Assembly: GCF_013185065.1 (NCBI RefSeq)
Contig: NZ_JAAVTO010000018.1
Span: forward strand, 1 to 43,195
DNA: 43,195 nt
Source of the DNA: Adlercreutzia sp. ZJ473
GTDB taxonomy: Bacteria; Actinomycetota; Coriobacteriia; Coriobacteriales; Eggerthellaceae
Direction: 5' to 3'
Shown: one piece after another, positions 1 to 43,195 of the stretch
Position numbering within the stretch: position 1 is the stretch's first letter
Layout of the letters: every line of letters begins with the position of its first letter
Notes under the pieces: generated by a model
Told to the model about the DNA's origin: nothing
Databases searched by the model: none
The model's input: only the letters and a program-made list of their open reading frames with translations
Made by a program: the position numbers and the translations under genes

Positions 1-40
1 CGTCCTCAAGGACGCGAGAGGGGCGATGAGGGCGCTATGA
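1..40 (+). CDS. 3' end of an upstream gene, probably fixC-like flavoprotein dehydrogenase (partial)
   Basis: The first bases read in frame 2 as VLKDARGAMRAL followed by TGA at 38-40. The stop overlaps the ATG of the fixX gene by four bases (ATGA), so the two are translationally coupled. The identity is inferred only from context: fixX normally follows fixC, an FAD-dependent electron-transferring-flavoprotein dehydrogenase. Nothing diagnostic of FixC is visible in the 12 residues present. Confidence 0.5.
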   Translation, partial: VLKDARGAMRAL

Positions 41-333
41 GCAGGTTGGATTTCACCGTGAACGTCGACGGGTACCTGGCAAGCAACAAGTACGAGGTCG
101 ACGAGGAGAACGCGCACATCGAGCTGGTGGAGGACCCCGACCCGGCGGAGTTCGACAAGCTGGTCATGGTGTGCCCGGCGGCGCTCTACCAGCGCGACGA
201 GGACGGCGCCCCGACGTTCGACTACGCGGGCTGCCTCGAGTGCGGCACCTGCCGTATCCTGTGCGGGGACACCATCATCGCGAAGTGGGCGAACCCGGGC
301 CCCACCATGGGCGTGTCGTACCGCTTCGGCTGA
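37..333 (+). CDS. fixX: FixX-like ferredoxin
   Basis: A 98-residue ferredoxin-like protein of the FixX family, the small iron-sulfur partner of FixC in electron-bifurcating or flavoprotein-linked electron transfer (FixABCX). The C-terminal half has the typical arrangement: a lone cysteine in VCPAALY near residue 48, a GCLECGTCRILC cluster near residues 65-76, and a conserved GVSYRFG tail. These cysteines would hold [4Fe-4S] clusters. No signal peptide, so it should act in the cytoplasm or at the inner membrane face. It overlaps the preceding reading frame by four bases, as expected for the last gene of a fixABCX-type operon, and is followed by a terminator hairpin. Confidence 0.9.
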   Translation: MSRLDFTVNVDGYLASNKYEVDEENAHIELVEDPDPAEFDKLVMVCPAALYQRDEDGAPTFDYAGCLECGTCRILCGDTIIAKWANPGPTMGVSYRFG

Positions 334-368
334 GGGTATGTACGAGAACAAGACAGGTCAAAAGCAAG

Positions 369-393
369 AAAACCCCTCCGAAGAGGGGTTTTC
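369..393 (+). terminator. Rho-independent terminator after fixX
   Basis: Perfect 10-bp stem AAAACCCCTC (369-378) and GAGGGGTTTT (383-392) with a four-base loop, ending in a T run on the plus strand. Because the other arm also begins with an A run, it could serve the reverse-strand fragment that ends at 411 as well. Confidence 0.85.
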
Positions 394-410
394 TGCACGC
401 TTGGAACGGC

Positions 411-578
411 TTACCAGTTGCAGGGGGCTTCGCCTTTCTCTTGGCGCTCGGACATGAAGATGGTGTCGAGCACATCTTCGTCGTAACCGAGCATCTGGCC
501 CCAGATAAGGCCCGGGAACTCCTCATGCAGCGTGTCGTAGTCGAACCCCAGCTTCTTTAGAGCGGCGATGTTCTGGAC
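411..578 (-). pseudogene. Decayed gene fragment
   Basis: The reverse strand reads an open frame of about 56 codons ending at TAA (411-413), with a protein-like sequence including KKLGFDYDTLHEEFPGLIWG and ending EKGEAPCNW. It has no start codon: an in-frame TAA lies directly upstream (579-581), and a plausible continuation (GEGAFTKIVLA) is found in a different frame just beyond it. This fits a gene remnant with a frameshift and 5' truncation. I do not recognise the family. It lies between the fixX terminator and the end of ackA. Confidence 0.45.
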
Positions 579-652
579 TTATCGCCAGCACGATCTTCGT
601 AAAGGCCCCCTCCCCAGCTTTTCCCCAGCCTCAGCTTCGGGCTGGAACAGCC

Positions 653-1876
653 TTAGAACAGGTGGAGCTCGTCGGCGAGCATCTTCTCGTGCAGGATCTC
701 GAAGGTGTCGCGCGCGATCATGTACTCCTCGTTCGTGGGGATGATGAGGATCTGGACCTCGGAGTCGTCGGTGGAGATCTCGCGCTCGCCGCCGCGCAGC
801 TTGTTCTTCTGCAGGTCGAGCTTGATGCCGAGCGGCTGCAAGCCCGCAAAGATCAGGCGGCGCATCTTGTCGCAGTTCTCGCCGACGCCCGCGGTGAGCA
901 CGACGGCGTCGACGCCGCCCATGACGGCGATGTACTGCCCGATGTACTTCTTCACCGAGTTCGAGTACATCTCGTAGGCGAGCTGGGCGCGCTCGTTGCC
1001 GTTCTCGGACGCCTCGCGCACGCTGCGCAGGTCGTTCGACACGCCCGAGATGCCCAGGAGCCCCGACTGCTTGTTCATCAGGTTGTTGACCCCTTCGGCG
1101 TCCAGGTTCTCGTGCTCCATGAGGAACGGGACGACGGCCGGGTCGACCGCGCCGCAGCGCGTGCCCATCATGAGGCCGTCGAGCGGCGTCAGGCCCATCG
1201 AGGTGTCGACCGCCACGCCGTGGTCGACGGCCGACATCGAGCAGCCGTTGCCGAGGTGGCACGTGATGAGCTTGAGGTCGTTGAGCGGCTCGTCGAGGAA
1301 GGCCGCCGCGCGCTCGGCGATGTAGCGGTGCGACGTGCCGTGCGCGCCGTACTTGCGGATGGAGTACTTCTCGTACATCTCGTACGGCAGCGGGTACATG
1401 TACGCCTTCGGGGGCATGGTCTGGAAGTAGGAGGTGTCGAACACCGCCACCATGGGCTTGCCCGGCATCTGCCGCTGGCAGGCGTTGATGCCCATGAGGG
1501 CCGCCTTGTTGTGCAGGGGCGCGAGCTCGGCGAGCTCGTCGATCTTGGCGATCACGTCATCGTCGATGAGCACCGAGCGGTCGAAGTACTTGCCGCCCTG
1601 CACGATGCGGTGCCCGATGGCGTCGATCTCGTCAAGCGACTCGATGGCCTTGGTGGGGCCGGAGATGAGCGCCTCGAGCACGAGCGCCATGGCGTCGTTG
1701 TGGTCGCTCATCTTGGCGTCGATGACCACCTCGTTGTCATCGAGGCCGTGCTTGTGGAACGCCTCGGCCGAGCCGACGCGCTCGCAGATGCCCTTGGCGA
1801 GGACCGAGTGGGTCTCGACGTTGATGAGCTGGTATTTCAAGGAAGATGATCCTGCATTGATTACGAGTACGTTCAA
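653..1876 (-). CDS. ackA: Acetate kinase
   Basis: A 407-residue acetate kinase (acetyl phosphate + ADP to acetate + ATP), the substrate-level phosphorylation step of acetate fermentation. Hallmarks are the N-terminal VLVINAGSSSLKYQL nucleotide/phosphate motif, HRIVQGGKYF, the VFDTSYFQTMP segment, HGTSHRYI, HLGNGCS and the C-terminal LIIPTNEEYMIARDT. Length matches the family (about 400). The ATG has a GGGAGGCGG ribosome site. The usual partner pta is not in the adjacent upstream 274 bp; the neighbour there is a HIT-family gene transcribed in the same direction. A short CCAGCC/GGCTGG hairpin (625-645) lies just past the stop. Confidence 0.97.
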   Translation of the reverse strand: MNVLVINAGSSSLKYQLINVETHSVLAKGICERVGSAEAFHKHGLDDNEVVIDAKMSDHNDAMALVLEALISGPTKAIESLDEIDAIGHRIVQGGKYFDRSVLIDDDVIAKIDELAELAPLHNKAALMGINACQRQMPGKPMVAVFDTSYFQTMPPKAYMYPLPYEMYEKYSIRKYGAHGTSHRYIAERAAAFLDEPLNDLKLITCHLGNGCSMSAVDHGVAVDTSMGLTPLDGLMMGTRCGAVDPAVVPFLMEHENLDAEGVNNLMNKQSGLLGISGVSNDLRSVREASENGNERAQLAYEMYSNSVKKYIGQYIAVMGGVDAVVLTAGVGENCDKMRRLIFAGLQPLGIKLDLQKNKLRGGEREISTDDSEVQILIIPTNEEYMIARDTFEILHEKMLADELHLF

Positions 1877-1992
1877 CGATCCGCCTCCCTTAGAACGAGT
1901 TGTATCCCGTTATTCTACGCTGTCGCCAGAGGCGGCCCCGACCGTGGGGAGACACTTTCGGCGAGTGGCGACCGCCGAGCGCGCAACCCCTC

Positions 1993-2030
1993 CGCGCCAG
2001 GCGGGCGTCAGCTTTCGCGCCAGGCGGGCG
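1993..2030. repeat. Short direct repeat in the ackA-HIT gap
   Basis: A 15-bp word CGCGCCAGGCGGGCG occurs at 1993-2007 and again at 2016-2030 (period 23). The 274-bp gap between the ackA start and the HIT stop shows no gene; it is GC-rich and partly repetitive. A possible ackA -10 (TAGAAT, reverse strand near 1909-1915) has no convincing -35. Confidence 0.5.
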
Positions 2031-2150
2031 CCAGGCATCCGGGCCGAGCCTCCGCCGGGTTCCCGCGCAAGCTTCCGTCAAGCCCTGCGGGCATTCTCCA
2101 ATCCGAGCCGTGCCTCCTGTCGAGCGCCTGCCGGCTTTCGCGCGGGGCCG

Positions 2151-2504
2151 TTACTCAGCCGCGGGGCTGCCGTCGTTCATCTGCGCGCCGCCGAGCACGT
2201 GGACGTGGATGTGGTGCACGCTCTGACAGGCGTGGTCGCCCGTGTTCACGAGCGTGCGGAAGCCGCCCTCAGTCACGCCCTTGATCTCGGCCACCTTCGC
2301 CACGGCGCCGAAGAGGCGCCCCATCTCCTCCGTGGGGATGTCGTCGGCGATGTTGTCGTAGTGGTTCTTCGGCACGATGAGGGTGTGCACCGGCATCATG
2401 GGGCTCACGTCGTCGAAGGCCAGCACGTCATCGTCCTCGTACACCTTCGTGCAGGGGATCTCCCCCGCCACGATCTTGCAGAACAGGCAATCGTCCTTGC
2501 GCAT
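2151..2504 (-). CDS. HIT family protein (histidine triad nucleotide-binding)
   Basis: A 117-residue histidine-triad protein. Such proteins hydrolyse nucleoside phosphoramidates or adenylated compounds, releasing NMP. The triad HIHVHVL lies near residues 98-104, just after a QSVHH segment, and an N-terminal CLFC pair plus an earlier histidine would hold the structural zinc seen in the bacterial Hint branch. Full length for the family. The ATG is preceded by AAAGGAGAG. It is in line with ackA downstream and xseB upstream; no functional link is evident. Confidence 0.93.
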   Translation of the reverse strand: MRKDDCLFCKIVAGEIPCTKVYEDDDVLAFDDVSPMMPVHTLIVPKNHYDNIADDIPTEEMGRLFGAVAKVAEIKGVTEGGFRTLVNTGDHACQSVHHIHVHVLGGAQMNDGSPAAE

Positions 2505-2560
2505 GGTTCTCTCTCCTTTTCGTTGGTTGCCTTTGGGTTGCTGCGGGCACGTTGCCGCAG

Positions 2561-2602
2561 GTTAGCTGTCGTAGGTCAGCTGCCGCAGGTCAGCTGCCGC
2601 GG
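2561..2602. repeat. 14-bp tandem repeat downstream of xseB
   Basis: Three copies of a 14-bp unit (2561-2574, 2575-2588, 2589-2602), consensus GTCAGCTGCCGCAG with one to four changes. It lies in the 135-bp gap between the xseB stop and the HIT gene start. Confidence 0.7.
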
Positions 2603-2639
2603 GAAAGCCGTCGCAAGCGGGCTGCCCGCAGGTGGTCGC

Positions 2640-2897
2640 CTACGCCTTCTGGAGCGTGGTGTCCTGCGTCGCGTCGTCGGGCGCGGGCGCAAGCTCGCCC
2701 ATGAGCACGTCGACCTGCTGCTCGGCGGCGTCGAGGCGCTTCTGCAGCGACGCGAGCAGGGAGACCCCGCGCGCGTAGCTTTCCAGCGACTCCTCAAGCT
2801 CGAGCGTGTTGGACTCGAGCACGTTCACGACGCCTTCGAGCTCGGCCATGGCCTGGCGAAACGTCAGCTCCTCGACCGGCTTCAATTCCTCATTCAT
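2640..2897 (-). CDS. xseB: Exodeoxyribonuclease VII small subunit
   Basis: An 85-residue all-helical protein with the XseB pattern: TFRQAMAELEGVVNVLESNTLELEESLESYARGV, with a leucine/glutamate heptad continuing to about residue 68 and a polar tail. XseB copies assemble on XseA to form the exonuclease that degrades single-stranded DNA to oligonucleotides. The ATG lies inside the last codons of xseA (overlap 2890-2897), a classic xseA-xseB coupling, with GGAGG upstream. Size is typical (60-90 residues). Confidence 0.95.
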   Translation of the reverse strand: MNEELKPVEELTFRQAMAELEGVVNVLESNTLELEESLESYARGVSLLASLQKRLDAAEQQVDVLMGELAPAPDDATQDTTLQKA

Positions 2898-4263
2898 CGC
2901 TATCCTCCCATGGTTCCAGCGCCGTTGTGATGCGCTGCGTGCCTACTACCTTGCAGTTGACGACGCCGTCGGAGACGGTGAGCTCCACGGCGTCGGACGG
3001 GCGTACGTCGTCGACGGACTTCACCACGCCCCCACGCTCGTCGCGCGCGATGGCGTAGCCGCGCGCGAGCACCGCGAGCGGCGACAGGTCGCCCAGGCGC
3101 GCCGCCATCATCGACACGTCGCCCGCGAAGCGCTGCGGCAGCGCCCGGCCCTGGTAGCGCAGGCGCTCCTCGAGCGCGCGCGTGCGCTGCCCCTCGCGCT
3201 CGCCGAGGCGCGCAAGCGAGCCGGCGAGCAGGGCGCGCATGCCCTCGAGCGTGCGGCGGTCGGACGCGATGGCCTGCGGGAGCGCCGCGTGGAGACGCCC
3301 GGACAGCTCGTCGAGCGCACGCGCGTCGCCCTCGAACAGGCGCATCGGCTCGCGGAAGAGCGGCAGCGCCGCCATGAGCTCCACCCGGCGGCTCGACGCG
3401 ACCACGCGCGCCCGCTCGCGCGCGGCGAGCGCAGACGCGAGCGCGTCGAGGCGGGCGCGCACCTCGGCGCCCTCGGGCGCCACGCCGGCGGCGGCGTACG
3501 TCGGCGTGGAGGCGCGCACGTCAGCCACCATGTCGGCGATGGAGGTGTCGGGCTCGTGCCCGATGCCCGTGACCACCGGGACCGGCATGTCGGCGATGGC
3601 GCGCGCGAGGCGCTCGTCGTTGAACGGCATGAGGTCCTCGAACGACCCGCCGCCGCGCACCACGAGCACCACCTCGGCGCCCGCCATCACCACGCGCTGC
3701 ATGCCCTCCACGATGGCCGCCGGCGCACCGGCGCCCTCGACCGGCACGCCGGCCAAGAGCACGCGCGCGAGCGGCCAGCGGCGGCGCAGCGTGCGCAGGA
3801 CGTCGTGGACCGCCGCGCCGCGCGGCGACGTGACCAGGCCGACTGCCTGCGAGTACGCCGGCAGGGGCCGCTTGCGCTCAGGCGAGGTGAGCCCCTCGGC
3901 CGCGAGCTTGCGCGCGAGCTCGGCCACCTGCAGGCGCAGGTTGCCCTCGCCCGCGAGCGCCACCGAGAACACGTCGAAGTTCATGCGCCCCTTCGCCGCG
4001 TAGAGCGTGAAGCGGCCGGTGAGCTCCACGAGCGCGCCGACGCGCAGCTGCACGCCCGCGGCCTGGTAGCGGTTGTTCCACATCATGCACGGCAGGGAGG
4101 CGCTTCTGTCCTTCACCGTGAAGTAGACGGCCTTGTAGCCCGGCTTGTTGGAGACCTCGGACACCTCGCCGACGAGGCGCACCACCACGCCCTCGAGCGC
4201 GCCCTTGGCCAGCGCCACCGCGCCCGAGACCGAGAGAGCCTCCTGCCGCTCGCTACTCCTCAC
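2890..4263 (-). CDS. xseA: Exodeoxyribonuclease VII large subunit
   Basis: A 457-residue XseA. The N-terminal OB-fold (about 10-110) contains LVGEVSEVSNKPGYKAVYFTVKD, followed by the catalytic domain with QAVGLVTSPRGAAVHDVL, VEGAGAPAAIVEG, LVVRGGGSFEDLMPFNDE, TGIGHEPDTSIADMVADVRA STPTYAA (near 130-280), then a long coiled coil and the C-terminal LARGYAIA segment. The start is GTG at 4263; the reading frame overlaps the upstream peptidase gene by 11 bases, so the peptidase, xseA and xseB form one reverse-strand operon. Confidence 0.96.
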   Translation of the reverse strand: MRSSERQEALSVSGAVALAKGALEGVVVRLVGEVSEVSNKPGYKAVYFTVKDRSASLPCMMWNNRYQAAGVQLRVGALVELTGRFTLYAAKGRMNFDVFSVALAGEGNLRLQVAELARKLAAEGLTSPERKRPLPAYSQAVGLVTSPRGAAVHDVLRTLRRRWPLARVLLAGVPVEGAGAPAAIVEGMQRVVMAGAEVVLVVRGGGSFEDLMPFNDERLARAIADMPVPVVTGIGHEPDTSIADMVADVRASTPTYAAAGVAPEGAEVRARLDALASALAARERARVVASSRRVELMAALPLFREPMRLFEGDARALDELSGRLHAALPQAIASDRRTLEGMRALLAGSLARLGEREGQRTRALEERLRYQGRALPQRFAGDVSMMAARLGDLSPLAVLARGYAIARDERGGVVKSVDDVRPSDAVELTVSDGVVNCKVVGTQRITTALEPWEDSDE

Positions 4264-4918
4264 GCTGGCCGAGCAGCCACAGGAGCTGCAGGATCGAGGT
4301 GAGGGCCGCCGCCACGTACGTGAGCGCGCACGCCTGCAGGACGCTCGCGGTGCCGCCCTGCTCGGCCACGGGCGCGCCGACGTTGGCCAGGTACGCCTTC
4401 GCGCGCCTCGACGCGTCGAACTCGACCGGCAGCGTGACGATCTGGAAGAGCACCACGACGGCGTACATGATGATGGCCAGCGTGGTGAGCCCCGCGATGT
4501 TCATGATGATGCCGAGCATCAGCAGGAAGATCCACGCGTTCGACGCGAGGTTCACCGCCGGGACGAGCGAGCCGCGGATGCGCATGGGAGCGTACCCCTC
4601 GGCGAACTGGCAGGCATGCCCCACCTCGTGGCAGGCCGTGGCGATCGACGTGATAGACGTGCCGCGGTAGGCGTCGGGGTCGAGCGTGATGGAGTTGTCA
4701 CGCGGGTCGAAGTGATTCTGGTCGGGGCCGCCCATGCGGATCTCCACGCCCGACACGCCGTGGTAGGACAGCATGTGCTGGGCCATCTGCGCGCCGGTGT
4801 ACCCGCTCGCCGAGCCCACGCTGCGGTACTTCTTCAGCTGGTGGTTCACCCACCACGTTGCCCCCATGCCGATGACGAGCGTCACCACGATGAGGGAAAG
4901 GTAGCTCATGGACATCAT
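4253..4918 (-). CDS. Membrane zinc metallopeptidase (Zn_peptidase_2 / YugP family)
   Basis: About 221 residues. A first TM helix (LSLIVVTLVIGMGATWW) is followed by a cytoplasmic catalytic part with the zinc motif HEVGHACQ near residue 120 and the family signature NHFDPRDNSITLDPDAYRG, then several hydrophobic segments (AWIFLLMLGIIMNIAG, LAIIMYAVVVLFQIVTLPVEFDASRRAKAYL). The ATG at 4918 was preferred over the GTG at 4927 because AAGGAG is eight bases before the ATG and too close to the GTG. Substrates of this family are poorly known. It heads an operon with xseAB. Confidence 0.9.
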   Translation of the reverse strand: MMSMSYLSLIVVTLVIGMGATWWVNHQLKKYRSVGSASGYTGAQMAQHMLSYHGVSGVEIRMGGPDQNHFDPRDNSITLDPDAYRGTSITSIATACHEVGHACQFAEGYAPMRIRGSLVPAVNLASNAWIFLLMLGIIMNIAGLTTLAIIMYAVVVLFQIVTLPVEFDASRRAKAYLANVGAPVAEQGGTASVLQACALTYVAAALTSILQLLWLLGQREE

Positions 4919-4960
4919 GCGTCTCACTCCTTCTTCGTTCAGTCAAATTGCTCAGAGGGC

Positions 4961-4966
4961 ATTATA
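4961..4966 (-). promoter_or_regulatory. Candidate -10 box for the peptidase-xseAB operon
   Basis: Perfect TATAAT on the reverse strand about 43 bases before the peptidase start. No good -35 is visible at 16-18 bp. The 205-bp gap to rnd contains nothing else I can support. Confidence 0.4.
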
Positions 4967-5123
4967 TCCGACAGACGTACGAAAGATGTACCACAGGTGG
5001 AACACCGTCAAACATTCGCAACCCGCGCTGCCGCAGCCGCGCCATGCCTGCGCCGTCGCAGCCGCGCGGGCCACCCGGGGCGCGTCGCCGCAACCCGCAC
5101 GCCCACGCCGCGTCGCCTTCCCC

Positions 5124-6272
5124 CTACGACTCCCCCACGCGCGTCACCTTCACGCCGCCGCCCTCGAGGCTCAGGGAGACCTTGCCGGCCAGAAGGTCGA
5201 GCAGCTCCTCGCCCACGATGGCGCGGCGCCACCCGCGCAGCACGTCGACGTCGGTGTGCCCGCGCGCCACCTGGCAGAGGTCCGCATGGCTCGCGAGCGT
5301 CTGCATGGCCACGCCGTTCTCCCGCGCGCGCAGGCGCACGACGGCGTTCATGAGGTCGAGCTCCGCGTCGACGTTCGGCTCGTTGCGCGACGAGCGGTCG
5401 AGCTCGGGCCACTCGTCCTCGGGCAGGGCGTACGCCTTCTTCATGAGGCCCGCCACCGTGCGCGCGTCGCGCGTGACGAGGCGCTCGCGCACGCCGCGCA
5501 CCATGAACAAGTCGTCGATCGTCGCCGCCTCGCGCTTGCACACCTCCACGATCTGCTCGTCGGTGAGCACCCACTTGCGCGGCACGTTGCGCCTTCGCGC
5601 CTCCACCTCGCGCCACGCGGCCACCTCGCGCGCCGCCGCGAGCTGCTTGCGCGAGAGCTGGTTGCCGCGCTTGAGCCTGCGGAAGCGCTCGCGCGGGTCG
5701 CTCTCGTAGCGCGCCGGGTCCACCAGGTCGTCGAAGTCGCGCTCGAGCCAGCCGAGGCGCCCCTTCTTCTCGAGCGCCTCGGTGAGGACGCGGTGGACCT
5801 GCGGCAGGTACACCACGTCATCGGCCGCGTACGCGAGCTGGGAGCCGGACAGGGGCCGGCGCGACCAGTCGGTGAACGAGTCGATCTTCTTGAGCGACAC
5901 GCCGCAGGTGGCGCTCACGAGCGCGCCGTAGCCGATCTGCTGGGTGTGCCCGATGAGCGCCGCGGCGATCTGCGTGTCGAACACCGGGTGGGGCAGCATG
6001 CCGATCTCGCGGTAGAGGATCTCGAGGTCCTGCCCGCCCGCGTGGAAGAGCTTCAGGATGGACTCGTCGGCGAGCAGCTGGGCGATCACGCGCAGGTCGC
6101 GCACCGCGAACGGGTCGATGACGGCCACCTCGCTGTCGGTCGCCATCTGGAGCAGGCACAGCTTCGCGTAGTAGGTCTTCTCGCGAAGGAACTCCGTATC
6201 GATGGCAAGAAGGGAAGAAGACCTCGCGCGCTCGACGAACGCCTCGAGGCTTTCCTGGTTCGCTATGTACAC
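5124..6272 (-). CDS. rnd: Ribonuclease D
   Basis: A 382-residue 3'-5' exoribonuclease of the DEDD superfamily, acting on tRNA and other structured RNA 3' ends. Exo I is LLAIDTEFLREKTYYAKLCLLQ (near 22-43), Exo II LFHAGGQDLEILYR (near 75-88) and Exo III YAADDVVYLPQVH (near 148-160, DEDDy tyrosine present). One or two HRDC-like helical domains follow (for example VCKREAATIDDLFMVRGV). The start is GTG at 6272 with AGGAAC eight bases upstream; a TACAAT -10-like box lies on the reverse strand at 6313-6318. Confidence 0.95.
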   Translation of the reverse strand: MYIANQESLEAFVERARSSSLLAIDTEFLREKTYYAKLCLLQMATDSEVAVIDPFAVRDLRVIAQLLADESILKLFHAGGQDLEILYREIGMLPHPVFDTQIAAALIGHTQQIGYGALVSATCGVSLKKIDSFTDWSRRPLSGSQLAYAADDVVYLPQVHRVLTEALEKKGRLGWLERDFDDLVDPARYESDPRERFRRLKRGNQLSRKQLAAAREVAAWREVEARRRNVPRKWVLTDEQIVEVCKREAATIDDLFMVRGVRERLVTRDARTVAGLMKKAYALPEDEWPELDRSSRNEPNVDAELDLMNAVVRLRARENGVAMQTLASHADLCQVARGHTDVDVLRGWRRAIVGEELLDLLAGKVSLSLEGGGVKVTRVGES

Positions 6273-6337
6273 CGAGTTGTTCCTAACATGATCACAGTTT
6301 GTAGTACCATGCCATTGTAGCTTGGGAAAGGAAATCT

Positions 6338-7252
6338 GTGAAACTGCTCGTGATAAATAACCTGGCTTCCGGCTTCGGCGAGGGCGCGGTCTACGACTTC
6401 GTGCGCTCGTTCTCGGCCGACGGCGACGAGGTGACGATGCGCTCCACGGACGGCAGCTCGGATCTGCGCACCTTCCTCTACGACGCCGAGGACTACGACG
6501 CCGTGGTGGCCGCCGGCGGAGACGGCACCATCGCCACGGTGACCTACCTTCTGGCCGACACCGGCATCCCGGTGCTCCCCTTCCCCGCAGGCACCGCCAA
6601 CCTGCTCGCCATGAACCTCGCCTCGCCCACCGAGCCGCACGCGCTCGCCAAGATGACGCGCGAGATGCGCTGCATGGACTTCGACATCGGCGAGATCGAG
6701 CTCCCGAGCGGCGAACACTGCGGGTTCTCCATCATGGCGGGCGCCGGCTACGACGCCACCATCATGAAGGGCGCCGCCGCGGGCAAGAAGCTCCTCGGCC
6801 CCATGGCCTACTTCACCTCGGCCGTGGCCAACGCCACGCCCCAGCACGCCACGTTCACGCTGAGCATCGACGGGCACGAGGTGAAGAGCTCGGGCGTGGG
6901 CGTGATCATCGCGAACTTCTCGAAGATCCAGTTCGACCTCTCGCTCGTGCACGAGAACCTCCCGCGCGACGGCGCGTTCGACGTGGTGGTGCTCAACACC
7001 AAGGACGCCTTCGGGCTCATCCCCGCCCTGATCGCGTGCGTGCTCGACCGCTCGGGCGAGTTCCCCGGGCGCACGGACGCGCTCGAGATCTACCGCGGGC
7101 GCGAGATCACCGTCGAGGCCGACCCGCCTCTGGTGGTGCAGTACGACGGCGAGGTCACGAGCCGCACCACGCCGTTCGCCGTGCGCATGCTGCCCAAGGC
7201 GGCGCGCTTCATCGTGTCGGAGGAGTGCTGCCGCGTGTTCGCCGAGGCGTGA
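6338..7252 (+). CDS. Diacylglycerol kinase family lipid kinase (YegS/DgkB-like)
   Basis: A 304-residue lipid kinase of the DAGK catalytic family. The diagnostic AAGGDGTIATV motif (near 52-62) and PAGTANLLAMNL (near 79-90) form the nucleotide site; a GAGYDATIM loop and a C-terminal VQYDGEV motif are also family features. Such enzymes phosphorylate diacylglycerol or related lipids for phospholipid recycling. GTG start at 6338 with AAAGGAAA upstream. It is divergent from rnd; the 65-bp gap holds TTGTTC and TGTAGT 17 bp apart as a weak plus-strand promoter. Confidence 0.93.
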   Translation: MKLLVINNLASGFGEGAVYDFVRSFSADGDEVTMRSTDGSSDLRTFLYDAEDYDAVVAAGGDGTIATVTYLLADTGIPVLPFPAGTANLLAMNLASPTEPHALAKMTREMRCMDFDIGEIELPSGEHCGFSIMAGAGYDATIMKGAAAGKKLLGPMAYFTSAVANATPQHATFTLSIDGHEVKSSGVGVIIANFSKIQFDLSLVHENLPRDGAFDVVVLNTKDAFGLIPALIACVLDRSGEFPGRTDALEIYRGREITVEADPPLVVQYDGEVTSRTTPFAVRMLPKAARFIVSEECCRVFAEA

Positions 7253-7339
7253 GGGACGCGGGGGGCGCGTGGGCGCCGAGCGCCCTTACGTCCGAACGCG
7301 GGTCCCAAGCGCGGGTTCCGAGCACCTGAGCGCCTAAGC

Positions 7340-7395
7340 GCCTAAACGCGGGCCCCAAGCGCGAAACCCGAACGCGAAACCCGAACGCGAAACGC
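7340..7395. repeat. Low-complexity repeat between the lipid kinase and terC
   Basis: Degenerate copies of words such as GCGCCTAA and CCCGAACGCGAAA (13-bp unit, two clean tandem copies near 7368-7393). The 232-bp gap has no gene; besides these repeats it holds only the hairpin at 7432-7472. Confidence 0.55.
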
Positions 7396-7431
7396 CTGAT
7401 CACCCGAATGCGTAACGCCCGTTCACCAGAG

Positions 7432-7472
7432 CGCGGGGGCGCCCGAACGCCGTGCGTTCAGACGCCCCCGCG
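7432..7472 (-). terminator. Stem-loop after terC
   Basis: Perfect 10-bp stem CGCGGGGGCG (7432-7441) and CGCCCCCGCG (7463-7472), 12 bp past the terC stop. There is no T run in either direction, so it may be a weak terminator or a 3' stabilising hairpin between the convergent genes. Confidence 0.45.
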
Positions 7473-7484
7473 TCGCGCAAGCCG

Positions 7485-8306
7485 CTAGGCCCGGTCGTCG
7501 AGCGTGCGCTCCTTGACGGCCTGGCTGGCCTTCCAGCGCGCCAGGTTCGCGTTGTAGCGCATCTGGATGAGCTCGAGGATCACCGCGAACACCATGGCGA
7601 AGTAGACCATGAGCTTCTCGAGGTGCATGTCGAGCACCTCGATGCCCGTGGTGATGCCGGCCGCGTCAAGCACGAGCAAGACGCCGATGGCGGTGATGAA
7701 CACAAGCGCCAGAAGCTTCATCTCGACGTTGCGGTTGATGAAGTCGGCGATGAAGTCGATGAACACCATCATGACCACGATGGCCACGATGACGGCGATG
7801 ATCATGATGATGAGGTGCTCGGCGAGGCCCACCGCCGTGATCACCGAGTCGATGGAGAACACGAGGTCCATCACCATGATGGTGCCGACGGCCTGGGGAA
7901 GCGTGAGCATGTGCAAAAGCGCGTGCACCTCGGAGCTCTTCGCCTTGATCTCGGTGAGGCGCAGCGCGTCGAGGAGCTCGACGATGCCCTTGTAGATGAG
8001 GTAGGCGCCGCCGGCGAGCATGACGAGGTCGCGGACGGAGAAGCCGTGTGAGAAGTCACCCAGATCGAGGGTGAACAGCGGCGTGGTCATGTGCACGAGC
8101 CAACTGGCGAAGCAGAGGAACAGACAGCGCATGACGAGCGCGCCGGCCAAGCCGAGCTTGCGGCCGATGTGCTGCTTGTCCTCGGGCAGGCGGTTCGTGG
8201 TGATCGAGATGAACACGATGTTGTCCACGCCGAGCACGATCTCGAGGAATATCAGGGTGATGAGGCTGATCCAGGCCTCGGGTGTCGCGAAGATCGAGAA
8301 GTCCAC
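7485..8306 (-). CDS. TerC family membrane protein (probable Mn2+ exporter)
   Basis: A 273-residue polytopic protein of the TerC family. The first helix carries the signature LEIVLGVDNIVFISI and a second half repeats it as MDLVFSIDSVITAVGL; the buried acidic residues in these two segments are the likely metal sites. Seven or more hydrophobic helices are visible. The start is placed at GTG 8306, which has AAAGGAG at the right distance; longer versions of the frame run through the leader hairpin and are unlikely. The preceding leader is a manganese riboswitch with terminator, which argues that this member exports manganese. Confidence 0.92.
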   Translation of the reverse strand: MDFSIFATPEAWISLITLIFLEIVLGVDNIVFISITTNRLPEDKQHIGRKLGLAGALVMRCLFLCFASWLVHMTTPLFTLDLGDFSHGFSVRDLVMLAGGAYLIYKGIVELLDALRLTEIKAKSSEVHALLHMLTLPQAVGTIMVMDLVFSIDSVITAVGLAEHLIIMIIAVIVAIVVMMVFIDFIADFINRNVEMKLLALVFITAIGVLLVLDAAGITTGIEVLDMHLEKLMVYFAMVFAVILELIQMRYNANLARWKASQAVKERTLDDRA

Positions 8307-8332
8307 ACGCGCTCCTTTCGGTTTGCTTCCAC

Positions 8333-8393
8333 AAAAAAGACTCATGGCGCAAAGCCGATGATCCGTTGCGTCATCGATTCTGCGCCATGAGTC
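8333..8393 (-). terminator. Riboswitch-linked intrinsic terminator in the terC leader
   Basis: On the reverse strand GACTCATGGCGCA (8381-8393) pairs perfectly with TGCGCCATGAGTC (8339-8351), enclosing a second stem CGATGA/TCATCG, and is followed directly by TTTTTT (8333-8338). It lies 27 bp before the terC start and after the aptamer, so it is an attenuator rather than the end of another gene. Confidence 0.85.
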
Positions 8394-8503
8394 TCGTTGA
8401 TTAAGATGCGCCAGACCGCTTGTTGCCCAGGTGCAACCGTGCTGCCATGATGTTGAACGCATCGCGCTGTTTCGCGCCAACTACTCCCCCATGGAGTGCG
8501 TTC
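8394..8503 (-). ncRNA. yybP-ykoY manganese riboswitch aptamer
   Basis: Reading the reverse strand from 8503: a closing arm GAACGCA pairs with TGCGTTC (8455-8461), enclosing the family's hallmark loop GGGGGAGTAG (8481-8490) and a small hairpin (GGCGC/GCGC); then follows the second conserved loop CAACATCATG (about 8445-8453) and a further stem with CCTGGGCAACAAGCGG. GGGGAGUAG plus CAACAU is the known signature of RF00080-type riboswitches, which sense Mn2+ and commonly precede terC-family genes. The terminator downstream implies an ON switch when metal is bound. Exact ends are estimates. Confidence 0.75.
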
Positions 8504-8535
8504 ATGCTAACAGAGGGCAGAGTCGGCCGCAATGC

Positions 8536-8541
8536 TATAAT
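8536..8541 (+). promoter_or_regulatory. Extended -10 promoter for the 8575 gene
   Basis: TGCTATAAT at 8533-8541 is a perfect extended -10 box, 33 bp before the start codon of the gene at 8575. No clear -35. Confidence 0.5.
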
Positions 8542-8565
8542 CGGCGGAGTCACAAAATATTACAA
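8537..8565 (-). promoter_or_regulatory. Candidate terC promoter overlapping the divergent promoter
   Basis: Reverse-strand TTGTAA (8560-8565) and GATTAT (8537-8542) are spaced 17 bp. Transcription would start near 8528, just before the riboswitch. The -10 overlaps the plus-strand -10 at 8536-8541, so the two promoters should exclude each other. Confidence 0.4.
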
Positions 8566-8574
8566 GGAGTTTGC

Positions 8575-9405
8575 ATGGCATTCCAGCTTCCCTTTGACTT
8601 CATGCGCGAGCCTGCGCGCGCGCAGCGCCCACGGGCCGCCGCGGCGCCGCTGCCCGGCTTCGAGAACGAGAGCATCCGCTACTTTGACGCGCCGGCGCTC
8701 TCGCGCCCCCTTGAGATGCCGCAGTCGGTGCGCGCCGGGGCGCTCGCCGGCATGCTCGTGGCCGCGGTCATCGGCGGGATCATCCTGTTCCAGTACTTCG
8801 ACGCCATCGTGAACGCGCCTGCGCGCGAGCAGGCGGCGCTTGAGGAGAACCTCGCGCGCGCGGTGCCCGTCGAGGTGCCGGCGATCATGTCGTTCATGAC
8901 GATGAGCGACGAGGAGGTGATGGGCGCGCTCAACGCGTCGGGCGCCACCCTGTACGAGCGCGTGGCGCCGGGCACCTCCGAGGACGGCAGCTTCGAGGTC
9001 ATCAAGCTGCCCGAGGGCGTGACGGTGGCCGACGCGGGCGCGATGTACGTCGCCGGCATCGACAACCTGGGCGCGGCCGACGCCGTGCGCCTGCTCAACG
9101 GCGCGTGGGACCTCACCGTGAACCACACGAACGGCTCGCTGGTGCGCGTGCGCTACGCCGACTTCACCTCGCTGTCCGTCCAGGAGGCCGTGCAGAGCGC
9201 CATCAACGCCGCCGGGCTCGGCGAGTGCGCCATCGACGACTCGGGCGTCGACGAGTCGGGCAACACCTACGCGGCCGGCGTGATCGAGAGCGAGGGCAAC
9301 GTCTACAACTGGCGCGTGTCCGCCCTGCCGCTCTCCGAGATGTACGACATCAGCGGCGTCCCCGAGACCGCCAGCTACGTCGGGATCAAGCTGACGAGCG
9401 CATAA
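8575..9405 (+). CDS. Membrane-anchored protein of unknown function
   Basis: A 276-residue protein I do not recognise. An Arg/Ala-rich cytoplasmic N-terminus (about 1-50) precedes one TM helix near residues 58-78 (LAGMLVAAVIGGIILFQYF). The remaining ~195 residues are acidic and would lie outside, with no cysteine motif and no obvious catalytic residues; regions such as EGNVYNWRVSALPLSEMYDI suggest a beta-rich fold. The ATG at 8575 has CAAGGAG eight bases upstream and a TATAAT box. It stands alone and is divergent from terC. Confidence that it is a real gene is high because of the codon pattern, promoter and ribosome site. Confidence 0.8.
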   Translation: MAFQLPFDFMREPARAQRPRAAAAPLPGFENESIRYFDAPALSRPLEMPQSVRAGALAGMLVAAVIGGIILFQYFDAIVNAPAREQAALEENLARAVPVEVPAIMSFMTMSDEEVMGALNASGATLYERVAPGTSEDGSFEVIKLPEGVTVADAGAMYVAGIDNLGAADAVRLLNGAWDLTVNHTNGSLVRVRYADFTSLSVQEAVQSAINAAGLGECAIDDSGVDESGNTYAAGVIESEGNVYNWRVSALPLSEMYDISGVPETASYVGIKLTSA

Positions 9406-9450
9406 GGGAGAAGGGCGCGCTCGCTGCCAAAGCGGCTGGTGGGCGCTTCG

Positions 9451-9590
9451 GGCTGGCGCTCCCCCCGCCGACGTTCATCGTCGAAGCGGCGGCGAGCGCT
9501 TCTGGTTGGCGCTCCCCGCCAAAGTTCATCGCCGAAGTGGCGGCGAGCGCTTTTAGCCGGGGCTCACTGCCGAAGCGGACAGCGAGCCCC
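9451..9590 (+). repeat. 52/53-bp degenerate tandem repeat
   Basis: Unit 1 (9451-9503) and unit 2 (9504-9555) share GGCGCTCCCC, GTTCATCG and GGCGGCGAGCGCTT in the same order with few changes; a third, more divergent unit runs to about 9590. They start about 45 bp after the stop of the 8575 gene. No reading frame is convincing. Confidence 0.6.
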
Positions 9591-9686
9591 CTGCCCGCCA
9601 CCCGCTCGAACCACCAACAAGAGGTATATACGATTCCCTAGCTGGGAAACGGGAGTTGAGACTACGTGCTCTTTCGCCTATATCCC

Positions 9687-10034
9687 ACCGATAACGCCTT
9701 CTTTTCGGTCGCCTCTCGTTGGGCGCGAAAAGGAGTTTCGGCAGAAGCTTCTGCCGAAGCGGACGATGCGGGTGCGAAGCCCTGAGCACCGACAACGCCC
9801 TATTTCCATCCACGATTCTGGGAAGCTGGATGGAAAACGCCCGTTATCGGCGATCCGAGCCCCGAAAACCACCGACAACGGCGCTTTAGCATCCACTTTT
9901 CTCGAAAAAGCACCGATAACGGCCTTGTTTCATCCAGAATCACCTGAGAGGTGGATGGAAAAATGCCGTTGTCGGTAACGTTCTCGGTAGCGCCGTTATC
10001 GGTAACGTTGTCGGTAGCGCCATCGTCGGTAACT
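9687..10034. repeat. Array of CCGAYAACG / CGTTRTCGG motifs with nested hairpins
   Basis: Ten or more copies of ACCGAYAACG or its complement CGTTRTCGGT occur in about 345 bp: 9687, 9788, 9841, 9871, 9912, 9967, 9979, 9994, 10006 and 10021. Two copies form nested stem-loops around an inner hairpin TTTCCATCCA/TGGATGGAAA (9803-9812 with 9827-9836) and a sister hairpin near 9928-9963. The right end becomes a 27-bp tandem repeat (9973-9999, 10000-10026). Together with the 52-bp repeats this fills the 794-bp gene-free gap 9406-10199. Confidence 0.7.
9737..9758. other. 22-bp perfect palindrome
   Basis: TTCGGCAGAAG followed by its exact complement CTTCTGCCGAA, centred on an AAGCTT. It lies within the repeat-rich gap, without a T run. 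It could form a cruciform or serve as a protein-binding site. Confidence 0.6.
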
Positions 10035-10150
10035 GGATTGAGGACGCGCCTTTCGGTTTCTGTGCCACCCGCACTCCCCGCTAATGCTTCTTTTCCCTCA
10101 TGCGAAAACGAGGCTCCCGCTCATGAATCGGGAGTCCTTCGAGTTTCGAC

Positions 10151-10188
10151 GCAAAGCAAAACAGCCCCGAGGAATCCCTCGGGGCTGT
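10151..10188 (-). terminator. Terminator of the tRNA Gly-Cys-Gly group
   Basis: Stem ACAGCCCCGAGG (10161-10172) and CCTCGGGGCTGT (10177-10188), perfect 12 bp with a four-base loop. On the reverse strand it is followed by TTTTGCTTTGC. Confidence 0.85.
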
Positions 10189-10199
10189 AAGATAGACAA

Positions 10200-10275
10200 T
10201 GGAGCGGACAACGGGGTTCGAACCCGCGACCCCCACCTTGGCAAGGTGGTGCTCTACCAGCTGAGCCATGTCCGC
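10200..10275 (-). tRNA. tRNA-Gly (GCC)
   Basis: Reverse-strand cloverleaf with acceptor GCGGACA/TGTCCGC, anticodon stem CCACC/GGTGG around TTGCCAA (anticodon GCC), T-loop GGTTCGAACC and an encoded CCA end. Its 73-nt body is identical to the copy at 10439-10514. Confidence 0.97.
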
Positions 10276-10297
10276 ATGTTAAGTTGTCAAAGCCGAA

Positions 10298-10371
10298 TGG
10301 AGGCGACGCCCGGATTCGAACCGGGGGTGAAGGCTTTGCAGGCCTCTGCCTTACCACTTGGCCACGTCGCC
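10298..10371 (-). tRNA. tRNA-Cys (GCA)
   Basis: Reverse-strand cloverleaf with acceptor GGCGACG/CGTCGCC, anticodon loop CTGCAAA (anticodon GCA), T-loop GGTTCGAATCC and an encoded CCA. It lies between two tRNA-Gly genes. Confidence 0.97.
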
Positions 10372-10394
10372 ATTTTCAAGCTTGCCGTCATATA

Positions 10395-10430
10395 AGAGGC
10401 TGGCCAAAACGTAAGCCTGACCAGCCTCAA
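10395..10430 (-). terminator. Stem-loop between tRNA-Gly and tRNA-Cys
   Basis: GAGGCTGG (10396-10403) pairs with CCAGCCTC (10421-10428); on the reverse strand it is followed by TTATAT. It could be a weak terminator or an RNA-processing signal inside the tRNA transcript. Confidence 0.45.
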
Positions 10431-10438
10431 TGTGACAA

Positions 10439-10514
10439 TGGAGCGGACAACGGGGTTCGAACCCGCGACCCCCACCTTGGCAAGGTGGTGCTCTACCAGC
10501 TGAGCCATGTCCGC
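10439..10514 (-). tRNA. tRNA-Gly (GCC), second copy
   Basis: Identical in its 73-nt body to the tRNA-Gly at 10200-10275, with the same encoded CCA. It is the first gene of the Gly-Cys-Gly group and has a clear promoter upstream. Confidence 0.97.
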
Positions 10515-10527
10515 GTCGCGAAGAGAT

Positions 10528-10556
10528 ATATTAGAGGAACTTAAACTCTCATGCAA
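10528..10556 (-). promoter_or_regulatory. Promoter of the tRNA Gly-Cys-Gly group
   Basis: Reverse-strand TTGCAT (10551-10556) and TAATAT (10528-10533) with a 17-bp spacer, 13 bp before tRNA-Gly. The 324-bp stretch from 10515 to the tRNA-Val holds this promoter, degenerate GGTTGCCAAGGG-type repeats (10596-10665) and the tRNA-Val terminator, and no credible gene. Confidence 0.75.
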
Positions 10557-10805
10557 GCATTTTTTTCAACTTTTTTACGAACGCCCGCCGAGGGTTGGTT
10601 GCCAAGGGTTGGCCAAGGGTTTGCCGAAGGCTGGTTGTCGAGGGCTGTTTGGGTTGGTTGCCAAGTACTATGCAACACCGTGCTGAGCAATTCAACCTGC
10701 GAGCGCCTGCCGAGGCGCACGCAGCACGCACCAGCTCGCACGCGGCACGCACCGGCTCACACCGCGCCCCAGCTCGCATTGGCCGACATGCGCGCCAAGG
10801 GCAGC

Positions 10806-10828
10806 AAAATAGCGGCCGCAAAGCCGCT
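10806..10828 (-). terminator. Probable terminator of tRNA-Val
   Basis: AGCGGC (10811-10816) pairs with GCCGCT (10823-10828); the reverse strand continues ATTTTGC. Short stem, moderate support. Confidence 0.5.
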
Positions 10829-10837
10829 TTGAGTTCA

Positions 10838-10913
<76 letters not shown>

Positions 10914-10955
10914 ACGTATGTGGTGTGTGTCGCGTTTCCGCGTCAGCGATAGATT

Positions 10956-10983
10956 ATTTTAGCAGAACCAAAATCCATGGCAA
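10956..10983 (-). promoter_or_regulatory. tRNA-Val promoter
   Basis: Reverse-strand TTGCCA (10978-10983), 16-bp spacer, and an extended -10 TGCTAAAAT (box 10956-10961), about 42 bp before the tRNA. Confidence 0.7.
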
Positions 10984-11101
10984 GACCTCATTTTGAAAAA
11001 CTTTCTCCCTACGCCGAGATGCGCCAAGTCCCCTGATGCGCCGTCCCAACCCTGCCTCACGCCCATGAACCAAAGTGACGGCACGAATATACTTTCGTCC
11101 G

Positions 11102-11130
11102 TTCTTCCAACGCCCCAAGACGCATAAAAT
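11102..11130 (+). promoter_or_regulatory. Candidate promoter for the two-component genes
   Basis: TTCTTC (11102-11107), 17-bp spacer, TAAAAT (11125-11130), 150 bp before the kinase start. The 367-bp gap 10914-11280 otherwise contains the tRNA-Val promoter and the repeat at 11147-11204. Confidence 0.4.
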
Positions 11131-11146
11131 AGAATGGGAAACGACG

Positions 11147-11204
11147 GAGCGCCCGAGCAACGGACCCAAGCAACCGAGCGCCCGAGTAACGGACCCGAAC
11201 AACG
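11147..11204 (+). repeat. 29-bp tandem repeat in the kinase leader
   Basis: Two units (11147-11175 and 11176-11204) sharing GAGCGCCCGAG and AACGGACCC; weaker echoes continue to about 11250. It would be transcribed as part of the leader of the histidine kinase mRNA. Confidence 0.6.
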
Positions 11205-11280
11205 GGCCCAAATGGCGGGACACCCGAGCAACGGAGCACCCCTCCGAGAACGAGCAGACAGAAAGCGAGAGCATCCTGTG

Positions 11281-12447
11281 ATGAACAACGCAGATGCAGC
11301 AGAGAGCCTATGGAAGAGGCGATACGACGACCTCATCGGGTTCACGCAGTCGCTCTCCTGGTTGGACGATCGGGCCGACTTCTACAAGGACCTGGCCTGC
11401 AACCTCAAGAGAATATCCGGGGCAGACGGCGTGAACATACGACTGCTGTCCCCCGCGCAAGACACCTTCGTCCTCTACGCCTTCTGCGGGGACGTGGAGG
11501 CAGGCGCCATGCAGGAGTACGAGTTCCTCTCGGCAGGCGCCGGAAGGATGCCTCGCCTGATCGAGACAGGGCAGCCCATCGTCTTCGACTTCGCAAACCC
11601 CGCAAGCGACGACATCGACTGGGACCGCGGCGTTGACGACGGCTTCTCATGCGCGGTGATCGTCGCGCTGCCCGGGGCGCACGGGATGCTGGGGGCTGCG
11701 GACTTCCTCTTCCACAGCCCGCGAAGCTGGACGCCCGACGACGTCGACTGGCTGAGCAGCCTCGGCAAGTTCGTCGGCGCGATCGTCGGCAACGCGCTGC
11801 TGTCGGACAACATGTTCAGCCTGCGCGTAGCCGAGGAGCGCCGCAGCCTCTCGAACGAGATCCACGACAACATCGCGCAGTCGATCAGCGTGATCTCGCT
11901 CGAGGTCGACAGCGCGCTCGATTCCCTCAAGCACCACGACGACGACACGCTCACGCGCAACCTCGACCTGCTCAAGAGAGCCAGCGTCGAGGTGGAGGCC
12001 GTGGTTCGGGGCGAGCTGGACAACCTCAGGATGAACGCAGGCTTTGGCGGAACGTCGACCATGGCTCAGCTGACCCAGATGATCGAGGCCTTCTGCACGC
12101 GATGGGGGCTTGAGCTCGAGCTGACGACAAGCGATGGCATCGAGGGCCAGGTCATCCCGCAGCGCACCATGTCGCAGCTGACGCGCGTCGTGAACGAGGC
12201 GCTCGTCAACGTGATGAAGCACGCCCAAGCGCACCGCGTGCTGATCGCGCTCAAGGCGAAGGACGGCGGCCTCGAGATATGCGTCGAGGACGACGGGGTG
12301 GGATTCGACGTGGAAGGCATCAGCCCGTCCCATTTGGGGTTGAGGATCATGAGGGAGCGCCTGGAGAACATCAACGCCTCCCTTGAGATCACGTCCTCCC
12401 CCGGAGGGGGAACGCGCTTGACCATGTCCATCCCCTACCTTATGTGA
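11281..12447 (+). CDS. Soluble GAF-domain sensor histidine kinase (NarX/HisKA_3 type)
   Basis: A 388-residue histidine kinase without membrane segments. Residues about 20-175 look like a GAF sensor domain (GADGVNIRLL, AVIVALPGAHGMLGAADFLF). The HisKA_3 dimerisation domain has the phospho-acceptor His195 in SNEIHDNIAQS, and the ATPase domain has the N box VNEALVNVMKHAQ, the G1 box VEDDGVGFD and the G2 region GLRIMRERLE...SPGGGTRLTMSIP. It probably senses a cytoplasmic small molecule and phosphorylates the response regulator that starts 11 bp downstream. The start is ATG 11281; longer in-frame versions read through the repetitive leader. Confidence 0.92.
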   Translation: MNNADAAESLWKRRYDDLIGFTQSLSWLDDRADFYKDLACNLKRISGADGVNIRLLSPAQDTFVLYAFCGDVEAGAMQEYEFLSAGAGRMPRLIETGQPIVFDFANPASDDIDWDRGVDDGFSCAVIVALPGAHGMLGAADFLFHSPRSWTPDDVDWLSSLGKFVGAIVGNALLSDNMFSLRVAEERRSLSNEIHDNIAQSISVISLEVDSALDSLKHHDDDTLTRNLDLLKRASVEVEAVVRGELDNLRMNAGFGGTSTMAQLTQMIEAFCTRWGLELELTTSDGIEGQVIPQRTMSQLTRVVNEALVNVMKHAQAHRVLIALKAKDGGLEICVEDDGVGFDVEGISPSHLGLRIMRERLENINASLEITSSPGGGTRLTMSIPYLM

Positions 12448-12457
12448 GCAGGGTCGC

Positions 12458-13129
12458 TTGGCGAAACCGCTTGACAGAACCAACGTCCTCGTAGTGGACA
12501 ACCATAGCCTTTATCGCGAGGGCCTGGTCGCGCTCTTCGAGAAGTGGGATGACTTCGACGTGATAGGCGAGGCGACCGACGGTGCCGAGGCCATCGAGTT
12601 CTGCCGCCATTGGCCGCCTGACGTGGTCCTGATGGACCTCAAGATGCCCTGCGTTGACGGCATCGAGGCGACGCGCGTCATCTGCGCCGAGAACCCCGGC
12701 ATCGCGGTCATAATCCTCTCCGTCCACGCCGAAGAGCAGAGCGTCATAGCGTCGATCCGCAACGGCGCGCGCGGGTACCTGCTGAAGAACACCCATGCCA
12801 AGCGCCTGCACAGCCATCTGAGAAACGTCGTCAAAGGCGCGAGCGCCTTGTCAGACGAGGTGTCCGCCATCTGCCTCGAGTACATCAGGCACATCCCGCG
12901 GGAGCATGCGCACGCCTTCCCTCGCCCTGAGCCGGACAACCTCACCGACCACGAGAAGCAGCTCATCCGCCTGCTCGCCATGGGGTATTCGAACCGCGAC
13001 ATCGGAGAGCGCCTGTTCATCGGCGAGGGAACCGTGAAGAAGCAGGTGAGCTCCATGCTCGCCAAGCTCGGCCTGGAGAACCGCGTGCAGGCGGCGGTGT
13101 ATGCGCTGAGAAGCGGGATCGCCGAATAG
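12458..13129 (+). CDS. NarL/LuxR-family response regulator
   Basis: A 223-residue regulator: receiver domain (about 8-125) with phospho-Asp60 in VVLMDLKMP, the switch serine in ILSVHA and lysine in GYLLKNT; a linker; and a C-terminal LuxR helix-turn-helix (about 158-220) with LTDHEKQLIRLLAMGYSNRDIGERLFIGEGTVKKQV. The N-terminal acidic pair is Asp14-Asn15 (VVDNHSL) instead of the usual Asp-Asp, so one Mg2+ ligand is changed. TTG start at 12458 with GAGCAGGG upstream; coupled to the kinase. It is the obvious candidate regulator of the molybdoenzyme operon that follows. Confidence 0.93.
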   Translation: MAKPLDRTNVLVVDNHSLYREGLVALFEKWDDFDVIGEATDGAEAIEFCRHWPPDVVLMDLKMPCVDGIEATRVICAENPGIAVIILSVHAEEQSVIASIRNGARGYLLKNTHAKRLHSHLRNVVKGASALSDEVSAICLEYIRHIPREHAHAFPRPEPDNLTDHEKQLIRLLAMGYSNRDIGERLFIGEGTVKKQVSSMLAKLGLENRVQAAVYALRSGIAE

Positions 13130-13138
13130 GCCCTCAGG

Positions 13139-13154
13139 GGGAACTTTCGTTCCC
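13139..13154. promoter_or_regulatory. Dyad GGGAAC-N4-GTTCCC, possible regulator site
   Basis: A perfect 6-bp inverted repeat around TTTC, ten bases past the regulator stop and upstream of the molybdoenzyme operon. It has no T run, so a terminator is less likely than an operator. I found no second copy in the window. No clear sigma-70 promoter is visible between here and 13287, which fits an activator-dependent promoter. Confidence 0.35.
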
Positions 13155-13286
13155 GAATCATACCTGACAGTTCTCCTTGTCCGTGCCGAAAGACGGTTTC
13201 GGGCGGGCACTGCTTTTCCCTAACCTTTACCTCGTAACCGGCTGGACGCATTCGGCGCCCAGCCCCAAAGCACGAACAAGGAAGAG

Positions 13287-13511
13287 GTGAGGAGCGTGCC
13301 GCGTTTCACGAAGGACACCAAGCTGAAGGTAATCGTCGACGATCCCGAGGCAAGCGCCATCCTGCAGGAGTGGTTCCCGATGGACCTGCATGGCTCGATG
13401 GTGAAGATGGCCTACGGCATGTCGCTGGAGAAGTGCTTCAGCTTCCCCCAGGTGAAGATCACCGACGAGGAGAAAGAGCAGATCTACCAGCAGCTGGCCG
13501 ATCTTGGCTAA
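13287..13511 (+). CDS. Small protein of unknown function heading the molybdoenzyme operon
   Basis: A 74-residue protein with no signal peptide or membrane segment. Its pattern (TKLKVIVDDPEASAILQEWF, then MVKMAYGMSLEKCFSFPQVKI and EKEQIYQQLADL) is predicted helical and resembles a ~65-residue module I associate with the ends of some larger enzymes, but I cannot name it. GTG 13287 follows AAGGAAGAG; a second GTG at 13296 is also possible and would shorten it by three residues. Its place between the regulator and the large subunit suggests an accessory or maturation role, which is only an inference. Confidence 0.7.
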   Translation: MRSVPRFTKDTKLKVIVDDPEASAILQEWFPMDLHGSMVKMAYGMSLEKCFSFPQVKITDEEKEQIYQQLADLG

Positions 13512-13532
13512 GCGGTTTCGCTGATCGGGAAG

Positions 13533-13573
13533 ATGCGAGCGGACGTCGGCAAGCGTCGACGGTCCGCTCGCAT
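13533..13573 (+). other. 12-bp perfect stem-loop before the large-subunit gene
   Basis: ATGCGAGCGGAC (13533-13544) pairs exactly with GTCCGCTCGCAT (13562-13573), loop 17 nt, ending a few bases before the ribosome site of the next gene. No T run. It may be an RNA-processing or stability element, or control translation of the large subunit. Confidence 0.6.
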
Positions 13574-13586
13574 TACATGAGAGGAA

Positions 13587-16199
13587 ATGAGCATGGGTAA
13601 CAAGATCGACAAGCGGGTCATCAGGCCGGTCGCATGCAGCTCCACAGGCGGGGACCCTGTTGTCGTCGAGTCCTCGGACGGCAAGATCGTGCGCATCCGA
13701 CCGTGCAATTGGACGGAGAGCTACACGGAGGAGGAGCTGAAGGGCACGCTCTGGGAGCTGAACGCAAGGGGGAAGAAGCTCAAGTGCCCCACCAAGGCGA
13801 TGCCCCCCTACTATGCGCTGGCCTACAAGAAGAAGACCTACTCGAAAGACCGCGTCAAGTATCCGCTGAAGCGCGTTGACTGGGAGCCCGGCGGCGACCC
13901 CGACAAGATCAACGCCCAGAACCGAGGCAAGAGCGGATACGAGCGCATCTCCTGGGACGAGGCCATCGACATCCTCGAGTCCGAGATCCGCCGCATGTAC
14001 GACACCTACGGCCCCTACGGGATCCTGGCCATCGGCTACGACGGGCACAAGGAGTCCAAGTGCGTGCACTACGGGTCGGGCTGCCAGATGCAGGTGCTCC
14101 GCATGATCGGCGGCTACATCCGCGAGGTCAGGACGCCTGACTCCGTCGAGGGCTTCTACTGGGGCGGCAAGCACGTGTGGGGCACGGGCGCCTGGGACGG
14201 CCTGGGCATCCCCGAAGAGTACTACAACACCATGAAGGACGTCTCCGAGAACACCGAGTTTCTGGTCATGCAGGCAGGCGACCTGGAGACCACGGCGAAC
14301 TACTCCTCCCAGTTCCAGAGCTACATGATGAAGTACTGGCTGGACCTCGGCATTGAGATGGTCGCGGTCGACCCGTTCGGAACCTACACGGCGATGGCCC
14401 ATGACGAGATCACGTGGATCCCCATCTTGCCCAACACCGACGCGGCCCTGGACTTCGCCTTGATCCACGTCTGGCTCAAGGAGGGCCTCTTCGACAAGGA
14501 GTACGTTGACACCCACACCATTCACTTCGACAAGATGGTCGACTACGTGATGGGCAAGGACGACGGGATCGAGAAGACCCCTGCGTGGGCGTCCGAGATC
14601 TGCGGGATCCCCGAGTGGACCATCAAGGCCCTCGCGCGCAAGTGGGGAACCTCGGTGACTACGATCGCCCACTTCTGCGGCGCGCACATCCGCGGGCCCT
14701 ACAGCTTCGAGCCGGGGCGCACCGAGTACTACAAGCTGGCGATGCAGGGCATCGGCAAGCCCGGCGTCCAGATGGTTCACCTGTTCTCGTGGAATGTCGC
14801 GGAGCAGGTGGTTCCCAGCGTCGGCGGCATGCTCTCGTTCATGTACATGGGCCATGCGGACATGCAGGACATCCCGGGCCCGACCTCCCTTCCGCGAACC
14901 GCCGTCCACCACGCCATCATGGACGGCAAGTACGAGTGGTACGGAAGCCCCTCGATCATCATGTCCACGCCTGAGGACCAGTTCATCAAGCGCACCTATC
15001 CGTGCGAGGAGGCCGACGGCACCGAGTTCCACATGATCTGGTCCGAGAAGGCGTCGAACCAAGGCTCGTGGAACGGCGGCTTCTACCTCCAGGACGCCTA
15101 TCGCAACCCGAAGATCGAGTGCTTCGTGTCCAACCACCAGTGGATGCAGCAGGACACCATCTTCGCCGACCTCATCCTCCCCGTCACCACGTGCCTGGAG
15201 GAGGTTGACTCGATCGGGTCGAGCCAGGGCGGCTCGCTGTGCTTCTACGGCGTCCAAGACCGGGCATGCGACGTCGTGGGCGAGTCGAAGTCCGACTACG
15301 AGATCGCCGCCGAGCTCGCCAAGCGCTTCGGCATCTACGAGGAGTACACCCGGGGCCTGAGCGTCGAGGAGGAGATCGCAGCCGCCTACGAGGAGTCGTT
15401 CATCAAGGACTTCATCAGCTTCGAGGACCTGAAGAAGAAGCAGTACTTCATCCCCCCGATGAACCCCGAATGGGAGGACATCCCCGCCGGGATGCGCGAG
15501 TTCTACGAGGACCCGGAAAAGCACCCGCTCCACACGCCCTCTGGCAAGATCGAGTTCTACTCGGAAGCGCTTGAGCAGCACTTCCCCGACGACAAAGAGC
15601 GCCAGCCGCTCGCGAGGTGGACGATCGGCGGCTCGAGGGAAGACGGGTACGCCCACGACGAGTCCCAGTGGGGCGAGAAGGCGAAGACCTATCCGCTGCT
15701 GCTGAACACGAGCCCCGGGCGCTGGCGCATCCACGTCCAGAACGACGACATCTGCTGGCTTCGCGAGATTCAGACGTGCAAGATCAAGGGCAAGGACGGG
15801 TACATGTACGAGCCTGTCTGGATGTGCCCCGAGCTTGCCCGGGAGCGCGGCATCGAAAGCGGAGACATCGTCAAGGTGTTCAACGACCAGGGCATCGTCT
15901 TGGGGGCTGCGAGGATCTCGGAGCGCGTTCTCCCTCGTTCGATCAAGATGGACAAGGGCGCGCACCCCGACCCGATCGCCCCGCACATCGACCGCGGTGG
16001 CTGCACCAATCTCATCAGCCCGCCCGATCCCATCTCGAAGCACTGCGAGGGCTTCGTCGTGACCGGGTACCTGGTCGACGTCGCGAAGCTGGAGGACGCC
16101 GAGATGGAGCAGTGGAAGAAGGACTATCCGGAGAGCTTTGCCCGCGCCTACGACCCCGCTTCGGGTTCGAGCCGCGCCGGCTGGGTAGTGAAGGAGTAG
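13587..16199 (+). CDS. Molybdopterin oxidoreductase, pyrogallol-phloroglucinol transhydroxylase-like large subunit
   Basis: An 870-residue DMSO-reductase-superfamily enzyme with no Tat signal and no N-terminal Fe-S cysteine motif, so a cytoplasmic Mo-bis-MGD subunit. Length and sequence landmarks follow Pelobacter AthL (875 residues): LWELNARGKKLKCP, YPLKRVDWEPGG, YERISWDEAIDI, PDSVEGFYWGGKHVWG, LPVTTCLEEVDS, HTPSGKIEFYSEAL and the C-terminal DPIAPHIDRGGCTNLISP. Asp185-Ser186 align with the AthL Asp174-Ser175 pair (Ser is the Mo ligand) and His154 with the catalytic His144 region; the stretch that carries Tyr404 in AthL looks different here. The fold and subunit type are secure; the substrate (pyrogallol, another catechol or polyphenol) is not. 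ATG 13593 has better ribosome-site spacing than 13587. Confidence 0.9.
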   Translation: MSMGNKIDKRVIRPVACSSTGGDPVVVESSDGKIVRIRPCNWTESYTEEELKGTLWELNARGKKLKCPTKAMPPYYALAYKKKTYSKDRVKYPLKRVDWEPGGDPDKINAQNRGKSGYERISWDEAIDILESEIRRMYDTYGPYGILAIGYDGHKESKCVHYGSGCQMQVLRMIGGYIREVRTPDSVEGFYWGGKHVWGTGAWDGLGIPEEYYNTMKDVSENTEFLVMQAGDLETTANYSSQFQSYMMKYWLDLGIEMVAVDPFGTYTAMAHDEITWIPILPNTDAALDFALIHVWLKEGLFDKEYVDTHTIHFDKMVDYVMGKDDGIEKTPAWASEICGIPEWTIKALARKWGTSVTTIAHFCGAHIRGPYSFEPGRTEYYKLAMQGIGKPGVQMVHLFSWNVAEQVVPSVGGMLSFMYMGHADMQDIPGPTSLPRTAVHHAIMDGKYEWYGSPSIIMSTPEDQFIKRTYPCEEADGTEFHMIWSEKASNQGSWNGGFYLQDAYRNPKIECFVSNHQWMQQDTIFADLILPVTTCLEEVDSIGSSQGGSLCFYGVQDRACDVVGESKSDYEIAAELAKRFGIYEEYTRGLSVEEEIAAAYEESFIKDFISFEDLKKKQYFIPPMNPEWEDIPAGMREFYEDPEKHPLHTPSGKIEFYSEALEQHFPDDKERQPLARWTIGGSREDGYAHDESQWGEKAKTYPLLLNTSPGRWRIHVQNDDICWLREIQTCKIKGKDGYMYEPVWMCPELARERGIESGDIVKVFNDQGIVLGAARISERVLPRSIKMDKGAHPDPIAPHIDRGGCTNLISPPDPISKHCEGFVVTGYLVDVAKLEDAEMEQWKKDYPESFARAYDPASGSSRAGWVVKE

Positions 16200-16209
16200 G
16201 TGCAGACAG

Positions 16210-17010
16210 ATGAAGACGTTGCTTATCGACTTGAACAAATGCACGGGATGCTACGCCTGCCAGGTAGGATGCAAGGACGAGCATTGCGAGCAGTCGTGGA
16301 TGCCCTACGCGGAGGCGCAGCCCGAGACCGGACAGTTCTGGATGAGGGTGGACGAGCAGGAGCGCGGCAAGCGCCCCCACGTCAAGGTGACCTACGTCCC
16401 CACGCCGTGCCAGCATTGCGCTGACGCGCCGTGCATGAAGGCAGCCAAGGACGGCGCCGTGTACCGGCGCGAGGACGGCCTGGTGATCGTGGACCCGAAG
16501 AAGGCGAAGGGGCAGAAGGCCATCAAGGAGGCGTGCCCGTACGGGGCCGTCTACTGGAACGACCTTCTGGACATCCCGCAGAAGTGCACCGGCTGCGCTC
16601 ACCTCATCGACGAGGGCGACACCATCACGGTCCCTCGCTGCTATGACAACTGCGTTCACGGCGCGATCTCATGGGGAGAGGAGTCTGACCTCGACCTCGA
16701 GGGGGCCGAGAGGCTGCACCCCGAGTACGGGACGACTCCGAGGATCTGGTACAAGGGGCTGCCCAAGAGGTTCATCGCAGGCCGCGTGTACGATCCGATC
16801 GAGAAGGAGGTCGTCGTAGGCGCCACGGTGACCGCCACGGGAGAGGCCGGGACGTTCACGGCGCAGACGAACTGGATCGGGGACTTCTGGCTGCGTGACA
16901 TGCCGGAAGGCGACTGGGAGGTGACCATAGAGTCGGCTGGCAAGAAGAAGTCGATCAAGGTCTCCACCACCGAAGAGGACGTCGGGCTCGGCGACGTTCC
17001 CTTGAGCTAG
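16210..17010 (+). CDS. Iron-sulfur electron-transfer subunit with C-terminal Cna-B-like domain (AthS-like)
   Basis: A 266-residue partner of the preceding enzyme. Residues 1-165 hold ferredoxin-type motifs: CTGCYACQVGC (near 12-22), CQHCADAPC (near 67-75), ACPYG, CTGCAHL (near 121-127) and CYDNC, enough for three [4Fe-4S] clusters. Residues about 185-266 form a beta-rich domain (AGRVYDPIEKEVVVGATVTA, FWLRDMPEGDWEVTIE) of Cna-B type. This exact combination is characteristic of the small subunit of pyrogallol transhydroxylase. It starts 11 bp after the large subunit stop, with AAGGAG inside that gene's end, so the two are co-translated. Confidence 0.9.
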   Translation: MKTLLIDLNKCTGCYACQVGCKDEHCEQSWMPYAEAQPETGQFWMRVDEQERGKRPHVKVTYVPTPCQHCADAPCMKAAKDGAVYRREDGLVIVDPKKAKGQKAIKEACPYGAVYWNDLLDIPQKCTGCAHLIDEGDTITVPRCYDNCVHGAISWGEESDLDLEGAERLHPEYGTTPRIWYKGLPKRFIAGRVYDPIEKEVVVGATVTATGEAGTFTAQTNWIGDFWLRDMPEGDWEVTIESAGKKKSIKVSTTEEDVGLGDVPLS

Positions 17011-17023
17011 CTTCCTTCTTTCA

Positions 17024-17070
17024 GGGGGAAGGGGAGCGCCCGGACCGAGACCCGGCGCTCCCCTTCCCCC
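17024..17070 (+). other. 17-bp perfect stem-loop between the small subunit and the VOC genes
   Basis: GGGGGAAGGGGAGCGCC (17024-17040) pairs exactly with GGCGCTCCCCTTCCCCC (17054-17070), loop 13 nt. Without a T run on the plus strand it is unlikely to be a full terminator; it could protect the 3' end of an athLS-like message and lower expression of the downstream genes. Confidence 0.75.
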
Positions 17071-17111
17071 CACCGCTTGACCGCAAACCATCGCGTCGAA
17101 AGAGACATGCA

Positions 17112-17624
17112 ATGTACGAGACTCTTCTCAACAAATACGGGGTACGTCAGCTCGGGTACTACGTCGAGGACATCGACGCAACCGCCCGCGAGATGGCACG
17201 GCTCTTAGGCGCCGGCCCCTTCATCGATGCAGGGGAAAGCACCCCCGAAGCCTGCACCTACCGGGGGAAGGACTCGACGCTCACGACACGCGTGGCGTTG
17301 GGCCAGTTCGCCAACATCCAGGTCGAGCTCATCCAGGTCACGAGCGAAGGCGAGAACGTCTACTCGGAGATGGGCCGCTACGGGCTCCACCATGTCTGCA
17401 TCTGGACCGACGACCTCGAGCAGACCGTCAAGGAGTTCGAGGAGGCCGGCTTTGAGCTCGCCATGCGCTTGACGAGCTCCGGCTTCGAGGTCGCCTACTT
17501 CGACTGCCGCGACGCCTTCGGGCATTACATCGAGGTATCCGCCCCCCAGGAGGACTTCTACGAGGGGCTGGCGGCCCTGGCCGAAGAATGGGACGGCGAG
17601 AACGCCCTGATGGGCATCTGCTAG
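17112..17624 (+). CDS. VOC-fold (glyoxalase/epimerase superfamily) protein 1
   Basis: A 170-residue protein with two beta-alpha-beta-beta-beta halves. Candidate metal ligands are in VRQLGYYVEDID (Gln replacing the usual His), IQVELIQVT (Glu), LHHVCIWTDD (His) and FGHYIEVSAP (Glu), with a GAGPF loop near residue 34. Superfamily members are isomerases, epimerases, lyases or dioxygenases; in an anaerobe an isomerase or lyase is more plausible. It lies 101 bp after the small subunit and 18 bp before a second VOC gene, suggesting the pair acts as a heterodimer or on successive products of the ring-modifying enzyme. Confidence 0.85.
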   Translation: MYETLLNKYGVRQLGYYVEDIDATAREMARLLGAGPFIDAGESTPEACTYRGKDSTLTTRVALGQFANIQVELIQVTSEGENVYSEMGRYGLHHVCIWTDDLEQTVKEFEEAGFELAMRLTSSGFEVAYFDCRDAFGHYIEVSAPQEDFYEGLAALAEEWDGENALMGIC

Positions 17625-17642
17625 GCTAAAGGAGCTTTACGC

Positions 17643-18254
17643 ATGAAGAACTACAAGGACTACTTCAAAGGGCGCGACTTCGTCCATCAGATCGGCTTCT
17701 ACTCGCCGGATGGCGAGGCGTTCGTCCGCACGCACAACGAGCTGTTCGGGTCGGGCCCGTTCTACACCACCACCAACAAGTTCAGCAAGGTGATCTACCG
17801 GGGAAAGGAGCTTGAGAAGCCCTTCGAGCTCCAAGCCTACTACGGAGCCTGGGGTTCCCACTCCGTCGAGGTCGTCCAGCAGCTCACCCCCGGCGACTCC
17901 ATGTACACCGACTACAACGACATGGACAAGCCCGGCATCAACCATATCCACATGTTCGTCGAGAGCCTCGAGGAGGCCGAGGAGGCATGCGAGGCGCTGG
18001 GCATTCCCATCGTGGTGATCGGGTACAACGACCTTTCCGGCGCTCTCGAGAAATGCGCGCAGATGGGCATCGACCCCGCGACCTTGGGCCTCGACGAGAG
18101 CAAGATAGGGTTCATGGTCGTCGACCTGACGGAGGACCTCGGCATGATGGTCCAGCTCGTAGACGACAACGCCCGGCTGATCCACGACATGGTGAAGGCC
18201 GGAGGCGAGGCATGGGACGGCGAGACCGACCTCATCCGCCCGATGGGCGCGTAA
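17643..18254 (+). CDS. VOC-fold (glyoxalase/epimerase superfamily) protein 2
   Basis: A 203-residue paralogue-like VOC protein, longer than its neighbour. Ligand candidates are FVHQIGFYSPD (His), HSVEVVQQLTP (Glu), INHIHMFVES (His) and LGMMVQLVDD (Gln). It shares the SGPFY loop and the YRGKE segment with VOC protein 1. The ATG follows AAAGGAG by six bases, so translation is tightly linked to VOC 1. Reaction unknown. Confidence 0.85.
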   Translation: MKNYKDYFKGRDFVHQIGFYSPDGEAFVRTHNELFGSGPFYTTTNKFSKVIYRGKELEKPFELQAYYGAWGSHSVEVVQQLTPGDSMYTDYNDMDKPGINHIHMFVESLEEAEEACEALGIPIVVIGYNDLSGALEKCAQMGIDPATLGLDESKIGFMVVDLTEDLGMMVQLVDDNARLIHDMVKAGGEAWDGETDLIRPMGA

Positions 18255-18271
18255 GCAGCCCCCACCGCCAA

Positions 18272-18312
18272 GATGCGCCATGGGGCCGCGCGTGCCTTGC
18301 CCATGGCGCATC
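18272..18312 (+). other. 13-bp perfect stem-loop between VOC 2 and the SDR gene
   Basis: GATGCGCCATGGG (18272-18284) pairs exactly with CCCATGGCGCATC (18300-18312), loop 15 nt; no T run. Its core TGCGCCATG also forms the arm of the terC terminator at 8339-8393. Confidence 0.65.
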
Positions 18313-18346
18313 AGTTCATTCGACACGCAAGACCGAGGAGTTCAAA

Positions 18347-19129
18347 ATGGCAGCAGACAGGTACACGGTTCAAGATCGAGTAGCGATCATCACGGGGGCG
18401 AGCTCAAGGGGCATCGGCAACGCGGCCGCGAAGGAGCTTGCAGCCCACGGCGCGAAGGTCTGCCTCGTCGCCCGCCGCGAGGACAAGCTCAAGGACGCGG
18501 TGGGCGAGATAGCCGAGGCGGGAGGCACGGCGATGTACGTCGTCGCCGACGTATCCCGGGAGGATGACTGCAAGCGCGCCGTCGAGGAATGCGTCGCTCG
18601 CTTCGGAAAGCTCGACATCATGGTGCTTGCCTCCGGCATTGCGGGAACGCCTCCCCAGTCCCTCGACGACATGTTCGACACGGAGGAGTACCGGCGCGTG
18701 CTCTCCGTCAACCTCGACGGGGTTTTCTTCATGGTGAAGCACGGGTACGCCGAATGCGCCAAGGGCGGCCATGGCTCGATCGTCTTCATCAACTCCCTGG
18801 CGGGCTTCAAGGCAGCGGGGTTCTTGCCCTACTCGGCCTCGAAGGGCGCGATTCGCTCCTGGACGAAGCTGCTCGCCAAGAAGCTCGCCCCCCTGGGAGT
18901 CCGCGTCAACGCCATCATTCCGGGCATGATCGACACGGACATGACCCATCCCGCAGGCTACGACGAGCTGTTCGAGGGGATAGCGGCCAACGCAGTCAAG
19001 GGAATTCCCCTGGGCCGCCTGGGAACCCCCGCAGACTGCGCGAAGGGGATCCTCTTCCTGGCGTCAGACGCCTCTGAGTGGACCACTGGATACAGCCTCG
19101 CCATAGACGGCGGCGAGCTCTGCTCGTAG
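18347..19129 (+). CDS. Short-chain dehydrogenase/reductase
   Basis: A 260-residue classical SDR. The nucleotide motif ITGASSRGIG (near 17-26) has one residue more than the usual TGxxxGIG spacing; the NNAG motif is replaced by ASGIAG; catalytic Ser in FINSLAG and YSASK (near 160-164) are present; the C-terminal part has PGMIDTDM and SLAIDGGE. Being last in the operon with a ring-hydroxylation enzyme, it could reduce a phloroglucinol-type product (phloroglucinol reductase is an SDR) or a ketone side chain; this is inference. ATG 18347 has GAGGAG eight bases upstream; longer frames run back through the hairpin. Confidence 0.92.
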   Translation: MAADRYTVQDRVAIITGASSRGIGNAAAKELAAHGAKVCLVARREDKLKDAVGEIAEAGGTAMYVVADVSREDDCKRAVEECVARFGKLDIMVLASGIAGTPPQSLDDMFDTEEYRRVLSVNLDGVFFMVKHGYAECAKGGHGSIVFINSLAGFKAAGFLPYSASKGAIRSWTKLLAKKLAPLGVRVNAIIPGMIDTDMTHPAGYDELFEGIAANAVKGIPLGRLGTPADCAKGILFLASDASEWTTGYSLAIDGGELCS

Positions 19130-19146
19130 GCGAGCCTTCCGCTACG

Positions 19147-19198
19147 GCGGCGAGGGCGGCCCTTCCCCAGCGGGAGGAGTCGTCCTCGCCGCTTTTTT
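19147..19198 (+). terminator. Terminator of the molybdoenzyme operon
   Basis: GCGGCGAGG (19147-19155) pairs with CCTCGCCGC (19184-19192), followed directly by six Ts. It lies 18 bp past the SDR stop. Confidence 0.88.
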
Positions 19199-19250
19199 GC
19201 GCCCTCTGCGCCGCGCGTCTCCCTTGCCGCGGCGCGCGGCCTGCGTCGCT

Positions 19251-19401
19251 CCCCCTTTCGGCGTCTCTAGGGCGCCCTGAGTCATCTCCCTGCTTGCTGC
19301 TTGCTGCTTGCTGCTTGCTGCTTGCTCCCCTCCTCGGCGCCTCTGGGGCCTCCCCTGAACCATCCCCCAGCGTGTTTCCCCTCCTCGGCGCCTCTGGGGC
19401 G
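19251..19401. repeat. Mixed short repeats downstream of the SDR operon
   Basis: Five perfect tandem copies of the heptamer TGCTTGC (19291-19325), flanked by three copies of a CCCCTCCTCGGCGCCTCTGG word (about 19251, 19327, 19379; the first diverged). The 284-bp gap to the CDF gene contains no gene beyond the terminator. Confidence 0.75.
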
Positions 19402-19413
19402 CCCTGGCGGGCG

Positions 19414-20319
19414 CTAGCGGGATGACTCGTCCTCGCCGTAGGGCTCGATGTGGACGAGGACCTCCTTCACGTTGGGGTGGCGCTTGATGACCTCGCGCTC
19501 GAAGGCGTCGCCGAGCTCGTGGGCCGCGCGCACCGTCATCTCGGGGTCGACGAGCGCATGCAGGTCGCAGTACACCTCCGCCTCGGTGCCGCGCGTGCGC
19601 ACGCAGTGCACCTCGACGAGGCCCGGCATCTCCCGCGCGATGGACTCGATGTCCTCGGGCGGGATGCACGCGTGGTCGGACAGCGTGCGCAGCGCCGTGC
19701 GGAACACGCCCACCGCCGACAGGAGGATGAACACCGTCACGATGAGCGCCATGATGGGGTCAGCCGCCGGGAAGCCCGCCGCCACGAAGCCGAGGCCCGC
19801 GATGACGCCGATGGACACGAACGCGTCGGAGAGCGTGTGGGCCGCGTCGGCCGCGAGGATCTCGCTGCGCAGCTCCTTGCCGCGCCGCCGCTCGTAGAGC
19901 GTGACGCCCAGGTTCACCGCGAGCGTGGCCACCATGACCACGAACGACATGGGCGTGACCTCGGCGGTGTAGCTCTGGCTCATGAGCTTGCCCACCGCTC
20001 CCGAGCCCACCTCGAAGGCCGCGAGCACGAGCAGCACGCCGATGGCCATGGAGCCGTACGTCTCGAACTTCGCATGCCCGTAGGGATGCCCCGCGTCAGC
20101 CGGGCGGCCCGCCACGGCGATGCCCACGAGCCCGATGATGTTGCCGAGCGAGTCGAACACCGAGTGGATGCCGTCAGCCTGCATCGAGGCGGAGCTCGAG
20201 GCCAAGCCGTAGAAGAACTTCGCCGCCGCCACCGCCAGGTTGAGCACGAACACGATCCAGAGCACCCGCTCCACGCTGCGCGCGTGGTCGGTCTTAACCG
20301 AGGAGCTGAAACGAGCCAT
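19414..20319 (-). CDS. Cation diffusion facilitator family transporter
   Basis: A 301-residue CDF transporter, exporting divalent metals (Zn, Fe, Mn or Co) in exchange for protons. Six hydrophobic segments are visible in the first 210 residues, with metal-site motifs HSVFDSLGN and AHTLSDAFV (two HxxxD-type pairs), followed by a cytoplasmic ferredoxin-like domain (ARE MPGLVEVHCVRTRGTEAEVYCDLHALVD). ATG 20319 with AGGAGG upstream is preferred over the TTG at 20337. Metal specificity is not readable. Confidence 0.92.
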   Translation of the reverse strand: MARFSSSVKTDHARSVERVLWIVFVLNLAVAAAKFFYGLASSSASMQADGIHSVFDSLGNIIGLVGIAVAGRPADAGHPYGHAKFETYGSMAIGVLLVLAAFEVGSGAVGKLMSQSYTAEVTPMSFVVMVATLAVNLGVTLYERRRGKELRSEILAADAAHTLSDAFVSIGVIAGLGFVAAGFPAADPIMALIVTVFILLSAVGVFRTALRTLSDHACIPPEDIESIAREMPGLVEVHCVRTRGTEAEVYCDLHALVDPEMTVRAAHELGDAFEREVIKRHPNVKEVLVHIEPYGEDESSR

Positions 20320-20366
20320 GCGCCCTCCTCTCCGCAAGACGGGATCAAAAAGACGGGATCTGATGC

Positions 20367-20392
20367 AAAAAAGCCCCGCTCAGCGGGGCTTT
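20367..20392 (-). terminator. Terminator of tRNA-Leu
   Basis: AAGCCCCGCT/AGCGGGGCTT (20371-20391) is a perfect stem; on the reverse strand it continues TTTTTTGC. It follows the tRNA by about 11 bp. Confidence 0.88.
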
Positions 20393-20402
20393 CGATTGCA
20401 AA

Positions 20403-20491
20403 TGGTGTCGGAGGCGGGATTTGAACCCGCACACCCGGTATGTGGGCACTAGCACCTCAAGCTAGCGTGTCTGCCGTTCCACCACTCCGAC
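20403..20491 (-). tRNA. tRNA-Leu (GAG)
   Basis: Reverse-strand class II tRNA with acceptor GTCGGAG/CTCCGAC, anticodon stem CTAGC/GCTAG around TTGAGGT (anticodon GAG), a long variable arm (GTGCCCACATACCGGGT), T-loop GGTTCAAATCC and an encoded CCA. Confidence 0.96.
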
Positions 20492-20501
20492 ATGCTTTTT
20501 T

Positions 20502-20541
20502 GCAGCGACAAATAGTTTAGCATAATGTCGCTGCGATGCAA
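20502..20541 (-). promoter_or_regulatory. tRNA-Leu promoter spanned by an inverted repeat
   Basis: Reverse-strand TTGCAT (20536-20541), 16-bp spacer, extended TGCTAAACT (-10 at 20514-20519). A perfect 9-bp inverted repeat GCAGCGACA (20502-20510) and TGTCGCTGC (20526-20534) brackets the -10 box. Confidence 0.65.
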
Positions 20542-20584
20542 GAAATATTCTCAACTTTTCTTGCCGCGTCGCGCTGCGCTGGCG

Positions 20585-20839
20585 CTAGGCGCCGATCGTC
20601 CCATGCGGGTAGATGACCATGAGCACCAGAAGCGACAGCATGAACACGATCGCGCACGCGATGGTGATGCGGTCGAGGTTCTTCTCGATGACGCTCGTGC
20701 CCGTCTGGGTGGAGTACATGGAGCTCGCGATCATGTCGGAGATGCCCGTGCCCTTGCCCGAGTGCATGAGGATGAACACGATCATGCCCACGCCCGACAG
20801 CACGAGCAGGATGAGAAACACAATAACCAGAGGATTCAA
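20585..20839 (-). CDS. secG: Preprotein translocase subunit SecG
   Basis: An 84-residue SecG, the small accessory subunit of the SecYEG protein-export channel. Two TM helices (NPLVIVFLILLVLSGVGMIVF and ITIACAIVFMLSLLVLMVIY) flank the conserved loop LMHSGKGTGISDMI. The start is TTG at 20839. It follows the glycolytic genes gpmI-tpiA-pgk, the common order in Gram-positive bacteria, and has its own promoter. Confidence 0.94.
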   Translation of the reverse strand: MNPLVIVFLILLVLSGVGMIVFILMHSGKGTGISDMIASSMYSTQTGTSVIEKNLDRITIACAIVFMLSLLVLMVIYPHGTIGA

Positions 20840-20887
20840 AGCTTCACTCTTCTCTCGGAGGAATAACTACCTTTACACAAATTCGTT

Positions 20888-20916
20888 ATTATAGCGCAAC
20901 CTCCGCTACGAGGCAA
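20888..20916 (-). promoter_or_regulatory. secG promoter
   Basis: TTGCCT (20911-20916, inside the last codons of gpmI), 17-bp spacer, perfect TATAAT (20888-20893). secG can therefore be transcribed apart from the glycolytic operon. Confidence 0.7.
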
Positions 20917-22507
20917 GCAGGCATGAGCCCGTCATCTCGCCGGGCGCCGCGAGCCCCACGGCGGCGAGCAGCGTGGGCGCGATGTCGGCCAGGCACCCGT
21001 CCTCCCCGCTCAGGCCAAGGCCCGCCTCCGTCTCGTCCACCAGGACGAACGGCACGGGCGCCGTGGTGTGGGCCGTATGCGGCGTGCCGTCCGGCGCGAT
21101 CATCTTGTCGGCGTTGCCGTGGTCGGCCGTGACGAACGCCACGCCGCCCTTGCGCGCCACCGCGTCGAGCACGCGCCCCACGCCCGCGTCGACCGCCTCG
21201 ACGGCAGCCACCGCGGCGGGGATCACGCCGGTGTGCCCCACCATGTCGCAGTTCGCGAAGTTCACGATGTACACGTCGGCCTCGTCGGCGTCGATGGCCG
21301 CAGCGAGCGCCTCGGCCACCTCGGGCTCGCTCATCTCCGGCTTGAGGTCGTAGGTCGCCACCTTCGGGCTCGCGATGAGCTTGCGCTCCTCGCCCGCCTT
21401 CTCCTCCTCGCGCCCGCCGTTCAGGAAGAACGTCACGTGGGCGTACTTCTCGGTCTCCGCGATGTGGTACTGGCCAAGCCCCGCGTCAGCCAGCACGTCG
21501 GCCAGCACGTTGTCGGGGAACTCCTTCGGGAAGGCCACCGCCGCCGCGATCTCGGGGTCGTACTCGGTGAGGCACACGAACTTGACCTGCGGCCAGAAGG
21601 CGCGCTCGAAGCCCGCGAAGCCCTCGTCCGTGAGGGCGCGCGTGATCTCGCGCGCGCGGTCGGGGCGGAAGTTGAAGAAGATCACCGCGTCGCCGTCGCG
21701 CATGCCGCGGTCGGCGAGGGCCACGGGCACCACGAACTCGTCGGTCACGCCGTCGGCGTACGACGCCTCCATGGCCTCGACGGGGCCGAGCTGCGTGAGG
21801 TTCGCGGCGCTTACGAGCGTGTCGTAGGCGCGCTCGACGCGATCCCAGCGGTTGTCGCGGTCCATGGCGTAGTAGCGCCCCTCGATGGAGGCGACCTCCA
21901 TCACGCAGCCGCTCTCGGGCGCCTCTGCCCCAAGCCGCCCGATGACCTCGGCGAGCTCGCGTACGTACCCCGCGCCGCTCGAGGGCGGCACGTCGCGGCC
22001 GTCCATGAAGCAGTGCACCATGACGTGCGGCACGCCCGCGTCGCGCGCCGCCTCGAGCAGCGCGTAGAGGTGGGCGTTGGAGGAGTGCACGCCGCCGTCG
22101 CTCAGGAGCCCCATGAGGTGCAGCGCCGCGCCCGGCGCCTTCGCCGCCTCGAACGCCGCCGTGATCTCGGGGTTCGTGACGATGGAGCCGTCTGCGCACG
22201 CGCGGTTGATGCGCGTGAGCTCCTGGAACACCACGCGCCCCGCGCCGATGTTGAGGTGCCCCACCTCGGAGTTGCCCATCTGGCCCGCCGGGAGGCCCAC
22301 GGCCTCGCCCGACGCCTCGAGGCGCACCCAGGGGCGCGTGGCGAACAGCTCGTCGAGCACGGGGGTCTTCGCGAGCGAGATGGCGTTCCCCTCCCCCGGC
22401 TCCTCGAGGCCGAAGCCGTCCATGATGATGAGGCACGCCGGGAGGCGCAGGGACGCGCGGTCCGCGCCCTGCGCCCCCCTTCCTTCGTTAAGCTGCTCAG
22501 ACGCCAT
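20906..22507 (-). CDS. gpmI: 2,3-bisphosphoglycerate-independent phosphoglycerate mutase
   Basis: A 533-residue iPGM interconverting 3- and 2-phosphoglycerate. It shows the alkaline-phosphatase-fold motifs LIIMDGFGL, GQMGNSEVGHLNIGAGRVVFQ (the metal/phosphoserine segment), HCFMDGRDVPPSS, MDRDNRWDR, FFNFRPDRAREITRAL, EKYAHVTFFLNGG, NCDMVGHTG and TADHGNADKM. A short N-terminal extension (about 20 residues) precedes the usual start. It begins right at the tpiA stop (adjacent bases), so the two are coupled. Confidence 0.97.
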   Translation of the reverse strand: MASEQLNEGRGAQGADRASLRLPACLIIMDGFGLEEPGEGNAISLAKTPVLDELFATRPWVRLEASGEAVGLPAGQMGNSEVGHLNIGAGRVVFQELTRINRACADGSIVTNPEITAAFEAAKAPGAALHLMGLLSDGGVHSSNAHLYALLEAARDAGVPHVMVHCFMDGRDVPPSSGAGYVRELAEVIGRLGAEAPESGCVMEVASIEGRYYAMDRDNRWDRVERAYDTLVSAANLTQLGPVEAMEASYADGVTDEFVVPVALADRGMRDGDAVIFFNFRPDRAREITRALTDEGFAGFERAFWPQVKFVCLTEYDPEIAAAVAFPKEFPDNVLADVLADAGLGQYHIAETEKYAHVTFFLNGGREEEKAGEERKLIASPKVATYDLKPEMSEPEVAEALAAAIDADEADVYIVNFANCDMVGHTGVIPAAVAAVEAVDAGVGRVLDAVARKGGVAFVTADHGNADKMIAPDGTPHTAHTTAPVPFVLVDETEAGLGLSGEDGCLADIAPTLLAAVGLAAPGEMTGSCLLAS

Positions 22508-23278
22508 CTACATCGCTGCCTTCACGATCTCGATGAACGACTTCGCCTTGAGCGACGCGCCGCCGATGAGGCCGCCGTCGATGTCGGGCTCGGCGAGCAG
22601 GAGCGCGGCGTTGCCCTCGTTCATGGAGCCGCCGTAGAGCACGCGCATGGCGTCGGCCGTCTTGTCGGTGTAGATCTCGGCGAGCGTGGCGCGCACCGCC
22701 GCGCACACCTCCTCGGCCTGCTCGGGGGTGGCGGTGCGGCCGGTGCCGATGGCCCAGATGGGCTCGTAGGCCACGACCGCGCTCTTCGCCGCCGCCTCGT
22801 CCACGCCGGCGAACGCCGCGCGCACCTGGGCGCACACGTACTCGAGGTACGAGCCCTCGTCGCGCACGGCGAGCGACTCGCCCACGCACACGATGGGCTT
22901 GATGCCGCCGTCGACGAGCGCCTTGACCTTCTTGTTCACGTCCTCGTTCGTCTCGCCGAACAGCCCGCGGCGCTCCGAGTGGCCCACGATGCACCACTCG
23001 CAGCCGATCTCGCGCAGCATCTCGATCGAGATCTCGCCCGTGTAGGCGCCCTTCGGCTCCCAGTAGACGTTCTGCGCGCCCACGCCCACCTTCAGATGGT
23101 CGAACTCGAACACGTTCACCACCGGCTTGAGGTCGACGTACGGCGGGCACACCGCCACGTCGACGAGCTCGAGCCAGTCGCGGTAGAAGTCGTACGAGAT
23201 CTCCTGCGCGAGCACCACGGCCTCGCCGATGGTGTTGTTCATCTTCCAGTTGCCCGCGATGAGGTTCTTTCTGGTCAT
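22508..23278 (-). CDS. tpiA: Triosephosphate isomerase
   Basis: A 256-residue TIM-barrel enzyme interconverting dihydroxyacetone phosphate and glyceraldehyde 3-phosphate. Catalytic motifs are GNWKMNN (Asn/Lys near 11-13), IVGHSERR (His near 100), AYEPIWAIGTG (catalytic Glu near 172) and YGGSMNEGNA, IDGGLIGGASL phosphate-binding loops. ATG 23278 with AAAGGA upstream is chosen over the GTG at 23293. It lies between pgk and gpmI in the glycolytic operon. Confidence 0.97.
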   Translation of the reverse strand: MTRKNLIAGNWKMNNTIGEAVVLAQEISYDFYRDWLELVDVAVCPPYVDLKPVVNVFEFDHLKVGVGAQNVYWEPKGAYTGEISIEMLREIGCEWCIVGHSERRGLFGETNEDVNKKVKALVDGGIKPIVCVGESLAVRDEGSYLEYVCAQVRAAFAGVDEAAAKSAVVAYEPIWAIGTGRTATPEQAEEVCAAVRATLAEIYTDKTADAMRVLYGGSMNEGNAALLLAEPDIDGGLIGGASLKAKSFIEIVKAAM

Positions 23279-23289
23279 GTGAGGTCCTT

Positions 23290-24466
<1,177 letters not shown>

Positions 24467-24480
<14 letters not shown>

Positions 24481-24706
24481 GTTCACTTCCTAGCAAATCG
24501 GGATCGTTCATGCCGCCGAGCGCGTGCATCAGCTCGCGCAGCATCTCAGTTTGCTCGCGCTGCGCGGCGGCGACCTGCCTTTGGGCCTCGGCGGCCTCCT
24601 TCAAAGCCTGCACCATCTCGAAGAACTTCCTCAAGACGAGCAGCACGACGGCGAAGGGGACCAGGTAGACCAGGGCGACCATGATGCTCGGGATCATGTT
24701 CTCCAT
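24467..24706 (-). CDS. Small membrane/coiled-coil protein leading the pgk operon
   Basis: A 79-residue protein of unknown function: one TM helix (SIMVALVYLVPFAVVLLVL, about 7-25) followed by a polar coiled coil (ALKEAAEAQRQVAAAQREQTE) and an acidic tail. ATG 24706 has AAAGGAGG ten bases upstream, and the 3' end overlaps pgk by 14 bp, so it is translated with the glycolytic genes. It is preceded by a terminator, making it the first gene of the orf79-pgk-tpiA-gpmI unit. Nothing indicates a metabolic role. Confidence 0.7.
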
Positions 24707-24726
24707 AGGACGAGCACCTCCTTTGC

Positions 24727-24763
24727 AGAAAAGCCCCGGGGGCCGATCAGGAACCCGGGGCTT
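24727..24763 (-). terminator. Terminator between gapA and the pgk operon
   Basis: AAGCCCCGGG (24731-24740) pairs with CCCGGGGCTT (24754-24763); the reverse strand continues TTTTCTGC. Confidence 0.8.
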
Positions 24764-24967
24764 AGCAGATCGTGAATCGCACGTTGAAGGATCGCAGGTC
24801 GTTCGCAACGTCGCAGGTCAGTGTGACGTTACAGGTCGTTCGTAACGTCAGCGAGCGACGCTGAAGTGCCCGAGATAGCCCCGCCGCAGCACCAAGCGTA
24901 CTTCGTACGCGCCGAGTGCTGCACAAGGGGCAAGGACGGGTGCTTCGGCGCCGCGCAGCGTCGAGCA

Positions 24968-24995
24968 TTCCGCCGTTGCGCCAGCAACGGCGGAA
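24968..24995 (-). other. 12-bp perfect hairpin right after gapA
   Basis: TTCCGCCGTTGC and GCAACGGCGGAA around a four-base loop, starting four bases past the gapA stop, without a T run. The following 200 bp (24765-24967) hold short GTCGCAGGTC/CGTTCGTAACGTC repeats and no gene; the true terminator is at 24727-24763. Confidence 0.6.
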
Positions 24996-24999
24996 CAAC

Positions 25000-26013
<1,014 letters not shown>

Positions 26014-26066
26014 TCACAAGATACTCCTTGAAAACCCTTGCTCAGGGCTGATTACCTGACCCATAC

Positions 26067-26072
26067 AGCATA
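26067..26072 (-). promoter_or_regulatory. Candidate extended -10 for gapA
   Basis: TGCTATGCT on the reverse strand (box 26067-26072), about 66 bp before the gapA start, in the 108-bp gap after whiA. No convincing -35. Confidence 0.4.
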
Positions 26073-26109
26073 GCACGCCGCGCGCCGAATCGGCGGGCGC
26101 GTGTTAGCT

Positions 26110-27057
26110 TCAGTATACGCGCTCCTCCCCCGCTATCTCGCGGGCCATCTGCTCGAGGCGGCGGACGCGGTGGTAGACGGCCGACTTCGACAGCGGCGGC
26201 GACGAGTGGCTCCCGAGCTCCTTGAGCGACGCGTCGGGGAAGGTGACGCGCAGGCGGATGAACTCCTGGAGCGCGGGCGGGAGGTTCTCCATGCCGTAGC
26301 GCTCGAGCACGGTGCGGATGGTGAAGAGCTGCTCCACCGCGGCGTTCGACGCCTTCTGCTGGTTGGCGAGCTCGGCGTTGATGGCGCGGTTCACGTCGTT
26401 GCGCACCGACTTCACCACGCGCTGCTCCTCCATGAACAGGGCCGACGCGTGCGCGCCCACGAACGCCAGGAACTCCAGGATGGCGTTTCCGCTCTTCAGG
26501 TAGACCATGTACGAGCTGCGGCGCTGCATGACGCGCGCGGTGATGTCCTTCTCGGCCATGAGGGCCACGAGCCCCTCCGCGAGCTCCTCGCTCTCCACGG
26601 TGATCTCGAAGTGGAAGTCGCTCTTAGGGTTCGAGATGAAGCCCGACCCCAAAAACGCCCCGCGCAGGTACGCCGCCGCGCAGCACTGCTTCGCCACGAG
26701 CTCGGGCTTGACGCCGAGCTCGAGGCCGTCCTCGGGCGAGAGCACGCCCATGTCGCGCAGCGCGGGGGCCAGCGCGGGCTGCGCGGGGACCTCGATGAGG
26801 TAGTTCGGCGTCTTGTGCAGCACGCTGCGGCGCACGGTGAGGTCGGTCTTGAGCTGGTAGAGCGTGTGCAGGAGGCGGATGATGAGGCGCGCCACGGAGG
26901 GCACGTCGGTGGCCACCTCCATGCGGTAGCGCCCCGGGCCGCTCACGAACAGCGTGCCCTCGATGCGCACGAGCGCGGCGAGCGTGGCCTTCTCGCAGTG
27001 CGAGCACTCGGGCGCGACGTGGGCGATCTCGTCCTTCACATCTGAGGTAAACGACAT
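26110..27057 (-). CDS. whiA: DNA-binding protein WhiA
   Basis: A 315-residue WhiA: an N-terminal degenerate LAGLIDADG-like domain (AAYLRGAFLGSGFISNP near 128-144, FHFEI) and a C-terminal helix-turn-helix (LPPALQEFIRLRVTFPDASLKELG SHSSPPLSKSAVYHRVRRLE, about 255-305). In streptomycetes it controls sporulation with WhiB; in other Gram-positives it affects division and chromosome segregation. It sits in the widely conserved rapZ-yvcK-whiA order, nine bases after yvcK. Confidence 0.96.
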   Translation of the reverse strand: MSFTSDVKDEIAHVAPECSHCEKATLAALVRIEGTLFVSGPGRYRMEVATDVPSVARLIIRLLHTLYQLKTDLTVRRSVLHKTPNYLIEVPAQPALAPALRDMGVLSPEDGLELGVKPELVAKQCCAAAYLRGAFLGSGFISNPKSDFHFEITVESEELAEGLVALMAEKDITARVMQRRSSYMVYLKSGNAILEFLAFVGAHASALFMEEQRVVKSVRNDVNRAINAELANQQKASNAAVEQLFTIRTVLERYGMENLPPALQEFIRLRVTFPDASLKELGSHSSPPLSKSAVYHRVRRLEQMAREIAGEERVY

Positions 27058-27066
27058 GCCGAAGCC

Positions 27067-28215
27067 CTACCCCCGCCTCGCCTGCATGAGCTTGACGACC
27101 TGCAGAAGCGCGTTGCGCAGCGCCTCGGGGGAATGCCAGGTGGGGCGCTCGGCGTCGGCGAGGTCGCGCGCGAGGACCACCGGGCCCATCGACTGGATGG
27201 CCTGGAGGTCGTGGTAGTTGATGGACACGGGCCGCACCTTGCCCGCAAGGCGCGCGTCGTCGAGGCCGGCGGTGGAGGCGTGGTCGGAGTCGCGCCCCGT
27301 CATGGCGTTGAAGCGGTCGTTCGCCGGGCTGTCGGCGCGCAGCGGCACGCGCGTGTGCACGAGCACGTAGTCCACGAGCCCCGCCATGCCGTGGTCCATG
27401 AGCGCCTCCACGTGCTCGCGCGCGGTGAGGCCCCACGTCTCGCCCTGCACGTCGGCGAGCGAGCACACGAAGAGGACGCGCCCGCGCGAGGCGCGGATGG
27501 CGTCGACGATGCCGGGCACGAGCAGGTTGGGGATGATGGAGGTGAACAGCGACCCGGGGCCGAGCACGATGAGGTCGGCCTCGCGCAGCGCGACGAGCGC
27601 CGGCTCGTAGGCGGTGATGCCGCCGCCCACCGCGGGCGCGCACAGGCGCACGCGCTCGAGCGCCGTGTGCGAGTGGCACGCCACCGCCTGCCCGTCGAGC
27701 TCGCGCCCGTCGCGCGTGGTGGCCGCGAGCGTCACGTGGTCGAGCGTGGAGGGGTACACGTGCCCCTGCGCGTCGACGAGGCGCTCGCAGATGCGGATGG
27801 CCTCGGGGAACGAGCCGCACGCGTCCTCGAGCGCAGCGAGCATGAGGTTGCCGAGCGCGTGGTCGCGCGCCACGGCGAAGCGGTACTTGAACGCGCGCAC
27901 GAGGGGATCCTGCGGGTCGCGCGCGAACGCGGCGATGCACTTGCGGATGTCGCCGGGGGGCGTGACGTCGGCCTCCTCGCGCAGGATGCCCGTCGAGCCG
28001 CCGTCGTCGGCCATGGCCACCACCGCGCTCGTCTCGACGCCGAGCGAGAGCAGCGTGCGGATGGACATGGGCGCGCCCGTGCCGCCGCCGACCACCACGG
28101 CGCGCAGGCGCTGCCCGCCGTGCGCGAGCGCGTCGAGGCGCGGCAGCTTGCCGCGGAGCGCCGAGAACGACCCGGTGGCTGACGGGTCGACGCGGAACGG
28201 ATGCTTGGCAGCCAT
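27067..28215 (-). CDS. yvcK: Gluconeogenesis factor YvcK / CofD-like protein
   Basis: A 382-residue YvcK-family protein, a UDP-sugar-binding regulator of carbon flux and cell-wall growth. Motifs are VVVGGGTGAPMSIR (near 41-54), MADDGGSTGILRE, PPGDIRKCI, GHALGN-like DHALGNLMLAAL, ILGPGSLFTSIIPNLLV and FVCSLADVQGET. It has about 40 extra N-terminal residues compared with the usual start near the glycine-rich loop. ATG 28213-28215 with GGCGGAAG; longer frames extend into rapZ's repetitive 3' end and are not credible. Confidence 0.94.
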   Translation of the reverse strand: MAAKHPFRVDPSATGSFSALRGKLPRLDALAHGGQRLRAVVVGGGTGAPMSIRTLLSLGVETSAVVAMADDGGSTGILREEADVTPPGDIRKCIAAFARDPQDPLVRAFKYRFAVARDHALGNLMLAALEDACGSFPEAIRICERLVDAQGHVYPSTLDHVTLAATTRDGRELDGQAVACHSHTALERVRLCAPAVGGGITAYEPALVALREADLIVLGPGSLFTSIIPNLLVPGIVDAIRASRGRVLFVCSLADVQGETWGLTAREHVEALMDHGMAGLVDYVLVHTRVPLRADSPANDRFNAMTGRDSDHASTAGLDDARLAGKVRPVSINYHDLQAIQSMGPVVLARDLADAERPTWHSPEALRNALLQVVKLMQARRG

Positions 28216-28226
28216 GGCGCTTCCGC

Positions 28227-29300
28227 CTAGCGCGCGCCCGCGGGGGCGGGGGTGGCGGCGGGGGCGGCCTCGGAGGCCGTCGCGGAGCCGGTAGCGGCCT
28301 CGGCGGCCGCGGGGGCGGGAGCGGGGACTCCGCCAACGGCCGCGTCCGCCTCCGCGCGCACGTCGGGCGACTCGGCGAGCACCGCCGCGCCCACGTGGCG
28401 GTCGGCCAGCTTGAGGTCGCGGTGCGCCACCGACACGCGGTAGCCCTTGGTCTTGAGGTAGTCGCCCGTCGACTCGGCGAGCGCCACGCTGCGGTGCTGC
28501 CCGCCCGTGCACCCCACGGCGATGGCGAGCTGCTGCTTGCCCTCGGCCACGTAGCCCGGCATCACCACGTCGAGCAGGTCGTGCCAGCGGTGCCGGAACT
28601 CGATCGTCTCCTCGCGCAGCATCACGAAGTCGCGCACCGGCGCGTCGAGGCCCGTCAGGGGGCGCAGCTCGGGGTCGTAGTAGGGGTTCGGCAGGAAGCG
28701 CACGTCCATCACGAGGTCGGCGTCGAGCGGCGCGCCGTGCTTGAACCCGAACGAGTACACCGTGACGGCGAGGCCGCGGCGCTCGCTGCCGGTGCCGAAG
28801 AGCGAGCGGATGGTGGTGCGCAGCTTCTGCGGCAGCATCTCGGTGGTGTTGATCACGTGGTCGGAGGCGTCATGCAGGTCCATGAGCAGCTGCCGCTCGC
28901 GCTGGATGCCCTGGGCGATGGTGGTGCCGTCGGTGCACAGCGGGTGCCGGCGGCGGCTCGACTTGTAGCGCGCGACGAGCTTCTCGTCGTCGGCGTCGAG
29001 GAAGAGCATGCGGTAGTCGACGCCCTCCTCGCGCAGGCGCCCCAGCTGCGCGTCGAGCGAGCCGAAGTAGCCGCCGTTGCGCGCGTCGCACACCACGGCG
29101 AGGCGCTTGCGCTCGCCTTCCCCGCCCGGGCGCTCGTTCAGCTCGATCAGGTTGCCGATGAGGCTCGCCGGCAGGTTGTCCACGCAGAAGTACCCCAGGT
29201 CCTCGAACACGTGCATGGCCTCGGTTCGCCCCGCGCCGCTCATGCCGGTGACGATCACCAGGTCGGGCATGTTCTCCAGGTCCACGTGCTCCTCAGTCAT
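28227..29300 (-). CDS. rapZ: RNase adapter protein RapZ with Ala/Pro-rich tail
   Basis: A 357-residue RapZ/YvcJ-family P-loop protein; in E. coli it delivers GlmZ sRNA to RNase E, in Gram-positives the role is less clear. Walker A is GMSGAGRTEA (Arg in place of the usual Lys), then CVDNLPASLI, FLDADDEKLVARYKSSRRRHPL, and the C-terminal domain AIGCTGGQHRSV-like IAVGCTGGQHRSVALAE. Residues after about 315 form an Ala/Pro-rich low-complexity tail (for example PAPAAAEAATGSATASEAAP) absent from typical 285-residue members. Its ATG overlaps the uvrC stop by eight bases. Confidence 0.95.
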   Translation of the reverse strand: MTEEHVDLENMPDLVIVTGMSGAGRTEAMHVFEDLGYFCVDNLPASLIGNLIELNERPGGEGERKRLAVVCDARNGGYFGSLDAQLGRLREEGVDYRMLFLDADDEKLVARYKSSRRRHPLCTDGTTIAQGIQRERQLLMDLHDASDHVINTTEMLPQKLRTTIRSLFGTGSERRGLAVTVYSFGFKHGAPLDADLVMDVRFLPNPYYDPELRPLTGLDAPVRDFVMLREETIEFRHRWHDLLDVVMPGYVAEGKQQLAIAVGCTGGQHRSVALAESTGDYLKTKGYRVSVAHRDLKLADRHVGAAVLAESPDVRAEADAAVGGVPAPAPAAAEAATGSATASEAAPAATPAPAGAR

Positions 29301-31389
29301 GGGCGCCTCCTTCGGTCGCGGCGCGCGCAAGCGCGTCCTCAGCGGTTCTCTTGTCCTCATTATACTGCTCGATCACGCGCACGAGCTCCTCGGCCACCTC
29401 GTCGGGCACCACGTGCGCCGCCTTGACCTCCTCGAGCGTGGCGGCCTTGAGGCTCTTGAACGACTTGAAGTGCTTCATCAGGGCCTTCTTGCGCACGGGG
29501 CCGAGGCCCGCCACGTCGTCGAGGATGGAGGCCGTCATGCCCTTGCCGCGCAGCTCGCGGTGGAACGTGATGGCGAAGCGGTGGGCCTCGTCGCGCACCT
29601 GCTTCACCAGGTACAGGCTCGCGCTGCCGCCGGGCAGGACCACGGGCCCGGTGTCCTGCCAGGGCACGAAGAGCTCCTCGTCGCGCTTGGCCAGGCCGCA
29701 CAGCGCAATCCCTGTGACCCCCATCTCCTCGAACATCTTGAGCGCGGCGGTGAGCTGGGGCTTTCCGCCGTCGAGGATGATGAGGTCGGGCTTCTTGCCG
29801 AAGCGCTCGTCGGCCATGCGCGCGGGCGCGTAGCGGCGGCTCATGACCTCCTGCATGGAGAGGAAGTCGTTCGCCTCGTCGAGCGGCGTCTTGATCTTGA
29901 AGCGCCGGTACTGGTTCTTGTCGGGCTTGCCGCCCGTGAACACCACCATGGAGGCCACCGTGTAGGAGCCGTGGATGGTGGAGATGTCGAAGCACTCGAT
30001 GCGCATCGGCGGGCCGTCGAGCGCGAGCGCGCTCTCGAGCTGCAGGAGCGCGTCGTTGATGCGCTTGTCGTCGTAGTTCGTGCGCACCTTGTAGCGCATG
30101 AGCGTGTGCTTGGCGTTCGTCTCCGCCATGCCCACGAGCTCGGACTTCTCCCCCTTCTTCGGGGCGGTGAAGCGCACCTTCGCCCCGTGCGCCGAGCCGA
30201 GCTTGCCCGTGAGCCACTCCTCCATGGCGCCGGCGTCCTCGGGCAGCTCCCGCACGATCACCTCGTGCGGGATCGAGGTGGTGGCGTCGTAGTAGCGCAG
30301 CAGGAAGTTGTGCTGCAGGTCCTGGTCGGGCACGTCGCGCCCGCGGTTCAAGGTGAACTCGTTCGAGTTGATGATGCGCCCCTCGCGCACCATGAGCACG
30401 TGCGCGCCGGCCACCGTCTCCTCGCGGAAGAAGCCGATGACGTCGGCGTTGAGGTTGCGCGCGGACACGGCATGCTGCTTGTCGGTGAGCGAGCCGATGG
30501 TGTCGATGCGGCTCTTGATGCGCGCCGCGCGCTCGAAGTCCAGATCGGCGGCGGCGGCGCGCATGTCGGCGGAGAGCTCGTCGACGAACTCGCGGTGGTG
30601 CCCCGCGAGGAACCGCTCGACGCGGCGCACGTTCTCCGCGTACTCCTCGGGCGTGATCTGCCCGCAGCACGCGCCCGGCCCGAGCCCCACGTGGCAGTCG
30701 AAGCACGGGCGGATGGAGCCGTCGGGCGTGAGGAAGGTGCCGGGCGTGGCGGCCTCGCCCCTGCTTGCCAGCTTCTCCAGCTTGCGCGTGAGGTTGCGCC
30801 AGTCCGCGCAGCTCGCGGCGCAGATCGGCACCACGCGTCGCGCGATGTCGACCATCTCGCGCGCGGCGCGCGAGTCGGTGTAGGGCCCGAAGTAGCGCGT
30901 GGCGCTCTTGTGCCGCTCGCGCGTGTACTTGATGGCGGGGAACGCATCCCCCTTGGTGAGCGCGATGAAGGGATAGGACTTGTCGTCCTTGAAGTCCGCG
31001 TTGAAGAACGGGCTGTGCTGGTTGATGAGGTTCTTCTCGAGCACGAGCGACTCGTGCTCGTTATGCACCACGATGTACTCGAACGAGTCGATCTGGTCGA
31101 CGAGCAGCGGGATCTTGGCGCGGTCGTCCTGGAAGTTCACGTACTGGCGCATGCGCGCGCGCAGCTGCTTGGCCTTGCCCACGTAGATGACCTGGCCCGA
31201 CGCGTCCTTCCAGAGGTACACGCCCGGGAGCGTCGGCACCGCGTCGAGCTCCCGCTTGACGCGCGCGATCTTGGCGGCCTGGGTCTCGGGCGCGGCGGGC
31301 GCGGGCGCGGGAGCTGCGCCGGCGGGCGCGGGCGCGGGAGCGCCAGAGCCGACAGGCGCGGAGGCGGCGTTGTTCTCGAATTCTTCCAT
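29293..31389 (-). CDS. uvrC: Excinuclease ABC subunit C
   Basis: A 698-residue UvrC making the two incisions in nucleotide excision repair. After an unusual ~45-residue Ala/Pro/Gly-rich N-terminal extension comes the GIY-YIG nuclease (LPGVYLWKDASGQVIYVGKAK), a four-cysteine segment around CFDCHVGLGPGACCG, the UVR motif region (LDFERAARIKSRIDTI), the RNase-H-like second nuclease (IECFDISTIHGSYTVASMVVF, PDLIILDGGKPQL) and C-terminal helix-hairpin-helix motifs (VAGLGPVRKKALMKHF). It starts the uvrC-rapZ-yvcK-whiA unit. Confidence 0.96.
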   Translation of the reverse strand: MEEFENNAASAPVGSGAPAPAPAGAAPAPAPAAPETQAAKIARVKRELDAVPTLPGVYLWKDASGQVIYVGKAKQLRARMRQYVNFQDDRAKIPLLVDQIDSFEYIVVHNEHESLVLEKNLINQHSPFFNADFKDDKSYPFIALTKGDAFPAIKYTRERHKSATRYFGPYTDSRAAREMVDIARRVVPICAASCADWRNLTRKLEKLASRGEAATPGTFLTPDGSIRPCFDCHVGLGPGACCGQITPEEYAENVRRVERFLAGHHREFVDELSADMRAAAADLDFERAARIKSRIDTIGSLTDKQHAVSARNLNADVIGFFREETVAGAHVLMVREGRIINSNEFTLNRGRDVPDQDLQHNFLLRYYDATTSIPHEVIVRELPEDAGAMEEWLTGKLGSAHGAKVRFTAPKKGEKSELVGMAETNAKHTLMRYKVRTNYDDKRINDALLQLESALALDGPPMRIECFDISTIHGSYTVASMVVFTGGKPDKNQYRRFKIKTPLDEANDFLSMQEVMSRRYAPARMADERFGKKPDLIILDGGKPQLTAALKMFEEMGVTGIALCGLAKRDEELFVPWQDTGPVVLPGGSASLYLVKQVRDEAHRFAITFHRELRGKGMTASILDDVAGLGPVRKKALMKHFKSFKSLKAATLEEVKAAHVVPDEVAEELVRVIEQYNEDKRTAEDALARAATEGGAHD

Positions 31390-31396
31390 GCGGAAG

Positions 31397-31402
31397 AGTA
31401 TA
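31397..31402 (-). promoter_or_regulatory. -10 box for uvrC, possibly giving a leaderless mRNA
   Basis: Reverse-strand TATACT ends seven bases before the uvrC ATG (31387-31389), so transcription would begin at or within a base of the start codon. No ribosome site is visible. No clear -35. Confidence 0.45.
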
Positions 31403-31440
31403 GCGGTTCTCCCGCCGCCGCCGTCCGCCTGCGCGGCATT

Positions 31441-31491
31441 CTACAGATCGAGCGCCTTGCGCGCAGCGGTGGCGAGCTTGGCGACGACGAT
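31441..31491 (-). pseudogene. 3' remnant of an unidentified gene at the island edge
   Basis: The reverse strand reads IVVAKLATAARKALDL then TAG (31441-31443), with the GC-rich third positions of the host genome. Upstream it is cut off where the lower-GC sequence carrying the hybrid kinase begins (about 31492). It looks like the last 16 codons of a gene that once preceded uvrC. Short, so support is limited. Confidence 0.35.
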
Positions 31492-31508
31492 AGGCTATGA
31501 GAGACGAT

Positions 31509-34031
31509 TTACCCAAGCCACTTGTTCAAAACCTTGAACAGCTGGTCAAAGTCAAGCGGCTTTGCGATGTGCTCGTCCATTCCGGCATCCCTGCAGGCCT
31601 GCACATCCCCGACAAAGGCATTCGCGGTCAAGGCGATGATCGGCACCTGCCGGGGATAGTCGCCGGGCAGGCTGCGGATGGCCCGAGTCGCCTCGCAGCC
31701 GTCCATGATCGGCATCTGGACATCCATGAACACGATGTCGTAATAGCCTGCCTCAGCCACGGTCATCCTGTCGAGAGCCTCTTTTCCGTCCTTTGCGTAT
31801 TCGACCTCGAGACCTGCCGTGCCAAGGACTTCGCGCGCTATTTCCGCGCTCAGCTCATTGTCCTCCACTAGCAGCGCCCGCTTGCCGCTGAAGTCCTCTT
31901 TTTGGATCGCATTGAGCGCAGGCAGGCCTTGCAGCTGCTTCCCGTTTCCAAGAAGCTCTTTGAACAGGTAAACCATCTTCGACTTGAACAAAGGCTTGCT
32001 GAGGAACGCGTTGGCTCCGGCCGCCCTTGCCGAGACTTCGATTTCGGACCAGTCGTAAGCCGAGATGATGATAATCGGCACGTCCTCCCCGACCTGCCTG
32101 CGAATCTCCCTGGTTACCTCCACGCCGTCCATTCCCGGCATCTTCCAGTCGAGGATGACCGCGAAGTAATCATCCTCTGCCTCGTGGCGGGTCACAACGC
32201 ACTTCACCGCGTCCTCGCCGCAGAGCACGTATTCGCCCAGCATGCCGAGGTCGCTCAGCATATCGCAGGTGGACTCGCAGGTCGCCAAGTCGTCGTCCAC
32301 TACCAGAATCGGCAGGTCGATCAGCTCGTCAGAGGAAGCAGCCTCCCCGCCTTCCTGGAGCTTCAGGAAAATCGTTATGGTGAATCTCGTCCCCTTGTCC
32401 GGCTCGCTCTTTACGTCGATCCTCCCGTTCATGAGCTGGACGATGTTCTGGGTAATCGCCATTCCCAGTCCCGTCCCCTGAACGCCCGCCATGCGGCTGT
32501 CTTCCGCCCTGGTGAAAGGCTCGAACAAGTGCTTCAGGAACTCCTCGCTCATGCCGATGCCGTTGTCCTCGATGACGATCTCGTAGCAGCCCAGAGCCTT
32601 CCTGCGGATCGGCTTCTCAGACAGGAGCAGCTGCACCTTTCCACCCTCGGGCGTGTACTTGATGGCGTTGCTCAGCAGGTTCAGGAATACCTGCCGGATC
32701 CGCTGGCTGTCGCCAACGACCTTCTCATGCGCAACGCCTCTGACCGAGACGCAGAACTCATGGCGCTTTGCCTCGATCTGAGGCTTCACCATCGGGATCA
32801 GATCGTCCAGCAAGTCAGGCAGGCTGAACTCTTCATCCTGCAACTCGATCTTGCCGGATTCGATCTTGCTCATGTCCAGCACTTCGTTGAGCAGTCCCAG
32901 CAGGTGCTTGCTGGCGACCATGATCTTGGAAAGGCAGTCTGAGACCCGCTCCTTGTCGTCCAAATAGGTCCCGGCAATAGCGGTCATGCCGATGATGCCG
33001 TTCATGGGGGTTCGGATGTCATGGCTCATGTTGGCCAGGAAAGTGGACTTTGCGGCGCTGGCGTGATTGGCTGCCTCATAGGCGGCCAGAAGCGCCTGCT
33101 GCTGATTCTGCTGCTTCAGCTTCGCCTCGGTAATGTCTGTCGCTATGAACAGCCCGTGAATATGGTCAGTCTCCTTGTCCTGGTGCATGAAGACAGAGAC
33201 CCGCATGTAGGTGTCCTCGACGGGGTTGTAGTATTCCGCCTCCGGATTTGAGACTCCCTTCTCAAACAGCTCCGCAAGCCCGGCGCAGGAGAAGCAGCCG
33301 GCCTCGTCTTCCTCTAGCAGGCGGATCTTGTTCTTCTCCAAGAACATGCCCTGAAACGTGTCGTAATCCACCGGAAGGGAAAGCCCCAGCGACGCGAGCA
33401 GGTTCTTGTTATGGGCCGTCACGATCTTCTCCCGGATCAGCCCCCCGGAAACCTCGAAGGAAAAGCTGTACTCCGAGCCCTGCACCAGCGCATCCCGGTA
33501 CTGCCTCCGCTCCTGTTCCAGCGTCGCGTAGAGATGCTCGTTCACCCCCTCCGCAAGAGGCACGCTGAAGATCATCTTGAACAGCTTTCCCAGCTTCAGC
33601 AGCGCCGCCTTCTCCTCTTCCGTCCAGTCATGGGGCGTAAAGCACTGGAAGCCGACGGAGCCGTCATAGCTGCGGGTTTTCTTTCGGACGAACCCGTAGT
33701 GCATGATGCAGTCTGATATCTCATAGTCTGACAGCGAGCCCACGTTATAGGCGCAGAGAGGAGAGTCGTCGTACATATGGAGGGCCCTCTCGTAGTCCTC
33801 ATCTGTCAGCTCCAGGTACACGCCCCGGTTGTCATACTTGGGATGGCTCACGCTGGCGTATTTGTAGGTGAACGCGTAGTTCCAGTTGACCCTCTCCAAA
33901 ACATAGACCACGTCAAACCCGTACTGCTCCCGCACACGGTCCAGCAGCTCCTGCACATGCTCGCTGATGTCGTCCGTCTCTAACGCAACTGCCGCAAACC
34001 GGGCGATCGCATCGTCTACTCTCGTCCTCAC
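31509..34031 (-). CDS. Hybrid sensor histidine kinase with two receiver domains
   Basis: An 840-residue cytoplasmic hybrid kinase: GAF-like sensor domain (about 1-160), PAS-like domain (about 185-305), HisKA with His337 in [15 protein letters not shown], HATPase_c with [10 protein letters not shown] and [13 protein letters not shown], receiver 1 (ILVVDDDLA, phospho-Asp in [12 protein letters not shown]) and receiver 2 ([31 protein letters not shown]) at the C-terminus. No DNA-binding or Hpt domain follows. GTG start with AGGAGAG upstream. Base composition is clearly lower in GC than uvrC and codon use is less biased, as in the neighbouring GGDEF-EAL gene, suggesting shared foreign origin (Clostridia-like). 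Confidence 0.92.
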
Positions 34032-34059
34032 AGGGTCTCTCCTAAACCTATGCCAACAA

Positions 34060-34165
34060 TCAGATTTTATTCATGTTTTTTACATAATACATGCTTTCAT
34101 CGGCCAGCGTGATCAGTTTTTCCAGATCAGCCCGCTCCTCGCAAAAGGCGATGCCAGAAGCCGCG
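34060..34165 (-). pseudogene. 3' remnant of a GGDEF-domain gene
   Basis: The reverse strand reads ASGIAFCEERADLEKLITLA, then DESMYYVKNMNKI and TGA (34060-34062). This is the standard end of a diguanylate cyclase domain (SxGIA... LADxxMYxxKxxGKN). Nothing upstream continues the frame; it breaks at the 22-bp repeat starting at 34162. The fragment stops 29 bp before the hybrid kinase start. Confidence 0.65.
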
Positions 34166-34205
34166 GCACGGTGAGGCGCATTTCGCGGCACGGTGAGGCG
34201 CATTC
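34162..34205. repeat. 22-bp direct tandem repeat
   Basis: CGCGGCACGGTGAGGCGCAT plus two bases, present twice (34162-34183, 34184-34205) with one difference at the last base. It sits at the break point of the GGDEF remnant. Confidence 0.75.
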
Positions 34206-34285
34206 TCATGATGGGAATTCACGGTGCTTCTGACTTGCCCGGCGATCGCCTCCGTCACGGAAGCCGCGCAAGCGCTATTGCCGCG

Positions 34286-36700
34286 CTATTGCCGCGCCCT
34301 CCCTTTTTCTTTATCCGCCAGCAGGTAGGCCTTCAGGTCCCTGGGTGGCAGAGACTTCGAGAAATAGTATCCCTGGCAGCAGGTTGCGCCGAGAGAGCGG
34401 AGATACTCGTAGGTCTTCTGGTCTTCGACCCCCTCCAGGCAGCTGTGGAGGCCCAGCCTCCGGGCGGCATCCACGATCGCGCCCACGTACACCTGATTAG
34501 CCTCCCGGCTGCGTATATCCGTGATGAAGGATTTGTCCAGCTTGACCTCGTCTATCGGGAGGTTGAGCAAGACGCCCAGGGAGGAGAAGCCGGTGCCTAC
34601 ATCGTCCAGGGCGACCTGAATGCCAAACCGGTGGAAGAACTCGATCTGCGACTTCAGGTACTCCTCGTCAAGTTCGCGGCAGCGCTCCGTCAGCTCCAGG
34701 CAAAGCTGCTGGGGCGGGAAGCCGGTCTCCCGCAGCGCCTCGAGCACCATGGCGTTGAACCGCTCGTCCTCCAGCTGCAGGACGGTGATGTTGACCTTGA
34801 TCACGAAACCGGGCACCACCGGCAGCATTTCCCGGGCGTCTGAGAGGGCTTTCCGAAGGATCCACCAGCCCACCTGGAAGAAGCAGGGGTCGTTTTCCAG
34901 CCAAGGCACGAACTGCCCCGGGTGCACCTTGCCGAACTCATCGCCCCGCCACCGCAGCAGAGCCTCCGCCCCCATGGCCTCTCCGGTATCCATTTGGTGA
35001 ATGGGCTGATACTCCAGGCGAAAGCCCCTCCGCTCCGTCACCGCGTCCTGGTAGACGGCGGCCAGCAGCTTGAAGTCTACCTGGCTCTCGCCTCGAGCCG
35101 GATCGCCGTAGAACGTGAGACGGCCATGGCCTTCCTGCTCGGAACGCTCCAACGCGCTGGTCAGGTTGTTCCGGACGGCGACGACGCTGCCGGCATAGTG
35201 CTCGTCCACGACAAAGGCCCCGCCCGCCAGCCTCAGGGGAATGGTGATGGAGTCCATGGTGATCTCGAAGCGGGCGACGTTCGTCAGGTCTGCGTAGAGC
35301 TTGGAAACATCCTCCGCTTCCATTCCCGGCAGGCAGAGCGTGAACCTGGTGTCCCCGATCCGGAAAACCCGTCCCTTCTGGCCAACGACCCTCCTCAGAA
35401 CTCCGGAAAACTGCGACAGTATCTGATTGCCGGTCAGGTGGCCATACAGCAGGTTGATCCTGCTGAAGGAGCAGATCTTCACCGTCAGGAACGATGCCCT
35501 CGTCTTCTCCCGCAGCAGCTTCTCCATGTGGGGAACCAGGATGCGCTCGTTGTGAAGCCCGGTGATGGGGTCGATGGTCTCTCCGATGCCGTGATTGACC
35601 AGGGTGGCGACGAACAGGTCCGGCTCACCGCTCTTGCCTTTCAGGATTCTGCCCCGGCAGGTGCATACCACGTATTCGCCCCGCTTGTTGCGAACGCGGT
35701 ACTCTATGTCGTGCTCCTTTTTTGCTCCGCTGAAGACCGCGCTGATGTCCGTCCAATAGGTGGCGCGGTCGTCCGGGTGGATATACTCCATCCAAACGGT
35801 GGCGCTGTCATAGATGAACTCGCCGGGCAGGCCGAAGTAATCCACCGCCGCCTGAGACCAGCGGGAGACGTTGGTGGACAGGTTGCCCATGGTAAGGTAG
35901 TTCCTTCCGCCCGTTGCGGCGAAGGCATCGAAGATGCGGTCGGTCAAGCCGGTGACGTTCAGCTGCTGCCCGTCCTGCGACAGGCGGGCTTTCTCCCGCC
36001 TCATGTCCGTCTTGTTCTGGTACATGAGGTAGTCGGCCATCTGCAGCACGTTGCGCAACGAGGCGTATTCCTCGCCGGATACGGCGTAGCCGATGGCAAC
36101 GCTCATCCGGTAGGGCACCTTTTCGGACATGGCCTTGCAGTCCGCGTTGACCTGATCGATCTCCTGCTGGATCTTCGCCTCATCCGCATTGCGGTATACG
36201 GCCAGAAACTCGTCGCCGCCCATGCGGTAGATGCTCTTCGCCCCCCGCAGGTCCCGCGTCAGGATCTGGGCGACGTCACCGATGTAATCGTCCCCCTTCA
36301 GGTGACCGAACTCATCGTTGACCTCCTTCAGGTCGTTGATGTCGCAGAACACCATCCCGAATCGGATGTCCCGGCTCTGGACGAACGTCTCCTCCATCTG
36401 CTGGATCTCGAGCTCATAGCTGCTGCGGCTCTTCACGCCGGTGAGGGCGTCAATCAGCAGCTTCTGCCTGAACACATCCGCCGGGTTCTCCAGGGAGAAG
36501 AAGAACGCCACCGTGACAACGGTCACCGCGCCGCCCGTGATCAGCAGCTCGGGCACCGCGATCTGGATGCACTCCGCCGCCACCATCAGAGTAAGCATGG
36601 GGATCAGGGCCATCCGAACATGGGGCGCCAGCTTCTTGAAGTTCACGGTCAGGATCACGGCGCTGCCCGCTAAGAAGACCATGCCGAGGCCATAGCCCAC
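34286..36700 (-). CDS. GGDEF-PAS-GGDEF-EAL cyclic-di-GMP protein (downstream part of an interrupted gene)
   Basis: 804 codons from ATG 36700. The first ~75 residues are membrane segments (VFLAGSAVILTV, MALIPMLTLMVAAECI, LLITGGAVTVVTVAFFF), then a GGDEF domain with intact MGGDEF (near 165), a PAS domain (about 260-375), a second, degenerate GGDEF domain (RIGDTRF where GGDEF is expected) and an EAL domain with AEALLRW, DDVGTGFSSL and IDEVKLDKSFI, so phosphodiesterase activity is plausible. The frame is continuous with 36746-37123 except for one TAG at 36746-36748; the real gene is probably 34286-37123. The last 11 bases including TAG are tandemly repeated after the stop. Confidence 0.85.
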   Translation of the reverse strand: MGYGLGMVFLAGSAVILTVNFKKLAPHVRMALIPMLTLMVAAECIQIAVPELLITGGAVTVVTVAFFFSLENPADVFRQKLLIDALTGVKSRSSYELEIQQMEETFVQSRDIRFGMVFCDINDLKEVNDEFGHLKGDDYIGDVAQILTRDLRGAKSIYRMGGDEFLAVYRNADEAKIQQEIDQVNADCKAMSEKVPYRMSVAIGYAVSGEEYASLRNVLQMADYLMYQNKTDMRREKARLSQDGQQLNVTGLTDRIFDAFAATGGRNYLTMGNLSTNVSRWSQAAVDYFGLPGEFIYDSATVWMEYIHPDDRATYWTDISAVFSGAKKEHDIEYRVRNKRGEYVVCTCRGRILKGKSGEPDLFVATLVNHGIGETIDPITGLHNERILVPHMEKLLREKTRASFLTVKICSFSRINLLYGHLTGNQILSQFSGVLRRVVGQKGRVFRIGDTRFTLCLPGMEAEDVSKLYADLTNVARFEITMDSITIPLRLAGGAFVVDEHYAGSVVAVRNNLTSALERSEQEGHGRLTFYGDPARGESQVDFKLLAAVYQDAVTERRGFRLEYQPIHQMDTGEAMGAEALLRWRGDEFGKVHPGQFVPWLENDPCFFQVGWWILRKALSDAREMLPVVPGFVIKVNITVLQLEDERFNAMVLEALRETGFPPQQLCLELTERCRELDEEYLKSQIEFFHRFGIQVALDDVGTGFSSLGVLLNLPIDEVKLDKSFITDIRSREANQVYVGAIVDAARRLGLHSCLEGVEDQKTYEYLRSLGATCCQGYYFSKSLPPRDLKAYLLADKEKGRARQ

Positions 36701-36745
36701 GACGGCTGCCGGCCCCAGGCTGTAATTGGTCCCGTTGCCATGAAG

Positions 36746-37123
36746 CTACTCGATGGGCATCACCGGCAGGAGGAGCAGATAGAGCCCCACCAGGGAAAAG
36801 CCGATGATCCTCACGGCCTTCTGAATCCGCTTCTCACGGTAGGACAGGGCGATCACATAGCAGAAGAACTCATGGGCAAACAAGATGGCGAACAGGTAGA
36901 ACACCACATGGGCTATGTAGTTTACCCAGATGGGAACCTGGTCCAGATTGTTCACCGTCAGCACGGTGATGATGTCGAACACAACATGGCCAATGGCGAA
37001 GAACAGCATTCTTATGAAGCTGCCATTGTCCTTTCCCATTTTGTAATAGCGGGCGTTGATGCCGAGGAATACCAGGAGTATCAAGCAGACGATCTCCACT
37101 CGGACGATCAGCAACGGATACAA
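36746..37123 (-). pseudogene. N-terminal 7TM part of the interrupted GGDEF-EAL gene
   Basis: 125 codons, mostly membrane helices (VEIVCLILLVFLGI, MLFFAIGHVVFDIITVL, YIAHVVFYLFAILFAHEFF, IIGFSLVGLYLLLLPVMPIE), ending at TAG 36746-36748. After that codon the same frame continues LHGNGTNYSLGPAAVVGYGL into the ORF starting at 36700, completing a seven-helix sensor domain like those on other diguanylate cyclases. So this is the 5' part of a gene broken by a single amber codon. TTG 37123 is the apparent start; the frame stays open a little further upstream through a 15-bp duplication. Confidence 0.7.
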
Positions 37124-37129
37124 GTGCTC

Positions 37130-37159
37130 ACCACCAGACGTACAACCACCAGACGTACA
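37130..37159. repeat. 15-bp tandem duplication at the start of the GGDEF-EAL gene
   Basis: ACCACCAGACGTACA occurs twice in direct succession (37130-37144, 37145-37159), immediately upstream of the apparent TTG start. Confidence 0.8.
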
Positions 37160-37280
37160 TATAGCTTTGCCTCAAACTCTCTTCCCGGATCAGAAGCGTT
37201 TCAAGGATACAAGAAGAACTCCTCCGTGGCAGCATTTCTCCCTGTTTTCTTGCTGCAATTCTCTTCAACGGCGCGGAGTC

Positions 37281-37435
37281 GCAAGCGGACGTGGACGGCA
37301 TCGCGGAGGTACGTCGGCTCACGCGCACATCGCGGAGGTGTAAGCGGACGTGGACGGCATCGCGGAGGTGCGGCGGCTCACGCGCGCTTCGCGGAGGTGT
37401 GAGCGGGCGTGGACGGCATCGCGGAGGTGCGTCAC
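37281..37435. repeat. 59-bp tandem repeat, 2.6 copies
   Basis: Units start at 37281, 37340 and 37399 and share GTGGACGGCATCGCGGAGGT and GGCTCACGCGC. CGCGGAGGT recurs twice per unit. The last, partial unit runs into the stop codon of the toxin gene (37432-37434). With the 15-bp duplication it fills the 308-bp gap between the two genes; nothing else is visible there. Confidence 0.85.
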
Positions 37436-37788
37436 CCGTAGAACCCCTCGACATCGCCAAAGCGATGGCTCGGGTCACGACGCTGATCCTCGATGAAGTC
37501 GATGCTCACGGTTCTCGTGGCATCGGATATCTCGTAGTAGATGCCGTAGCGCCCCACGTACGTCACGTAGACGTCGAAGGGCAGGCGCGCCGCCTCGTAA
37601 AGGGGATCGTAGAGGCGCCCGAGATGGGGAAACGCGCCGAGCAGCTCGAGGGTCTTGTCAACGGCGTGCAGCTCTGTCGACGAGGAGATGCTCAAGTAGA
37701 CGAACAGGGCGTTGCTCGACAAGACGACCTCATAGCCGCGCCCGAGAGCGTCGTCTTGCGCATGCTCGCCGTCAACGCGAGACGTCAT
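37432..37788 (-). CDS. RelE/ParE-superfamily toxin
   Basis: A 118-residue protein with the RelE/ParE-like pattern: an N-terminal helix pair, LPFDVYVTYVGRYGIYYEISD (beta strands with an arginine) and VSIDFIEDQRRDPSHRF near the C-terminus. Members are mRNA interferases or gyrase poisons. Its ATG overlaps the antitoxin stop by four bases (ATGA). Assignment rests mainly on the pairing with a Phd/YefM-type antitoxin; the sequence itself is a moderate match. Confidence 0.75.
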   Translation of the reverse strand: MTSRVDGEHAQDDALGRGYEVVLSSNALFVYLSISSSTELHAVDKTLELLGAFPHLGRLYDPLYEAARLPFDVYVTYVGRYGIYYEISDATRTVSIDFIEDQRRDPSHRFGDVEGFYG

Positions 37789-38063
37789 GAGGATGCCCTC
37801 ATGCGGCGCGCCTCGGCGAGGGGCGTGAACTCACCGCGCTCGACCTGCTCATGCGCCTCCATCACGCGCTTCGCGATGCGCATCTCGCGCTCGTACGAGA
37901 GCTCGCGCAGGCTCTTCTCCTCTTCGTAAGCCTGCGCATCCATGACGACCAGCGCCGGGTAGCCGTTTCGCGTCAGGTACACCGGCTCGCGCGTCTGCGC
38001 GCATGCCTGCGCAACCGCCTTGAAGTTTCGCTGCATGTCGCTTATGGGCATAACGGTTGGCAT
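37785..38063 (-). CDS. Phd/YefM-type antitoxin
   Basis: A 92-residue antitoxin with the Phd/YefM N-terminal DNA-binding fold: MPISDMQRNFKAVAQACAQTREPVYLTRNGYPALVVMDAQAYEEE, followed by a basic/acidic C-terminal helix region that would neutralise the toxin. ATG 38063 is chosen because AAAGG lies upstream and the family starts here; the longer frame to 38111 crosses the promoter. Confidence 0.88.
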   Translation of the reverse strand: MPTVMPISDMQRNFKAVAQACAQTREPVYLTRNGYPALVVMDAQAYEEEKSLRELSYEREMRIAKRVMEAHEQVERGEFTPLAEARRMRASS

Positions 38064-38101
38064 GTGGGGCGCCTTTCCCTTGATGCTGCTTCGCTTCGCC
38101 A

Positions 38102-38129
38102 AGCATAACATAAAGTTTTATGTATTGAA
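38102..38129 (-). promoter_or_regulatory. Toxin-antitoxin promoter with operator palindrome
   Basis: Reverse-strand TTCAAT (-35) and TATGCT (-10) are separated by exactly 16 bp, and that spacer is the palindrome ACATAAAACTTTATGT (38108-38123). This is the expected layout for autorepression by the Phd/YefM antitoxin. Confidence 0.65.
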
Positions 38130-38284
38130 GAGATGGGCGCCGGGCCTTTTCGCCGTCGCGCCACCGGGCACGCTGGGCCTCTTCGTCATCATGCCGCCCG
38201 GACGCGCTGGGACGCGCTACTCCTCACGCGCGCCTCGCGGCCTTCGTCGTCGGACATGCCGGGCCTCTTCGCCGATTTCGCCGT

Positions 38285-39361
38285 CTAGAAGCGGCCTTGG
38301 GCGCCGCTCGTGTAGCGGGCGCGCACGATGTTGTCGCGGATGATGCGAAACGCCTCGTCCTCGCCGCGGTCGGCGAGCAGGTGCAGCATGTACTCGAGCA
38401 GCTGCGCCGTCTCGGGGTGCATGATGTAGCGCGCGCTGCCGGCCTCGTAGTACTCGAGCGCGCTCGCGTCGGTGTAGGCGTCGCCCTGGTACACCTTGCA
38501 GGCGGCCACGCGGTCGCAGAACATCTCCACCACGTAGCGCGTGGGCATGGGCGCGCCCACGATGCGCCCGTCGCCCTTGCCGCGCACGTCGGTCCAGTAC
38601 TCGTAGTGGTGGCGGTTGCGCCCCTTGTGGTGCAGCCACGCCTCGCAGAAGCCGCGCTCCTCGCGCTCGGCGGTGTTGGGGCTGCGCGTGCCCTGGTAGT
38701 AGCGCATGCCCGTGCAGAACTCGGTGGGCGTGTACTTCGAGAGGTCGTGCAGAAGGCCCTGCTTGTAGAGCCCCACGCGGAAGCAGTGGCGCATGACCTG
38801 GATCTTGTGCGCGTTGATGGTGCGCAGGTGCTGGCGCGCCATGGAGAGGGTGCCGCGCGGCGGCTCATAGCGCCTCCCCAGGTGAAGGGGAAGCTCCGTC
38901 TCGTCGATGACGAAGATGTTGCAGTCGCGCAGAAGCTTCGCGGTGACGCCGTAGCCGGGGCGCAGCGTGCCGGTGAACGTGCCGTCGTACACCTGGCGGC
39001 TGCCGCACGAGGGGCTCTTCGCCTTGAGGACGGCCATGCGGCACCCTTCGCGCCGCATGAGCGCAAGCGTGGCCTCGGCGCCGCGCACGAACGCGTCGGT
39101 GACGTCGGCGCCGTCGCGCGCCGTCACCTGCCAGCGCGCGCCCGCGTGCGTGATCTCGCTCGGCTCGCGCGGCGTGGGCAGGCCGCCCGCCACCTCGGGG
39201 CAGACGGGGACCACCTCGACGTCATCGCGGTCGAGGAGGGCCAGGGCGGCCTCGCAGGGCTTGGAGGCGCCGTCGTAGCGACAGGCCTGCCCCAGCAGGC
39301 ACGCGCTCACCGCCACCTTCATGCGCGGCTTCCCGCGTGATGCCGCCTTTCGCGATGCCAT
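38285..39361 (-). CDS. DUF523-DUF5662 fusion protein (TudS-like N-terminal domain)
   Basis: A 358-residue two-domain protein. The N-terminal ~150 residues are DUF523: SACLLGQACRYDG, VPVCPEVAGGLPTPREP, KAKSPSCGSRQVYDGTF; its three conserved cysteines correspond to those holding a [4Fe-4S] cluster in the thiouracil desulfidase TudS. The C-terminal ~190 residues match DUF5662: GLYKQGLLHDLSKYTPTEF, YYQGTRSPN, WLHHKGRNRHHYEYWTD, a histidine-rich, HD-like metal-binding region. Function of the fusion is unknown; sulfur removal from a modified base is possible. Start 39361 has GGAGG 11 bases upstream; 39322 is an alternative. Confidence 0.85.
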   Translation of the reverse strand: MASRKAASRGKPRMKVAVSACLLGQACRYDGASKPCEAALALLDRDDVEVVPVCPEVAGGLPTPREPSEITHAGARWQVTARDGADVTDAFVRGAEATLALMRREGCRMAVLKAKSPSCGSRQVYDGTFTGTLRPGYGVTAKLLRDCNIFVIDETELPLHLGRRYEPPRGTLSMARQHLRTINAHKIQVMRHCFRVGLYKQGLLHDLSKYTPTEFCTGMRYYQGTRSPNTAEREERGFCEAWLHHKGRNRHHYEYWTDVRGKGDGRIVGAPMPTRYVVEMFCDRVAACKVYQGDAYTDASALEYYEAGSARYIMHPETAQLLEYMLHLLADRGEDEAFRIIRDNIVRARYTSGAQGRF

Positions 39362-39530
39362 GTGATGCAAGCCTCCGCTCTCCGCTCGTCCGAAGCCCCT
39401 GCCGTACCGTGCCGATGGTAGCACAAAGCAGGGGCGTGCGCGCCAAGCACACGCCCCCGCCCTCGTCGGCGAAGTCACCGGAGGATGCTTGCGAGCTGGA
39501 GGTTGAGCGCGAGCGTGGGGACGGCGCGCG

Positions 39531-39638
39531 AGCGGGAAGCGTGCGAACGAGTGCAGCCGCAGGCGCAAGCGGGAAGCGCGCGAGCGAACGCGGCCGCAGG
39601 CGCAAGCGGGAAGCGCGCGAGCGGACAGACCGGAAGCG
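39531..39638. repeat. 37-bp tandem repeat after the HD gene
   Basis: Units 39531-39567 and 39568-39604 share AGCGGGAAGCG and GCCGCAGGCGCA; a third partial unit follows up to the HD gene stop. The 277-bp gap to the DUF523 gene has no gene. Confidence 0.75.
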
Positions 39639-40130
39639 CTAGCGAGTCGGCGGCTTGGGCGCGGGGACCGCAGGTGCTGCGGGGGCTGCGGAGGCGTCCT
39701 TGCCGTCGAGGACGGCGAGCGCCTCGAGGTAGCGCGCGCGGCGCTTCATGTCTACTGCGGTGAGGCGGCGCTTGAGGCGCTTGGGGTCGAGGTTGTGCTC
39801 GAGGTCGGCGCGCTTCACCTTGGCGGCCAAGGGGTTTTTCCGCACGCCGCGCACGTAGTCCAGGTAGTCCACGCGCTCGTCGTGCGTGAGCAGCTCGACC
39901 GCCGCGACCACGCTCTCGGGCATGCCCGCCTCGCGCAGGCCGTCGGCCGTGAAGTCGGAATCCTCGAGCACGTCGTGCAGAAGCGCCACGCACGTCTCCT
40001 CTTCGGTGTCCATGGCTTCCGCCACGTGCAGCGGATGGTTGATGTAGGGCTCCCCCGCCTTGTCGAGCTGCCCCTCGTGCGCGCGACGGGCAATCCCCGC
40101 CGCAGCCGCCGTCAATGCCGTGCTTATCAT
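39639..40130 (-). CDS. HD-domain protein (SpoT/MazG-like phosphohydrolase fold)
   Basis: A 163-residue HD protein resembling the N-terminal hydrolase fold of RelA/SpoT: AHEGQLDKAGEPYINHPLHVAEAM, CVALLHDVLEDSDFTADGL (the HD pair), LTHDERVDYLDYVRGVRKNPLAAKVKRADLEHNLDP. It lacks a synthetase domain and ends in an Ala/Pro-rich tail (ASAAPAAPAVPAPKPPTR). Small single-domain enzymes like this hydrolyse (p)ppGpp or other nucleotides, but substrate is not certain. ATG 40130 with AGGAG upstream is preferred over the longer frame. Confidence 0.88.
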   Translation of the reverse strand: MISTALTAAAAGIARRAHEGQLDKAGEPYINHPLHVAEAMDTEEETCVALLHDVLEDSDFTADGLREAGMPESVVAAVELLTHDERVDYLDYVRGVRKNPLAAKVKRADLEHNLDPKRLKRRLTAVDMKRRARYLEALAVLDGKDASAAPAAPAVPAPKPPTR

Positions 40131-40196
40131 AGACTGAGCTCCTTCCCTCTTTTTCCCCTCGATGGTAGCATGACAAAGTTTTCTTGGTCCATCCTC

Positions 40197-40225
40197 TTGT
40201 AATAAGAACATATGTTTTATATAAT
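40197..40225 (+). promoter_or_regulatory. Strong promoter with central palindrome upstream of brnT
   Basis: TTGTAA (40197-40202), 17-bp spacer, perfect TATAAT (40220-40225). The spacer contains the palindrome AACATATGTT (40207-40216); the wider GAACATATGTTT differs by one base from the Gram-positive LexA box GAACATATGTTC. It could be the operator of the toxin-antitoxin pair or an SOS site. The transcript would have a ~140-nt leader. Confidence 0.6.
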
Positions 40226-40371
40226 TGCCACAACGTCAGTTCTGGTTGGAATAATCCTAACCTCACGGGACAGCCACCTCTTCGAAAAGCGGTGATGTCC
40301 TATGTTGCTCCTTCGTTAATAGCATTTTCATACCTCAATTATATTGAATCAGTATATTGGAGGGGCATATA

Positions 40372-40641
40372 ATGCTATTCGTGTTCGATCCGAAAAAGAA
40401 CGCCGTCAACATCGAGAAACACGGCATGAGCTTTCCTGAGGCGCAAGCGCTGTGGGAAGACGAGAACGCGATCCGCTTGCCGGCCAAGGATCGAGGCGAG
40501 CCGCGCTATCTGGTCGTCGGCATGGTCAACGGCAAGCATTGGACCGCCATCGCGACCGATCGGGGAGACGCCGTGAGGATCATATCCGTTCGTCGGTCGC
40601 ACGACAAGGAGGTCAAGCTTTATGAGTACCGCAAGCGTTAA
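40372..40641 (+). CDS. brnT: BrnT-family toxin
   Basis: An 89-residue BrnT-type RNase toxin: FVFDPKKNAVNIEKHGMSFPEA, the EPRYLVVGMVNGKHWTAIATDRG central strands and RIISVRRSHDKEVKLYE near the end are the family's hallmarks (RelE-like fold). ATG 40372 with GGAGGGG seven bases upstream. The gene overlaps the antitoxin by 20 bp. AT-rich leader in contrast to the surrounding DNA. Confidence 0.93.
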   Translation: MLFVFDPKKNAVNIEKHGMSFPEAQALWEDENAIRLPAKDRGEPRYLVVGMVNGKHWTAIATDRGDAVRIISVRRSHDKEVKLYEYRKR

Positions 40642-40870
40642 CGCCGCAAACCTCGAAGGGCTCTTCGACGAGGGCGCCGACGTGCTCGACTACTTCGACA
40701 CCGCAGCAATCGAGCACTTGAACTGCGAGGTGAAGCGCGTCAACGTTGACTTTCCCCAATGGGTCGTCAATGAGCTCGACAAGGAGGCCGCGCGCATCGG
40801 CGTAGGCCGGCAAGCCATCATCAAGACGTGGATCGTGGAGCGCCTCGACTCCATGGGTAAGCCTGCCTAG
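40622..40870 (+). CDS. CopG/BrnA-type antitoxin
   Basis: An 82-residue ribbon-helix-helix antitoxin: VKRVNVDFPQWVVNELDKEAARIGVGRQAIIKTWIVERL is a canonical CopG-type DNA-binding unit (about 38-76); the N-terminal 35 residues (NLEGLFDEGADVLDYFDT) probably contact the toxin, reversed relative to many BrnA proteins. Its last codons (AAG CCT GCC TAG) are the first copy of a 13-bp tandem repeat. Confidence 0.9.
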   Translation: MSTASVNAANLEGLFDEGADVLDYFDTAAIEHLNCEVKRVNVDFPQWVVNELDKEAARIGVGRQAIIKTWIVERLDSMGKPA

Positions 40871-40962
40871 CAAGCCTGCCTAGCAAGCCTGCCTAGCAAG
40901 CCTGCCTAGCAAGCCTGCCTAGCAAGCCCGCCTAGCAAGTCGACCTAGCGAGCCAGCCCAAC
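40859..40962 (+). repeat. 13-bp tandem repeat starting inside the antitoxin stop
   Basis: AAGCCTGCCTAGC is present in five perfect copies from 40859 and two to three degenerate copies to 40962. Copy one encodes the last residues and stop codon of the antitoxin. Confidence 0.92.
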
Positions 40963-40990
40963 GAGCACGGCAGCACGAAACGCTCAGCAG

Positions 40991-41100
40991 TGCAGCGCCT
41001 TGAGGTTTGTCGTCATGCGACAACCCCTTGAAGCTGTTTCGTTCTGCGAGAGCCTCTTGGACTTCGTCGCTATGCGACGACCTCTTGGAGCTTCTGCCAG
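40991..41100. repeat. 28/29-bp degenerate repeat copying the end of the DUF2779 gene
   Basis: Four related units begin at about 40991, 41016, 41045 and 41073; the last one is the coding end of the DUF2779 gene (KLQEVVA and stop, reverse strand). Shared words are TGCGACGACCTCTTGGAGCTTC and its variants. Confidence 0.7.
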
Positions 41101-42605
41101 ATGCGCACCATGGCGAGCGTGTCGAGCTCGCAGTAGCGCAGGAGCGCCTCCCGCGTGCGGGCGGCCTCCTCGGGCACCATGTGCGCCAGGTCGGTGAACG
41201 CCGCCGACGCCTGCGCCCCATTGTGCACGCCGTCGAGGGCGTGGTAGTCGAGCTCCGGGTCGTCTGGGAAGAGCGCCGGGAGCACGGACTTGATCGAGAA
41301 CGAGCCGCCCTGCGCCGCCGCGTAGTACGCGCCGTTGCGGAAGGGCACCATGAGGTCGCGCATGTTCTCGCGGATGGCGAGCAGATGCGCGGCGAGGTCA
41401 GGGAACTGGACGGCGAGGTCCTTGAGTACCATGCGCTCGAAGCTCATGTTGTAGGCCACGGTGCGCGCGTCGCGCGGGATGGCACGCACGAGCGCCTCGG
41501 CCACCGCGCGGCGCGGGTCGGTCCCCTCGCGCGCGAGGAACTCGCGGTGCTCGAAGGCGCCCTCCGCGTCGCTCACGACGTGCAGCGAGAACTGCGTGGG
41601 GATCTGCTGGTAGGGGCGCACGCCGTCGAAGGGCGGCACGGCGGGCTGGTACGTCTCAAAGTCGAGGAAGTACAGCGGCGGCGTGAGCTCGGCGAGGAAC
41701 CTGCGCACGAACGCCACGTCGACAAGCGGACTCTCCCCCGTGCGATGCGCCTCGATCTGGCGCTGCGGGATCGCCTTGAGGCGCAAGCCCGAATCCGCCA
41801 CGTCGTCGAACGTGAGGAGCCCCTGGTCGACGAGCTTGAACGCCTTGACGAGCCCGTAGCCGCCCAAGTCGAACACGCTCGGATGCGGCACGTAGCGCCA
41901 GCACCACCGCTGGTAGCCGCACGGGTAGGGGCTTCGGCAGTGCGGGCCGATGGAGCAGCGGCCGCGCGCGCCGGGCTCCATGCCGAGCGCCTGGGAGAGC
42001 GCGCCCGACTCCCCGGGCTCGGCGGGATCGTCCGCCACCGCCTTGAGGTAGGCCACGCGCTCCCCCACCTGCCCCATCATGCCTCTCACCACCTCGGTGC
42101 AGTCCTCCACCGTGAAGAGCCCGTGCAGGTCGAGCTCCCCCTCGCGCACGTAGGAGCTGTTCACGTGCATGAGGCTCGCGCTCTTCACCGCATATCCGCA
42201 CCGGTCCAGCAGCCAGCACTGGTAGGCCATGTCGTGCAGGTAGATGTCATGGAGGTGCGTGGAGGACTTCACCTCCACGAGGCGCACGCCGTCAGGCTCG
42301 TTGAGCAGGATGTCCACCATGCACAGGTTGCCGTCGCGCTCGAAGGTGGCTTCGCAGATCACGGGCTCGCCCGCCTCCATGAGCTCGCGCGTGAGGCGCG
42401 CCATGCCCGCGAAGTCGTGCGCGTCGAAGGGGATCTCCGTGAAGCTACCGTAGTAGCCCATGGCGAGGTCGCCCACCTCGTTCCCCGTGGCGAGCACAGC
42501 TTGGTTCAGCACCGTGTCGTCGAACTGCTCGGGCAGGTGCGCTTCCATCCAGAGCATCTTCGGGCACTGGACGCCGCGCGTGTAGCGGGACTTCGAGAGG
42601 TTCAT
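41070..42605 (-). CDS. DUF2779 domain-containing nuclease
   Basis: A 511-residue protein with two nuclease-like parts. The N-terminal ~250 residues have a Cas4/RecB-like PD-(D/E)XK look (RYTRGVQCPKMLWMEAHLPEQ, VICEATFERDGNLCMVDILL, VRLVEVKSST) and a cysteine set that could hold an Fe-S cluster (CSIGPHCRSPYPCGYQRWC). The C-terminal DUF2779 part starts PLYFLDFETYQPAVPPFDGVRPYQQIPTQFSLHVV and has AYNMSFERMVLKDLA, YCELDTLAMVRIW, a DEDD-type exonuclease pattern. ATG 42605 overlaps the upstream helicase stop by four bases, so it works alongside that DNA-repair enzyme. Confidence 0.9.
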   Translation of the reverse strand: MNLSKSRYTRGVQCPKMLWMEAHLPEQFDDTVLNQAVLATGNEVGDLAMGYYGSFTEIPFDAHDFAGMARLTRELMEAGEPVICEATFERDGNLCMVDILLNEPDGVRLVEVKSSTHLHDIYLHDMAYQCWLLDRCGYAVKSASLMHVNSSYVREGELDLHGLFTVEDCTEVVRGMMGQVGERVAYLKAVADDPAEPGESGALSQALGMEPGARGRCSIGPHCRSPYPCGYQRWCWRYVPHPSVFDLGGYGLVKAFKLVDQGLLTFDDVADSGLRLKAIPQRQIEAHRTGESPLVDVAFVRRFLAELTPPLYFLDFETYQPAVPPFDGVRPYQQIPTQFSLHVVSDAEGAFEHREFLAREGTDPRRAVAEALVRAIPRDARTVAYNMSFERMVLKDLAVQFPDLAAHLLAIRENMRDLMVPFRNGAYYAAAQGGSFSIKSVLPALFPDDPELDYHALDGVHNGAQASAAFTDLAHMVPEEAARTREALLRYCELDTLAMVRIWQKLQEVVA

Positions 42606-43195
42606 GCGTGCTTCCTTATGACGTCTTCGAGCGCCTCGACGTCCGACGCGTCGAAGCGGTAGGCTGCCACCTGAGGCTGCGCGGGGTTGCCTCCGCTGCG
42701 GTGCTCCACGCGCACGAAGCGCGCCTCGACCTCGGAGGCCCCCTCCTTGAGCAGGGCGTACGCGTAGCACTGGGCCTGCAGCTCGTGCTTCGCGCGCACG
42801 AACGCGTCCGTCTCGGCGGGCGAGCCGCCCGTCTTGTAGTCGACGACGAGCGCGCGCGCCGCGTCGTCGAGGGCGAGCGCGTCGAGGGCGCCCTCGAGGT
42901 AGAGCGGCGGCGCGCCTGCGGGCCCGACTTCCACCATGAACGGGACCTCAGCGGCGATCTGCGCAAAGCTGCCGAGCCCGCGCGCCACGTCGCTCGCCGT
43001 CCAGAGGTCGAGTGCCTCGTCGAGGCGCCATGCCTGGTCAGGGGTGAGGCCCACGCGCTGCGCCTGTGCGCGCACGGCCTCGCGCGCGGGCTTCTCGAGC
43101 GCGCGCGGCGCCGGGCGCGCCGCCGCCTCGAGCACCATGCGCTGCGCGAGGCGGTGGAACGCCGTGCCGAGGGCCGTGGCGTCGTCGTCCTCCAC
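42602..43195 (-). CDS. C-terminal part of an AddA/UvrD-like helicase-nuclease (partial)
   Basis: The last 197 residues of a protein that continues past the window edge. It is a RecB-family PD-(D/E)XK nuclease domain: GTAFHRLAQR (the GxxxH motif), YLEGALDALALDD (motif II Asp), ALVVDYKTGGS (motif III D-x-K) and QCYAYALLK (QxxxY). This arrangement is typical of the C-terminus of AddA-type ATP-dependent exonucleases acting in double-strand break repair. The stop overlaps the DUF2779 start (ATGA). Confidence 0.88.
   Translation of the reverse strand: MEDDDATALGTAFHRLAQRMVLEAAARPAPRALEKPAREAVRAQAQRVGLTPDQAWRLDEALDLWTASDVARGLGSFAQIAAEVPFMVEVGPAGAPPLYLEGALDALALDDAARALVVDYKTGGSPAETDAFVRAKHELQAQCYAYALLKEGASEVEARFVRVEHRSGGNPAQPQVAAYRFDASDVEALEDVIRKHA

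What the first reader, a model, noticed from the sequence alone, without database searches (positions are those of the whole stretch)
11281..19198. Candidate aromatic-ring transhydroxylation/dehydroxylation operon with a dedicated two-component system
Seen: a soluble GAF kinase and NarL-type regulator, a 74-residue protein, an 870-residue Mo enzyme, an Fe-S subunit with Cna-B domain, two VOC proteins and an SDR, all on one strand, closed by a terminator at 19147-19198. Known: the large/small subunit pair with this domain make-up is that of pyrogallol-phloroglucinol transhydroxylase (Pelobacter AthL/AthS), related to gut catechol dehydroxylases of Eggerthella and Gordonibacter; phloroglucinol reductase is an SDR. 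Inferred: the operon senses and converts a polyphenol, with VOC and SDR enzymes processing the product. The VOC pair is not part of any pathway of this type that I know.
Basis: partly seen in the sequence, partly recalled or inferred. Interest (0 to 1): 0.85.

Follow-up and report, generated by a model that had tools for sequence, protein, structure and literature searches.

The report
AthL-type molybdenum operon with epimerase-like proteins
A gut bacterium of the genus Adlercreutzia carries a self-contained, probably switchable gene set built around a molybdenum enzyme of the family that moves hydroxyl groups on plant phenols, joined to epimerase-like and ketone-reducing enzymes in a combination that recurs in its bacterial family but whose substrate is unknown.

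Summary
In detail: eight same-strand genes (kinase, NarL-type regulator, small protein, AthL-type Mo subunit, AthS-type Fe-S subunit, two VOC proteins, SDR) at 11281-19129, closed by a strong terminator. The Mo/Fe-S pair is AthL/AthS-like, but not close to the gut catechol dehydroxylases. It belongs to a well-supported clade (A) in Eggerthellaceae; 31 of 42 clade-A copies examined have VOC genes within 8 kb, against 0 of 20 sampled copies of the sister clade. The phloroglucinol ring-cleavage genes beside an Oscillospiraceae AthLS were not found here. Both VOC models match methylmalonyl-CoA epimerase best; the equol racemase DDRC is in the same Pfam family but distant. In Adlercreutzia sp. ZJ176 the whole unit is missing between the same tRNA and efflux genes. 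Most likely an inducible accessory operon: the Mo enzyme rearranges, removes or adds ring hydroxyls, VOC proteins epimerise or tautomerise the resulting ketone, the SDR reduces it. The substrate, a phenol or another cyclic compound, cannot be read from sequence.

The parts
11005..19380 (.). approximate extent of the segment that is missing in Adlercreutzia sp. ZJ176 (about 260-310 bp there instead)
   Evidence: blastn of the window against L141: matches 10792-11004 (inverted, 84%) and 19381-24365 (96%), nothing between
11281..12447 (+). sensor histidine kinase without an evident membrane segment: weak GAF + HisKA_3 + HATPase_c
12458..13129 (+). NarL-type response regulator (TTG start)
13296..13511 (+). 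small protein of unknown function (p74; 71 aa from GTG 13296, or 74 aa from 13287)
   Evidence: 6 relatives upstream of clade-A large subunits, 43-93% identical; no Pfam family
13587..16199 (+). AthL-type Mo catalytic subunit, clade A; His154, Asp185, Ser186 align with AthL His144, Asp174, Ser175
16210..17010 (+). AthS-type Fe-S subunit, 12 cluster Cys (three [4Fe-4S] sites as in AthS) plus C-terminal CarboxypepD_reg-like domain
17024..17070 (+). strong intercistronic RNA hairpin without T tract
   Evidence: z -6.5, 0 of 200 shuffles
17112..17624 (+). VOC1, epimerase-type VOC protein; Gln13, Glu72, His94, Glu141 invariant in 26 aligned rows
17643..18254 (+). VOC2, epimerase-type VOC protein, 81-83% identical in six loci of other genera
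18272..18312 (+). intercistronic hairpin, 13-bp stem (energy not exceptional)
   Evidence: z -0.9
18347..19129 (+). classical SDR, probable ketoreductase
19146..19198 (+). intrinsic terminator
   Evidence: (z -4.0), sequence

Best explanation
A self-contained accessory catabolic operon. The kinase/NarL-type regulator pair senses a small molecule or its effect and switches on the unit. The soluble AthL/AthS-type enzyme, with no membrane anchor encoded beside it, carries out Mo-dependent hydroxyl chemistry (transfer, removal or addition) on a polyhydroxylated ring and thereby yields or exposes a ring ketone/enol. VOC1 and VOC2 act as metal-dependent epimerases or tautomerases at the carbon next to that ketone, and the SDR reduces the ketone with NAD(P)H. 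SHOWN: gene order, families, conserved Mo-site residues and Fe-S cysteines, clade-specific neighbourhood, epimerase-like VOC folds (models), absence at the same site in a close relative. INFERRED: the reaction order, the VOC chemistry (from fold and from the DDRC precedent), the sensing, and that the ring is aromatic. Substrate not determined.
For: AthL/AthS are the best solved matches of both subunits (as a profile 605 bits against 333 for DMSO reductase). Ser186/Asp185/His154 invariant in 41 aligned relatives. Clade A is one clade, SH-aLRT 100. VOC within 8 kb in 31 of 42 clade-A copies against 0 of 20 sampled clade-B copies; SDR 19 of 42 against 0 of 20 (L082 and L086 were fetched for their VOC hits, without them 29 of 40). 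Of the 18 VOC2 places found in 138 genomes, the window's own included, 15 lie within about 7 kb of a clade-A large subunit; the other 3 are on contigs of 4.3, 6.3 and 15.1 kb. VOC models: best match 3gm5, annotated as a putative methylmalonyl-CoA epimerase, Z 13.6 and 16.1. DDRC, a racemase known from this bacterial family, is PF13669 like VOC1 and lies in a cluster with an SDR. The whole unit is absent at the same site in Adlercreutzia sp. ZJ176.
Against: The nearest relative (94% large subunit, L032) has no VOC/SDR directly behind its small subunit; a second AthLS-VOC1-SDR-MFS-SDR-VOC2 operon with a TetR gene begins within about 1 kb, and its own regulator is only 49% alike. The 78% relative (L033) is followed by a Zn-alcohol dehydrogenase and a different SDR (27%), with no VOC found in its 13-kb contig. 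L070 (10 kb on both sides), L071 (5.5 kb), L072 (10 kb downstream) and L080 (8 kb) have no VOC. So the exact set in the window is a mosaic. The hairpins may uncouple VOC/SDR expression. VOC2 lacks the usual fourth Glu ligand (Gln171; pattern recalled). No expression, substrate or activity data exist here. Clade A lacks two residues near the Mo site that AthL and the other rows share (Trp after the Ser ligand, His at 164).
Confidence: 0.45

Rival explanations
1. A pyrogallol-phloroglucinol transhydroxylase operon in the strict sense: L-S makes phloroglucinol, the SDR is phloroglucinol reductase, the VOC proteins serve ring opening.
For: AthL/AthS kinship. A related AthLS (40%) in an Oscillospiraceae MAG really lies beside SDR, cyclase (PF04199), 3HCDH-type dehydrogenase and BKACE genes, which fits the set described for phloroglucinol degradation (mBio 2023 passages; that the published cyclohydrolase and lyase are of these two Pfam families is recalled).
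Against: With that cluster's proteins as queries, no relative of the cyclase or BKACE in the 68 other loci searched or the window; the dehydrogenase had one weak match (26%, L090) and the SDR matched many SDRs at 26-33%, the window's at 32%. The cyclase was not found in the window's own genome or five relatives while the control genome matched, nor in 138 genomes at E 1e-20 (no positive control in that set). Trp and His beside the Mo site, shared by AthL, the Oscillospiraceae pair and clade B, are replaced in all 25 clade-A rows examined. The stretch aligned with AthL Tyr404 is not conserved, in clade B and the Oscillospiraceae pair neither.
Confidence: 0.1
2. A resorcinol-hydroxylase-like (RhL/RhS) enzyme: net hydroxylation of a meta-diphenol ring, with VOC/SDR acting on the resulting quinone/ketone tautomer.
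For: RhL and the transhydroxylase are named side by side as Ser-ligated, cytoplasmic, aromatic-hydroxylating members in the MopB survey (passages); the Ser ligand found here fits both.
Against: No RhL sequence was compared; hydroxyhydroquinone-type genes were not looked for; a gut anaerobe gains little from oxidising a phenol unless the electrons are useful (inference).
Confidence: 0.12
3. A reductive system (dehydroxylation or deoxygenation, also of non-phenolic substrates such as epoxides or N/S-oxides) serving as an electron sink, with VOC/SDR as detoxification or side enzymes.
For: DMSO and TMAO reductases are the second-best solved matches (193 bits and below); several AthL-like paralogues per genome (six separate places in G085) resemble the radiation of gut reductases.
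Against: No membrane anchor or quinone-linked subunit among the eight ORFs; the small subunit is AthS-type; VOC linkage is clade-specific (31 of 42 against 0 of 20), which generic detoxification does not predict.
Confidence: 0.25
4. An equol-like pathway: VOC proteins racemise and the SDR reduces an isoflavanone/flavanonol, with the Mo enzyme acting on its phenolic ring.
For: DDRC (ifcA), located by its published primer in G102, is PF13669 and lies with an SDR, a 486-aa flavoprotein and a 644-aa NADH:flavin oxidoreductase.
Against: VOC1 resembles DDRC only at profile level (hhalign probability 82%), and the window's SDR is 25% identical to that cluster's SDR. The equol cluster's NADH:flavin oxidoreductase had a relative in 0 of 48 clade-A loci and the flavoprotein in 1 of 48 (L050, 29%).
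Confidence: 0.08

Closest known systems
Pyrogallol-phloroglucinol transhydroxylase AthL/AthS (Pelobacter acidigallici, PDB 4v4c)
   Same: two subunits of the same size and domains; Ser Mo-ligand, His and Asp neighbours, 12 cluster Cys and C-terminal domain of the small subunit
   Different: separate clade; Trp after the Ser ligand is Val and His154 is Ser/Gly in clade A; Tyr404 stretch not conserved; operon has a two-component system, two VOC and an SDR and no phloroglucinol ring-cleavage genes
Resorcinol hydroxylase RhL/RhS (Azoarcus anaerobius)
   Same: the other aromatic-hydroxylating enzyme named in the Ser-ligated group (paper passages)
   Different: no sequence compared here
Gut catechol dehydroxylases (Dadh, Hcdh, Cadh and kin)
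   Same: Mo enzymes of the same superfamily, in the same bacterial family
   Different: nearest acetylene hydratase; Cadh and Dadh have Fe-S and membrane-anchor or further partner subunits (paper passages); the window's enzyme is nearest AthL and has no anchor gene
Equol cluster: dihydrodaidzein racemase DDRC (VOC) with an SDR reductase
   Same: VOC protein in a cluster with an SDR in Eggerthellaceae; same Pfam family PF13669
   Different: distant sequences; that cluster has an NADH:flavin oxidoreductase and a flavoprotein that clade-A loci lack but for one weak match
Anaerobic phloroglucinol cluster (PGR, DPGC, TfD, TAL; Clostridium scatologenes)
   Same: an AthLS relative lies beside a set of that type in an Oscillospiraceae MAG (L074)
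   Different: cyclase and BKACE not found in the other loci searched, cyclase not in the window's genome

Membership tests
Pyrogallol-phloroglucinol transhydroxylase (AthL/AthS) | large subunit homologous to AthL over full length | tested here: met
   605 bits, AthL residues 10-870; best of all solved chains
Pyrogallol-phloroglucinol transhydroxylase (AthL/AthS) | Mo-ligand Ser175 with Asp174 and His144 (roles of Asp and His recalled) | tested here: met
   Ser186, Asp185, His154 invariant in 41 rows
Pyrogallol-phloroglucinol transhydroxylase (AthL/AthS) | Tyr404 in the active site (role recalled) | tested here: inconclusive
   falls in a variable, gapped stretch near P0004 residue 414; alignment there is unsure
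Pyrogallol-phloroglucinol transhydroxylase (AthL/AthS) | small subunit with three [4Fe-4S] clusters and C-terminal beta domain | tested here: met
   12 Cys aligned, alignment 4-263 of 266
Pyrogallol-phloroglucinol transhydroxylase (AthL/AthS) | hydroxyl transfer between 1,2,3,5-tetrahydroxybenzene and pyrogallol | not testable with these tools
   no assay possible
Phloroglucinol degradation pathway | dihydrophloroglucinol cyclohydrolase and triacetate lyase genes nearby or in the genome | tested here: not met
   positive control L074/G521 found; queries from L074; the lyase was tested in loci only, not in the whole genome
Gut catechol dehydroxylases | closest characterised kin is acetylene hydratase, not AthL | tested here: not met
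   AthL 313 bits, acetylene hydratase 59; no acetylene hydratase at 1e-80
Gut catechol dehydroxylases | membrane-anchor partner (Eggerthella type) | tested here: not met
   no such gene among the eight ORFs; six of them checked for hydropathy, highest 19-residue mean 1.57
Resorcinol hydroxylase RhL/RhS | sequence placement with RhL | not tested
   no RhL sequence held
Epimerase-type VOC proteins (methylmalonyl-CoA epimerase-like) | VOC fold | tested here: met
   3gm5 first, Z 13.6 (VOC2, 140 aligned, rmsd 2.9) and 16.1 (VOC1, 136 aligned, rmsd 2.2); models from 16 and 26 sequences
Epimerase-type VOC proteins (methylmalonyl-CoA epimerase-like) | four conserved metal ligands | tested here: inconclusive
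   VOC1: Gln13, Glu72, His94, Glu141 invariant in 26 rows. VOC2: Glu76, His101, Gln171 and His15 invariant in 16 rows, residue 16 Gln or Met. Ligand pattern recalled
Dihydrodaidzein racemase DDRC | close sequence kinship of VOC1 or VOC2 to DDRC | tested here: not met
NarL-type two-component system | HisKA_3/HATPase kinase with REC-GerE regulator | tested here: met

The most novel reading that the evidence does not exclude
Clade A is an undescribed anaerobic pathway type of Eggerthellaceae: an AthL-family Mo enzyme coupled to one to three VOC epimerases/tautomerases and an SDR (with MFS transporter, SlyD-like FKBP and two orphan small proteins in sister operons), converting a polyphenol or polyphenol-like ring through a non-aromatic ketone without the known phloroglucinol route, and spreading as discrete inducible cassettes.
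Probability: 0.4. Interest if true: 0.8.

Novelty: new variant of a known kind. Interest (0 to 1): 0.55.

Why it matters
The MopB survey I saw in passages names only two aromatic-hydroxylating members of this Ser-ligated group, yet 51 of 138 genomes of this gut family held large-subunit relatives at E 1e-100. The clade defined here, with its VOC/SDR company, turns a group of unassigned molybdenum enzymes into a testable pathway separate from the better studied catechol dehydroxylases, and a natural presence/absence pair (window strain against ZJ176) offers a ready comparison of what it does to dietary compounds.

Tried and rejected
Catechol-dehydroxylase reading: rejected on scores and on two papers. 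Phloroglucinol reading: disfavoured for lack of cyclohydrolase/lyase relatives (one search had no positive control in its set, so one search repeated the question with one). SDR as phloroglucinol reductase by PDB search: uninformative, 368 chains match at 1e-20 and none of the 60 shown is named phloroglucinol reductase. DDRC: rejected as membership, kept as precedent. A mycotoxin idea (de-epoxidation by Eggerthella/Slackia and glyoxalase-type enzymes occur in that literature; search listings only) was not pursued: no gene evidence. att-like repeats: no exact repeat of 11 bp or more between 10300-11300 and 19130-19450. RNA families in 10900-20600: only tRNA-Leu. Response-regulator site: the RR-p74 gap showed no clear conservation with L032. 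P0003: no family at E 10 beyond one match at E 0.16. Families not listed among VIA-align matches are not thereby excluded. Literature searches: from titles and abstract starts, none of the listed papers describes this operon; lists were capped at 8-40 titles and only open-licence PMC papers are held. Papers seen as found passages: PMC7028382, PMC12771579, PMC11887054, PMC10470551, PMC12203004, PMC8898433, PMC6566806, PMC12645574, PMC10100899; all others as search listings only.

Rows dropped or selected: 42 clade-A places were counted; L082 and L086 had been fetched for VOC hits (29 of 40 without them). L068 and L069 duplicate L032 and L034 and were not counted. Many clade-A contigs end close to the genes. 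Clade B was sampled: 20 places of many. One search scored at most six candidates per genome and did not list all matches, so both clades may have further copies. Clade A was cut at 48% identity to P0004 before the count; the tree agreed. The tree is a quick one without bootstrap, with sequences under 780 residues left out.

Full report
Observation. reproduce the eight same-strand genes; searches give their families. HK (11281-12447) and NarL-type RR (12458-13129) are 10 bp apart; a gap of 157 or 166 bp, by start codon, precedes the small protein (best start GTG 13296); L (13587-16199) and S (16210-17010) are 10 bp apart; VOC1 (17112-17624), VOC2 (17643-18254) and SDR (18347-19129) follow, and an intrinsic terminator closes the unit (19146-19193 + T tract). 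A very stable hairpin without T tract lies between S and VOC1 (17024-17070), so VOC/SDR may be expressed at another level than L/S.

What the core is. The large subunit matches pyrogallol hydroxytransferase 4v4c_A first among all solved chains (E 5e-92; as a profile of 41 relatives 605 bits, DMSO reductase 333); the small subunit matches 4v4c_B first (E 1e-57) and keeps the 12 cluster cysteines. Ser186, Asp185 and His154 align with AthL Ser175, Asp174 and His144 and are invariant in all 41 rows. Two differences mark the clade: the residue after the Ser ligand is Val in 25 of 25 clade-A rows of that alignment but Trp in the 16 other rows and in AthL; residue 164 is Ser or Gly in 25 of 25 clade-A rows but His in the 16 others and at AthL 154. 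The AthL Tyr404 stretch is conserved in none of the groups, and the alignment there is unsure. So it is an AthL-family enzyme whose pocket probably differs.

Not a catechol dehydroxylase. Those enzymes cluster away from pyrogallol hydroxytransferase and nearest acetylene hydratase (PMC7028382 passages), and AthL served as one of their outgroups (PMC11887054 passages). P0004 scores 59 bits with acetylene hydratase against 313 with AthL, and no membrane-anchor gene is present.

Not, as far as tested, the phloroglucinol route. A relative in an Oscillospiraceae MAG (L074, 40%; isolate Tb.RUG.439) lies beside an SDR, a PF04199 cyclase, a 3HCDH-type dehydrogenase and a BKACE, which fits the published phloroglucinol set (PMC10470551 passages; the Pfam families of that set are recalled). 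With these as queries, cyclase and BKACE were found in L074 only among the 69 loci searched and the window; the dehydrogenase matched one further locus weakly and the SDR matched 28 further SDR stretches at 26-33%. The cyclase was not found in the window's genome and five relatives while the control genome matched.

Neighbourhood. In 138 genomes of the family, 51 have a large-subunit match at E 1e-100. The tree of 63 sequences makes clade A (38 rows with the window) one side of a branch with SH-aLRT 100 and the sister clade B (19 rows) with 99. Within 8 kb, clade A has VOC in 31 of 42 places, SDR in 19, FKBP in 25, TetR in 18, a NarL-type RR in 18; clade B has none of these in its 20 places (one short MFS match in L112). 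Most clade-A places without VOC end near a contig edge on the downstream side, but L070, L071, L072 and L080 have 5.5-10 kb there and still no VOC. Full operons such as the window genome's own second one (C53, L048) read TetR-L-S-VOC1-SDR-MFS-VOC2-FKBP-C4-VOC2. VOC2 stands out: 81-83% identical in six loci whose large subunits are only 54-58% identical, which suggests separate transfer or strong constraint. Against tight coupling: the nearest relatives (L032 94%, L033 78%, L034 64%) have differing neighbours, so the window's set is a mosaic of recurring parts.

VOC chemistry. AlphaFold models of VOC2 (pLDDT 89.5) and VOC1 (93.8) match 3gm5, a putative methylmalonyl-CoA epimerase, best (Z 13.6 and 16.1). 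VOC1 keeps a Gln-Glu-His-Glu quartet; VOC2 keeps His15, Glu76, His101 and Gln171. The published ifcA primer (PMC12645574 passages) hit one of 138 genomes; the gene there (L134:10373-10921, minus) is a 182-aa PF13669 protein in a cluster with an SDR, a 486-aa flavoprotein and a 644-aa NADH:flavin oxidoreductase. So a racemase known to act next to a ring ketone, in a cluster with an SDR, exists in this bacterial family within the same Pfam family; its sequence kinship to VOC1 is only remote, and relatives of the cluster's other two enzymes were found in 0 and 1 of 48 clade-A loci.

Mobility. G028 is taken to be Adlercreutzia sp. ZJ176 because its contig C2 has the same length (115,217) and match as the named record L069. 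There the window's flanks are mostly 94-96% identical (648-9410 in two pieces, 10150-10593, 19381-24365; one 197-bp piece 86%), but window 11005-19380 is missing; about 260-310 bp stand there, and the tRNA-Val segment lies in the opposite orientation. The third genome of the genus ends in a contig edge before the site and says nothing (L142). No recombinase gene lies among the eight ORFs and no flanking direct repeat was found. Whether this is gain here or loss there is open; the 94% relative in another genus (L032) speaks for transfer. ZJ176 has another clade-A operon (64%) elsewhere.

Verdict. A real, complete, probably inducible accessory operon of an AthL-type subfamily with VOC and SDR partners. 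The family kinship is firm, the pathway logic is inference, and the substrate is unknown. I rate it a new variant of a known kind.

Noticed in passing
L141 (Adlercreutzia sp. ZJ176) 14053-14527 against window 10792-19381: The operon is missing there and the neighbouring tRNA-Val gene is inverted relative to the window, with no recombinase gene in the unit or flanking repeat to explain it.
   Followed up: partly
L048 (window genome contig C53) 1731-11957: A second clade-A operon in the same genome: TetR, L, S, VOC1, SDR, MFS, VOC2, SlyD-like FKBP, 75-residue-type protein, another VOC2.
   Followed up: partly
L111 (window genome contig C64) 8892-11512: An AthL-type gene split into two ORFs of about 395 and 478 aa, probably a broken copy or an assembly error.
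   Followed up: no
L074 3519-13540: Oscillospiraceae MAG with AthLS beside a phloroglucinol-type gene set, a likely genuine pyrogallol-degrading cluster.
   Followed up: partly
L127 3804-13067 (another family of the phylum): AthLS with SDR, two MFS, TetR and a 691-aa relative of the equol cluster's NADH:flavin oxidoreductase (29%): another unexplained AthLS context.
   Followed up: partly
L044 11820-12047 and relatives (C4); FKBP e.g. L048 3062-3565: A tiny Trp/Gly-rich protein without any family and a SlyD-like FKBP with a CGCGC tail recur beside clade-A enzymes (16 and 25 of 42 places); perhaps enzyme maturation factors.
   Followed up: partly
L122 6621-7977, L124, L125, L126: A different VOC (about 160 aa) + SDR (266 aa) gene pair recurs in the family, with no AthL-type match in those loci, once beside a 770-aa relative (25%) of the equol cluster's NADH:flavin oxidoreductase.
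   Followed up: no
window 19289-19330: Short tandem TGCTTGC-type repeats behind the terminator (seen by eye).
   Followed up: no
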